From Hirudinaria manillensis (taxonomy: Eukaryota; Annelida; Clitellata; Hirudinida; Hirudinidae), in the NCBI GenBank assembly GCA_034509925.1, contig CM067527.1:7551501-7615500 (forward strand): DNA of 64,000 nucleotides, in the 5' to 3' direction. A program made the position numbers and the translations under genes. Of the stretch, positions 1-64,000 are shown piece after piece (positions within the stretch are counted from its first letter, which is position 1; each line of letters starts with the position of its first letter). Under the pieces are notes generated by a model. It was given only the letters and a program-made list of their open reading frames with translations. It was not told the origin of the DNA and did no database searches.

Positions 1-22
1 TTACATCACCATCATCCCTGCT

Positions 23-3000
23 TCAAGCCTTTAACTTGGCTGACAATGGAGGAAAAGCATTTTGTTTGCTGACAACTAACTTCTTGTGTTGATATGACAG
101 GTAGCCCTTTATCTTGTCCTGAAGCAGTATGATATCAATTCTCATGCCAATCTTATTTACCTCAATCAAATTACAAAGATTCCTATGGCAGAATTATAGA
201 TTATAACCAAAGAAATTTCCAAAGATTTGATTTAGTGTACCTCATAGATTAGGTTGGCAAGAATGCATTGCATCTCATTATCATCCATATCCTGGTCCTA
301 ATGTGAAAAAAAATCAAAATGAATAATAAAAGTCCAAGAATGCATAAAAATAACAAAAGTAAAGTCAAGGAATCAAATCAAAGAAAGTTCAAACCAAACT
401 CACCCCCATCCATTTAAAGACAGTTGTGAAGGCATTGATCGGAAGCTGATGCGTGTTTAGTATGAGGGCACTGAAATATTTCATACAGATTATCAATCAG
501 TGACCATTTTTATATCTCCATATAGATATAGAAATAGAAATATAGATATTGGGAGAATCCTATAACAAGTCATACATCACTCATTCCTAGTGGAAATGCT
601 GGGTGCACTGTCAGCATTGATACATTACAACTGCTGCTTTTAATTATTACAGCAAGCAAGCACCCATCTAACTGCACAAAGTCTACAATGCCATTTTAAA
701 TAATTTGAAAACAGTCTCCCTTGAATAATATAATGAGAATGCAAAGCCTATCCAAACCACCGAGACGGATTACAACTGATGCCAATCAGTTGCAACAGAT
801 TGCAATAGAACATCACCTAATAAAAGTAATTGAGAATTCGTTGACAGTCTTACACTTTCTTGATGAGGTTGCGATAAGTGATCACCTTCAGCTTTTCCAG
901 GATAAGATAGATGCCACACCTCACAAAGAAGGCCTCATTCAATTCTACTGCCTCCTCCAGCAGCTTGAGATTCCCCTGACTATAAATATGATCGTTAAGC
1001 AAATTTAATATTTATTCCAAATAAAATGTTATGACATAATAAAATAGAAGCTAAAATAGTGCCTCATTAGTATTCCATGACATTACGAATTAACTTCACT
1101 AATGAATATTTAAAATCTGTCAATAAATTTAAACTTAAACAACCTGACTGCTTTTGCAACATCTGAGAACTGTTCCAAGTTATACTTAAGGAGAAGAGAT
1201 TGCTTTGGCATGCGACCCTAAAAGAAAGTTTGATGTTTCTGTTAATGATGTCGACAAGAACCAACAATATAAAGTTAATTTAAATTAGTTAATTGATTTC
1301 AAATGGTTATTTTAATTAATTTTTAATCAGTTAATTTGAATTAACAGCTCAGACAAAGTAATGACACGTGGTTGACCGACCAAAAGCATGTTTACAGGCA
1401 AGAGGTAAATGAGGATGCGCCTCTTGTTCTCCTTTGCCTTTTTGTGACATCTTTGGAAGGCAAAGGTCAAATAGTCTTCGGCTGTGATGCACAAATCGAT
1501 TAGCATTTCATATTCAATAGTACACATTTTTGTGTGACACTTTGTAATAATGTAATATTTGTTGTGATCCAGTGAATTAAAATGAATAATATCTAAATGT
1601 AGTATGCACACAATGACAACGATTGTTTCCCTAGGTAACAAATTGTAAATATTTACAAACACCCTCACCCATCTTATAATCGCTATCAAACACTGCCTTC
1701 CTTCCAACATAGTATCTGAAATTTCAATCATTCTGTCTGAGGATACTCTTACGTAATAAATTGCAAAAAATATGTTACACATTTTAAAAATAAGTTTTAT
1801 AGGACCAAACAAAACAAATAAAAGTTCTTTAAATCGAGGCAAGCCATTTCACAATAACTCAGTTCACTGAGGCCAGTAAGAGACAGTGAATAAATTATAA
1901 TAATTTAACAAGGAATAACTCGTAATGTTGAAAGGCGTTACTTGTAGGTTACTATCTGTGCAATCGAGAACTTGTCCTTAAGTGGAGAACTTTCAATGGC
2001 CCTGATGAGGGGCTTGCAAAGCTGGAGTTTGTTGATCTAAATTATTTTCACAAATAAAATCATTAAATTATTCAAAGAATTTCAATAAATTATTAATATG
2101 ATTGAAAGTCTTAAAAATGGGTTTAAGTTGATCACCAATAGAAAATATAAAAACTTTATGAAATAAATACTAAAATATAAGAAAAATATTAATGTCATTT
2201 AATTTCTCACGAGGACATACAAAACCAAAATACAAATGATTTCTAATTAGCATAAAACAGACCTTGAAATAGATCTTAAAGAGCTGATTCACAAGCCCCA
2301 ACATGCCCCACCTCTTCGTGTCTCCGAGTTGAACCCGACTTAATAAATTAATATTGATCAAATTAAATTTTAAATCTGAAAAAAAGGACAAAAGGTGGCT
2401 GACATCAATAATGTCTAACATAACTGATGCATCGATGCAAAAACAAATGAAATCTATTCGACAAATTTGAATCACAGTTGCATAATTTATTAATTATATT
2501 ACTTATCAGCATTAATAATAATTAATATTAATAATATTAATATCAGCAATGGTTTCTTAATCAGAGAGGAATCAAGTGAATAATGCGAAGAAGACACAAA
2601 ACGACTCACTTATCACCAACGCATATCCTGAAGCATGCCATGATGATCTCGGCCGCCTTCTCCAAAGTATCGCCAGGCTTTCCCTTGCTTCTTTTTATCA
2701 GCTGGGCATCTGCCTGTGATGCAAAGAATTCAAAATCTGCTACCTATAAATGCCAAATGCAAATCCTTCTCACACTGGCAGCAAAGAGTCTCAGATCAAG
2801 GGCTAGTATGTATAACACTGGCAGTGCCCAGTTCTCTTCTTTTTGGCTCTGGAACAACCTGTTGAAGGCCGTGAAATGGTCACGATGACAAATTCAGGAA
2901 AAAAATCGTCATGTACTTTGAAAAGCTTCCCAACATTGTTGACTTTGATTAACCAATGCTTCATGAGAAACTTATTATTATTAACTATTTGAAAGTAACC

Positions 3001-3997
3001 AATTGTGATAAAGATTTTAAAGAAGCAAAAGCGAATATGAATATCAATGAACAATAATTTATCAATTCAGTAAAAGGATATTGTATTGCTATGCACTGAC
3101 ATCTATAAGCCTCTGTGAAATCATGATTGGAAACAGCCCAACAGGCCCTGTAAATAAAATTCAATTGGCTTTTTTTAGTTTATGATTGTCCATGGCCACA
3201 AATGCTACTCAACATCTTATCTCTGAACATCAAAGCAACTCAATGATGTTACCTAGATGAGATCACAATTGGTGATAGGCAAATCACTGAGGAAAGATAT
3301 GAACCAGTGATTTGAATTATTATGGATAGATTATCATATCATTAATCCAAATGAGGGTAACATAACAATATAGCTTCAAGTTTTCTAATATATTATACCA
3401 AAACGATATCTAAAGGTTTATCCAAAGAAAGGCATCGTTAATATGGAAGTTTGATGAGATTGTTGGTTGCCATCTTTGAATTTAATTCCATGAACATTCA
3501 TTTTTATATATCAATTTACATGTTTGCCAAATGCAGATGTCCCAGTAAGGATGTTTAAATAAGTACAACCACAATGACAAATTTTATATTAAAATCTAGG
3601 CTTACTTTAAATGAGCAGCAACCAATTCATCCAAAGGTGGACTAAACCAGTTCTCACACTCGACTTCAGGTTTTTCAAGTTGAAGCTTTGGATTGCTGAT
3701 ATGAGCATCTCTAAATGAGAGGAAATCCTACAAAATAAAATATTAGCACTGGAGAAATACTTTAATGAAGATTACAGAATTCACCATGATTCAAACTAGT
3801 CTTGTTCAAAACAATACTTAACGACAATTCGTCAACAAATAAACATGTAAATACTCACTGACATACAGCTTCCATTCTTATTTTCAAAAGCGTTTTCAAA
3901 CTGCAAAAATAATGATTGATCTTGCAAATAATTAACTTAAAAATACCAATCCAAATCAAACCTTCTGCAAATACGTGCTGAGCCCGCATTGAGACAT
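23..3997 (-). CDS. PCID2: PCID2 orthologue (PCI-domain mRNA-export factor), complete 15-exon gene
   Basis: Fifteen minus-strand coding exons join in one frame to 401 codons plus stop: 3962-3997, 3859-3900, 3606-3727, 3082-3147, 2774-2870, 2610-2713, 2263-2338, 1942-2036, 1669-1715, 1381-1481, 1144-1217, 854-979, 404-470, 241-297, 23-118. Human PCID2, as I recall it, is 399 residues. Segments such as [87 protein letters not shown] and [14 protein letters not shown] match that family. The start ATG (3995-3997) begins [12 protein letters not shown], which fits the short family N-terminus. All junctions are GT-AG except the intron 2871-3081, which has AT-AC ends. The C-terminal half is the PCI/winged-helix region. 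The family (yeast Thp1) acts with a GANP/Sac3-type partner and DSS1 in nuclear mRNA export; that role is family knowledge. No frame break is seen, so the gene is probably functional. Confidence 0.93.
2871..3081 (-). other. U12-type (minor spliceosome) AT-AC intron inside PCID2
   Basis: Reading the minus strand, the intron starts ATATCCTTTT directly after codon fragment ATA CA and ends TTTCAC before GGCCTTC. ATATCCTT is the exact U12-type 5' splice-site consensus, and the intron has AT-AC ends. A branch-like TTCCTGAAT lies about 22 nt before the acceptor, slightly far for U12 introns. Only this pair of sites joins the two exons in frame with PCID2 conservation (…CQCIAIQ then AFNRLFQSQ). The competing AG at 2859-2860 would lose four conserved codons. 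Confidence 0.82.
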
Positions 3998-5499
3998 CGC
4001 AAGGCAAGCACAATCCACTAAAGACAAAACAACAAACTATGATACGGAAATGGATTTATCTCCCATTAGCGGGAGAACATCTCTTCGGGCTATCCGTTTT
4101 TTGGTGTTTTCTAGGTATCATTACAATAAACGAATCTTACACGAAATTAAATTTAATCCGTTGTCTAATAAAAAACTTTAAAAATATTTATTGACAAGTT
4201 TTGAATATACGCAATCACCCCAATCGCGAATTTTAATTTTATACATTCGTAATCTTTCTTCATATTTGATCATCACTTATAACTTTCAGAAAAAACCGTT
4301 GGCAAAACAAAATATTAAAATTGAATTTTCTATCAACTTTATAAATCCACAGAAACTCACATTTTAACCTGCTAAAATTTTAGGAGGTGCGGGGTATTAA
4401 AGGCCACTTCAAAATAAATGTTAGAAGGCCATGTGAAACATAGACAACGTGGGTCCAACATTTGCAAGCCCATTCTAAGAACGGGAGCCCAACTTTTATC
4501 GAAAACTTTATTCATTAAACATCTGCTGCGCAATTCTCTACCCCCCCTCAACTGTATAGCACCCATCCACCGACAAATATCCAGCACCCTCCGAGTCACG
4601 GGCTTTTATCTCCAAAACCCTCCTTCCCTCAAATTCCACAAATGATTTGTTGAGATGTATATTCACCTTAAGTTTAAAGACTACCTACCATAATTACTTC
4701 TACGCAGATTATCCTTTCCTTAACACTCAAACAACTGAAATACTTTATTTCATTATTTTAAGGCTATCGATTTGAGTTCAGGCATCATTTCCAAACGTCT
4801 TCCTAGTTCTTAATTCAATAAATGTATTTTAAATATATCAATAATATGTAAACGACAACTTCAGGGGATAAGATTATATAATTACTAACAATTTATAAGC
4901 AATCACATGGAGCAACAATGAAACTGAATCTGCAACTTTAGAGTATTCAAATATTATATTAAAATCCAAGAATAGTTGGCTGGATGAATAGTTTAGTTGA
5001 GTCTGTTTCTAGATTTTCAATTTTCTTGGTTTCAAGTATCTTGCCACAGAACAACCTTTCCTGTGAAAGATGGTAAACAACTTTTATTCAAAGCAATATT
5101 TTAACCTTTAGCTTTCAAATCAACACATTTGTAGTCACATTCATAAAAGTTATTTGTAATTGTTTCGAATTACTTTTTAAGCCATTAATTTTTAAGACTA
5201 GAGATTGTAAACAAACATCAAGTAAATGGGACCAACCGAAGGAAAATATGATGAGTAAAGAACACATTGGTGACCCCAACCTGATTCTTGCTTCAATAAA
5301 ATGGAGTCACATACTTCTACATTTTATAAGCCATCCTTTTAACCCAGGGATGGCTGCTGCTTGGTTCATCATCCTGTAGACTCAGTTTCACATTGCCAAC
5401 ATTTCTGTCAATTCTACCTTGCTTTAATGGCTCTCCCTTCACATACCACTTGGAACTGTCATGAATTGCTATGGCCAACTATGAGAATCTTAAAACGAG
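3998..5499. other. PCID2 upstream region, no gene seen
   Basis: This is AT-rich DNA upstream of the PCID2 start and should hold its promoter and 5' UTR. No clear TATA box is seen. A less AT-rich patch at about 4370-4640 is open on both strands for 75 codons, with no recognisable product. Beyond it nothing is supported before the retroelement at 5.5 kb. Confidence 0.4.
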
Positions 5500-6860
5500 A
5501 GTCATGCATCCACTAGAGAGCTGCTCAGGGCAAAATTTTCTATCTGAACCTGACCCAGCCTACTCCCAGATTTAGCAAGTGCATCCACCCTGCCACCCAC
5601 CATATAACCTAGCAAAAAAAGCTTGCCTTTGAAGACTTGAATTTTTAGATTTCTAGGAGGTTGAAGTGCTCCAGAAAGGTTACAGGCTGTTAAGTGGAAC
5701 AATATCTATGTATCTGCCATCAAGCGTAGCACAGGCGTGTAGGCAGAAAGGGAGTCTCCTGATGAGGACCTGAGGCCATTTCTTACAGATAAATGGTGCC
5801 CAACCCATGAGTGATTTGAAAACCAGCATGGCAACCTTGTAATTGATGCGCTGGTATATGCACGGCCAGTGTAGCTTTCATACACTTTCATAGAGAAGTA
5901 GCGACGCATGGTCACTCCTACTCTTGTTAAAGATGAGCTTGCCTGCTTGATGAGTCTGCAGTTGTTTCAGGCAATAGGAAGGGAGGCCCACAAGTGTAGA
6001 ATTGCCATAATCAATCCTGAAGAGGATCAGGGCAATGGTGATGGTCTTCCGGACCTTGAAAGCCTTGTGGCAATGCTGCAAATCTCCCTGAAGGATGTAA
6101 GGCAAGAGATGTTTTTGATGTGTGTGCTGATGGAGCAGTCTGAGTCTAGTCAGATCCCCAGGTTGCAGATGGAATGAACGGAGTGGATCAGATCTGAACA
6201 GATGGAGAGTGGGCTGTAAGGGAGCGTGGAGGCACGTCTGGGCAAGGAATCCCACACGACCTTGGTTTTGTTGCTATTCAGTTGCAGATGGTTGCTGAAT
6301 ATCCAGTCGCTGATGGCTCTCATGCAGATGGATATTCCGGAAGAGAGAGCCTCGGTCGGGTTTGCAGTGAACGTATGTCGTCGTCATAATGTGAAGTACG
6401 GCGGTTTTGGTGGAGTGGTGTTGACAGTAGGCAGATCGATGCCAGGGAGGAGTTTGTGGTGGTCTATGACCCTGTGGAGCAGGAAGCGCTCCAAGATTTT
6501 TGAGAAAATTGAGAGATTGGAGATATTTCCTTGAGAAGGCAGGTGGGTATGGGGTCAAACGAGCACTGCTTGTTTGGGAGGGAATGAATCCATCTCATCA
6601 CCTCAGCTGAGTTTGTCCTCCGGATCCGGGAGATTAGAGCTGACGGCGGAGTGACCGACGGGGCAGGAGCAGGGGCGGAGGATGATGCAGCCCAAACTTT
6701 CTCGACCTTTGAGGTGAAATAGTTGAGAAGGAAGCTGTCTGCACTGATGGAGTGGTTGGGAGAACCTTGCCCCTGCTCATGATGGAGTTCAGCGAACACC
6801 ACAATTGGAGGGACAGCTTGCAGGCCCCAATAGAGCTCTACAAGTACGGAGCGTGTCATA
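5500..6860 (-). pseudogene. Broken CR1/jockey-like non-LTR retrotransposon, reverse transcriptase remnant
   Basis: Translating the minus strand from about 6860 to 5500 gives reverse-transcriptase pieces spread over several frames. Near the start is a stretch with CSFDPIPTCLLKE, which is the RT fingers block of CR1-like elements. Near the end is a C-terminal block (FRIDYGNSTLVGLPSYCL, then a Leu-rich tail resembling LHWL...RI.YKVAMLVFKSL). The central palm segment with the catalytic Asp-Asp box is not found, and frames change several times, so this is a dead fragment with internal loss. Base composition is richer in GC than the flanks, as expected for an inserted element. Confidence 0.75.
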
Positions 6861-7193
6861 AAGATTGTACAGGTCCAAGAGTCACACGATTTCTATCTCT
6901 ATTTTTAAAATTTAAAGGTTAAACTTTTATCAAAATTCTGATTTTATTGATCACAAGAAAGTAATTAATTAGTATTCAATAAAATTTGAATATTGATGAG
7001 AATCCACCAAGAAACGCTTTTGACATTGTTTCTTGGAGTTTCCGCAATGGAGCGTGGGGTATCTTCCATGGTGGTAAAAATTTTTTATTACAGGTTTCAC
7101 AAAAGTTCATTAACATAATAAGACTCCCTATATATTACTTGATGTCCATAACATGTTTATTGAATAAAATATCGATAGGTAACATTATTATTG

Positions 7194-8080
7194 ATGGGTT
7201 TAGGAAAGCAACTTAATGATATTGAAAGAGGACAAATTCTTGCCTTTAAAGACTTGAATTTGTCAATTTCTGAAATTTCTAGGAGGATGAATCGCTCTAT
7301 AAATGTTATTAGTCGTTTTTTAAGTGATCCTCAAAGTTATGGAACGATTTGTTCCCCTGGAAGAACAAAAAAACTGGATGAACGTCAGAGAAGAGTCATC
7401 CTTCGCGAAGCTTCCAAGGGGCTCAGTTCAACAAAGGACCTAAAAAATAGCTTAAACCTAAATGTCAGTAGATCGACAATATTGAGATGTCTCTGTGGAA
7501 GTGGTTTTCTAAAGTTTGTTAAGCGTCAGCACAAGCCACTTCTGATGGAGGCCCACAAGAAGTTCCGACTGAACTGGGCAAAGGAGATGCTGGATTTGGA
7601 CACCAGTTGGAAGTCCGTTATTTTTTCAGATAAAAAAAAATTTAACTTGGATGGTCCAGATGGATTCAAATTTCATTGGCATGATGTCGGAAAATGCAAA
7701 AACTCATTTTTTAAAAGAAATTTTGGAGGTGGCTCAGTGATGGTCTGGGCTGCCATTTCCTCTCTAGGTTCTTCAGAACTTGTGTTCTTAGAGGGGAAGC
7801 AAAACTCTGCCAAATATGTTGAAACTCTGGACCATCACTTGTTCACATTACGTGACAAATTTGGAAATGAAAGGGTCATCTTCCAGCATGACAATGCCCC
7901 TCTACAAACGGCAAAATCAACCAAACTTTTTTTTTAGGAAAGGAATTTGGAGGTTCTCAAGTGGCCATCTTGCTCCCCAGACTTTAACCCCATCGAACAC
8001 GTGTGGGGATTGCTTGCCAGGAAAATATATTGTAATGGCAAGCAATATTCCATCGTTTAAGAGCTGCATACTTCAACAAC
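7194..8080 (+). pseudogene. Tc1/mariner-family transposase, frameshifted and stopped
   Basis: The frame from 7194 reads a Tc1-type transposase: an N-terminal helix-turn-helix region (residues about 5-55, with LSISEISRRMNRSINVISRFL), a second HTH, then the DDE catalytic core. The first Asp sits in SDKKKFNLDG and the second in QHDNAP. A run of eight T at about 7927-7934 marks a frame shift. The next frame continues with WPSCSPDFNPIEHVWG, which supplies the third catalytic residue (Glu) at roughly DD34E spacing, and then meets in-frame stops. An intact family member is about 340 residues. Terminal inverted repeats were not located by eye. Confidence 0.88.
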
Positions 8081-8640
8081 TGTCTGAGACAGGTCAGTTG
8101 TGCCATTTGACATACAATTTTTTGTCTTTCATAGGGGAACAACAATTGACAATTATTGTAAAAGAACTGATTTACACAAAACTGGGAACCTTGTTAGGTC
8201 TTGATGCTAATTGTTTTTGATGATTGAGAAGAATTTGTGAATCATCATATCATATTTATAAAAGATTGCATGCCTTTATTGATCTCCTTAGCATGCCTTT
8301 GAAAGACTCTTTGGAAAAGGCCTGTAAAGAGCTTGACGAAGACAGTCTAAAACCTTTCCTGGATTCATTAAAACACAGAATTAAAGAGGTGCCCCATGTT
8401 ATCCCATTTTCCCCTGAGTCGAATTCATTGTTGTTAACTGTATTGGTTATCTTAAAGGAGTTTTTAAGACACACACAAAGAAACTAAGTTTTTGATTTCC
8501 CACAGAAGCAGAAGTCCCAAGAGAATTCATTTGTTTCATTGTGTTATGTACATAATTGTTTGTTTAATATTGTACATGTTCAATTTGCTATTTGTTCTTT
8601 CAGTTGCTTTGATACCTTAATAAAATCATAAACTCAAAAA
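8081..8640 (+). other. Unrecognised 87-codon open segment and AT-rich tail
   Basis: An open frame at 8224-8487 has a charged, helical-looking middle (DSLEKACKELDEDS) and is followed by an AATAAA signal and an A-run at about 8620-8645. It may be the 3' end of a transcript-like retrocopy or part of a transposon. I do not recognise it. Confidence 0.3.
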
Positions 8641-8649
8641 AAAAATGCT

Positions 8650-9001
8650 GATTTTCGCCACAGAGTAACATCTCCAAGTATTATCCAGCCCCCAGCTTTT
8701 GGTTTGCCGTGGGATTGGATGACCTCACCGACGTGGCTGAAAACCACCCTGATTTCTACATCATCTCTGGAATTGCTACGAAGATGGTTTGACTGCTTTG
8801 GCTAAAACTAACAATTCCTGTGAGGGTTGGCATAGGGCCTTTAACATGTCTGTAGGAGCAAGCCATCCATCCATATGGAAATTTATCCAAGTCCTGAGAA
8901 AGGAACTGGCCCTTAATGAGGGCAAGTTGGAACAACATATAGCAGGCATCAAAGTAACCTTTCCGAAGAAATGTTATCGAGATGCCCCTCTGAGAGAATA
9001 A
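8650..9001 (+). pseudogene. C-terminal remnant of a MULE-like transposase
   Basis: The frame ending at 8999-9001 contains KTNNSCEGWHRAFN followed by hPSIWKFIQVLRKE. This resembles the conserved C-terminal block of MULE-type transposases and related uncharacterised invertebrate proteins (T-N-N-x-x-E-G-W-H, then H-P-x-I-W). The preceding 130 bases give similar protein in a different frame, so the piece is broken. No catalytic core is nearby. The family call is from motif memory. Confidence 0.5.
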
Positions 9002-9429
9002 AATATAATGATAAAAGGTTCATCATTGACTATTTTAATTATTAAGTCATGTTTTAAATAAAATCTTTAAATGTGCATGTTATCATATTCTATTCACAAT
9101 GATCGTCCTCGTTTGGTGACAGTTTTTTCTGGCGATGAATTTTCCAGATACCATTAAGTTCTGGTAAAAGAGGAGGCTCACCCATGGGGCCTGAAGAGGT
9201 TTTGTTGCGCTCTGGCTATACCAAGTTGTTATTACATCACACAACATTTTAATAAAATTTATTTTTTGTTGCTTTAAATAGAAAGATACTAGTCTGACAT
9301 TCAGTGTTGATCTGAGTTTAACTTTATTAAAGGTGTTTACCTTTATTAGTCATCGAATGATTATAAAGAGCCCTTATAGGGGCTGCTTCGTTTTGACTAG
9401 CTGTGACTATCTTTATCTTACTGGCTAAA

Positions 9430-9815
9430 CATGTCTCAGGTTACTGAGCCTATAGCCACGGATCAGAGCTCGCAAGCTTCGAATGTGGTTTTGCTTGATG
9501 CTAAGCCTATCTGTGGAACAAATATTGCCCCTAATTAGGTATGATAATTACCTTAATGAGGGTTCAGAAACCTCTTCAGTTAAAGATTTAGCTGAGAGGT
9601 GGATTTATTTTGACCAATTTGAGTGGAAGAATACTCAAAGTAGAGGTGATTGTATAGTGGCTTATTCTTTGCCCAGAGACATATTTGTGAAGGCGGATGT
9701 TAATCCAGCCATACTTATGTTTAAGCCGTGGGCACATATTAGGTGTGATCTTACCTTGCGTTTTCAGGTAAATGCAAATCAGGTTGGTCAATTACAGATA
9801 AGTTCATGTTGTTAA
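9430..9815 (+). pseudogene. Endogenous viral element: picorna-like virus capsid fragment
   Basis: From 9483 to 9815 a 110-codon frame reads like a jelly-roll capsid protein of a picorna-like (dicistro/iflavirus-type) RNA virus. It has an N-terminal S-V-K-D-L-A-E-R block, a central L-P-R-D segment, and the F-x-V-N-A-N-x-x-G-x-L strand motif near codons 93-103. A different frame from the ATG at 9430 covers about 35 codons just upstream and stops near 9537, so the reading frame is broken at the junction, and the jelly roll is cut off after the motif. It sits among transposon debris. The identification is from motif pattern only; no replicase region is visible. Confidence 0.6.
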
Positions 9816-9854
9816 ATTGAATCAACAATATCAAAATGGTTTTCAAGACGGCAA

Positions 9855-10800
9855 TTGACTAAGAGAAGCTTATTAAGTTGTTTAATACGAGCGGCCTCTC
9901 TGGAAGAAATCAGTAAAGAGAAACCTTCTAAGAGCGATGGGGTATATGGAAGACTTTGCATCATGTTGGAGATTGGGAATACCCTCAAAAATCGAGAGAG
10001 GATCTATAACCGGTGGCGGAAACAAATTGTAAACCAAATTCAAGAATGTAGAGAAGCTCAAGCAAAGGAGGTGGAATTTGGTATGATTTTCTTGTACAGT
10101 TTATCGAAAATATGATTAAAGATTTAAAGGATTGCTTTGGTGTGCTCGTCAATGAAATGGTCCCTTGTCCTTGCCGCTTCTAAAGTTTTACAAGTATGCT
10201 AGTAGAGTAACAGGAAATATGTACTGTATACAAAAAAGTTGCAGATTATATCTTTGCATTTTGGAAGACAAGAATAAGTTTATCATTTTGTGCAATGGCG
10301 TATACATAAGTCACGATGACAAGCCTGTGAGAAGACGTCTGCTTGCCAGCAGAGAATTGGTTAGAGATATGCTGAAAAGTAGGAAGCCTACAGTACAGTA
10401 CTACAAAGACAACTGGATCGATCTTCAAAAAAGGAAGGTGAGGGATTTACAACCAGAGAATGAATTGCAAAAGTATCTTTCTTTCCTTTTCCTTATAAGA
10501 TTATGATATACTGCCCTAAACAGATCATGATAACTGCATACCATGATAAATATTTCCTTGAACCATTAATTCATGTCGATGCCATGGGATCTATCATCAG
10601 AAACCTGGCAAATAATCAATTTATCTCTGCAGTGCTGTGATGCATTGGAAAAGTGAGAAAGAGGCATTCCCGGTTTTCGATTGTTTGAGTGGCAATCATT
10701 CTCAAGCTGCTATCTCAAAAATGTTGTATGACGTGATAGCAACTTGGTTTAGCCACCCATCCCATTCCACCAAGCTGAGGCAAGACTGAAGAAAGCAGTC
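9855..10800 (+). pseudogene. Decayed transposon-like coding remnants of unknown family
   Basis: Successive short frames carry protein-like text: a Lys/Arg-rich block at 9855-10115, a block at 10165-10506 with RRRLLASRELVRDML, then PLIHVDAMGSIIRN near 10563-10605 and FPVFDCLSGNHSQAAI near 10670-10710. The H-V-D-A-x-G-S-x-x-R pattern followed by F-P-V resembles the catalytic region of MULE-related proteins. Frame changes and stops are frequent, so nothing is intact. Several elements may be nested here. Confidence 0.35.
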
Positions 10801-10859
10801 AAGAAGGACTTCTTAGACAAGCTCCATGTGAAGAGAAGCCAGGAATTGGTATCCGCCCA

Positions 10860-11530
10860 CACCACTCACTTCATCCTCAGCCCCAGAATTAAGAAAGAAT
10901 GAAAAAAAAAGAATTAGGCATGGAAGAAGAGGAATGACCTAAAGCACTCCCCTAAAAACTCCTGTCAACCTCCTTAACCAAGCCTAGCCAGAACCCCACA
11001 CCCAAAGAGGAAACCGAAGGGGTGTCCACTGCTCTTTCGCAGACTGGCGATTCATCCACAGAGCATGGCTAAATGTATTGGCAAACAAGGGTCAGACCTG
11101 GATCAAAGGAGATCGTAGTTGTCGTAAAAGATAACGAGATGCTTTCACACATCTTATGCACCTGCAAGCCAAATTTGGCACAAGCCACACTCAGACACAA
11201 CGCGATTGTGCACGAGATCGTGAAACTAGTGCCTACGATCCTGAGTCTGAACCTACAGGTCCCCTTAACCGCATCTCCCCTCTGCCCCGACATAGTTTTC
11301 TTCAATCCCTCCAGCAAAATGGCAGTAATAATCGACGTCAAATGCCCATTCGAAAACAACTCACGCTGGAGAGGGGAAGACAAGAGAAATTCATGAAATA
11401 CCAGGGCGTGGCTCAGGAACTTAGGTCTCTTGACTTCCATGTTCATGTGGGTGCAGTTGAAAACCTCACATCGTTCAAGATCCTGGGAATCCGAGGCAAG
11501 CAAGCCTATTACCTTTCCAAAAATGTATAA
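10860..11530 (+). pseudogene. R2-like non-LTR retrotransposon, C-terminal endonuclease remnant
   Basis: The frame 11073-11396 has a zinc-knuckle-like segment (MLSHILCTC...RHNAIVHEI) followed by PDIVFF and IIDVKCPFE. This is the PD...D-x-K layout of the restriction-like endonuclease of R2-group elements. A one-frame shift near 11390 continues the protein to the stop at 11528-11530 (YQGVAQELRSLDF...). No reverse-transcriptase part is found upstream, so it is a 5'-truncated, frameshifted copy. It is clearly different in sequence from the pair at 47-50 kb. Confidence 0.65.
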
Positions 11531-11810
11531 TTTATACCACGTTAATGTCGTTCCAGTACCGCAAATCAAAATAAACTAATTTCTGTGCTGATGACGACAT
11601 ATGTCGCTGACGGCAATTGACTACCATGATTTCACTCTAAAATTTGTCAAAAAACTACCTGAAAACAATAAAAGTTGAAATAAATGATTGGAATGATAAA
11701 CATAAAAAATAACAAATAAAAATGATATCAAATAATATTATTTTCAAGAATTGTGACTGGCTGTTATACAGTAGGCGCTGAATCTGCGAAATAAATATAC
11801 ATGTACTCAC

Positions 11811-11965
11811 CGACAAGCTCCCTTTTTTTCAAAAACGTGTTCAAGCTGCACTAAACAAAACTAGGTTTGACTTTTTATTAACCAATTACTAACTAATCCG
11901 AACCAAACCCCGGCAAACAATTGGGCAATAAACCCACACCGAGACAAAGCAAAGAAAATATACCG
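11811..11965 (-). pseudogene. Decayed duplicate of the first two PCID2 exons
   Basis: The minus strand at 11811-11845 resembles PCID2 exon 2 (3859-3900), including the flanking CAG acceptor and GTGAGT donor, but it is 35 instead of 42 bases, so the frame is lost. About 11905-11960 resembles exon 1 (3962-3997) and its upstream bases, with the start ATG destroyed (cat to caa on plus). Intron and exon order is preserved, so this is a DNA-level segmental copy and not a processed retrocopy. Similarity may extend weakly to about 12120. Confidence 0.6.
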
Positions 11966-13693
11966 CTAAAAATTGAGTAATGCAGTAAAATTATGAAATG
12001 AAATTCTATTGAAGTTTTTAAAAGTTTTAGCAGGCAATCAATTTTTTTTTAATTTCATTCTAAAAATTTTACTTAATATTTTAGTTTTCTTCACATTTGA
12101 TATATATTTAAGAGCTGTTAGAAAAAAATCCATGTGAAATACGTTGGAAAACCAGTGTTAATATTCAAAATAAAAATGTCGAAGAATAGTACACAACAAA
12201 GCTGCATTTCCATTTCTTACAAAATTCCAGTCATAATCTGGCGGTTTTTAACCTTTGCAATGACATTGTGCGTCGGGGCTTTCAGCAAAATTCAGAGATT
12301 TGTTCTATTTTTGACGTAGGAAAGCTACGAATTATTTCTATTTCTCACTAATAAAATCAGCAATGGTAGTAGAGTTATATAACTTTTTTTGAATTACCAA
12401 CAACTTTCAGTTTTGAATTGTTTTCGAAAAAAAGCCCTTGCATCTAGATTAAATGCAAACAATAATTTAACTTCATCCATAAATAAGACATTTCTATCCT
12501 TTTTTTTTTGTAACCGACTAGATACAGAAATTATATCATTTCGAAAATGTATAGCTTTAATGGTTGCCATAGTATTATCCAAAATCATTGATAATAAATA
12601 TTGCTAATAAATAATTTCAAATGATTTATGTGAAAATAGTAAACATTTTTTATGCGGATTTCTCCATTACGGTTTGATGAAAGGATGGAATAATTAACAA
12701 TAAAATAATAAACTCTGAATCATGAACGTCCTCATTCGCTTACGTAATGTTTGTTTTATGATTTCATTCGTGATTCATCCAAATTGGTTAGAAATTAGTC
12801 AAAACAAAAAGGCTTTGAGATTAATAAATATACATAAGTTATAAATATGTTAATAGAATTTTACGACAAAATGCAAAATTTAAACATTCAACATTTAATT
12901 TTAATTTAAACCAAAATTATTATCAAATAAACCCACGAATCTGCTAAGTCACCGTCACAAATACGCTCGTGACATGCAACGGACATGACACATTTATTCA
13001 TGCACTTAATTAGTATTATGATTCAACGTTATTATAACTACACAAGTGACACTATTAATCGTAATTATAATTATTTAAATGGCCCAGCCTTAAAAGTAGA
13101 TCCAATGATGACCCAATTAATTATATCCTCGGACAGGATGTCGATTTGCTCATCTTTCGTAGAACAGCAACTGATAATTACAAACATACATTGTTACTAA
13201 CTATTGTTATTTATTATTATTATTATTAATAAAAATTAATTATTACTACTATTAGTAATACTTTCCGGCCCGTGTCATTAATCTTATTTCTCATAGTGGT
13301 CTGATATTTCAATAGTCACAATCGTTCTAAATATGTGACTGCAAATGCCATCGATAAAAAACCCCATGACATTAGCAACAACAACAACAACAACAACAGC
13401 AAGAACTAGTAGAAGCATTGAATTGCAACAGTAAATAATATTTACTTTAAATACGTCAATTTAAACAACTTACAAATTAAATATTCACAAGAAAATTATA
13501 GAATCACATGCGGAAATACAATATTGGAATTATTTTAATGTATGTAATAATAATAATAATAAAAACAATTTATATTAATCATAATTCAAACACCATTTTA
13601 AAAATAGTACTGAAAGTACTCCCACTAACGATTCATTATTATTAATATTATTGCTAATAATAATAATAACCATAATAATAATAATTATTATTA

Positions 13694-13727
<34 letters not shown>

Positions 13728-13890
13728 CTTCAGTGGTTAAGTCGTTACTTCTCAGTGAAATTCCTTTCTGAGTACTCGATAGACAGGACTTTTATTTTCG
13801 AAGCTCAATTTCCGAATGATCGGCAATTTTTGGAACCCCTTTGTTAGGCTCTCTCTCTCAGACCGTGAAGGGGGGCATTCAGTCCGACGG
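11966..13890. other. AT-rich intergenic DNA, no gene seen
   Basis: Only scattered short frames are present. There is an (AAC)n run at about 13376-13400, an (AAT/ATT)n cluster at about 13630-13728, and long T-runs. The sequence becomes less AT-rich from about 13780 toward the promoter at 13.89 kb. Confidence 0.5.
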
Positions 13891-13898
13891 CATAAAAA
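13891..13898 (+). promoter_or_regulatory. TATA-like box of small gene copy 1
   Basis: CATAAAAAGAGG lies 203 bases before the proposed start of copy 1. Copies 2 and 3 have TATATAAAGAGG and CTATAAAAGGCG at about 120 and 222 bases before theirs. The shared TATA plus G-rich downstream edge supports a common promoter type. An ATG at about 13943 downstream opens a separate 48-codon upstream frame that ends at 14089. Confidence 0.5.
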
Positions 13899-14093
13899 GA
13901 GGGGAAGAGACCATCTCACAAGCATTTCAAAGTTGATCTTGCATGACTGGGTCATTTTATTGCGACATACAAAGAGAGGCGAAAGGAAACTGCATTGGCA
14001 TCCTTCCAGATTGTTTTGACGAACGAAGAATAGAAAGTATTTGCACGAGAATAAATTATTTCGTCGGTTTAAATCGAAGAAAATCGTAAATCT

Positions 14094-14339
14094 ATGGCGA
14101 CCATCATGTCAATATCCTTCGAGCAGTCGTGGAATGTGCCAATCACACTTCCAGACCATGGTGAGTTTACTTTTCATTTACTATAATAAAATGGTTATAG
14201 GTGTTATTGTAATAATAACAACAATAAATCTAATAACAAGATGTAATAATCGAATTAAATAAATATAATTGAATAATTGCTAATTCATAAAAACAATGAC
14301 TTTTAACTTTTATAAACACCGACAGGATATAAGAGGAAT

Positions 14340-14370
<31 letters not shown>

Positions 14371-14521
14371 TATATAATTATATATATATGTATATAAAAT
14401 ATGTATATATATATATATGTATGTATATAAAATGATTATAAAAATTATGTCATTTATATGTAAAAAATCTTATTTATTTTTGACAGATCTTCCATTTCCG
14501 GTATCCGATTTGATTTGTTAA
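14094..14521 (+). CDS. Small two-exon gene, LPDH/DLPFP family copy 1
   Basis: Exon 1 is 14094-14160 and exon 2 is 14487-14521, joined in phase 1 (GTGAGT donor, TTTTTGACAG acceptor), giving 33 codons plus stop. Exon 1 ends ...VPITLPDH and exon 2 reads DLPFPVSDLIC then stop. Exon 2 is exactly 35 bases in all three copies, with changes concentrated in third codon positions, which implies selection on the protein. The start ATG is in the context TCTATGGC, shared with copy 2. The N-terminal part is shorter than in the other copies and an upstream ATG frame precedes it, so this copy may be weakened or its start different. No signal peptide or membrane segment is visible. The function is unknown; it could also be the last exons of a longer gene. 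Confidence 0.6.
14339..14425. repeat. (TA)n-rich microsatellite in copy 1 intron
   Basis: Imperfect TA dinucleotide runs with TATG interruptions lie inside the intron of small gene copy 1. Confidence 0.9.
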
Positions 14522-16412
14522 TAAAAATAAGAAAAGAAATTTAACATGGCCTTTATAACATGACCTTTGAACGAAATGGAGCTTCTAATTGTTTCGTAAT
14601 GATTATTTATTTATTTATAAATCTTAAACGTCATTATTTATATTCGTCTGTCGGTCTTTTTTAAATTTCTTGGTTTGTTTTCTTTTATGATTTGATGTTT
14701 TGCCACTTCATTTGTCCGTTTCTTATGTATTATTCAATGGGGTAATAATAATAATTATTATAATAATAATAATCATGAGTCATGACATCAGATAAATACT
14801 TTTTGTTGAATCAACTGTCGTCGACGTAATGTAACGTGATGCTCCGATGAGGTTAGCGACCAATATTTATTCGAGTATTACTAAAAATACATTTTAACAT
14901 TCCATCGGACTTTCCTGCACTTTGTTCCTGCTTTCATTTCACAACAATTTTAATCTTTTTCTATTGTATTTTTTTCTTCTTCAAATTTTAGACTCTGATT
15001 TATAAAGTTTTAATTTATTTCTGATTGTAAAATATTTTTAAATGTTATTGTTGTTGACAAAAGAATTTTAATCCTAAATGATTACGTCAGAAGTTCACTG
15101 AGTTCTTAGAGGAAATAAATTTCGTTGCTACATACCCGAAACATTAAACGATAACAAAAGAGGTCAAAACAACAACAACAACTTTAATAATGGTAATAAT
15201 TTATTAATTTTATTATATTATTTAATTAATTTTATTAATAATGGTAATAATTTTATTAAAGTATTTTTAAGAGTTATAAGCAAATTAAGCAAAGCAAAGC
15301 AAATCAATACATAAACAGCGTAATGTAACATAAGCAAACAGATTAAATTTATAAATAAACTAAATATTAAAAAAAACAACAGCATTATTCCGACATCCAC
15401 TAATATTACAACTAAAACATATTGAAAACATATTAAAAAAATCATTTGATAACTCCGTTATGATGAATCTATGGAATCTATTTATATCTCCTTAACAATT
15501 AATAGATTCTCAAAATTGTCCTTAGCTGAGGGGCTTGTCGTAAACATATTAAAAAAGTCATAATAATGATAATTACTATTAATTTAATATATAAAATAAT
15601 AATTATTATAATAATAACAGGTGAAATAAAATGAAATAATAATCTATTGTAAAATTATCCAGGGTAGTTTGAACATCATAAAACATATCAAATATCCTCC
15701 CGTGAGAACCAGTATGGACCTGAGAAGTTGATTGCAGTGGATTGAAAGTATGAGTTGATGTCGTGGGTTGACAATGTGGATTGGTACTGTGAGTTGATGG
15801 TATGATTGATGGACTTCAAGAAGGCTCCACAAGTTTACAATCGTCTAGTTTGCTTAATACCCTCTGAATACCCTCCGAATACCTTCTTAATACCCTCTTA
15901 ATACCCTCTTAATACCTTCTCAATATCCTCTCAATACCCTCTTAATACCTTCCTTCATTAATTAACATTAATTAAAGAACATTTGTAAATATTTTCAAGA
16001 ACATTTATTTTTCGGCAAAAAAGCAATTTTTTTCTGATGTTTGAATCTTTTTTTTTTTATAAAAAAAAGTCATGGAATTGAATTAAATTAACTCATTATT
16101 AAACATTAATAATTACATGTTTGTTGTTTATTTACATTGTGCTTATAAAATAATTTATAAAAACATTTAAACAGCGTATTCAATTATTTAATATTATTTA
16201 AGCAATAAATTGAAATCAAGCATTGAAAAAGGTTATTGCAGGATATATTTTCAACTGAACAAAGCCATTTATTGGACCAAATCTGAATCGATGGCTTTAT
16301 AAACATTGGCATTATCAGATCTTCTTCAATTGACGATCTAAATTTAAAAATATGTCAAACTTCCAAGTCAGAAAATATACTTTTCAGATGACAGAATTAT
16401 TCAACACTGGTT

Positions 16413-16447
<35 letters not shown>

Positions 16448-17989
16448 TTTAATATAATAATAATAATAAAAATAATAGTAGAAGTAATAATAATAATAAT
16501 GGTATTCGCAATTAGATATTTTTAATAAAATGGAGATTTAGATACTTAATACGATTAATTTTTATTGTGAATTAACGAACAAACAGACTTAATTCTACTT
16601 AAAAGCTCATTTTATTATTTAAATATTGCAAAATCGTGAGAGATTTTAAAAAGCCATTTAACAAAATATTTGGCAAATGGTTAGATATATTTTTAATAAA
16701 TTATTTTTATTATAAATTATTTATTACAAACGTTTTTTTAATAAATAGTAAAACGTAAATAAATTGTTTGTAGCAAACCTTATCGCCATGCACCGATACA
16801 TAAATCTGTGGTCAGAAATATTGATATTAATTGTTTATGACCTGAAATCTTTAAAAATTCTTCATAAACTTCCAATACTTCAGTTGAGCCTCGATTAAAA
16901 AATGGGTTTTCAAAGGCCCACCCAGCGTCAATAAACTGTTGTTTATTAACTGATAAAAAATGATAAAAAGTGATAATATTTTAACTCGAGTGTCAGAAAT
17001 TTGTAACTTCCTTCAATGAGCTGAAAGCTTTTTGAAGCTTATTTGTGGTTATCATTTGATAACGTGGTAGGGCAACGTCGAATTCAAAATTATAATCATT
17101 TATATCATTTCTGACTTTCAATCTGATTCCAAGCAAACATATCTATTTATTTATTCATATTCTGAATTATTGATATTATTTATATATTTTTTTTCTGAAA
17201 GCCATTTGATTAAATCACTATTTCTAAGATCTGCACTTCCCCCAAATACAGCCAGACGAAATGCCACAATAGAATATTGTCTGAAAGGATCGCTTTAAGT
17301 TAAATTTAGCGTTTAATTGTGAGAAAATGCTTGAAATCCCTGGCTAATTTGATTTCTTTTGAAGCAATTAAAACATTCGAATGTGCCTCTAACCACGTAG
17401 ACCTGGATTCTAAATATACCACTTGGCAGTCAACCACGAGAATCTGATGAGAGCGGATTCACGTTCTTCAAGGAAGTAAACAGATAGAAACTCGTAAAAC
17501 TTGAGCCTTTCACGAAGCTCTGTTGGCCACTAATCTTTGAAAATATCTTCTTCGATATATTACGAACCTCATTTTAGTGACTTCTATCTTGACAAGCCTT
17601 TTAAAAAAATAATAATATTTATTATTATTATTATTATTATTATTGTTATTATTACCAGCTACGCTTCTATTAATAACAATAGTTGTTATTATTTTCATTA
17701 CTACTGGTATGTAATAACCATTAAAGTTTATATATTAACAAGTTATATTAGCAATACTAGATGCAGTTATAAAATTATAATATACTCACTTGAAATTAGA
17801 AATCCAAGCTGTGGAGCGAGGGGTTCCAGTTTATATGAATATATAACGAATTGAACTTTTTCTAAATAATTGTTTTATAAATTGTCGGTTGATTGAAAAC
17901 AATTTTGGTCAATCAATCAATCAATCCTAAGCATCCAAAGAATTTCGTGAGAGATTTTGAATAAGACAACCATGACTAAACTCGGACAG
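14522..17989. other. AT-rich DNA between copies 1 and 2
   Basis: No supported gene is seen. It holds an 11-bp minisatellite (15854-15953), AAT runs near 16420-16500 and 17610-17655, and long Asn/Ile-coding simple-sequence frames that are repeat artefacts. Confidence 0.5.
15854..15953. repeat. 11-bp minisatellite, about nine copies
   Basis: The unit is AATACCCTCTT with single-base variants (CTCCG, CTTCT, ATCCTCTC), repeated head to tail about nine times. Confidence 0.9.
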
Positions 17990-17998
17990 TATATAAAG
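17990..17998 (+). promoter_or_regulatory. TATA box of small gene copy 2
   Basis: TATATAAAGAGG is a strong TATA box. About 30 bases downstream is an initiator-like TTCAATT. The first ATG after that point is at 18110, the proposed start. The ATG at 18006 lies between the TATA box and the expected transcription start, so it would not be in the mRNA. Confidence 0.6.
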
Positions 17999-18109
17999 AG
18001 GAGCCATGCAAAAGACTTCAATTCTTGAACAACTGTTTCTGAGAACATATTTTTCAGAACGTTCGGATACAAATCTTTAGATTTTCTGACAAGAATTTCA
18101 ATATTTTCT

Positions 18110-18798
18110 ATGGCAATACAGGAAAATAAGCGAGCCAATGCTTGCATGTTAAAGGTCGAGGCCATGATAGGTTGGAGTTCAAAGGTCAGCGTCGATGGAT
18201 TTGAACGGGCAAAACAAACTCAGTTTTTTCCAATTCTTGTCACTTTGCCCGACCATGGTAGGTGACTTGATTTGAATTCGTTTTCTCAATTGCTTTATTA
18301 ATTATTCATGTCATTTAATTAATTATTCATGCCATCTTAGTAAGTAATGATCATCATTTACATTCTAATGTATTCAATTAATGTCTTTAATGTTACTTAT
18401 TGTTTTGCTACATCGATGCTACCGAGGACTCAATTCGTAAACTCGACGATTTCAAATTGTTTCTTGCTGATTTCAAGTTTAATTACGAAACATTATCAGT
18501 AAAATGGAATTAATTAAATTACAAAATAAGATTTCTTTCGTAAATGATAAGTTTGAAAAATACAGGAAACCCTAAAACTATTAAAAATATTGATTGTTGA
18601 CGTTCCGAGTGGTAAAGGCGTATTTGTAGAATAGAACTTCATTTTCATAGATTACATCGACCCTTCCCAATGATTGTGAATTCGATCCAATAATTGATTA
18701 TTAATAATTATCATAACAATAAATAATTTTGAATCATTAATAAATTTAAATAATTCTTTCCAGATCTTCCTTTTCCAATTGTTGACCTCCTCCAATGA
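18110..18798 (+). CDS. Small two-exon gene, LPDH/DLPFP family copy 2
   Basis: Exon 1 is 18110-18257 and exon 2 is 18764-18798, phase-1 junction with GTAGGT donor and TTCTTTCCAG acceptor, giving 60 codons plus stop. Exon 1 begins MAIQENKR and ends FFPILVTLPDH. Exon 2 reads DLPFPIVDLLQ then stop. The start is the first ATG downstream of a TATA box and shares TCTATGGC with copy 1. An in-frame ATG at 18164 is an alternative. It aligns with copies 1 and 3 over the last about 20 residues, with synonymous third-position differences. A short basic N-terminus and hydrophobic middle are visible, without a classical signal peptide. This is the best-preserved member. Function is not known. Confidence 0.68.
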
Positions 18799-21700
18799 AA
18801 GGTTCTCCTTCGAAGTGGAACTTTGTTGATCAATGCTTTATTTATTTGTTTGTTTGATTGTTTCTTTGTTTGTTTATTTAATTATTTCTTTGTTTGTTTA
18901 TTTAATTATTTATGACTTTGTTGATCGATGCTTTATTTGTTTGTTTGTTTATTCAATTATTTATGATTCATCAACAATTGTTCAACTTACGAAATATTGT
19001 TTCATATTTTTCCATCGTCTCAATGTATTTGACAATGTATTGACAACAAAGCATTGTTGATGCCATCAAGAAGACAATCCATGCCGTCTTTCCGCATCTC
19101 ATTCGTTTCGGTTGTTTAAAGACAATTGTTTTTTGTTTTGTTTATGTTTTCTAAATGTTTATGTTTATGTTGACTCAAGCCTTTATCTCGAAAAGATTTT
19201 ATTCAAGTTTTCAGTGTTTTCAGTCAATTTTCGATGCCATGACGACTAGTAAACTTATTGAACTTATCCAAATCATGCTTATCAATACTTGACGACACGT
19301 GACCAGATTTGTTAACATTTACAGCCGTTGGAAACTTTTTTTTTTTACCTGAAAGTTAAAAAAAACTAAGAAAAACTTTTAAAAAGAGTTTTTGTCTGAT
19401 GTTTTTAAAAGTTAATTTACTAAGAATAAGCGGGAAATGGTGAACAGACAAGAGAGGAATTCGTTCAATGATATCCAAAGATTACCTTTAAGAATTTGTT
19501 TTGTACCGGTAATGTTTGTAATGAAACATGACTCATTCTAAGCAAAAAAAGAAGAAGCTCATTGCTTACATATCGAGAAGATTTTTTACGCTTCTTTGTC
19601 TTTAGAAATGCATCCCATGCGAATGACTGGCATACTTCACGTGCTTTTGTGATTGGTTACTGAAGTATTTCGCCGAAATCGTCCAATGAAATCCATTAGA
19701 CCGAGTGACCAAATTTGAGTAGATTTGAAACTGCAGTCCAGTATCGGAGTCTAAGAAAGGACTTTAATCAGATTTCCTTATCTGTTAACGACGGATGCTA
19801 CCTTCTGACCTGGCAGACTTTTCTCGACCTATTTTTATGGTTTGCTATTGGTTGAAAAAATTGGATAAATAAATAAATAATTGAGTAATATTAATAGTTT
19901 ACACAGAAGCATTTGCTGAGTTAAGAAGACTTGAATTCCCATGAATCAGGCTGCAAAGGTCCGGTATGAAGAAGTAAATGATGTCTTCGATTATGTAGGT
20001 CATGATTAATCAGATGAACAAGATTAATTACTACGTGTTTTGGGTTTTTAACACTTGAAATAAGGGGAAGTACTTTGCGTGAAGAGTCACTGAGGGCACT
20101 TGAGATGTGACCTCGGCTCTTTAAGCAAATTTCTTTAAAAGGAAGATGTTTTGCTGGTCTTTCAGATTAAATTGATAATTCTGGCTATAAATGGCTTGGA
20201 AAATTTTTACAAGATGTGAAAAGTACATCCTAGTTCTATAAAATTAGACTTTTGAGAGCGATAGTACAAATGAATTGAAATAAATTTCTGGTGACAGTAA
20301 ATCCCCGATACGAATCTGATGTGTGCTGATGTTCTTTATACGAAGTCCATGGTTTATGGGGTCACATGAAATTTTAAACAATCTCCATTCTACAACCTAT
20401 AACCACCTTTGCCCTTCGAAGTTCAAAGATCAAAATTCCGTAGGGAGGTGGATTTTAAATTTAAATGAAATATTTAAAAACCATTGACTTTGAAATTGTT
20501 TCAATGCGGTGGGATTGATACGAGGACGTTACGATTCAATCAGATATTTAGATGTATTCAGACAAAGATATTTCAATCAATCAGTGGTAATAAATAAACA
20601 AATATCGATTATAAATTGAACTCATCTTGAAATCCAAATGAAGAAGCTGCACAATGGTTCAGAAATCTTCATTTTATCGAACCGACGAAAATAGAAACTG
20701 CGCAGTTCGATAAGATTTGAAAAAAGTTCAATTGACTTTTGGTCTCCCGACCTCTTCATGTCAACGAAAACTGAACTCAATTTTACAGATTTTTTGTGGT
20801 CGGCTTTATTAAATTACTGAATCAATTAAAGTTAAGAGTCGGCTTTGAGATGGAGTTTTCAAGTTTGGGACAAGTTATCAGCTAATCTAATTTGGTTAAT
20901 TTATGAGGTAAAAGATTATTAAATAATTAACTGTTATTAATTTGTGAGGTTAAAGATTTAATCGATGACTTAGACTAAGACTGAGTATAATTGAAGATAC
21001 AATGTTAAGCAAAATGTGAGACAATATGTTTATCCCCTCAACAAAATCAATTTAAAAACTTTTAAAAACTGGTTAATAACATTATTTTAACTATTTCTAT
21101 TATTTCTCAGCCTCTCAAGAAATTCCAAAAATTGAGAAAGTGATGTTTAACAATATTGGAAGTGCAACTTTTTTGGATAAAACCCTCCACAAGTACTTGA
21201 AAATAACGTTTAAAAATAATTTAAACTTTACGCCACAATTTTACGCCTTAATTAGGTTTATTTATTCGAAATCTGAAGGACCTCGCAAGTATTGCAAAAT
21301 CTCAACTGGAAAATGTTTACAGACGTCTTCACTTCGATGTGTTCTGCGTCCCTCATTTTGTATCTTGGTTTTTACAGAAGAAAAAAAGAAGAAAATGTTT
21401 CGTTTGGAATATTTATTTGCAAAAAATATCATTAAAAATGCAGTAACTGAAGAACAACGAAGACATAAAAAAGTGGAGAAAGACTTCCACGAACTCGGAT
21501 TCAACAACTGAAAGTCACCAAATGAACTGAAAACAAACTCTCGATAAACATCCACAAAAAAAGGCACTCGTCGCAAAGAATAACTTGAAAACAAATAAAT
21601 TATATTAAATAAATTATTACTTAAACACGTAAATATATTGAAGAAAAGACGTTTAAATAAAAACAATGCGACAAGATTGTCCAAAGATAGCGATGACTAC

Positions 21701-21945
21701 ACTCTGAGGAATAAATGACTGAAGTTTGCAGCATGGCAAGACTTATTAAAACAAAATCCGGTCTGCCGAAAACTCTGTTGATTAGTTTCCATGACAGCCT
21801 AGTCATCCGTGACTTGGAATGTTTCCAAGGGCTAGGAAGGTCTTTCTGTGGCGCGCCCTCTCGTGGCTCGAGGGGCGGTCGGTTGGTTGCCTCGATATCA
21901 TGATATGCTGATATGTTGTTGATTCACTGTTCCCATAGCAACTCC
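18799..21945. other. Region between copies 2 and 3; one 123-codon open frame
   Basis: It is mostly AT-rich, with TTTG/TTTA repeats at 18838-18965. A frame at 21140-21511 (plus, 123 codons) ends in a charged helix-like tail (TEEQRRHKKVEKDFHEL), and the opposite strand is open for 140 codons over 21262-21684. Neither has recognisable similarity or clear splice support, so I do not call a gene. Confidence 0.3.
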
Positions 21946-22292
21946 TCAATAAGTCATGTCGACCAACGGAAAGGGAAGATCTGTTAAATGAATGAGGACG
22001 ATAATGAAACAATTGATTGATTTGTCAAATCGTTGACTACGAGTAATTTAATTTATTCAATAAGATTAATTAATTTATAATAGCTACCTACAAACGACAA
22101 CATCCATGTTTAAACCATAAAAGCTCAAAAATATTCAAATATTATTTTCACTTTATACTCAACAATTCCAATCATGCAATCACCGAATCGCTTCTCGCAA
22201 AACATGGAAATCAACGAACCGTGGTCAGGCAGCATTATGAAGGGCGGAAACCATTGCAATTTCGTTTCTGAATTGTCAAGAACTTCTTGCAT
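21946..22292 (-). CDS. Small two-exon gene, LPDH/DLPFP family copy 3 (inverted)
   Basis: On the minus strand exon 1 is 22292-22220 and exon 2 is 21980-21946, joined in phase 1 after a 239-bp intron (GTTCGT donor, a weak match; TTAACAG acceptor). The product is 35 codons plus stop: it starts MQEVLDNS, exon 1 ends FPPFIMLPDH, and exon 2 reads DLPFPLVDMTY then stop. The start is the first ATG downstream of the TATA box at 22507-22514. Exon 2 has the same 35-base length and stop position as copies 1 and 2. It lies about 4.1 kb from copy 2 in the opposite orientation, so the family arose by local duplication with an inversion. Function is unknown. Confidence 0.65.
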
Positions 22293-22506
22293 CTTTCGGT
22301 TTTCAAACGTTTTCTTGAAACTTTTCGACGAATAAACTCAAAATTCAAAATCTTTAAATATTCTTCTTGAAGCGAACGATCGTTTAGTCGTCGTACTGTA
22401 GCAGTCGCAGTAGTAGTAGTAGTAGCAGCAGCAGTAATTCGATCTCTAATCAGTCTTTATGTACTTGTTCTCGTAGTAGTTTTGAGAGAAATCGCTCTCG
22501 ATGCGC

Positions 22507-22514
22507 CTTTTATA
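22507..22514 (-). promoter_or_regulatory. TATA box of small gene copy 3
   Basis: The minus strand reads CTATAAAAGGCGC. No ATG occurs between the expected start about 30 bases downstream and the proposed start codon at 22292. The 5' UTR carries a run of CTG/CTA triplets (about 22395-22440). Confidence 0.6.
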
Positions 22515-22519
22515 GCAGT

Positions 22520-25469
22520 TCGAAGTTAGCCACGCCTCTGTCGCTGGTTTCCTCATCGTTGGTAAAATTCCTCGAATTATTTCAACATCTGAGTAATTAC
22601 ATCCTGATTCTTTGTTCCTTTTCATCTTCTTTTGAAACAATCAACAACACGTGTTCTTGGATGAAAAGATGCAACAACAAGGAAACAATTAATATGCAGT
22701 TAATCGTTCTATGTGTCAGTGCAATCTCTAGAAATGTAGAATAACCAATGACAGCAGACATCCGCCACAATATTTTTGTTTTTGTTTCTGTTTATTTAAC
22801 AGAGTAATCTTCAAATTGACATTAACAGTTTCGGAAAGTCAGAGGTATTCACCTCCTTAAATTATGCCCCTCGACAAAGCAACAATAAAGTTATCGATTA
22901 GAGGAAGTAAACGTTAGCGATTTACCGTCGATTTGATATTTTAAAATTAAAAATGCACGTTGAAAAAGTTGAAAAACGACGGGAATGTTTACAAAGTGAA
23001 AGAAAATGATTTCCAAACGTGATGCAACATCGCATTCCAACAACATGACATTCTTGAATCATCAGCACTCAAACACACCCACGTCGCAGCCTATTTTTAG
23101 CTCCATTGTGACCTCGTACCATGCAGTCATAGACATGTGATGATATGAGATAATATAATATAATATAATATAATATAATATAATATAATATAATATAATA
23201 TAATATAATATAATATAATATAATATAATATAATATAATATAATATAATATAATATAATATAATATAATATAATATAATATATTATAATATAATATAATA
23301 TAATATAATATACCAAATCATAATTATTATAAATGTTTGTCTGAATTTTTAATAATTTTTTTTCTTCATTTTTTAAGATATTCATAAATAAATTGAAGGT
23401 GTACAGTTAATCAATTTAATCAGGAAAATATTTTAAGAGCATTTATCAGAGTTAAGTCTTTAAATATATAATATTAATTAACTGAATAATATAATAATAA
23501 ATGTATAATAAATAATATATTAATTTATAAAATCTATTAGCGCCTGATTGATGAATAAATAAATAAAATTAATTAACCACTAAATGCCATTAAATGCAAA
23601 GGAATTACTTACGGAAAACATTCTCCTAAAAAATCGATAAATACAATTTTAAAAATATTATTTAAAAAAGATAATTCTTCAGAATTAAGTTATTCTTAAA
23701 TGAATAAATACATAAAAAGTTACAAAAAATATAATAATTATTAAATATAATAATTAATAATAATATTAATATATATAATAATTATTATTACTATTAATTA
23801 TTTTTTATAATTATAATAATTATAATAACAATAATTATTATTATTAACATTACTATTGAATAAGTCATAAAGTAGGACATTTGATTGATGACATGAAAGT
23901 TATGAATGACTAATTCATTGTCACCTTCATTACCTAATGACAGAGTCATCATCATCATCATCATCATCATCATCAGCACCGAGTTGATTGGTTTTATTAT
24001 TTATTAAGTTATTAATTATTCATTAGTTGTTTAATTATTACTAAAATCGATGTCAAAAATTCTTTAAACACAAAGTATTAAGCTTATGACGATGTTTATC
24101 TTTATTATTATTATTAAAAATTATTATTACAATTAATTAATGTATTTTGATTTAATTGCATATTTTGTATAGTATTATTACATATTAATATAATAATATC
24201 ATGTCGTTATTATTATTATTATATTTTTTATTACATATTGGCACCGAATTGCACCACGTAGGCGCCCACAAGTCTTAACCATCTGTGGTTTGAACTCAAT
24301 GAACTTTCGCTTGAATTCTCTTCTTGATTTTTACGCGTCTGAAATTAATTGCGTTTTACGAATTTCTGAGAAAAATATGAAGTAATTCGTAATTACATTG
24401 TTTACAATTTACAAACCCGCATTACGCAATGTTATTACAAGTTGTTGCATCTCGATGTGATGTAATGTTATAAGACTGACGTACGTAGTACGCAGTGTTT
24501 CAGATAAACTTATAATGGAAGCATTTGGAAGGTTCTTTTGTAACTATTCCCATGACCTGATTACAATAAACAATTTATATCATTAATTAACTGTTATTAA
24601 TAAATAATAATAATATTAATAAATAGTATTAATAAATAAGTCATCGTAGCCTAAAATTTCGCTTTCACGAGACGCATTCAGAAGCTCTAATCAACGATTC
24701 CCTGGATTCCTAATGATTTTGTCAAACATTTGAATATTCGCAATTTCAAAATTGAAGTAATTGAAACATTTTTAGCTAATTAAGCGACAAACATTAGCAT
24801 AAAATAATCACACGAATCGGGCCACACAAGGAGACAACTCGGACTGACATACTTTTTAGCGCAACCTTGTCAGAAGGACGTCGAAATCTTTCGTTCAACC
24901 GACCACGTGCTTCTGAACCGACCAATTCAAGTTTCCCTCGCAACACCATATTTGGAATTGACAAAGGTTAAAGCGATTGAAGCGTTTAAAAGTGAATTGA
25001 AGTAAAAAGATTTTTCTGAATCAACGTTTGAAATTCGCTCGGTATGAAAGGCACGCGGTCAGGTGAGATGAAGGTGCTATCAGCGGACATCTCAAGAATG
25101 CCGTACTAGACATATCTATGAAAGACTAGAAGAACAAATGATATTCAGAATATTAATAATTTTCAAGAAATTATTTAGAAATTTAGAGGAATAAATGCAA
25201 TTAAATGATCGTCTGATGTCGAGTGAATCTTCGCCGGTTGCGGGCCACGCGTGCCACCGGTCTTGGCCTCCGAGGAATCCCGGGCATTCGCGTGAAATGC
25301 GAGTGATTTCACACCCAATAGAGATTTATCGATGCTCGAGAACTATGTCTCGGATGAGTAGGCCTCTCGTGGTAGGACGGTGCGCGTCACCCCATCGCCC
25401 CACGTCACGCCATCGCACCACGCGGCAACTTCCTTTCCATCTTTGGAAGAGTTCTGCGGTCTTTTCCAG
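22520..25469. other. AT-rich intergenic DNA with simple repeats
   Basis: It contains the pentanucleotide array at 23151-23312 and a (CAT)n run at 23948-23975. No supported coding region is seen. From about 24810 the GC and CpG content rises. Confidence 0.45.
23151..23312. repeat. (TAATA)n pentanucleotide array
   Basis: About 32 near-perfect copies of TAATA with one imperfect unit near 23281. The long Tyr/Ile open frame across it is an artefact of the repeat. Confidence 0.97.
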
Positions 25470-25628
25470 GACTTTTCTTGGAAATTCCGGACGATGTTGT
25501 CCGACATTTCTTGGATTCGATGGTTGTCAATTGGTCTTCATTTGCAAGCGATCGTCGTCTTCTCGCGATATTATCTCGACGAGCATTCGAGATGGATATC
25601 TCGTATCATCTGAAAGATCATTTCATCA
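25470..25628 (+). CDS. Candidate internal exon of an unrecognised gene
   Basis: A good acceptor (GGTCTTTTCCAG) precedes a 159-bp segment that is open in the phase-1 frame and ends at a GTATTT donor, also phase 1. It would encode about 53 residues beginning LFLEIPDDVVRHFLDSM and including SDRRLLAILSRRAFEMD. Codon use is balanced and CpG-rich, unlike the flanking AT-rich DNA, and all three plus frames of 25195-25790 are partly open. It faintly recalls a helical histone-fold or F-box-like stretch, but conserved residues of those families are missing. No neighbouring exon could be joined. Confidence 0.35.
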
Positions 25629-28381
25629 GTATTTCTTGTTGCGTGCTCGGTACTTTTGCTCTGGAACAAAGAGGTGTCGGAACAACAACAACAACATCAT
25701 CAACAACAACAACAACACTTTGGTGCAATTTGAGTTCATAGATTCTTTAGTTGTTGGTTCTGCTCAGTTCACGTTTCACAAGATGAATTAAACCGTACAT
25801 CAATTATTCTCCTTTTCAATGACACAATATCATTTTAAATATATTAATTACAACAATTGCAAACAACACAAATTCCTTTCAAAGTATCGGTAAAAATTTA
25901 CAATGGCAAACAAGTTAAAATTAATTTGAATTTAAAACCCAATTTGGAGTGAATTTAAAGTGGTAAATTACTTTAATTACCTTTAATTAATTAGGTTAAA
26001 CTTCAATAATTACGCAATATAATATAATAATAATTATTATTAGTTATCATATTATTTATAATTATATATTATTTATAATTATAATGATTATTATTATTAT
26101 TATATCAAAACAAGTGGTGAATCATTACGTCAGCATTTGTACCTAAGAAGCTCCGTGTTCTGCAAATGAACAGAATTTTAAAGGATAAATGTTAATAAAT
26201 TAAATTATCATTTAATAACTGATTAATTTATTAATTTAATAACTTATTAATTGATCTTCTTATAAATCAAAGGTTTAAAGCTGGACAGCCAAGCCCCACG
26301 CGGCAAGTGTGGATAGGATGTTTGGTTGACGAGCATTAACTGAATTTGTACCTAAATTAGCCAAAATAATGGAATAATTTTAATCGTTATTCAGTTCGTT
26401 ATTAATTAATTAATTCTAAAAATGCTAGAAATGCTTTTTTAATTCCTTCGGTGATTTCAAGGTCCAAACGAAGGCCCAGTTTCGTCAGAGACTTTCAGAA
26501 GTAAACTCTCAAAAGGTCAAAGTTTATAAGGAACGAACAACTTCTACACTCTATGTTTGGTCTGACATGACCTTGATGCTCTGATGGTTTGTAAACAATA
26601 ACAACAACACAAACATTCGCGCAGTGATGATGACGACGACGATGCTTAGGGTTCAGATGTAAGGTTGATTTTCGATGATATTATATTAATTACGGTTTGA
26701 AGTAAACGAAAAGACACGAATTCTGTCTAATTAATTAATTAATTTAGAAATAAAAATAAATTACTAATTTCAAGTTACTTCTTGACATTTCTAAGGACAT
26801 TTTAGCGATCATTTATCGCTTGTGACGCGGGAAATGTTAGGATTATTGTCTACAAAACCAGCAGGTAACACTTTAAACCATAATAAACAAACGAGCGAAC
26901 GTTGTCAATTAATTTCAATCGTGCATCCACTTTCAAGATTATTTAATTAATTAATTAATTAATTAATTAATTATTAACGAAATTTATAAGAATATGTTTG
27001 CAGTTCAGGACAGCAATTGCAGAGGTGTTTTTTTCCATATTTGTTCAAATATTGCATCGAGTATTTCAAGTGGAAAACTTCTTTAATACAACTTTGTGTT
27101 AATTAACAATAAGAACAAGAACAAGAACAACAACAATGCTGACTAGGACGACGACGACGATGATGATAATGATAAAAGAAGACTGCTGATGACGATGAAG
27201 ATGATGGTGGTGACAACAAGAACAACAATAACAGCAACAACAACACGAACCGCGCGACGCAATACCAGGTTCAATAGCAAACGCACCGTGCACCACATAC
27301 GTACTAAGAATTTGAACACGATGAACTCACCTGTAAAGGTGATTACCTTGTCCATTGTTGGCATCTCTAGGTGAGGTCTCTCAACTTTACAGTCGGTAAA
27401 CGACAAAGCGATTGAATCTCTTTGTCTTTCAATCGCCTGAGGTTCAATCAATCGAATATCATTCAATCAAATCAATCAAATCTTTCAATCCTCAGAAGCG
27501 GTGCATTTCTGTCATTCAGCTTGATAACGATATCGGCATTGTTCGTCCATTGTGAGTTGTTAATTATTCGGTACTGGTAATTATAATAATTGATTAAGTG
27601 CTAATCTGGTCTCTGGGTGCACCTGAACCTTGTGATAGGATCAAATTAGGCTCGTGTCTCTGGTGACACCCGGTGCTTTGCACAGGTATTTAATATTTAT
27701 GTTGGTGCGTTTCGTACAACGAGGATTTTATTAATTCATTTGTTAATTAATTAATTAATAATCTGTTCTCATATTTATATTTAAAGGCATTTAAAGTTAA
27801 TTTATGAATTTAAAGAAAAATTGAATAAAAGGAGAAATTGAGGAGTTTAATGATTGTTATCACGGGTTTGAATACATTTTGTATTACTTGACTTACTATC
27901 ATTACTTGATGATGATGTTGTTGTTACTTTATGCTGGACATTGTTACAGTCTAAAGATAACAATTGCTATCAATAAGTAATGAAGCACTCTGATAATAAT
28001 CATCATCATCACCATCATCGCGGTCATCATCGTCGTCGTCGTCATCCATCGTACGATTGCTTACCTAACTACTCCAATATCAACTCTTATCATAAGTTCT
28101 TCGGTTTCTCGAATATCAAACTATAAATAAAGTAATGAATAATTCATACTAATCCCATGTGTATTCATTTTACGGCAACTAACAATACAGATCACTTACT
28201 ATATTACACTCTTATTATATTGCAATAATAACAATGGAATTATTAATGGAATAAAAACATTTTTGGAATAATTAATAATATCCAACATGTATTATAATAA
28301 GTTAATCTAATGTTACTGGAGTTAAACTAGTATTAGTTGCGCTTTTGGTTTTAATACGTTCATAAAAGGTAATGATAACAT

Positions 28382-28391
28382 TAATAATAAC

Positions 28392-28460
<69 letters not shown>
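28382..28460. repeat. (AAT)n microsatellite
   Basis: About 25 nearly perfect AAT units. Confidence 0.95.
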
Positions 28461-28461
<1 letters not shown>

Positions 28462-29138
28462 GCAATAACACATGTCATGCCCAGGAGAAAATGTAGACCA
28501 ACAATTGAACAATGCAAAGGAAGCTTCAAGGATTGTTGACATCGGAAATGAAGTCATTTAATAACTTTTTATTGCAATTAACTTTTAATTGTTTAATAAT
28601 TAACGGTTATTAACTTTAAATAATACATCAAGTTATTTATTTAAATTTAGTGCTCATAATTCTTTCAATTTTTTTACATCAAAGGTCCTTTTATCAAATT
28701 CTGATGTTTTCCATTCAGAACAAATGCTTCAAATAAATATCGGTAAATACACGAATTATCGAGTTAATTGGAATAATAAATATTATTTCTATTCCAATAT
28801 CGGAATGTTTTGAATATTTCTGTTGTCATTGGCAACAATGCACAAATGAAACATTCTGTCATCATCTGCGATGAGCCCAAATAGCGGCTTGATAATGAAA
28901 TTTCACTCGAGAAGTTCAAAGGTCAAAAGAGTCTTGAAAGTAACTTGAAATGTTGCATCAACTCGTTGAGTTAATTACGCAACATTAACTTGAATATCTA
29001 ATCAGCTTCATTGTTAATTGGATAAGATATTGTATTGTTCTTGGATTGGTAGATGTTACATTTTTTTTAGAAACATCGCTGTTTGTAACAGATAATGAGT
29101 TGCATAGTTGTGGCCATTGCTCTGTCAAGATGTAAGAG

Positions 29139-29272
29139 TATATAAAAAGTCTTGGTGTTCTATTCAAATAAGCAATCGTCTGTAGATAAATTGCACAATG
29201 GACAACTTAGACGACTTCTCTGCAACTGAAACACCACAAGGCACAGAAAGAATAATACTTATTGCCGAATAA
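29139..29272 (+). promoter_or_regulatory. TATA box followed by a 24-codon open frame
   Basis: TATATAAAAAG at 29139-29149 is followed at 29198 by the first downstream ATG, which opens a 24-codon acidic frame (MDNLDDFSATETPQG...) ending TAA at 29272. The layout resembles the three small genes, but the protein has no LPDH or DLPFP motif. It could be chance. Confidence 0.25.
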
Positions 29273-29831
29273 ATGCAATACCTCTGCTTATAAGCAATAT
29301 TATATTAAAGATAAACACAACATGGACAGATCAATTGGTTCATACTCAAATTAACAAACAGCTGAGCAAATTAAGCAATAAATTCAGGAAAAAAATATAT
29401 AAAATAAAACAAAATAAAATCGCACGTGGAAACTGTGAATGACACACGATGTGGACATTTCAAAGACCCTCGAAGCAAGGAATCGTAACTTCTTTGACGT
29501 CAGAGATAACGTCACGTTGCCATGGAAATGCTGGTTGTAAATTTTAAAGTAATCCTTATCTTAAAGCATTCGAATTATTTCAAATATTCAGCGTTTCACT
29601 TATTTTTCATGTTTTGTGTCTCAGTAAATGCATATATTAGAAGTAATTTTAAATCTCAGATTCGCAGTATTTCTTGCTGTCCATATTTAAGGTCAACGTC
29701 ATCATCATCAGCATCACTACTGTAAACACAAAATGTAAACATACGACTCAAGGTCTTCATTGTTATTCAATACTTGAATCTATTTGAGTGGATTCTGATG
29801 GGTTTTTTGTTAAATGATAAACGAAGCCACA

Positions 29832-29876
29832 AATAATAATAATAATAATAATAATAACAAAAATAATAATAACAAC

Positions 29877-29911
<35 letters not shown>

Positions 29912-29931
29912 TAATAATAATAATAACAGTA
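29832..29931. repeat. (AAT)n microsatellite, interrupted by AAC
   Basis: About 100 bases of AAT/AAC triplets. Poly-Asn and poly-Leu frames here are artefacts. Confidence 0.93.
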
Positions 29932-31579
29932 ATATCAATAACAATAATGTCAATGAAAGGTTTAAGCGCAAAATGCTGAAAGCAGAGACAGTCACCTTTT
30001 CATCCGTTTATTAAATAAAAATCATTTTATTATATCTTCGTTTTTATCACATAAAAACGTATTTCAATCAAAAAAAAGTATTGCATTTCGTTGGAAGTTG
30101 AAAATTAAGATGTACATTTATTGTTTTTAAATGAAAATGTAAGCTTGCCTTAATCTGTGAAGCATCGACTAGTTAAGATGTGATTAATAATAAATAATAA
30201 TAATAACAATAATAATAATAACAACAAATAATAATAATGATAATGATATTTACAAAACAAACACATATTTATATATAAACAATTTTAGGAGCAGACATTT
30301 TAACGTGATATTTAAAACAAATTTCAATATTGCCAGTAAACCAAAATAACAAAAATCAATTAATGCTACCAAACTTATTTATATATAAAATGATAATACT
30401 CGATAATATTATTAACATATTATCATGTAATGTAATTAAAATACCATTATAATTTTAAAATAATGATATTATAATATAATAAATAATAATATATTAATTA
30501 ATAATTTTTTAATTATATTATTTAAATTAATATTATATTTTGATTTAAGCATAATTTTTAATTTTTTAAACAACGAGAAGCCAAGCGAATGAAAGGAAAA
30601 ATAAAATGTTCTTCGCTGCCTTTTGTTTTGACGATTCGCTCCTGACATCTGCCGAATGAAATAAAAATAAAATAACATTATAATTTTATTTCTCAAGAAA
30701 TTATTTTATAAATCCAAGGCAATTGATCCAATTGTCTCAATAATTGATTATTATTTAATTAAATTATTAATTAAAAGAATTTAATTTTGATTTAATTGAA
30801 ATCAATTAATTGCTAAAAAATTAATCGTTATTATTAATAAATTATTTTGACAAATCCAACTATATTTGACAATAATAACTAATTACGATAACATTAATTT
30901 CAGTATTTCAAGCCTTAAAGCATTTTCAGAATGTAAATTAATTAATCCTGCTCAACTTTAGTGTATCTAATCCAGGACTTTATGTGATTAAATTTTGTCT
31001 TTATACGATTAAATTTTGTCTTTATACGATTAATTATGTCAACCGTTGGAAAGTTTTTGGTCAAGAAGTGACGAATGAGTGAGTAAATGCTTTTTGGTTG
31101 CAACTTGTGACGAATCCTTGTCATGGATTCTGTTCAGACTCCTTGATGGCTTCACTTCTGTTGAATTGAAATCCACTTTTAAATAATTCATTTTTCATTC
31201 TAAAGTATTTACAAATCAATGTTTGTTAGTTTGTCGTTAATTTACTAAAAATAGTAATTTAAAGACAGTCTATTGCTTATATTTCGCATTGTTTATCAGA
31301 GATTATCCGTTTGTAAACGATCTTTACGAGGTAATAGAAAATTGAAAATCAATTTTTATTTTTAATGACTGAAATAATAACAAATGCAATCATAACTGAT
31401 TGCTGATCAACTTATCAATCAGTAATACTCGATAAGTAGATTAAATTAATATTATTATTACCAATATTAATATTAATAATTAATATAATAAAGTAATTAT
31501 TATTTTGTAATAATCAATTAACATTAACCATAGAAACTCCAACAGACTTTCAAAGATAGAAAGAAAGAAAAAAAAATAC

Positions 31580-32013
31580 TGACGAAATAAATGAACGACA
31601 TCTTGAGCACTGCCCAGGTAGTTGGAAGCGACACACCTGTAGTCACCGTAGTCCTCCGCCGTGAGGTCGGAGATGGAGATGCCGAGGGTGATGGAGAACT
31701 CGTCCTCGGGGTAGGCATCCACCCGATACTTGGGGGACTTGTCGAGTCTTTTCGAGTTCTTTTGCCAGTAGTTGATGGCCAAAGGGGAGGCTCTGATGAT
31801 GCAGTTCAGAATTGTTTCCCTGCTGCCAATGAACTGACCGAGTCTTCTCGTTGGTAGAGTGATTTCTGGAGGGACTGAGGTTTCGATTTGAGGCGTTACT
31901 AATTTAATTAATTAATTGGTTAATTAATTAGTTGATGACTGTGAGTCCTTAATTAGTTTTGGATTTCTGGTTGAATTTCATTTCTCAGAGGATTTAAAAT
32001 AATCGTAATAATA

Positions 32014-32054
<41 letters not shown>

Positions 32055-33493
32055 ATCTCTAACAAGGTGAGGAAATAATTTAATTAAAGTGGTATTTGAC
32101 GCATAATAACCATTTATAAAATATTCTTAGAAGGCGAATTAATTATTACTTTTATTATTAATTATTATTATTGTTATTTTTATAATAGATTTATTATATT
32201 TTATAATATAATTAGTACAAAAAGAAATTGAATTCGAACTGAGAGCCGGATCATCTTACAGCGGGTTAGATTGGATTTCCTAAGACATTAACAACCTTTC
32301 AGAGATGAAACACTTGGCAAATAAATGAGTAAACTCATTTTTTTCAATCAAATCCTCAAATTCTAGGTTTCAAATCGTTAAATTTATTATATTTAATATA
32401 ATGTATTTATAGATTTTTTTTAAAAAATAAACTTAAAAAATAAAAGTTAATGGTCTGAAATTAAATTTTTTAAGTCTTTTAAAATTTAAATCTTAATAAA
32501 TATTTAAAATATTACCTATAGTATTAATATAAATTATGAACATTTAATTTTTATTATTATTGTTATTATTTATTACTATTGTTATTATTTTTAAAGACCA
32601 ATTGAAGGTCAAAAGAATGAGATAAACGAAGGAAGCGGCTGATCAATTTTAATGTTCAAAGATGCGAAAGATTAGAATTTATTTATAGCACAAAGAATAA
32701 CATCAAACAATTATTCACTGAAGTATTAATATACTATAATTAGACCTCAATAGTTTGACAAATAATAATAATAATATCTAATAATAATCCCAGCAAAAAA
32801 AGTCATCCATCCTTCAGTCCATCGCCACCCCAAAGAAAAAAGAAAAGATAAGCGAAACTGGGGAGACGTGTACCACCGGAGTTGAAGTTTTGTTGATTAC
32901 AGAGACAACAAGGACATGCAGCGGACTGTAAATCGTCTGCACTGCACAACTTCAAATGATTTTCTCGATCGCTACTCCAGTCAGGTACTTGTTACGCTCC
33001 ATTGAATTCGGCACACACAGCGCCGTCTGTCCAAGCAACGTTTGCCTTTTATTTTTTTAATTTATTTGTGATCCCTCTACAAGTTATTATTATTGTTGTT
33101 ATCCCTGATGGGTGTCTGTCTTTTCCCTTGCGAATGTGTGTGTGTATGTGTGACTGAGGATATCTCAAGGACACCAATCAGTTAGGATCTACTTTTATGG
33201 ATAATTTACTTAGCCAAATATTTTCTTCAAACCAGCATAAATAAACACTTTAATTAATATTAAACAATTTAACTGATATTAAACCAACCAATTGCAATAA
33301 TTAGATTCAATATTAACTAATTAACCAATCAATTAATGTTATTATATCATGTTCTCCTTTAATACTGTCACACACCTTAGAGTTAAGTACAATCTCAGTG
33401 GGTTGACACATACATCTCCATATCTTCTCCTTCAGCAAACTCTCAGATATCCTTATTAATTGTAAATAATAAAATAATAATAATAATAATAAT

Positions 33494-33556
<63 letters not shown>

Positions 33557-36500
33557 CAATAATAATAATAATGATAAACAAGACACAACGCTAAGAATAC
33601 CTGTCGGTAATAAACTGGTAATAATCTAATAATGAACTAATAATAAAGCAATGACAAAGCAATAATAAACCAATAATAACCAGAGAACCAATTGTCAGCT
33701 CATAAGGTCATCCACCCGTGAAATTCCATGAATATCAAACAGAGGTACTCTGCGGACAGAGGAAGTCAAACATTAATCTTGTCCGTTCTTGATGGACGTG
33801 GTTTGAGATTGCTGTCGTTTGTGTGCGTGTGTACGTGTTTACGTGTGCTTATGTTTTTGCACGTGTGACGTCCAAAAATAGACGAAGACAAAAATATCGA
33901 AAGAGCAAATATAGAACTTGCGTCTGTTTCTGCAAAATGTTTTATGGACAAATTAAGTTATTAAGAACGATAAGTTATTAAAACCAACAGGTTGATTAAA
34001 GATCACAACATGTTGAGACTTAAACCTTTTGAATTCATTAACATATTTTAATTTTCATCATCATATTTATTTGATTGGTTCGTGAAAGGAATTTAACAAA
34101 TAGCCCACCCCCAGCTTGACATTTTGCGAGATCAGTAACGTCAATAAATAAGAACCATCAACATCATTATCAGCATCACATTAAGGTCATCAGGGTAATA
34201 TCATTACAGCATTAACATAACAATCAAATAACCACAACATCGGCATCATCATCATCATACTGACGTAATGACAAACATAATCGTCTTCCTCAACTCAGCA
34301 TCAGCAATACAACCACACTGGCATGGACAAGGACACAGAAAGGGACACCAACATTGAACGGAGAGCACGAAGTCATCCTCGTCAGAATCAGGGATGTCAT
34401 TCGATGCCAGGCATCTGATCCTACCCTTGCACTTCCTCGATATGTTTTCAATTCTCAACTCCTCTCCTTCGTACGACCAAATGGAGCCCGGTAAGTGACC
34501 TTGGCGCGTTCGAAAGTCTTATTACAATTAATAACGATCATAATAAGACTTATTATTGTAATTATTATAATAATATATAATAACAATAATAATAATAATA
34601 TTTTGATAATTATAGTAATATATCATGACAACAAGGCCAATAATAACTATGAGGCCAATTTTTTTTAAGTAATTAGAATCCTTTTACAAAACAAACAAAA
34701 TCCGATGAAATTCTGTCTCACTTTGATTGTACGTCAGTTCACCATCACCAGGTATGATGACGCATCCAGGTAACTGATCCTCCGCCTTCCTGTACCACGT
34801 GATCAGCGGCTTTGGGCTTCCGGTTGCCGTGCAGTTGAGGCTGATGTCGTCTCCTTCTTTGATGCTGATGTCGTTGGTCGAATGTTCTCGGACGATTTTC
34901 GGAGGAACTTCATTTTGTGTGCAGAAGTGATAGGTGTTTAAATTATTAGTATTGGTTACTAATAACCATTGGTATTAGAATTAATTGTTATTATTTTATG
35001 TTAGAATTACCGCAATGAATGCAATAAGAGAGTTTCATGAACGCAGAAAAGGCACATTACATTCAGATCTGATCCGAATGATGAACAGTTTTAACCTTAG
35101 CAATAAAGATAAATAATTCAAAAATCTTGTTGAAAATAAATTTCAATATTGGTGGAAGTTCAAAGGTGAAACCACTGAAAAATGCAAAAGTATGACTTAA
35201 AATATGGCTCCATACATCCGCAAGCCATAAATGCAGAGGTAAAAGTAACTTAATAATAATAATGATAAAAGTAATATTAATAATAATAAAGATAATAATA
35301 ATAATAACATTAATATCATTCCTTAACAACAAAATATCAACAATAATATTATTATAAACAACAATAATAATAATAAACTAGTATATTTAACTCCAACCCT
35401 TGACAAAGAGATTGACCTTCTTCTCCTTGATTGGCAACGAATTGACGCTGCAGAGGTAGGTACCAGCGTCGCTCCCTTTGACGTACGTAATTTGGAGGTT
35501 CCAATCGTTGACGTCCATTCTGACCACCGAGAACCTGTGGTCATCAATGACCCTGTACTCACCGTGGGTCAGTGGGATGTGCAGTTTGTCTATCCAGACC
35601 ACCTGGTTCGCGATCGTATCGTAATGGTGTCTAAGCACAGTGAAATTATGTCGAGGGATTACGAAGTGGTAATAAGAATATAAATGATTAATAAATGTCA
35701 ATTAATTAAAAGTTTTTAGGAAAAAATATTTTGTCATTTGAAAACTATCGTACCATATTACAATATCTTATCATAATAGGATCCACATTTTGATAGCCTT
35801 ACAAAAATCCAAATTGCACTATAATATCTCTAATAATAATTTAATAATGCTATATTGATAGTATTTTAATCCACGATAACTTTGTCAATATTAATATATA
35901 TATAAATGCATATTTTACTACTTCTGAATAAACAAATCGATGCCTAACAATAACTTACTTTTTAACAATATCATTTTAATAATGTTTGTTAATAAAATGC
36001 GGTAAGCCGCCGAGCAGAGTGGCGCAGTGGAAGCGTGCTGGGCCCATAACCCAGAGGTCCGTGGACCGAAACCACGCTCTGCTATCGGACCCTTTTCGTT
36101 GATGCTTTATATAATTATTAAAGAATTAAACTAATTTAATTATTGTAAATGTTCACAATGCAATTTAATGGTTATTTAAAAATATTTTAAAACTATTAAT
36201 TGAAATAAAGATTTTTTTAAAATATATCTCTTAAAGTCTTCTAAGACTTGATTGCAAATATAATTATTTTCTTTTAATGTTATTATTAATAGTATAATTA
36301 ATAATATAATTAATAGTATAATTAATAATATAATTAATAGTATAATTAATTATATAATTAATAGTATAATTAACAATATAATTAATTATATAATTAATAG
36401 TATAATTAACAATATAATTAATAGTATAATTAATAGTATAATTAAGTATAATTAATAACATAATTAATAGTATAATTAATAATAGTAATAATAATACATT

Positions 36501-37624
36501 ATAAGTTCCGACTCATCAGATGCTAGGATTATTCGATCATTTTCGAACGTTTATTGAAATTGATGAGCGTAGATTTCTTAAATTAGACATGAGTGATGGA
36601 ATAACATAAAATGTAATGGAACAGCATAAAATACAATAAAATGGTTTAAAATTGTAATAAAATATCATAAAATAAGTTAAAATAGGACGCCATATTGGAG
36701 AGGAATCGAGACTTGAATCTTGCGGCGTTTATAAAGGAACTTATTGTTATTATAAGAATATTATTATAATATTTTCATCAACCTTTCAGATATTTCTGAT
36801 AATGCCTATTAATAATTTCAGAATTATATTTAACTATATTGAGTAATATATTTGAATCAATTGATTTTTAATCACAATTGGTGTTAACTGAAAATGTAGT
36901 TGTTGTCGGAATAATATTCTGTACCTAAATTATAATGTCTGGAGGTCAGTGCTTGGCCGGTAATGTCGACGATGACTCAGATCATTATAATAATTTATGA
37001 CAAATTATAAATATTAATGAATAATTCCTACCCTGTGAATGGAAAGATACTGAATCTTGCACGGCAGAACAGCCGTCTGACCTTCCAAGACCGTGACATT
37101 TGAAATGTCCACATCGAATACTGGACCCATGGATATCACTTTCAATTGAATTTTATTTATTTATTTTTACTAGTAATTGAATAATAATAATTATTATTAT
37201 ATGATATATATTTATATAGTTATGATAATAATAATAATAATAATTATTACTGTTGTTGATATATTATCGTTATAATGTGTTAATAATAATAATAATAATT
37301 ATTATTATTATTATTGATATTCACTAATATTTGCTTTTAACAAATAGTTCAACATTAATTAATTAATGGCATTATTGTTTCTTTTAAGATAAAATTACCA
37401 GCACATTAAGTTTAATAAGCAAAAATTATGAGTTAAGTTAAGTTCATTTTAACTTGATCACAAGTTTTGATCTACATAATAACTTATATAACCATTAATA
37501 TAATAAATATGCACTTAAAATCCGTTTTGAAATCACGAGAATTAAAAGCAAAATTTATAAATTGTAAACATTTGAAGTCAATTAGATTATAATAATAATA
37601 AAATTAATAAAATTATTAACATTA

Positions 37625-37658
<34 letters not shown>

Positions 37659-38410
37659 CATTCGTAATCGTTCATAATCATTCAACCGTTTTCATCGTAG
37701 GTTTCATCAGGATAATCAGGATAGTCGTATCCTGTGTCACCCTCTGTTTGTCCTGAAAAGCAAATTTAAACAAAAATTTAATTAAATTGAACAAATAATT
37801 AAAATTATTTAAAAAGTTTATTTCTTGTTTAATATTTCACTTTCATAATGCAATAATCGTCGATTAATGACTAAAATATTTTGTGCTGCATTTAATAATT
37901 TTAATAAATTTAAACAAAAGTAAATAGAAATAAACTTCCAAATGGGCTTTAAATTATATTATATTTATTAAATTAAATTATTTATAGTTTGAAGTGAAAT
38001 AATCGGAAATTATATAATTTAATTGCAATAAATTGAAATGATTTAAATTAAAATATTTAAAATGGTTTAATATTAAATCTTACTCAATGAATGGCCAAAA
38101 TGAACGAAATCGTAATGATAAAATCTTTAAGAAATACCTAACAACATCTGTCAATCAAGCATTGATCGAGATTAAATCAAAACTGTTTATTAAAGTAATG
38201 TATAATAATATAATATTAATATTATAATATTAAAGTATTATATAATAATATATTAGCTAACAAGCACGATTATAATAAATAAATAAATAAATAAATAAAT
38301 TAATTAATTAATTAATAATAAGCACAATTGAACACAATTCTCACCTCGAATAAAAACGAAGGGAAAGTAAAGAATGGAAGCAATAACCACGACAACCAGA
38401 TGTTTGTATT
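31580..38410 (-). CDS. Three-Ig-domain cell-surface protein, DIP/lachesin-like, partial model
   Basis: Seven minus-strand exons are phase-consistent: signal-like exon ending 38345, 37687-37752, 37051-37138, 35398-35630, 34749-34907, 34353-34499, 31580-31898. The first encodes a hydrophobic stretch ([18 protein letters not shown]) but has no ATG in frame, so an upstream start exon is missing. The second is acidic and Tyr-rich ([15 protein letters not shown]). Ig1 has Cys (LPCKI), Trp (VVW) and DAGTYLC. Ig2 has LNC, ITWY and IRCLASN. Ig3 has LNC, NYWQ and DYGDYRC. Domain order and the PPKIV / VPPEI linkers match arthropod DIP, lachesin and neurotrimin-type proteins, usually GPI-anchored neuronal adhesion proteins binding Dpr-like partners (family knowledge). 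The C-terminal exons after 31580 (phase 2) were not found. The Ig2 C-terminal half uses a weak GTTGGT donor. Confidence 0.82.
33466..33585. repeat. (AAT)n microsatellite in Ig gene intron
   Basis: About 120 bases of AAT repeats with a few interruptions, in the large intron before the Ig3 exon. Confidence 0.93.
36013..36084 (+). tRNA. Initiator tRNA-Met (CAT)
   Basis: The 72-base gene folds as a tRNA: acceptor AGCAGAG/CTCTGCT with discriminator A, an anticodon arm with three consecutive G-C pairs (CTGGG/CCCAG) and loop CCCATAA (anticodon CAT), and T arm CGTGG-ACCGAAA-CCACG. The A1-U72 pair, the GGG/CCC anticodon stem and the A at position 54 are hallmarks of the eukaryotic initiator. A TTTT terminator follows at about 36092. 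It lies on the plus strand inside the Ig gene's intron between 35630 and 37051, with no intron of its own. Confidence 0.96.
36276..36490. repeat. TAATTAATAGTA-type minisatellite
   Basis: About 14-15 units of TATAATTAATAG/A variants in tandem, about 190 bases beyond the tRNA, in the same Ig gene intron. Confidence 0.9.
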
Positions 38411-39197
38411 CGTTCAGTCTTGTTCATTAATTATGTTAATATTACGCTAATTAATTAAAATATTACCAAACAATGGTCATGTTTAATAATCATTATGTTT
38501 ATTAAATGCTTACTTATAACAAGTCCTGGTAATTAAAAATAATTAAGCATAAAAACATCTTGTGTTTTTGTCAATGAATCGATAAACATTATTTGTAACT
38601 AATACAAATGACATTTAATTTATTATTCATTTATGAAAATTATTACTAAATGTTAACTAAATTATTAAAACCACACGAATAAATTTATTCAATATTTTCT
38701 GATCGTTTTCTGAATAATTCTGACGTGAATTTCAAATCAACGAGCAAGAGTCATCGGATCAGGAATCAAACGAATGGCGTTTATAAAGACCAGAAATCAC
38801 TCATCATCATCATCATCACCATCACCGTCATCATCATCATCGTCGTCTCAGTCAATAGTTATCATTATCATAGCATTATCACATGTCGTATGAAATTTGA
38901 AAAAGAAATTCATATGTAATTAATATTTTTTTCGGGTCCCTTGTAAATTAGAATTGTTGGATTGTATTTGTATTAATTTAATAACAAATTGGTAAATAAA
39001 ATTAAAAAGAAAATATTAAAGTAAATAAACCATATCCCAACAAATCCCCACAAAGGCTTGTTTACAACAGTAAATTCATCAATCATTTATCAACATTTAT
39101 CGAAAAATCTGATTTTTTGTTTGAAAATATCAACAAACAAATAAATGAATATCAAACAATGAATGAATAATATCCACAGGGGAAATTGAAGAGGAAG

Positions 39198-39335
39198 AAG
39201 TTAAAGTGCCGAAGTTCTGAGGTGAATGCAAAGGTTCCGTGTTCGATTCCCAGCGTCGACAGACAACTTCCTGAAATGTAAGCATCGAAATGTCTCCTCG
39301 TGTTTGTCCTTCGTTGCGTGCATTGCTGGATTTGT
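39198..39335 (+). mobile_element. Possible tRNA-derived SINE
   Basis: GAATGCAAAGGTTCCGTG followed by TTCGATTCCCAG gives a good Pol III B box (GTTCGATTCC). The 58.9-59.2 kb element has a similar RGATRCAAAGGTT...GTTC block on minus. The A box is not clear. The region is less AT-rich than its flanks. Confidence 0.35.
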
Positions 39336-41639
39336 AGTTGATTCAACTTTTAATTAATAAATAAATAAATAAATTAATTAATTATTTATTCATTCATTTC
39401 ATTTTCAATTAAATTGGTAAGATTTAAATTCAATTTTAAACTGATTAAAATTTTTATTTCCTTATACGATCATTTGCATTAACAAATAAAAGATTAAAAT
39501 TTAAAAAAATTAAAGATATTTATACTACCGCAACCGCATCAAGTTATGATAACGATGATAAAAATAAGCGTCGCTATTATCGTCATGATAATGATCAAAC
39601 TTAAAATGTTAAAATAATTACATAATTAAATTAAAAGCTGAAACAAAAAATAAGAGTCGTTACGAAAGTAGAATTATAATCAAGCACAGATCTATGGCCA
39701 ACCATCGATCGGCGAATGGGCGGAAGTGGTTGCGTCCCTGTAATTTCGCTCGCTTCAAAGATGGCCGAGACCATAGAAAGGAAAAACAAAGACCTCAAAT
39801 TATGTACAATTCACCGTCCTCACTGATGCACGCGTTCTCTTCAATTCTGTTTAATAATTTCTTTTGAATATTTTATTGAAATACCATCTTAATGATTTAT
39901 TTACTTTATTAGGATTTGATTTTTAATTTGTTTTCAAAATATTGATTAAAGTTTGATTTCACGATTTCACGTTAAACAACGTCAACAACACAGATAAGAA
40001 ACAATTTATCTGCATGGTGATTGTATACTATACAATACTATATAATATATAGACATCATGAGATGAGCAATATTGCAATTTGTTTTTTTTTTAATAAATA
40101 TTTAAATAAATCGAAAAAGTTAAAATCATGAAATTCAAATTAAAAGTCGGCGTTATGTTTCTTTCCTCGAGCATTTCCGAACTTTTTGTTTGTTATTATA
40201 AATAATAAATTTTAAAAATTAAATAATAAATAATATGACAATTATTATTATTATATTATTATTATATTATTAAAATCATTATTATTAACTATTATCATTA
40301 TTATTCTTATTCTTATTATTATTATTATTATTATATTCAAATAATTGCGTGGTCGTCATCTTCGTAATTACCAACGCCATTTTGGTGGACATTATCATTT
40401 TAACTAAACAAATACGTAAAAAGAGTTGGTTTTGGGAAAGTTTGAATAAAAATTTATTTTCAGTAACAATTGTTTTTCAATGACTTCAGATTTTTTTCCA
40501 ACAAAATGGAGTTAAAATATAAACAAAAACATCTATAAATGCCTCCCGAAGAAAACTTAAATTCTGAAGAAATCTATTAATGGATTTGGTAAAACCAACA
40601 AGAAAAACAACAGCAACAATAATAAGCAATAATAACAGCAATAATAATAATAATCTTTAATGCGATAATAATATGTTTGGATGTTTGGGTGGTTGGTTGG
40701 GCTGATGGATGGATTGTTGGATGGATGAGTGGATGTTGGGCCAGATGTCCTTGTGACAACAACGCATATTAATTGGTTTGGTGCTGATATCATGTTTTTG
40801 TGACTCTTTAATCAAATAATATTATTTAACGTTAATTTATGAGTGATATGATTGCTATTTTAACATTATTTCTAAAAATAATTCTTGAATGTTCGCGTGA
40901 AAAGATCAAGAAGCAATGGCATCTGGCGAACACTTTATGTTTTGTGACATAATTGTTTCTTATTCGTCTTTAGAGTTATTTTTAAACACCCTACAAAAAT
41001 GTTGCAGCAAGGTCATTATGGACGGTATGACTTGGTTAGTCAGAAATTATAATATTTTAAATGAAATCAATCCTTGTATTATTTTTGCAGTTGATTAAAA
41101 ATTCTTTAAAAGCCAACCAAAAATATCATAAGCTAACAAATAAATAAATTTCATAATTTTTGTAAGATCCATTACCTCGAATGACCTACATTACCCTCTA
41201 AACTTTGACTGTTGACCTCAGAAATGTGATGATAGTTAATCCTTAAGACCCTCGTAGCTTCTCAAATGCAGTCATAAACTCTTGCAATTTCTTCTCCTGT
41301 CAAAAGCAAATAATTCTCTCGAGTCACCAATTTGACGAGGAAGATTTCGATACGATGATGATGACGACGACGACGATGTCGGTGCCAATAAGACAGACAG
41401 ACAGACAAACATATTTCACGACTCATTGAACTGACAACTTGGCGTCTTGATTGACAACAATTCCTGAAGGATCGTCAGAAGATCTTTCAAGTGATAAACT
41501 CACCGTTCAACCATGTTTATGTGTCTGAGCGATAATAAGACTGATGACCGCCATTTGTACGCGACGTCTGCCCGACCGGAAAACGCGATAAGCAACTGCC
41601 ACGAAGACCTTAATAACAGTCACAACAGCAAAATAATTT

Positions 41640-41692
41640 GTAATAATAATAATAATGATAATGACAACAACAATAATAATAATAGTAATAAT

Positions 41693-41780
<88 letters not shown>

Positions 41781-41886
41781 GTAATAGCAATAGTAATAAT
41801 AATAATGATTAAAATAATAATAATAATAGTAATAGTAATAGTAATAATAATAATTAAAATAATAACAATAATAATAATAATAATAT
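41640..41886. repeat. Long (AAT)n array
   Basis: About 245 bases of AAT triplets with GAT, AGT and AAC variants. The poly-Asn/poly-Ile frames are artefacts. Confidence 0.95.
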
Positions 41887-44800
41887 CATTAATAATAATA
41901 ATGTATTAAAATAAATGTTTGTTTAATGATTTATGTCAAGGCACATGCCAATCGCCACTTCGCAGAAATCACAAGAAAAAACATTTTCAATGCCAAAAGA
42001 CATGGCATCTCGTAATGACTAATATTAATAATTTATTATTAAATATTTATATTTTATTATTATTAAATATTAATATTTTATTGTTAAATATTAAGACAGC
42101 AATTATTCATTTCGATACAAAATATAATTACAATGTTCTCCCGTAAAAAAATATTTATTTATTTATTTATAAAATAATTTAAAGTATTAAAATATATTTA
42201 TTAAAAATATATTGGAAAAAAAACATTAATTACAATGTTTTCCTATAAAGGTATTTATTTATAAAATAATTTAAAGTATTAAAATATATTTCCTTAAATT
42301 GATTAACAACAACAACAATTTCTGCTTAACTGATGAATGACCTCCTTAAAGCTTAAAATGTTGACAATTTTTCAGGGATGTGAACCACATTTGTCGCCGA
42401 TGATGATGACGACGACGATGAGGAAGTATTGAAGCAGTACAATGACGTACTATGTTTCACAATTCTCACATAAATCGTTCACTTTTAATTATTAACGTGA
42501 TATTAAAAAATAAATAATTAAAACTGAAACCCGTCTATGAAATAAAATCTTTAAAATGATTAAAAACTATAAAAAAAAAATAAATTGTAAATAAATTGTA
42601 AATCTGTCGACGTTAATAGGTTAACGTTGATTTTTTAATCTTGTTTGGAGATGATGACGGTTAAGTGAGGGCTCTTGGGGAGAGGATGAGTGCTTAGTGA
42701 GGGGGTTTATAGAGATGATGATGATGATGATGAGGGGGAGGAGGAGGATGAGGAGGAAGAAGATGAGGATGAGACAAGGGCGAACGACATCTCTCGGTGT
42801 TTCGAGGAGATTTTCAATCGAGGCAAAAAGTGTTTGAGTGTCGCTCGGATTTATTTCGATCGTTTTTTTGGAACCTTTTCGATCATTTATCGATTAATTA
42901 GTAATTATTACGGATTAATCGAAGTAATTATTAATAGTTAGGGATTAATTGTGATTAATAATTTCGTAATAGCAGACGTTATTATCGTCACATAGGCAAG
43001 TTATATGACTGCTGATTTACTATTATTAATTAGGTTTATTATTAATTAAATTAATATTTTAATTTTTAAATTTGGACATTTAAGATGTTTTTATGTTTTG
43101 CTTTTAAGTGGATAACTCAGAATTAATGGAAAAACAGGTTAAAATGATTTCATTGAATAATTTTCAAATTCAAATTAATCGAATATTTGAAGTTTTATGG
43201 GATTTAAAGTACGATCACTAAAATTAAGGCTCTAAAGAAATTTTAATACATTAAAATAGAATTAATAAAAAAAAATAATAAATAAATTTTAATTTAAAAA
43301 TCTTTTTAATTCATTAAAATAAACACAATTCTAGAAATATAATTAGAAAACATCAGTGAACAGAATGATTGAACAATTCTTTCATCATACCTTAAATATT
43401 TAAATAAATCTTAATTAAATAAACCTTAATTAAATATTTAAATGCAATTTAAAATACTTTGATCACAAATTAAATAAAAAAACAGACTTTTATTGAGTGA
43501 GTTTGTGATGTTGTGTCGTACGTTTCATTCGATTCCATCACGTTTAATGATTTCTTTATTACATTTCACCTGATATTTTGCGTTTTATTTGATTACAATT
43601 TTCTTGAAAATAAGGTTTTAAAAGAAATATTCCGAAATAAAATAAATATTCACGTAAATATATTTATTTATTTCATTAAATAAATATTTCAACAATATTC
43701 AATATTTCAATATTGTTTACTGATTATAAATTATAATGTTAAATTATGTCTTATATTGTTATTATGCTATTCGAGGTCACGTGGAAATTCACAAGTAAAA
43801 TTCCAGAAAGTTGTAACCGTAAGTAACACTTAACATTACAAGCAACATTTTCTATGCTTCAGGCAATTCTATCTCTTTCACAAACTTGATCAAATAATTC
43901 CCAGTTATTATATTTATAATTATTATATGCAATATAATAATATATAATATAATATTATATATAATATAATAATATGATATATAATAATGTATCAGAGCAT
44001 ATAATTAATTATGAATACTAGTAATATTTTTTGGTTTTTATTTATTCAATATATTTGAATTTGTGATCAATTACAATACCAACGTACGTTTTCAAGATGG
44101 CTGGAAAATTCCTTGTTGGAATTTTGTTGTTGTTGGAAGGATTAAAATTTCAAAATTCCGAGCAAAAATTTATTATTAAAAAAAAATTGTGGAATATTTT
44201 TTTTATTTTTTTTAAGAAAAGAAATTCATTTTTGAACAACAATTGAAGATTAAAACACGTTTCCAAGACCTGAACGCAGGAAAAAAATAAAAATAAAATT
44301 GATTTAAAAACATTGAAAAGAGGACATTTGTCTGAGACGTTTTTGTATCCAAGGTGTGCTGGATATCTTGTATCGTGTAAGATACCGTGTATCTTGTGTC
44401 TGGGGATCAATTTGTTAATTTTGTTAATTGATAATAGTTTTTATTATAAATAAATATAAATACTGGAATATTCTTTATTTAATTATATCGCGACGATCGT
44501 GGTTATAATTATTCTTTGTTATACTGAAAATATTTACAATTTACATTAATATATATAATAAAATTATGCTTGTAATAAGATTTAAATAACTATTTTAAAC
44601 AGGGCTCATAATGGGACATTGCCTCTTGATAACCCTAAAACAGGACATGACCTTTTAATAAAGAAACAAAGCGAATATCATGAATCAAATCGGAAGAACC
44701 GACAGAGAAATGTGATTTATTACCGAAAATACTTCGATATATCTAAATATATAAAGATGATTTTTCAAAAAGAAAATAAAAAAATAACATTTAATTCCAA

Positions 44801-45566
44801 TCAAATAACTCTAAAAAAAATAAAAGATAATTTGAAATATAATTTATTAATATTATTTAATTATAATTTGAAATATAATTTATTATATTTTAGATTGTAA
44901 ACAAAAACATTTTATAATTTATTTACAAACATTTAATTAAAGTCTGTTGCCCAATTAGTTTAACAATGTTTGTTAATAGAAACATTACTTCCTAATTTCC
45001 ATGTCCAAATGGATCTTCAGACAAGTCTTCTGCAATTGTTGAAATACGACTTTGTTTCTTCACCTCGACCATCTGTCCATCTGTCCATCTATAGGTCCGT
45101 CTATTTATATATTTGTCTGTCCGTCCGTCATTTATATATCTGTCCATCCATCCGTTCACTTGGTTTCCATTTAATCTAAAGAATATTTGTGCTCGTAAAG
45201 CTCATAGAAATTATAAATAAGTCACCTCATCACTTATGATGTTGAAAGAAGATAGCAATTCAAGCGATGTAATGCATTGCATAATTTATATTACGATATA
45301 ATAGTTATTCAATAATCCAAATATTATTCATATTTATAAAGTAAACAAAGTCAGAAATTGCAACATGATATAAACAATGTGATGATGATGGTGGTGATGG
45401 TGATGATGATGACGACGATGACGACGACGACGATGACGATGATGACAATGATAATTCTGTGGGTCATTACGTCCAACACTCCTTAATGTGGAAACAATCG
45501 AACATTAAATCCACTCCCAATCCCATTGCAATGATGATGTCATAAGATGGAAAGATGAACATGTGG

Positions 45567-46096
45567 GTGGATGGATGGATGGATGGATGGATGGATGGAT
45601 GGATGGATGGATGGATGGATGGATGGATGGATGGATGGATGGATGGATGGATGGATGGATGGATGGATGGATGGATGGATGGATGGATGGATGGATGGAT
45701 GGATGGATGGATGGATGGATGGATGGATGGATGGATGGATGGATGGATGGATGGATGGATGGATGGATGGATGGATGGATGGATGGATGGATGGATGGAT
45801 GGATGGATGGATGGATGGATGGATGGATGGATGGATGGATGGATGGATGGATGGATGGATGGATGGATGGATGGATGGATGGATGGATGGATGGATGGAT
45901 GGATGGATGGATGGATGGATGGATGGATGGAGTGATGGATGGATGGATGGATGGATGGATGGATGGATGGATGGATGGATGGATGGATGGATGGATGGAT
46001 GGATGGATGGATGGATGGATGGATGGATGGATGGATGGATGGATGGATGGATGGATGGATGGATGGATGGATGGATGGATGGATGGATGGATGGAT
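45567..46096. repeat. 530-bp (GATG)n tetranucleotide array
   Basis: About 130 near-perfect GGAT units with one interruption (GGAGTGAT) near 45930. Because the unit is four bases, each frame reads a tetrapeptide repeat: W-M-D-G on plus and I-H-P-S on minus. These long frames are not genes. Confidence 0.98.
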
Positions 46097-46758
46097 ACAT
46101 GGATTGATTAGGATATTATCAATTGTAGTCTGGAAAACTCTTCGAATTTTAAAGTTTTGCAAGCGTTGTAATAATTTGAAAAAGCGTTTGTAATAATTTA
46201 ATTTTAAAAATTATAATGTGTTTAGTATTATAATTTTAATAAAATATAATAATTTTAACAACTCTCTATGGGGGAAAGCCGAGATGAAGACCACCAACAG
46301 TTTTACTTGAATTATGATGGATTGGACTATTATTTCAAGACAATGATGGCGATGAAGAAGAAGACGAAGATGATGATGATGATGAAGTAATGACGACGAT
46401 GATAATGATGATGATGATGCCTTATCAGCTGATCAAGTCAGCAAATGTGCTTCTCTGCGATAAGCCGGAGACCCAAATATTTTTATAACACCAAGGATTG
46501 TTAAGGATTGGAAACTCTTCAATTTTTAAAACAATTTGAGACGTGTATTATTTTTTATTATTTATTATTTATTATTTATTTATTCACAATTACTTCTTTG
46601 TGATGTCATCCTACTTAAGGACGATGAAGGATATGATTATTATATTTATTAACTTGTTATTATAATTATTGACTTTTCCAACGCAATTATTATCATGATT
46701 CGATGATGACGATGATATTAACAATAACATCACATTGTTATTGTTTTAATTGTCATTG

Positions 46759-46759
<1 letters not shown>

Positions 46760-46849
<90 letters not shown>

Positions 46850-46850
46850 C
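46760..46850. repeat. (ATT)n microsatellite
   Basis: About 30 ATT units on plus, about 190 bases outside the 3' end of retrotransposon copy A. Confidence 0.95.
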
Positions 46851-47039
46851 TTTATTAGCCGTTACCATAGACAGAGGACAGTTACGTTAGCATCATTACG
46901 ATGAATAACGTCAGTCAAAAGTGGATAATGCACGTTATTCTCGAACAGATGTCGCCTTCGACGTGAGCACGTGATTACATTAATTATTAGTTAATTATTG
47001 TTTGTACTTGTAATCATTATTTTTTTTTATATTTTATTT

Positions 47040-47437
47040 TCTCGGCCTCACACCCAAAACATAAACAACAATATTCCGACGGCCTCTCCAAAGTTTAGTG
47101 TCCGCACTAGGGCCCGAGATCACCCTGGACATTCGGTCAGAAGGTGAAATCACGATCGAACGCGCCGAGTACCGTCAACTGCCAATGTCACTTAGAATTC
47201 GCAGTCCGAAAAAGTGCGATTGCCCTCGGAAGTGGGCACCTGTGAGCCCTCCAGATTTTGTAACTGTGACTGAGGACCGAGAGCACGACGTACATTAAAC
47301 TCGTTTTCGAAGCGCCGCACTCCAGAATCTGTATGATTCTGCATTCATGACTCCTCTTCAGTTGCAAACGCAGGCGCCAATCTTCGGAAGCATTCTTTGG
47401 ACGCCGACTGGGGCATTCCTCAACATCCAATCATATT
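47040..47437 (-). mobile_element. R2/R4-like non-LTR retrotransposon copy A, 5'-truncated
   Basis: The minus strand carries the last about 80 codons and the 3' UTR of the same element as copy B. From the 5' junction at about 47437 to GAGGCCGAGAAAA at the 3' end it differs from copy B by only a scatter of substitutions and small indels (about 95 % identical by eye). Its 5' end is cut off directly in ATT/AAT repeat sequence (47438 onward). The reading frame at the C-terminus is still recognisable (SLMYVVLSVLSHSY, CPLPRAIALFRTANS). Confidence 0.85.
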
Positions 47438-47711
47438 ATTATTATATTCATTATTATTATTATCATTATTATTATTATTATCAATTTTATTCTTATGTAA
47501 ATTGTTATATAATACATCATTTTGTCATTATATGTTATATAGCAATGTTATTTATATATTATGTTATGTTAATAATATTATTATTACTGACGCTGCTATT
47601 GACCTAACTGCACGACAATCTTTAGTAGAACATTTTAAAAGCAGTTTAATGACCTTTTGACCTTTAATTTCTGCAATTAGAATGTAATTCTGAAGCAAAT
47701 GGTGTAATTAA

Positions 47712-47868
47712 ATGATCTTTGCATAACTAAGTAGTCCTTACATAACCAAATAGTCCTTGCATAATTTAGTAGTTCTTGAATAATTAAGTAGTTCTTGCAT
47801 AATTAAATAGTCTTTGCATAATTAAGTAGGTCTTGCATAATTAAATAGTCATTAGCTAAACAAATAGT
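47712..47868. repeat. About 20-bp minisatellite, about eight copies
   Basis: The unit is roughly CTTGCATAATTAAGTAGT with drifted copies, lying between the two retrotransposon copies. Confidence 0.85.
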
Positions 47869-47892
47869 CTAACAATTGCCATGTAATTGTAG

Positions 47893-48030
47893 GCAAATAT
47901 TTGCTGTCAAACATCGCCAATGAAGTCCACAAAATGCTTCTCCGTATTATCGCCCAGAGCGACCAGAAATTTCCATTTCTTTCCGAGAAATTCGATTTTA
48001 AATCCATTTTTGCTGTCAATTGCAAATTAT
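47893..48030 (+). CDS. Candidate internal exon of an unrecognised gene
   Basis: After TAATTGTAG the segment is open in the phase-1 frame and reads KYLLSNIANEVHKMLL, RIIAQSDQKFPFLSEKF, DFKSIFAVNCKL up to a GTGAAA donor (phase 1). Codon use looks coding, in contrast to the surrounding repeats. The acceptor lacks a strong pyrimidine tract. It shares a loose pattern with the exon at 25470 (aromatic-Leu, Ile, Val, Leu, then S-D and L-S), which may be chance. Confidence 0.33.
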
Positions 48031-48619
48031 GTGAAACAGTTGTTTATAATAATTACGAAGATCTAATAATTATAATAAATATAATAAATATCATTAGTTT
48101 ATTAATAACCTTCAAAAATTTAAACGCTTTAATTTTGTTTAGAAAAACCATATATCCTGATAAATAAAATATTATTATTATTATTGATCAAATTAATAGT
48201 AGTTTACTAATTGTAGCCCTATCACCACAGCCATCATCATCATCATCATCATCACCACCACCATCATCGTCGTCATCATCACGAGCAAAATGATTACCAT
48301 TACAGACGTCTTAGTTCCGATCAATGTCATCATCGCAGTCCTCATCAATCAGCGTCTTTCGAAAGATTGATGACGTCACCAACGCGTCAACCAATGGCGA
48401 AGCTCTTCGGAGGGGAAGTGATGGAGAGTCGTTAAAATAAATGACTTTCGCAAAAAAAAAAGATATAAAAAAAAAACATAAAATAAAAAATAAAAACAAA
48501 AAAACAATAAAAAACACAATGAGTTGCCATGACGACCACGTCGTTCTGTTTTCATTCAATTTTTAAATTGCAGTTGAGGTCGTTAAGGGAACCCGCTACC
48601 GTTTTAATGATAAGAACGG

Positions 48620-48755
<136 letters not shown>

Positions 48756-48757
48756 GA

Positions 48758-49510
48758 CTTAAAATCAATCCAAACAAGTGCGCCACACTCCGTACGGAAA
48801 CTCATTGCAAGGAAAAACGCTGGATAGTCAATCCTACACCCTACATTAAATTTCAATCACAGGATATTAAAGCAATAGACGTCTCACAGACTTACAAATA
48901 CCTGGGGATACAGATTGGAGTTCGAGAGCAGCCAGTGTCGATCGGTTATGAAATTCAAAAGTCTCTCAACTCCATTTCAAAGGCACCAATTAAGCCTTGC
49001 CAACGCCTATATATTCTAAAAGTCCATCTGATACCAAGCCTCGTTCACAAACTTACCTTTGGCGAGGTCAACCTCGGTTCTCTGAGTTCCTCAGATACCG
49101 CGATTAGGAAAGCAACAAGACATTGGCTTCATCTTCCAAAGGATGTCCCAAAGCCATTTTACCATGCTCCCGTCAAATCCGGTGGTCTGGGAATTCTCCC
49201 ACTTAAACAATGGGTTCCCCGGCTCAGAATAAATAGATTGACAGAGATCTTCTCTGAGACAGGTAGTCGTAGAGATGAGTTCCTGTCGGATGTTCTGAGG
49301 AACAACACCCTGATCATGAGAGAATTCCGGAAATTTGGAACGTCACAGGCAAAACAATCAAAACTAGATTGGAAAGTGGCGGCTTCAGAGAGCCTATACA
49401 AAACAGTGGACGGTTATGGATTAAGATCATTCACCAGAGGAATTGGAATGAGTGATTGGATTTCAGCAGCGGTCCCAGAATTCCATCTGGCCAATATATC
49501 AAATGCATAA
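48758..49510 (+). pseudogene. Reverse transcriptase C-terminal part, copy B
   Basis: The frame is open from 48758 to the stop at 49508-49510. It covers the segment after the RT active site through the thumb: KYLGIQIG, IPSLVHKLTFG, ATRHWLHLPKDVPKPFYH and GGLGILPL are typical of R2/R4/NeSL elements. Near 49470 the protein continues in another frame (next entry), so a single indel separates RT and endonuclease parts. The N-terminus with DNA-binding fingers and the palm is absent. Confidence 0.82.
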
Positions 49511-50136
49511 AGGTCCGAGCGGCTGCCCTTCACTGCAGACTCCGAGCGTCAAGATGGAATCCTCTGGCTTCAAGGAGATGCGGTGAGGGCTGCAATTCTT
49601 TCGAATCGCTGGGTCACATGATCCAGAGCTGCCCGAGAACTGATGGCCCAAGACATGAAAGACATAACGCTGTCGTTAGGGAATTAGAACGTGAACTACG
49701 AAAAAGGGGCTATACTACGGTAATTGAGCCCCGTATTCCCACAGAAAAGGGACTCAAAATTCCTGATTTGTGTGCCTGGAGAGGCGACCTCTACATAGTG
49801 ACTGATGTTGCCGTGACATCCGATGATTATGATTTAGACAAGTGTCATGAGAGCAAGGTTTCAAAGTATGACATTAAAGATGTTCATGATTGGATGTTGA
49901 GGAATGCCCCAGCCGGCGTCCAAAGAATGCTTCCGAAGGTTGGCGCCAGCGTTTGCAACTGGAGAGGAGTCATGAGTGCAGAATCATACAGATTCTGGAG
50001 AGAGTGCGGCGCTTCGAAGACGAGTTTAATGTACGTCGTGCTCTCGGTCCTCAGTCACAGTTACTGTGACTGGAGGGCTCACAGATGCCCTCTTCCGAGG
50101 GCAATCGCACTTTTTCGGACTGCGAATTCTCAGTGA
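49470..50136 (+). pseudogene. Restriction-like endonuclease domain, copy B
   Basis: The frame joins after the shift near 49470 and runs to TGA at 50134-50136. It holds IKVRAAALHCRLRASR, a zinc-knuckle-like C-x3-C...SLGHMIQSC...RHERHN, then IPDLCAWRGDLYIVTDVAV, matching the P-D...D core of the R2-type endonuclease. It ends in the C-terminal text shared with copy A (ALFRTANS). In a live element this would be continuous with the RT. Confidence 0.82.
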
Positions 50137-50285
50137 CATCGGCAGTTGACGTTACTCGGCGCGTTCGATCGTGATTTCACCTTCTGACCGAATGTCCAGG
50201 GTGATCTCGGGCCCTAGTGCGGACACTAAACTTTGGAGAGGCCATCGGAATATTGTTGCTTGTGTTTTGTGTGTGAGGCCGAGAA

Positions 50286-50307
50286 AAAAAAAATAATAAT
50301 AAAAATG

Positions 50308-50368
<61 letters not shown>

Positions 50369-50400
50369 TGATAATAATAATAATAATAATAATAATAATA
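50286..50400. repeat. (AAT)n array at the 3' end of copy B
   Basis: A-rich tail passing into about 35 AAT units with AAA and GAT variants. Confidence 0.95.
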
Positions 50401-51527
50401 TATCAATTTATAATAATTAAAACGATAATAACATCTATTAATCGTTACGAAGTGAGAATTATAGCTAAAATAAATCGATGATGCATTGACGCTTGAATAG
50501 CAAAACATTTAAAAGCCAAATAAATTCTATTTAAGGCAATTAATAATAGAAAATTAATAATTTTATGAAGAATATTTGCAAAAAGAGGTTCAACTGCGAT
50601 TCAATGCAATTTCAAGACAAGACAAAGACAAGACAAAGACAGAGATAAAAACAAACACGACCCAAATACCAACCAATCACCGTTCGACCTGAATTCGGCA
50701 CCATCCAATCACACCACATGGCACCTCCGCTTATTGAACTCCTACGTGGAATGATGGAAAACCTAAGTTGATCTCAATTCAGCATGCACGGCGAGGTCTC
50801 TGTGGAAAACATCGTCATCATCATCGTCGTCGTCGTCATCGTCATCATCATCATCATCGTCGTCGTCATCATCATTACGATAATTATCACCACCACCAAG
50901 ATTACCAAATCATCATTAATTATTTTTAAATGATTTTGTAAGAAAATAAAGTAAAATAGAATATTTAATAACAATAAATGTTTGCCTTGACACATTGAGG
51001 AACCGAATGTTTTTCTTAAAATATATTTTTAGGACACGTATTTATATTTATGAAATCTAAACATAAAGCAAATATAATTTAAATATAATTTAAATATAAT
51101 ATGGATATACTTTAAATTAAGTTTAATTAAATTTAAATATAATTTAAATATTACTTAAACGTCAATTGAAACGTTTCAAGATTTTCTAAGACATTTCTAA
51201 ATATTTGATGAGAATTTATTTATAATTAAAGTGTAATTTAGAAAAATATTAATAATTATTATTAATAAATTAATAAAATGAATAAATATTATTCAACGCT
51301 ATTGGCGAAGTGTCTTTGTTCACCTGTTCGAGTAGTTACATCAGCAATTAGGTCGCTTTTTTATCTTAAGAATTGATGAAACATTTCAGTTAATTTAAGC
51401 TGCATTAAATTTGTTTATTATATTAATTTAATTTAATGTGCAATAAATAATTAATTATATTTAAAGATTTTTTTTATTAAATTGCATTGTTATTGTTAGT
51501 ATTTCATCATGTGCCTTATATATAAAA

Positions 51528-51529
<2 letters not shown>

Positions 51530-51558
<29 letters not shown>

Positions 51559-51606
51559 GTTATTATGATTATTATTATTATTATTATTATTGTTATTATT
51601 ATTATG

Positions 51607-51643
<37 letters not shown>

Positions 51644-51665
51644 TCATTATCATCATCATCATCAT
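51530..51665. repeat. (ATT)n array ending in (CAT)n
   Basis: About 120 bases of ATT with GTT and GATT variants, then six CAT units. Confidence 0.93.
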
Positions 51666-52562
51666 GTGAATCTATTTTTAGAATTCTCTTTCCAATGTAA
51701 TCAAAGAAGCCGAAACAATGCTGCAACGTGACGTCATTTTGTGACATGTTTCAAAGGAGGAAATAATTAAATAATTAAATAATTAAATTAGATAATTAAA
51801 TATTTAAATATAAATTTACTTATTAAAATAATATCTTTAAAAGAATTTCTTTATTCGTGGCAAAGTTACCCTCGTCATCATCATCACCATCACCACCACC
51901 ATCAGCACCACCACCATCAGCACCACTACCATCATCATCATCATCATCACAGCCGTTAATGTCGCAAGGTTGATCGTCGTTGTCAATTTCATTGTTCGTC
52001 TTTGTAGTGAAGAGCTAAGTTATTAGGTTAAGTTATTTAGGTCGGTTCAAGAATTGGATCTCGAAGGAAATCAGTTTCGTTTCTATTTTGTAAATTCCAA
52101 CATCAGGATGCTCAATTGCTTCCTGTTTCCACGATTGCTTTGCTCTCTGTGCATTACATCATCTCATCGTCATCTTCATCTTCCTCCTTCTCACGATCAT
52201 TATCATCATGATCGTCATCGTCATCGTCAATTTCAATGTCGTCATTGCCATGGTCATGATAACGATCATATCAGGATAATGAGGGAAATTTATGAATGAT
52301 TTCTTATCGGCAAATGAAATTTCGAGTTACTTGCATCTTCAAAGCCTTGGTTATTATCGCTAATAGTTAATTTATTATTATTACTCACACATCTTGTGGT
52401 TCAATGTTATTTGATTTTAAATTAAAATTAGAAAGATTTTATATTATTTACAAATTATTTTTCAGGAATTAACTTAAAACAGTTTCTTGGTTTTAAATGT
52501 AAACTTTGAATGTAGGATTAGTTCAATTGAAAATTGAAATTGTTTTGGTCGTGAATTTAAGC

Positions 52563-52597
52563 TAACCCTAACCCTGACCCTAATCATAACCCTAAGC
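52563..52597. repeat. Short interstitial telomere-like motif
   Basis: Reads CTAACCCTAACCCTGACCC then TAATCATAACCCTAA: about five CCCTAA-like units, the animal telomere hexamer, far from any visible chromosome end. Confidence 0.6.
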
Positions 52598-53061
52598 CAT
52601 AGCATCATAAAATAATAAAGTTATCTTAGTGCATATTTATATGTTGTTGTTGTAATGATATAAAATTAATAGCAGTAATAATTATAAGGCTTTAGAGGCC
52701 TTATTAATGACGTTATAAATTTTATAATCTATCAAAATTCCTGTATTATTCTAAACATCGTTCTGCTTTTTAATATTTCCGTCGCACAACCCATCTATTT
52801 ATGATATAATAAATAAATAAATTAATTAATTTAAATAAATAAATGAATAAATAAATAAATATTATATTACATATAATATTTGGTATAATGATATCGCATT
52901 ATGTTTAAAAGTAATTATTAATATTATAATGAAGCTCATGAATATTAATGAAAATTAGTGATGAAGGAAGCACCTGTTGAGTGAATGATGCATTGATCGC
53001 TGGGTTGTTTCTAACATTCCCTGAGTAACTGTTGTTAAATTTATTAAAGTTATTATTGTTA

Positions 53062-53092
<31 letters not shown>

Positions 53093-54557
53093 CACCATTA
53101 CTATTAAAATTTTGTCTTGTTGATGTCTTTAAATTTCCAGGAATTTTAATACGAACTGAATTTTGAGTAAAATTATATTTGTAAAAATACTGTAATGAAT
53201 ATTATTAAATATCCCAACATTATATTTATATTCCAATATTAAGTTTATATCCCAATATTATAATTATTTTCCAATATTATAATTATATTCCAACCTGATA
53301 ATGTTAGATTTTTTTAATTTCTAAGGAAACAAGTGCACATAACCCTCTGCAATGTTGTCCCGATTCAGATATTAAGAACAAACATCGTCGTCGTCGTCAT
53401 CGTCAACATTTAATAATCGTTGTTCTACAATTCTTTAAGTTTCAATATTATAAAGTTTATTAATATAACTTTTTATAAATAAATTATATTATTAATCCTA
53501 TTATAAAAGCCATAATATTAATTAAATCAAATATCACTAAAAGCAGAGATAAAATAATAATAATAATAAAAATAACAATAATAATAATAATAATAAAAAT
53601 AACAATAATAATAATAATAATAATAATATTAATATATGACATTCACTCGCTCATGCAGTCTATACTATTTTGATGGCGCTGTTTTCGCTTAATTTTCTTA
53701 TCTCCTTCTTCTTTCATCCACCTTCCATCCATCAGTTGATATCTCGTGTTATTTAATGATTCATTGGAAAGACCGTTTATGCGGTAACAATGTTATCGTA
53801 ATGACGTAATGATGATGATTTAATACACGTAATAATATTATGTTATAATAATGTTATCGTAATGACAGTACATGATGATTTAATAAACCTAATAATATTA
53901 TATTAATAATAATATATATATTATATTATTAATAATAAGTTTATCCTATGGCATCGAATCACTTTATAATAAGTGCTTTTACGTCTAGCAATACATTAAA
54001 AATTATGTATACAACATGTATTTACTACGTGCTTCCAATACCGGAATATTTATTATATATAATTATAATTGATCGTATTCTATTTTAAATTATTTGTGAA
54101 TAATTAATGAAATTAATAGTGAAATGATCCACCAAAACATACTCACAAAGCTTCAATAAATTCCTTGCATCTCATTAGTAGCTGATAAGCGAAGTCTCAA
54201 TCTCTGATCCTTCGCTCAACAGGCATGAATAATTTACAACCTCAGATATGAGACAATGAATATTAATCATGTCATGAATATTTATGAGCTACCGATTAAT
54301 ATTACTTGCGTAAGCTACGGATTGTAAAAGCATCTCGTTGGCACGAGGGGATTCAAAAATTGAAATTGTTTCATTATTCATTAATAACGTCATGAATATT
54401 AATCAGGCGCTATATGATTCTAAATGTGATGCGGAGATAGCAAAAGCATGATTTATGAATGCCGAGGGGTTGTACAAGAGATTGCAGGAGAGAAAACCAT
54501 GCAATGACTTTTCATTTGCCACGGGCTGGTGGGGTAGAGCAGAAAAGTTATGGAGGG

Positions 54558-54770
54558 AGATGGGCAGGAGTTGGGTTGGAGTTGGGTAGAAGATGGGTAG
54601 GAGATGAATAGGAGATGGGTAGGAACTGAGTTGGAGTTGGGTAGAAGATGGGTAGGAGTTGGGTTGGAGTTGGGTAGAAGATGGGTAGGAGATGAATAGG
54701 AGATGGGTAGGAACTCAGTAGGAGGTGGGTAGGAAATGGGTGGGAGGAGGATAGGAGGTGGATAGGAAAT
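54558..54770. repeat. GGGTAGGAG/TTGGGTTGGAG purine-rich minisatellite
   Basis: Variant units such as GATGGGTAGGAG and TTGGGTAGAA alternate over about 210 bases. A Pro/Ser/Leu-rich open frame on minus is created by the repeat. Confidence 0.85.
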
Positions 54771-56817
54771 GGGACGGTTGTTCATCGTAAATTGAAACGA
54801 ATGTCCGACAATTCGAGAAAAGCACTCGTAAATTTCGCTCCCGTTTTGAGTCAAAGCGTCAACTTTTCAGATGCAGAGATGTCCCTGCTGATGTCGTGTC
54901 ACGCCATGTGTCATGCAATAATGCCTTGCTATGTGTCAAGTAATGCCTTGTCATGTCATGTGACGTAATGCCTTATCATGTACTGCCAAGTAAAGTATGT
55001 GGTTCATGTCGCTCACTTCCAAGTGATAACTTGCCAGAAAGTTCATATAAACTCATTGCATTATTCATCCTGATTAATTATGCATAAATTCGTCACGCAT
55101 GGATAGGTTTTTAATATTTCAATGTTAATTATTTACTAATTTCTATTTTTCCTTATTATTTTAAATAATTGATTAAATTTATGCACAGCTGATGAACACG
55201 TTGCAAGAGTTGCAGTGTTTAAATATTTGTTGTGTCAGATTCAGGTCGAAAAGTTGGAAATTAAGCAAACTGAACCTTTTTTTTTGTCTCTTTTCGAAAT
55301 AATTATTGATTGTTATTTTGATTTAGGATAATAATAATATTAATATTAATAATAATAAAAAGAAGAAAAATTTATTAATACAATAATGTTTATAGATTAA
55401 CATTAATTATTATATTATTAACGCATTACTATGCAAAAATTAAAAAATAAGAATGAAAATCGAACAGATGTTGTTGGCGAAGGGTTTGTAACTTCTGCCA
55501 TGAACAACGTACAATGACTTACGTGTTCAGGTGGGAGTTAATGCGAAATTATAACAACAACAACAACAACAACACATTTATGTAGCTCTTTATCTCAGCA
55601 ACAACACGTCGTTGCAGAATTGAAATGATTCTTTGAACGACATTTTAATGTTATTTATTTTACGAACAAATTCTAAATTTATTTATTTATTTATTCGATT
55701 ATCTTGAAAAGTTACGGAAAATGGGAAATTCGGATGCAGGATTATTTTTCGTAATAATATATTTTTTGAAAGTTTTCGTTATTTTAACATTTAATGATGC
55801 AAAAACGTAGGGTTTGTTATGGTTTCATCTTTTAACATTTTACAGTTTTAGCAATTAACAGCTAATAAACAAAAGAATAAATCGTAAAAAGCAAGCAAAG
55901 ATTTCAAATATTTATTTCACCATCTTTGAATAAAATCCTGGCAATTTTTTTCTTAAACCTCGTAAAATAATTGTATTTATTTCGAGTGCCAATTAATTAT
56001 AATTCTACGCTAAAGATGTTATTGTTCGATAACTTCAAGCATTCAGGTGTGGGCTGCTATAAGTTCATAACAGGTGACCTGAAACAAAAAGACAACACCT
56101 GTGTTCACATTCATGTGATATCACGAGTGAGTCACCAAAGCGATTGATGGTTATGATGACGACGACGACGATGACGACGACGATGATGATGATGATGATG
56201 ACGATGATGACAGTGAATAGAGACGGATTAGTTTGGAATGATGAATGCCTGAGCAAAACTGCAATCTGAAATATAAAATTATCTCGTAAAAAATTGAAAC
56301 ATTTCTGACTCAAGATTTCTAAAGTTATCATTTTAATTGATGGCTCACTGAACGTGCACGTTTGCCGAATATGCATCCATCTATTCAACCATTCATCCGT
56401 CCACTTTCCATCCATCCGTCCGTCTATCCGTTCATTCATTCATTCATCCATCCATCCAGCCATCCCTCGTTCTACTAATCTTTCCACTCATTCCGAAACA
56501 CCTGAGCAAACAACATCTGGCATCAAGTGCAAACCTCAAACACGGAGGAAGGGAGACGATGCCGCCCGAAGGTGAGGGGATGTTCTAAAGAGGCCACGCA
56601 AGGATAGGATGGCGTGCTATGGTTAGGGTAGGGTGATGTTGGGTGCTGGGGAAGTGCACAGGATTCAGTATACGATAGGATAGGTTAGGATGTTAAGATA
56701 GGTTAGCCCGAGTCACTTCACAGATGAAACATGTGTCCACTTTCTTTTCATCAACAAAGTCTCGCTCGAGTGGAGATTATGAAATTAGGCTCAGGACAGG
56801 ACCAAGAATAATATGAT

Positions 56818-56890
56818 TTATATAGCGCCACATGCCTAGCGTCATGGAGGCGCTGGAGCATTCATATGGAGTTATTTCGCGCTGATGGAA
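56818..56890. mobile_element. Possible MITE/SINE 3' fragment
   Basis: TTTATATAGCGCCACATG and GCGCTGGAGCATTCATATG resemble the ends of non-autonomous repeats common in invertebrates. The sequence contains a small TAGCGCC...GGCGCT palindrome. No terminal repeats or target duplication were confirmed. Confidence 0.25.
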
Positions 56891-58969
56891 ATGCAGACCA
56901 GTCTGGCAACCCCGTCGTTAGCAACGCCGTAACCAATGTAAACGATGGACGCTAACAAAGGTTGAATAAAAGATTAATTTCTTAATTTCATCATCGTTAG
57001 CGTTAAATTTGATTTTAAATAATTTAAATATTTAGTTTGATTCTAAGTTTAACTCTTGATTATGTTGATGACATGAATAATTAATTTCGTGAATATTTAT
57101 AATCCTAATTAACGGGCTACATGAAATGGAATAGAATGCAATTAGCATAATAATTGAATGCATATATAATCACTCTTCGTGTGACGCAAAGGTTGCGCTG
57201 GTAAGAGAAAACAGATTAAATATAAAAGCATTTAAGCAAATTTAAGAAAATAATTTGTTATTTCACACAAAAAAAAACAACTTTTAATCACTGCCGGTGC
57301 AATTCAAAATCCCCTTCAAAACATCCTGGACACGCGTCCAAAGAAGCAGAATCTTTTTTATTCAATTTAATTTCTAATTCCTTGTTATTTTCAGTTATTT
57401 TCAGTTTTTTATGCTGGAAAAAAACGTGAAAATTCCTCGTCGGAAGGACGTCTTTGTTTGTTAAAAGAAGCGGGTTTAATGGACGTGCCGGTAGTTTTAA
57501 TTATCGCTCATCAGTTCAGTTGAAGCTACTCGAAGTAATAATTAATAATATTATAAATTATATTAAAAAATATATGTTGTAAATAATAGTATCGGTTAAT
57601 AAGAAACACTAGCAATTATAAAAAATATTAATTAAATGTTAATGTACGTTTCAATCAATATTAATTTAATTTTAAAGTCGTATTTATTTTTAAAAAATTT
57701 AAATTAATTTTAAAATCTTATTGTCCTAAAAGCGACAAAGCGTCAGAGTCGCTGCTACGAGTCCAATTCGTTCAATTTCTATGAAGAAAGTTGAAAAACA
57801 GTTTTAAAATCTCTATAAATGAAGTATTGTTTTGGATTTAAAGTGAATTTAACTCGACTTATCAGATAAAATATGAGAAAATAAAAACTAAAATCATTCT
57901 CAGGCACAATGTGTCCACTATATTTCAGTTTTTGTTCATTCCTGGTTCAAATTACTTCGATTTCTTGAACAATTTGAGATGAATTTTATTAGCGATTAAT
58001 TCGTCACTAAAGTTAGTTTAATAAAATTAATAATAGTTAATAATAGTAATAATAAGTTATTTATTAATAAGTTAATAAATACCTAACTAATGAAGTTGCA
58101 AGTAATCAATGAATTACAAATACAACCCTTTTATTTCTACAAGTTCCAAATAAATCGAAAATTCGGGATTGTCAACCAAACTGGAAACTCAGTAAATGTT
58201 CTTAATTATTTTAATTATTTATTAGAAAACATTCACTTAAATGTTTTCAAATCCATTCATTTTGAGTCGCTTTCGTGGATGTTTGATTCAACCGTTGACT
58301 TCTTTGGAGTCGTTCAAACTTTATGACGGCAAATGTTTTTTGTGTGAATTTGTATTACGTAATAATGCAAATATATATAAAAAAAAAAGAAGCAAATATA
58401 TAACAATATCCTGCTTTTTTTTGGTAATTTTTTGAAAGATAATTATGAGCTTTAAAATACTAATAATGACACTTATTCAATTGTACTGCTGTCAGGTGTT
58501 AAATAATAAATGGGCATTTATTTTAAATGTTTTAATATTTTAATTAAAAAACACGTTATTGCTTACGAAGTCGTAAACTCAATCATTTGAATGTCCTTCG
58601 AGTTTCTATCGAGTACTCTTGAAGGTCAACAAAGTAGTTTTTGAAATATTTTTCCAAAAGTTAAGTTTTCCTGGCTTACAATTTCACATGATTTATATGA
58701 AATTAAAAAAAAAAACAATTTTTAAAGAGATGCGTGAAGAAAAACTATTTATTGTAAATAGATTCAATAAAAATTAAAAAAAAAACACAAACCAACGTGT
58801 GATACAAAGATCCGATACTGTTTAAACAAACACATTGTAAACAGTTGACAATAAACTGGGAAAACAAACTGAAAGTGAAACTGATTAAAAAGGCCAAGAG
58901 ACACCGACCTCCTTAAAAAAGTGCTGTTTACTTTGGATGAACACGACTACTGACGAAGCGGAGATGGAT

Positions 58970-59185
58970 TGAAGTGGAACGATGATCGATCACGTGATCA
59001 GGGATCCCCAGTCGGTGCTTTCCAACCTGCCGTGGAGAGGTTAAGAAGCAGAATGATTTATGACATTCATCGGGTTTTGAACCCACAACCTTTGTATCCG
59101 CTTGAATTGCCTGGCAACTGATTCTTCTCATAAGCAATATCGTGTGGAGGTTGTTCTGAGATTTTAGGAAAGGAGTAGTTTTTAA
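58970..59185 (-). mobile_element. Possible tRNA-derived SINE
   Basis: On minus, GGATACAAAGGTTGTGG followed by GTTCAAAACCCG resembles a Pol III B box in a degenerate tRNA head, then about 130 bases of unrelated body. It shares the RGATRCAAAGGTT block with the 39.2 kb element. The 88-codon frame across it is most likely not a gene. Confidence 0.35.
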
Positions 59186-59398
59186 TGCTGACAATTCCTA
59201 TTTTTAAGGCTTCTTTCGCTGAGTCAATAAATATGTATTCAGTTGTTTTAACTATTGTTGTAATATTATTTATATCATGAAAATAAATATCTTGTGAATG
59301 TTTATATCTGTTTATCGATCGACGTTAATGCACATCATTTATTCCCCATCTTCCAGATCCCACACTTAAAGCACTTGTAACCGTTCAAATATTCATCG

Positions 59399-61789
59399 AT
59401 GAACAACCGAGACTCACCCTGGAGGGCCATCCCATCACACCACGGACCAGAGGACGCAGCAGCCAATCAGCAGCTCAGAATACGCGATGACCGAACCTCG
59501 CTCTCTTCCAGGCTCGACCAGCCCCATTCCAATCCAGGTAAAGAGCATTCCACGCACGTCAACAATTCTCACTTTAAAACTCCGCCTACGAGAGGAAAAA
59601 TGGAGTCGAATTCGAAAGTAAACTCGAAGGAGTTCTCAAATGAAGCCGCTTCCAGTCAGCCGAGTATACAGGGCTTAATCAGAAACCAGCCGTGTGAAAC
59701 GATGCACGACATCAAACCCCAAAGCAATTATCGGGGGACATGCCAGTGGTCGCAAGCCCTGCTCACATCTGCGAGCTCCATCAATCGTTCCTCATCCTCC
59801 CATTCGTCCGAGAGACTCCAGGCGAGGATGTCGCCGTCCAGCGATGCACCCTCGTGGGACGGAGTCAGCGTTTGGGTGCCCAACACGAGCATCAGCAGGA
59901 ATTCTAGGGTATCTTCTACCTCCAAGTCCCCGAGTTTTCCACGTCACCAAAAACCCCTAACCCCTGGGTCGACGCGCTTCAAGGTTGACGCCGAAGCTCC
60001 TTGTTTGGACAGTTCTAACGAGAATATCGATCAAATAACCGGCCATCCATCTTACTTCTACAGCTCGCAATCTCAATTATCCAAGAACACAGGTCCGAGA
60101 ATCTGCGAAAGCGACCGATCACCGGAGAACTACCAATTGACACGCAACGTCAGCCTCAAATCCACGCCCTCCGCCTCGGCCAGGTTTTCCACCTCCGACA
60201 AAGCTTCAGAGAGCTTCGTTTCAGAGCGACCTCAATACAAAGCAGACCGCAATCAAGTGACCTACCGGCAGCAGATCAAGAAGCACAACAGTCTACAAGA
60301 GTCAAAGCAATCAAAAGTCCGCGGGTTCTCGACTCTCGAGCGAATCGAGCCTCATTCTAGCAGGCAGTTGTGTCCGGATTTCTTGAAACCGCTCGAAGTT
60401 TTGAGAAAAAAAATGGAGCTACTGGAAGAACAGGAGAGGATGAACGTCCCAAACTCCGACAGCGGAAGCAGCAGTGGTCTCGGCTGCCGCGGAACTTCGA
60501 GGGAATCCGTTTCGAGTTTTCTCAGTTTTGAGGAAACTTTAGACAGAGCCCTGGAAGAGCCAAACGATTTCGCCGACGGCCAAGTTTTTCGTTCCAATCG
60601 AAACCATCCTGACGAGGTACTGGAAAACATAGAAATCCCTCCGATGCCACTCGGCCAGAAGATCGACAACACGATGGCTTGGAAAAGTGATCAGCAACAT
60701 TTCGACGACGACAGACTTCTCAAAGAAGCCTCCGAGAATCGGGATTCATTTCCATGTCACAGCACTAAAAAACAAACAAGCGAACCATATTCTTTCGTGC
60801 CCAACGGTCAATTCCTTAGATTAATCGATGACGCTAGGGTAGCAGAAGATTGCGAAGGATTTGGAGTCACTCAAGTCGTATTGAACAACCAGAAGACAGA
60901 CAATCAAAACCTCAACTATTTTCTCAAGTTGCATTCGTCGGACAGAGCAAATCAACAAGAGAATCGACTTCAAAATGTTCAACAACTGAATCCATCTTCT
61001 GGTAAACCGCTTTTGAATCTGCACGGAATTCTGGCAGACATCAAAAAGTCCATCGAGAGTTCGGAAATGAAAGTAAAAGATCTACCCTGTCGACTTGAGA
61101 GCGGAAATCAACCGAATGATGCCCCGCAAAGAATTGTCCAATCAAACGAATTGAACGATGCGTCATTGTTCGCCGAATGCGTAAGAAATGAAAAAAGTCG
61201 AGATTCAAAGGTAATCCAGTCCGACCAGAAAGACAATCTAGTAAGCAGAACCTCCCATGCGACTGCAAACAACCGCATCAACGACTTGCACCTGCACGTT
61301 CTCAGCAAAGATTGTCAAATGAAATCGCCACCGACTTCAAAGGCCCACGAAAGCTACTCGTTGGAAAGACACGATTCTTACAGGAAGTTGTCACCGGAAA
61401 AAATGAAAGAAATCAGCGCCTGGGCTGAAAGAACCGTTTCTGGATTCAGAGGTGGAAACGGAAGAACGGATGAGATTCGAGTGAAGGATCTTCTCTTCAA
61501 AACACCCTTGAGGCACAAGAAGGACTCTAGACTTCAGAACAGGTTCTCTAACAACACCAGAGGCAATGATGGCACAGATTCACCTCGCAATGAGCTTATG
61601 CCACCTGTCTCCAGTATGCCAACGATGTCGAACCTGACAATTGCTGAGACGAAAAATCAATTCTATGTCGCTGCTCCTTCTACGCGAGGTCACGACCCCG
61701 GGGCCATCAACTCGAGTGACAAGCAGATGAGGGCTTGTCAGGGCTTCTCATCTTTAGAGTATGGATTTTTTAAATTTAATTTCACTTAA
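59399..61789 (+). CDS. Large Ser-rich, mostly disordered protein, 796-codon open exon
   Basis: A single open frame of 796 codons has clear coding composition and is much less AT-rich than its flanks. An acceptor (CCCATCTTCCAG) ends at 59356, and in the ORF frame a TAA at 59378 precedes the ATG at 59399, so translation should start there with an upstream 5' UTR exon. The protein is rich in Ser, Asn, Gln and charged residues. Visible landmarks are a short coiled-coil-like segment (FLKPLEVLRKKMELLEEQERM, about residues 330-350), a GSSSGLGCRGTSRES patch, an acidic stretch, and near the C-terminus EKMKEISAWAERTVSGFRGG followed by a basic segment. No domain is recognised. It may be spliced at 61758 (AGA|GTATGG) to an exon from 61897 (TTTTCCAG), which keeps frame (SSLE then RFLFAKEKQ), instead of ending at 61789. 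A scaffold or adaptor role is only a guess. Confidence 0.75.
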   Translation: MNNRDSPWRAIPSHHGPEDAAANQQLRIRDDRTSLSSRLDQPHSNPGKEHSTHVNNSHFKTPPTRGKMESNSKVNSKEFSNEAASSQPSIQGLIRNQPCETMHDIKPQSNYRGTCQWSQALLTSASSINRSSSSHSSERLQARMSPSSDAPSWDGVSVWVPNTSISRNSRVSSTSKSPSFPRHQKPLTPGSTRFKVDAEAPCLDSSNENIDQITGHPSYFYSSQSQLSKNTGPRICESDRSPENYQLTRNVSLKSTPSASARFSTSDKASESFVSERPQYKADRNQVTYRQQIKKHNSLQESKQSKVRGFSTLERIEPHSSRQLCPDFLKPLEVLRKKMELLEEQERMNVPNSDSGSSSGLGCRGTSRESVSSFLSFEETLDRALEEPNDFADGQVFRSNRNHPDEVLENIEIPPMPLGQKIDNTMAWKSDQQHFDDDRLLKEASENRDSFPCHSTKKQTSEPYSFVPNGQFLRLIDDARVAEDCEGFGVTQVVLNNQKTDNQNLNYFLKLHSSDRANQQENRLQNVQQLNPSSGKPLLNLHGILADIKKSIESSEMKVKDLPCRLESGNQPNDAPQRIVQSNELNDASLFAECVRNEKSRDSKVIQSDQKDNLVSRTSHATANNRINDLHLHVLSKDCQMKSPPTSKAHESYSLERHDSYRKLSPEKMKEISAWAERTVSGFRGGNGRTDEIRVKDLLFKTPLRHKKDSRLQNRFSNNTRGNDGTDSPRNELMPPVSSMPTMSNLTIAETKNQFYVAAPSTRGHDPGAINSSDKQMRACQGFSSLEYGFFKFNFT

Positions 61790-62510
61790 ACTGTATTTAT
61801 TATCACATTTATCGTTATTATTCATTCGACTAGTAGATAAATAAGTAATTAGAATCCATTAATTACTAAATTATTAAAATATACAGTTCGATTTTCCAGA
61901 GAAAGGTTTCTTTTTGCAAAAGAAAAGCAAATAAAGTTGGTCTTAAGATCGCTTTCGCATTCAGCCTGCACGTTATGGATGTCTCACATGTCCTCTTTGA
62001 AATGTTATTTCTATTGCAATTTATCACCTGTTTGTAGTTTTTTTATGTTCTATTATCGCTCGTGCAGTCATAAAGTCAACTTTATCTCGACTGCCGCTCG
62101 TAAGAGGTCGTCCATTAGCATCCCTTATCGTAATAATATGCTCTTCGTAATCATTATTATTTATAATTGTAACTCGACAATAATAGTTATTCGATAATGA
62201 TGGCAATTAGAAGTATAATTATGAAATTAATATTTAATGAAATAAATGGACGAAGAGGCAAGTTGCGTTATCAATAAGAGCATGGGGATGTGGGATTCGA
62301 TGGCACAATTCTTTTGATGTGTCATTCTTCGATTATAATTCTTATTAATAATAAGTTATTTATTAATTAATATTATTAACAATTCACTTGCATCATTTAT
62401 TGATTCTCGAGCGTCACAAAGCTACATTTAGCAGAAAGTTAAATAAATTGCCATTTGGATCAATCCTATCGTTAATAACTTTTATTACTTTCAATTTAAC
62501 ATTAACTGAA
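61790..62510. other. Region after the 796-codon exon
   Basis: An acceptor-like TTTTCCAG at 61889-61896 is followed by a frame open to about 62195 that could be a further exon of the preceding gene. No donor or stop decides this. The rest is AT-rich with nothing recognised. Confidence 0.3.
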
Positions 62511-63138
<628 letters not shown>

Positions 63139-64000
63139 ATTTATTTACTTAATTATTTACTGAAAAAGCACGATTAACTCTTTAATATTACTGCCATATT
63201 TTCCAAAACGATTAAAAACATTCGAACTAAATGGTAAAAAGTAATCAGATACTCGTTGCTAAGAAACCACGGTTAATTACTTGTCAGAGTAATGTTACAA
63301 CAGCGATGAGAAAAGATGTAAATCAATGGTAAAGCAATATCCGCATGAACGCTTTCTGTTTGCTTTCGTGCCATAAAATTCATCTGTAATTGAATTTAGC
63401 AACAATTCAGCAGGAATTGTAAACCTCCAAGCGTCATAAATTCTCGGAAATTCTGTGAAATTGTCTTCGAGAGGCGAGGACGGAAGTACTTGTGAAAGGA
63501 GGACATTTTATTCATCAACCATCTTTCAATCCAATTCATTCACTGTTCCATCCACCAATCCGTCCATCCTTATGAAATTAAGATGAACTCCGATAATTTT
63601 CGATAATCCCAATTTGTGAGAAATTTATGGTCGAGGATTTTAATGTTGAATGATTCCCTTTAAAAGTCAACATTTATTGGATTTCTTGAAGTTACATAAT
63701 TCAAGGTATCGTTCAATGTTTAATAACAAGAATAATAACATAGAATAACAATATAAGTTGACGAATTGAAAGTAATGAATGTATGAATTAAGCATCTGAT
63801 TAAGCATCATATTTATAAATTATTACAATGGCCTACGATGAACTTATTTTAAAAAATTAGCTTATTATTTATGCAATAAACCATTGTAAATATGTTAAAG
63901 CTTGCAATAAATTTGCAATGCCTTGAATGAAAGACTAAAGTTGGTGATCGAGGATCGGACACTAATGGGATGACCGTGTGACAGGCTGGGACCTTAACTT
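63139..64000. other. Right edge, no gene seen
   Basis: AT-rich DNA. The last about 80 bases (63920-64000) are more balanced and could start a repeat element or exon, but they are cut by the window end. Confidence 0.35.

Follow-up and report, generated by a model that had tools for sequence, protein, structure and literature searches.

Gene models of the three clustered loci

Three two-exon genes, G1, G2 and G3, lie in the window (the whole stretch of 64,000 nucleotides that was analysed). All three have the same structure: an exon 1 ending in LPDH, a phase-1 intron with GT-AG borders, and a 35-base exon 2 coding for DLPFP, six further residues and a stop. This architecture, together with the coordinates, exon lengths, introns and products, had been given in the preliminary description, and our gene models agreed with it throughout.

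G1 is on the plus strand. Its exon 1 (67 bases; 14094 to 14160) consists of MATIMSISFEQSWNVPITLPDH plus a G, its 326-bp intron (14161 to 14486) runs from GTGAGT to TTTTTGACAG, and its exon 2 (14487 to 14521) encodes (D)LPFPVSDLIC and the stop, giving a product of 33 residues. An imperfect TATA-like box (CATAAAAAG; 13891 to 13899, plus strand) lies 203 bp upstream of the ATG. G2, also on the plus strand, has a TATA box at 17990 to 17998 (TATATAAAG), an exon 1 of 148 bases (18110 to 18257; MAIQENKRANACML...FFPILVTLPDH plus a G), an intron of 506 bp (18258 to 18763; GTAGGT...TTCTTTCCAG) and an exon 2 encoding (D)LPFPIVDLLQ and the stop (18764 to 18798); its product has 60 residues. G3 is on the minus strand, with a TATA box at 22506 to 22514 (TATAAAAGG), an exon 1 of 73 bases (22220 to 22292; MQEVLDNSETKLQWFPPFIMLPDH plus a G), an intron of 239 bp (21981 to 22219; GTTCGT...CATTTAACAG) and an exon 2 encoding (D)LPFPLVDMTY and the stop (21946 to 21980), for a product of 35 residues. 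Judged by eye, the G3 donor, GTTCGT, is the weakest among the five genes described here.

Further copies, upstream regions and database relatives

The mitochondrial gene order of the source genome points to an annelid. Codon-degenerate patterns for exon 1 and exon 2 were searched in the 148-Mb genome and yielded two more members with the same phase-1 intron, C3 and C11. Further copies sharing this intron had been proposed in the preliminary description as a check, and besides these two a divergent candidate, C9, was found. The exon-1 pattern NTNCCNGAYCAYGGTNNGT had seven exact places in the genome and the exon-2 pattern AGAYNTNCCNTTYCCNNTNNNNGAYNTN had five, all five with an exon-1 place upstream on the same strand at 250 to 902 bp. 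Beyond the window, the search gave 2 such pairs vs. 2.7e-5 expected, a comparison that is flattered because the patterns were widened to admit V once C3 and C11 had turned up. Single exon patterns were weak. Several hardly exceeded their reversed controls (exon 2, 5 vs. 4 places, and 14 vs. 12 in another version; exon 2 with up to two mismatches, 162 vs. 154), and the other single-pattern searches gave 76 vs. 47 (exon 1 with up to one mismatch), 3 vs. 1, 4 vs. 1 and 4 vs. 0; it is the exon pairing that is informative. By eye, no further pair within 3 kb was seen when 100 of the 162 listed exon-2 places (those up to C7) were compared with all 76 exon-1 places, and two other one-mismatch exon-2 places (C4 and C8) had no matching exon 1. 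The relaxed exon-2 pattern gave no more copies when the window and its two 50-kb flanks (the flanks in 10-kb pieces) were scanned. No intronless or processed copy was found in the genome at up to one mismatch to the joined pattern, none of 60 stretches from a pattern search of a genome-contig collection was confirmed, and P2 alone and a 21-residue piece gave no matches as queries. The family has at least five members in the genome and is not limited to the window cluster.

C9, the sixth and divergent candidate, has its own in-frame MSG start and a predicted product of 30 residues. It reads RDHDIPFPLKD, so that the motif PDHD[LV]PFPxxD appears only in part, and KR directly precedes DHDIPFP. Its gene model places a phase-1 intron between H and D, as in all five members. 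No TATA-like word was found in the 700 bp directly before its own ATG; a TATA box is present approximately 1 kb upstream of that ATG, together with an open frame whose N-terminus is signal-like and whose phases could join it to C9.

A TATA-like box was present upstream of the ATG in all five genes, at distances of 120 to 667 bp (120 to 222 bp in the window genes), with further TATA-like words in G2, C3 and C11. The TATA boxes first noted for the three window genes were all recovered; the G1 box is the imperfect one. Across the whole window, TATAAARRG showed no enrichment (5 observed vs. 6.7 expected). With the start site assumed to lie approximately 28 bp downstream of the TATA box, the first-ATG start originally claimed holds for G2 (18110) and G3 (22292) but not for G1, C3 and C11, whose true 5′ ends are uncertain because of upstream ATGs. 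The upstream ATG of G1 lies 24 nt past the assumed start site and opens a 48-codon uORF in the expected 5′ leader (13943 to 14089, plus strand, if the leader is intron-free). The distance from expected start site to ATG is 392 bp in C3 and 639 bp in C11. Downstream, no AATAAA or ATTAAA was found within 700 bp of the exon 2 start in G2, and in G3 one occurs only at 563 bp. Eight seven-mers (TATA words and A/T runs) were common to at least four of the five promoters; they were rejected as regulatory elements, since resampling gave 1.5 on average and as many as 12. No eight-mer was common to at least four of the five.

A profile search returned three short relatives, P0004 (E = 1.9e-8), P0005 (E = 1.2e-3) and P0006 (E = 5.5e-3), all with a MAG start and reading PDHDVPFP[LM]xDL[IV]YK. 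They carry PDHDVPFP unbroken, which supports the predicted splice join, and they agree with C3 and C11 at DL[IV]YK. C-terminal identity to the C11 member was 16/20 for P0004 and 13/20 for P0005, reached by 0 of 200,000 shuffles in each case; both proteins had been preselected by the similarity search, so the profile-search E-values are the fairer measure. The relatives continue beyond YK, P0004 by 13 residues, P0005 by 12 and P0006 by more. The shared tail is C-terminal in the genome members, as first described, but in the relatives other residues follow the motif, and the 13 and 12 extra residues of P0004 and P0005 indicate that the very C-terminal position is inessential. A viral-contig match (L056) was taken as chance, as by eye the opposite strand of the stretch also carries an integrase-like frame; when P0005 was compared with viral contigs, none of 28 pattern stretches was confirmed.

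Motif conservation and alternative readings

The motif kept across the family is [LVK]-P-D-H-D-[LV]-P-F-P-x-x-D-[LM]. Its core, PDHD[LV]PFPxxD, is present in G1, G2, G3, C3, C11, P0004, P0005 and P0006, and in the predicted gene models of all five genome members the phase-1 intron falls between the H and D of PDHD. The six tail residues had been called variable, which does not hold for all of them: the D is invariant, it is followed by L or M, and the relatives read DL[IV]YK. The stop codon has the same position in G1, G2 and G3, and C3 and C11 each run on for one more codon. For the five genes, pS over a block of 14 codons was 0.80 vs. a pN of 0.16, a contrast that is flattered because the block was picked as conserved; the pN/pS ratio lay between 0.06 and 0.35 for all 10 pairs. 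Synonymous sites are close to saturated with the motif kept, and the earlier claim that protein rather than DNA is conserved is borne out. At the DNA level, the paralogues aligned only over 22 to 39 bp around the exon 2 start (G1 with G2 and G3); the other matches were one of 22 bp downstream and the rest in simple-repeat-rich upstream DNA. The start is MA in three of the five genome members.

We found no credible Pfam or NCBIfam family, no PDB match and no text match for the family. For three members, a Pfam search up to E = 10 gave 0 families, and at E up to 1, among eight, it gave only Nup96 (E = 0.079, not credible). No hydrophobic N-terminal signal was seen by eye in the five members, P0004 or P0005. 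Products of 33 to 60 residues lacking a recognised domain or signal peptide, as the preliminary description had it, are consistent with these searches and, for the signal, with inspection by eye.

That the loci are genes is well supported, and the view of them as an undescribed protein-coding two-exon family is upheld by the C3 and C11 copies, by relatives with the joined motif and by the lack of any credible match to a known family, structure or text. It is extremely improbable that no gene is present and that the resemblance arose by chance in AT-rich non-coding DNA. TATA-like words are common and exon-2 patterns alone occur near chance, as the reversed controls above indicate; against this stand the pairs outside the window, counted with patterns widened post hoc, and the relatives retrieved from the database (E = 1.9e-8 and 1.2e-3). 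We rejected chance resemblance on the joint exon-pair count and on the C3 and C11 copies and the relatives, provided that these copies and relatives are not artefacts. It is unlikely, though of the alternatives the one to be taken most seriously, that each exon pair merely ends a longer gene, with further coding exons overlooked upstream and the motif forming the C-terminal tail of a larger protein. The long start site-to-ATG distances of C3 and C11 make a 5′ intron and extra exon likely there, and the C9 region, with a TATA box and joinable signal-like frame approximately 1 kb upstream and no TATA-like word close to its own ATG, points the same way. Yet the database entries for P0004 and P0005 are short proteins with a MAG start, MA starts recur in the genome members, the window genes have TATA-like boxes 120 to 222 bp before the ATG, and C9 has an in-frame start of its own.

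The same C9 region bears on a reading that we consider improbable, in which the products are secreted peptide precursors and the motif is the mature peptide. Small size, clustered copies and variable N-termini would suit such precursors, as would the possible signal-like exon of C9 and the KR before its DHDIPFP; KR also occurs in G2 and KK in P0004, though far upstream of the motif. The five members, P0004 and P0005, however, have neither a hydrophobic N-terminal signal by eye nor a dibasic pair directly before the motif. There is only a slight chance that the motif is a PxVxL ligand of the chromoshadow (HP1) type, or another catalogued short motif, with the family as its new carrier. PIVDL in G2, PLVDL in P0004 and PLVDM in G3 fit P-x-V-x-[LM], but these are only three of seven distinct members; G1 (PVSDL), C3 (PLSDL), C11 (PLTDL) and P0005 (PMADL) do not conserve it, and PDHDxPFP, the bulk of the conserved part, falls outside PxVxL. 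A COP1-type VP motif and other catalogued motifs were also considered and set aside; the V of TVPD is replaced by L or K in other members.

Proposed role and comparison with known systems

We cautiously favour the view that G1, G2 and G3 are old, clustered paralogues belonging to a family of annelid microproteins not described before, and propose an unstructured intracellular docking peptide. Each gene would give a protein of 33 to 60 residues whose N-terminal part varies freely and whose end carries the kept motif. The protein would most likely be unstructured and intracellular; the motif, an extended, proline-braced peptide, would dock in a pocket on a single conserved partner, and the docking protein could act as a competitor or adaptor. 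That a 13-residue motif was kept while almost all else changed points to an unchanged partner. A binding peptide or degron role, as suggested at the outset, may apply to the motif. The copies, free to diverge elsewhere, would differ in time and place of expression.

Genes this short, with a last exon of 35 to 38 bases, are likely to be overlooked by gene predictors, and to our knowledge few microproteins are known in annelids. The kept motif peptide (PVTLPDHDVPFPLVDLIYK) is a ready bait for finding the partner, and confirmation would add an intracellular regulator family to annelids.

Several well-known metazoan smORF microproteins are membrane peptides; unlike these, the LPDH/DLPFP family does not by eye appear to consist of membrane peptides. 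P0004, P0005 and P0006 share its motif, shortness and MAG start and differ by the residues beyond YK. Metazoan smORF microproteins (so named in PMC10036370) share with this family a length of fewer than 100 codons and conservation at the protein level; the searches made found no sequence relation between them.

The closest parallel may be the Drosophila Bearded family, whose small proteins inhibit the E3 ligase Neuralized and whose Brd genes are clustered. The Bearded core is NxxN, and the motif here differs; one stretch, in G2, is the only one that resembles that core. Membership in the Bearded family is not established: the three members searched had 0 Pfam matches at E up to 10, Pfam presumably including a Bearded-type profile. 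Hairy_orange was found at no fewer than three places, on C9, C8 and C6, and none was found on C2, the contig of the window; a nearby E(spl)/Bearded complex is unsupported, as none of the three places found lies on C2. Bearded proteins are small proteins binding one partner, and the LPDH/DLPFP family may work alike. By this analogy it is conceivable, if somewhat doubtful, that the family represents an unnamed class of intracellular microproteins, in annelids and perhaps more widely, with PDHDxPFPxxDL as a new docking motif, in which each protein would act on a conserved partner as its dedicated peptide inhibitor or adaptor and the local copies would form a Bearded-like timing switchboard.

Gene structure in the window and further copies

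The window spans C2:7551501-7615500 in an assembly of 148 Mb and 23 contigs. Window positions 13000-23500 were read directly, and the two-exon models with phase-1 introns proposed in the preliminary description were borne out by the sequence at all three loci, coordinates included. G1 (plus strand; exon 1 14094-14160, exon 2 14487-14521) has a 326-bp intron and the product MATIMSISFEQSWNVPITLPDHDLPFPVSDLIC; G2 (plus strand; 18110-18257 and 18764-18798) has a 506-bp intron and the product MAIQENKRANACMLKVEAMIGWSSKVSVDGFERAKQTQFFPILVTLPDHDLPFPIVDLLQ; G3 (minus strand; 22292-22220 and 21980-21946) has a 239-bp intron and the product MQEVLDNSETKLQWFPPFIMLPDHDLPFPLVDMTY. All three predicted introns were phase 1 with GT-AG ends, and each interrupts the GAT triplet of the latter Asp in PDHD (G/AT). 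When left unspliced, all three genes read through the intron into unrelated residues in place of the tail.

Codon-degenerate patterns (amino acids fixed, synonymous positions free) were scanned over the whole 148-Mb genome. The window-derived exon-2 pattern matched exactly at three places, all inside the window (reversed control, 1), and one mismatch added C3:7750158 and C11:2767576 (5 places; control, 4). Both have an exon 1 ending VPDH/G upstream on the same strand and a phase-1 intron (C3 member: 891 bp, product MINIGKQEQFRTKFYYPETVPDHDVPFPLSDLVYK; C11 member: 312 bp, product MAPNEIEMFTVQWTYPDTVPDHDVPFPLTDLVYK). Further copies with this intron, named earlier as what would support the family, are thus present. 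With the patterns widened to admit V, exact matches in the whole genome numbered seven for exon 1 and five for exon 2, and all five exon-2 places had an exon-1 partner. Outside the window, two exon pairs within 1 kb were seen vs. 2.7e-5 expected, a comparison that is flattered because the widening came after the C3 and C11 members were found. Single patterns with mismatches were near their reversed controls (exon 1, 76 vs. 47; exon 2, 162 vs. 154). Exon 2 alone was not diagnostic, because a shorter exon-2 pattern matched 14 places vs. 12 in the reversed control, with exon 1 upstream in only 5 of the 14, the known five.

One of three one-mismatch exon-2 places, C9:1839173 (minus strand), reads TTTCAG/DIPFPLKDDLF-stop and lies across a 157-bp intron from KRDH/G with a GTAAGA donor. 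From its own ATG, this candidate (L052/L055; C9:1839386-1839137, minus strand) reads MSGFFLPSDLPSKISKRDHDIPFPLKDDLF and is likely, although not certain, to be a divergent sixth member. Alternatively, it may form the last part of a gene that starts approximately 1 kb upstream, where a TATA box is followed up by an exon resembling a signal peptide, with phases that could allow joining; no TATA-like word was found in the 700 bp before the candidate's own ATG.

The first-ATG start described previously did not hold for G1, in which an upstream ATG opens a 48-codon frame ending shortly before the gene start; the C3 and C11 members need a 5′ intron or must tolerate upstream ATGs. In all five genes, TATA-like words preceded the ATG by 120-667 bp, as had been described for the window genes, but the G1 copy is imperfect and such words showed no excess across the window (5 seen vs. 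6.7 expected by chance). Polyadenylation signals were near exon 2 in G1 and the C3 and C11 members and distant in G3; none was found within 700 bp in G2.

Other features of the window and genome

An open frame of approximately 800 codons (59381-61789, plus strand) has database relatives P0001 and P0002 (67 and 65% identical) and no Pfam family. I-set/V-set immunoglobulin exons (31480-35701, minus strand) appear by eye to belong to a cell adhesion gene of the lachesin type, and 7179-7937 (plus strand) holds a remnant of a Tc3-type transposase. Long tandem arrays at 45505-46111 and 62506-63177, in which several frames read as repeats of SIHP and LFIY, appear by eye to be simple repeats, not genes. 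At least three Hairy_orange places occur in the genome (C9, C8, and C6), two frames ending WRPW. All 4341 bases of C9:3024946-3029286 (L017) match the mitochondrial contig (99.7%) across the contig end, which would reflect either mitochondrial DNA recently copied into the nucleus or a join made during assembly. In the 15.6-kb mitochondrial contig, cox1 is readable with the invertebrate mitochondrial code and is followed by cox2, a small atp8-like frame, cox3, tRNA-Gln, and nad6 (by eye except cox1 and the tRNA), an order typical of annelids. On size and A+T richness, the host may be a leech.

Conservation and database relatives

A single-sequence protein search with one family member found no relative. 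Of 154 candidates, three proteins matched a profile of the five members: P0004 (59 aa, E = 1.9e-8), P0005 (50 aa, E = 1.2e-3), and P0006 (79 aa, E = 5.5e-3). P0006 contains P0005 unchanged; thus, the independent relatives are two, not three. They read ...YPVTLPDHDVPFPLVDLIYK... and ...IYKPDHDVPFPMADLVYK..., both start MAG, and carry 13 (P0004) and 12 (P0005) residues after YK. Their motif is uninterrupted, with the same join as the splice predicted in this genome. Over the 20 C-terminal residues up to YK, P0004 shared 16 positions with the C11 member and P0005 shared 13. Neither value was reached in its set of 200000 shuffles, a test flattered by the choice of both proteins through similarity search, the E-values being the fairer measure.

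Use of differing synonymous codons for conserved residues was confirmed in a 14-codon block of the five genes, where seven of eight invariant residues were encoded by two or more different codons; all five genes have GAT for the split Asp. The totals from 10 pairs were 0.80 for pS and 0.16 for pN (pair ratios 0.06-0.35), but this dN/dS-type check is descriptive and not a clean test, because the block was picked as conserved, the patterns forced most block residues in the C3 and C11 members, and pS was saturated. Matches at residues forced by no pattern are better evidence for conservation: the C3 and C11 members were alike at 6 of 8, and P0004 and P0005 matched C11 at 5 of 8 and 3 of 8. DNA-level alignment of G1 with G2 or G3 covered only 22-39 bp around the exon-2 start; the other matches were one of 22 bp downstream of G1 and G3 and, in upstream DNA rich in repeats, those between C3 and both G1 and G2. 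Given so little alignment, the copies in this genome are old.

Proposed role and comparison with known systems

Pfam and NCBIfam gave no credible family for the members (best, 0.079 and 0.17), and no solved protein chain matched them. No paper matched the exact strings LPDHDLPFP, VPDHDVPFP, PDHDVPFP, DHDVPFP, DHDLPFP, or DHDIPFP in a search with most subscription journals outside its scope. To that extent the family is undescribed, as proposed, and we rate it as a new family of a known kind, the conserved microprotein.

The N-terminus is free to vary, and one Pro/Asp-rich stretch ending in hydrophobic residues is strictly kept; together with the lack of a credible domain or solved-chain match, this is how an unstructured protein that docks through one motif would look, and the product is probably of that type. 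The likeliest role, to which we give roughly even odds, would be docking on one conserved partner, blocking or bridging it. Gene copies would then alter the timing and place of production, leaving binding unchanged.

Membership in the Bearded family was not supported by the Pfam search of the members or by the Hairy_orange locations. Bearded proteins of Drosophila are small and, by binding Neuralized, act as competitors of its substrates (PMC5693868); the likeness lies in the proposed mode of action, that of a small protein docking on one partner.
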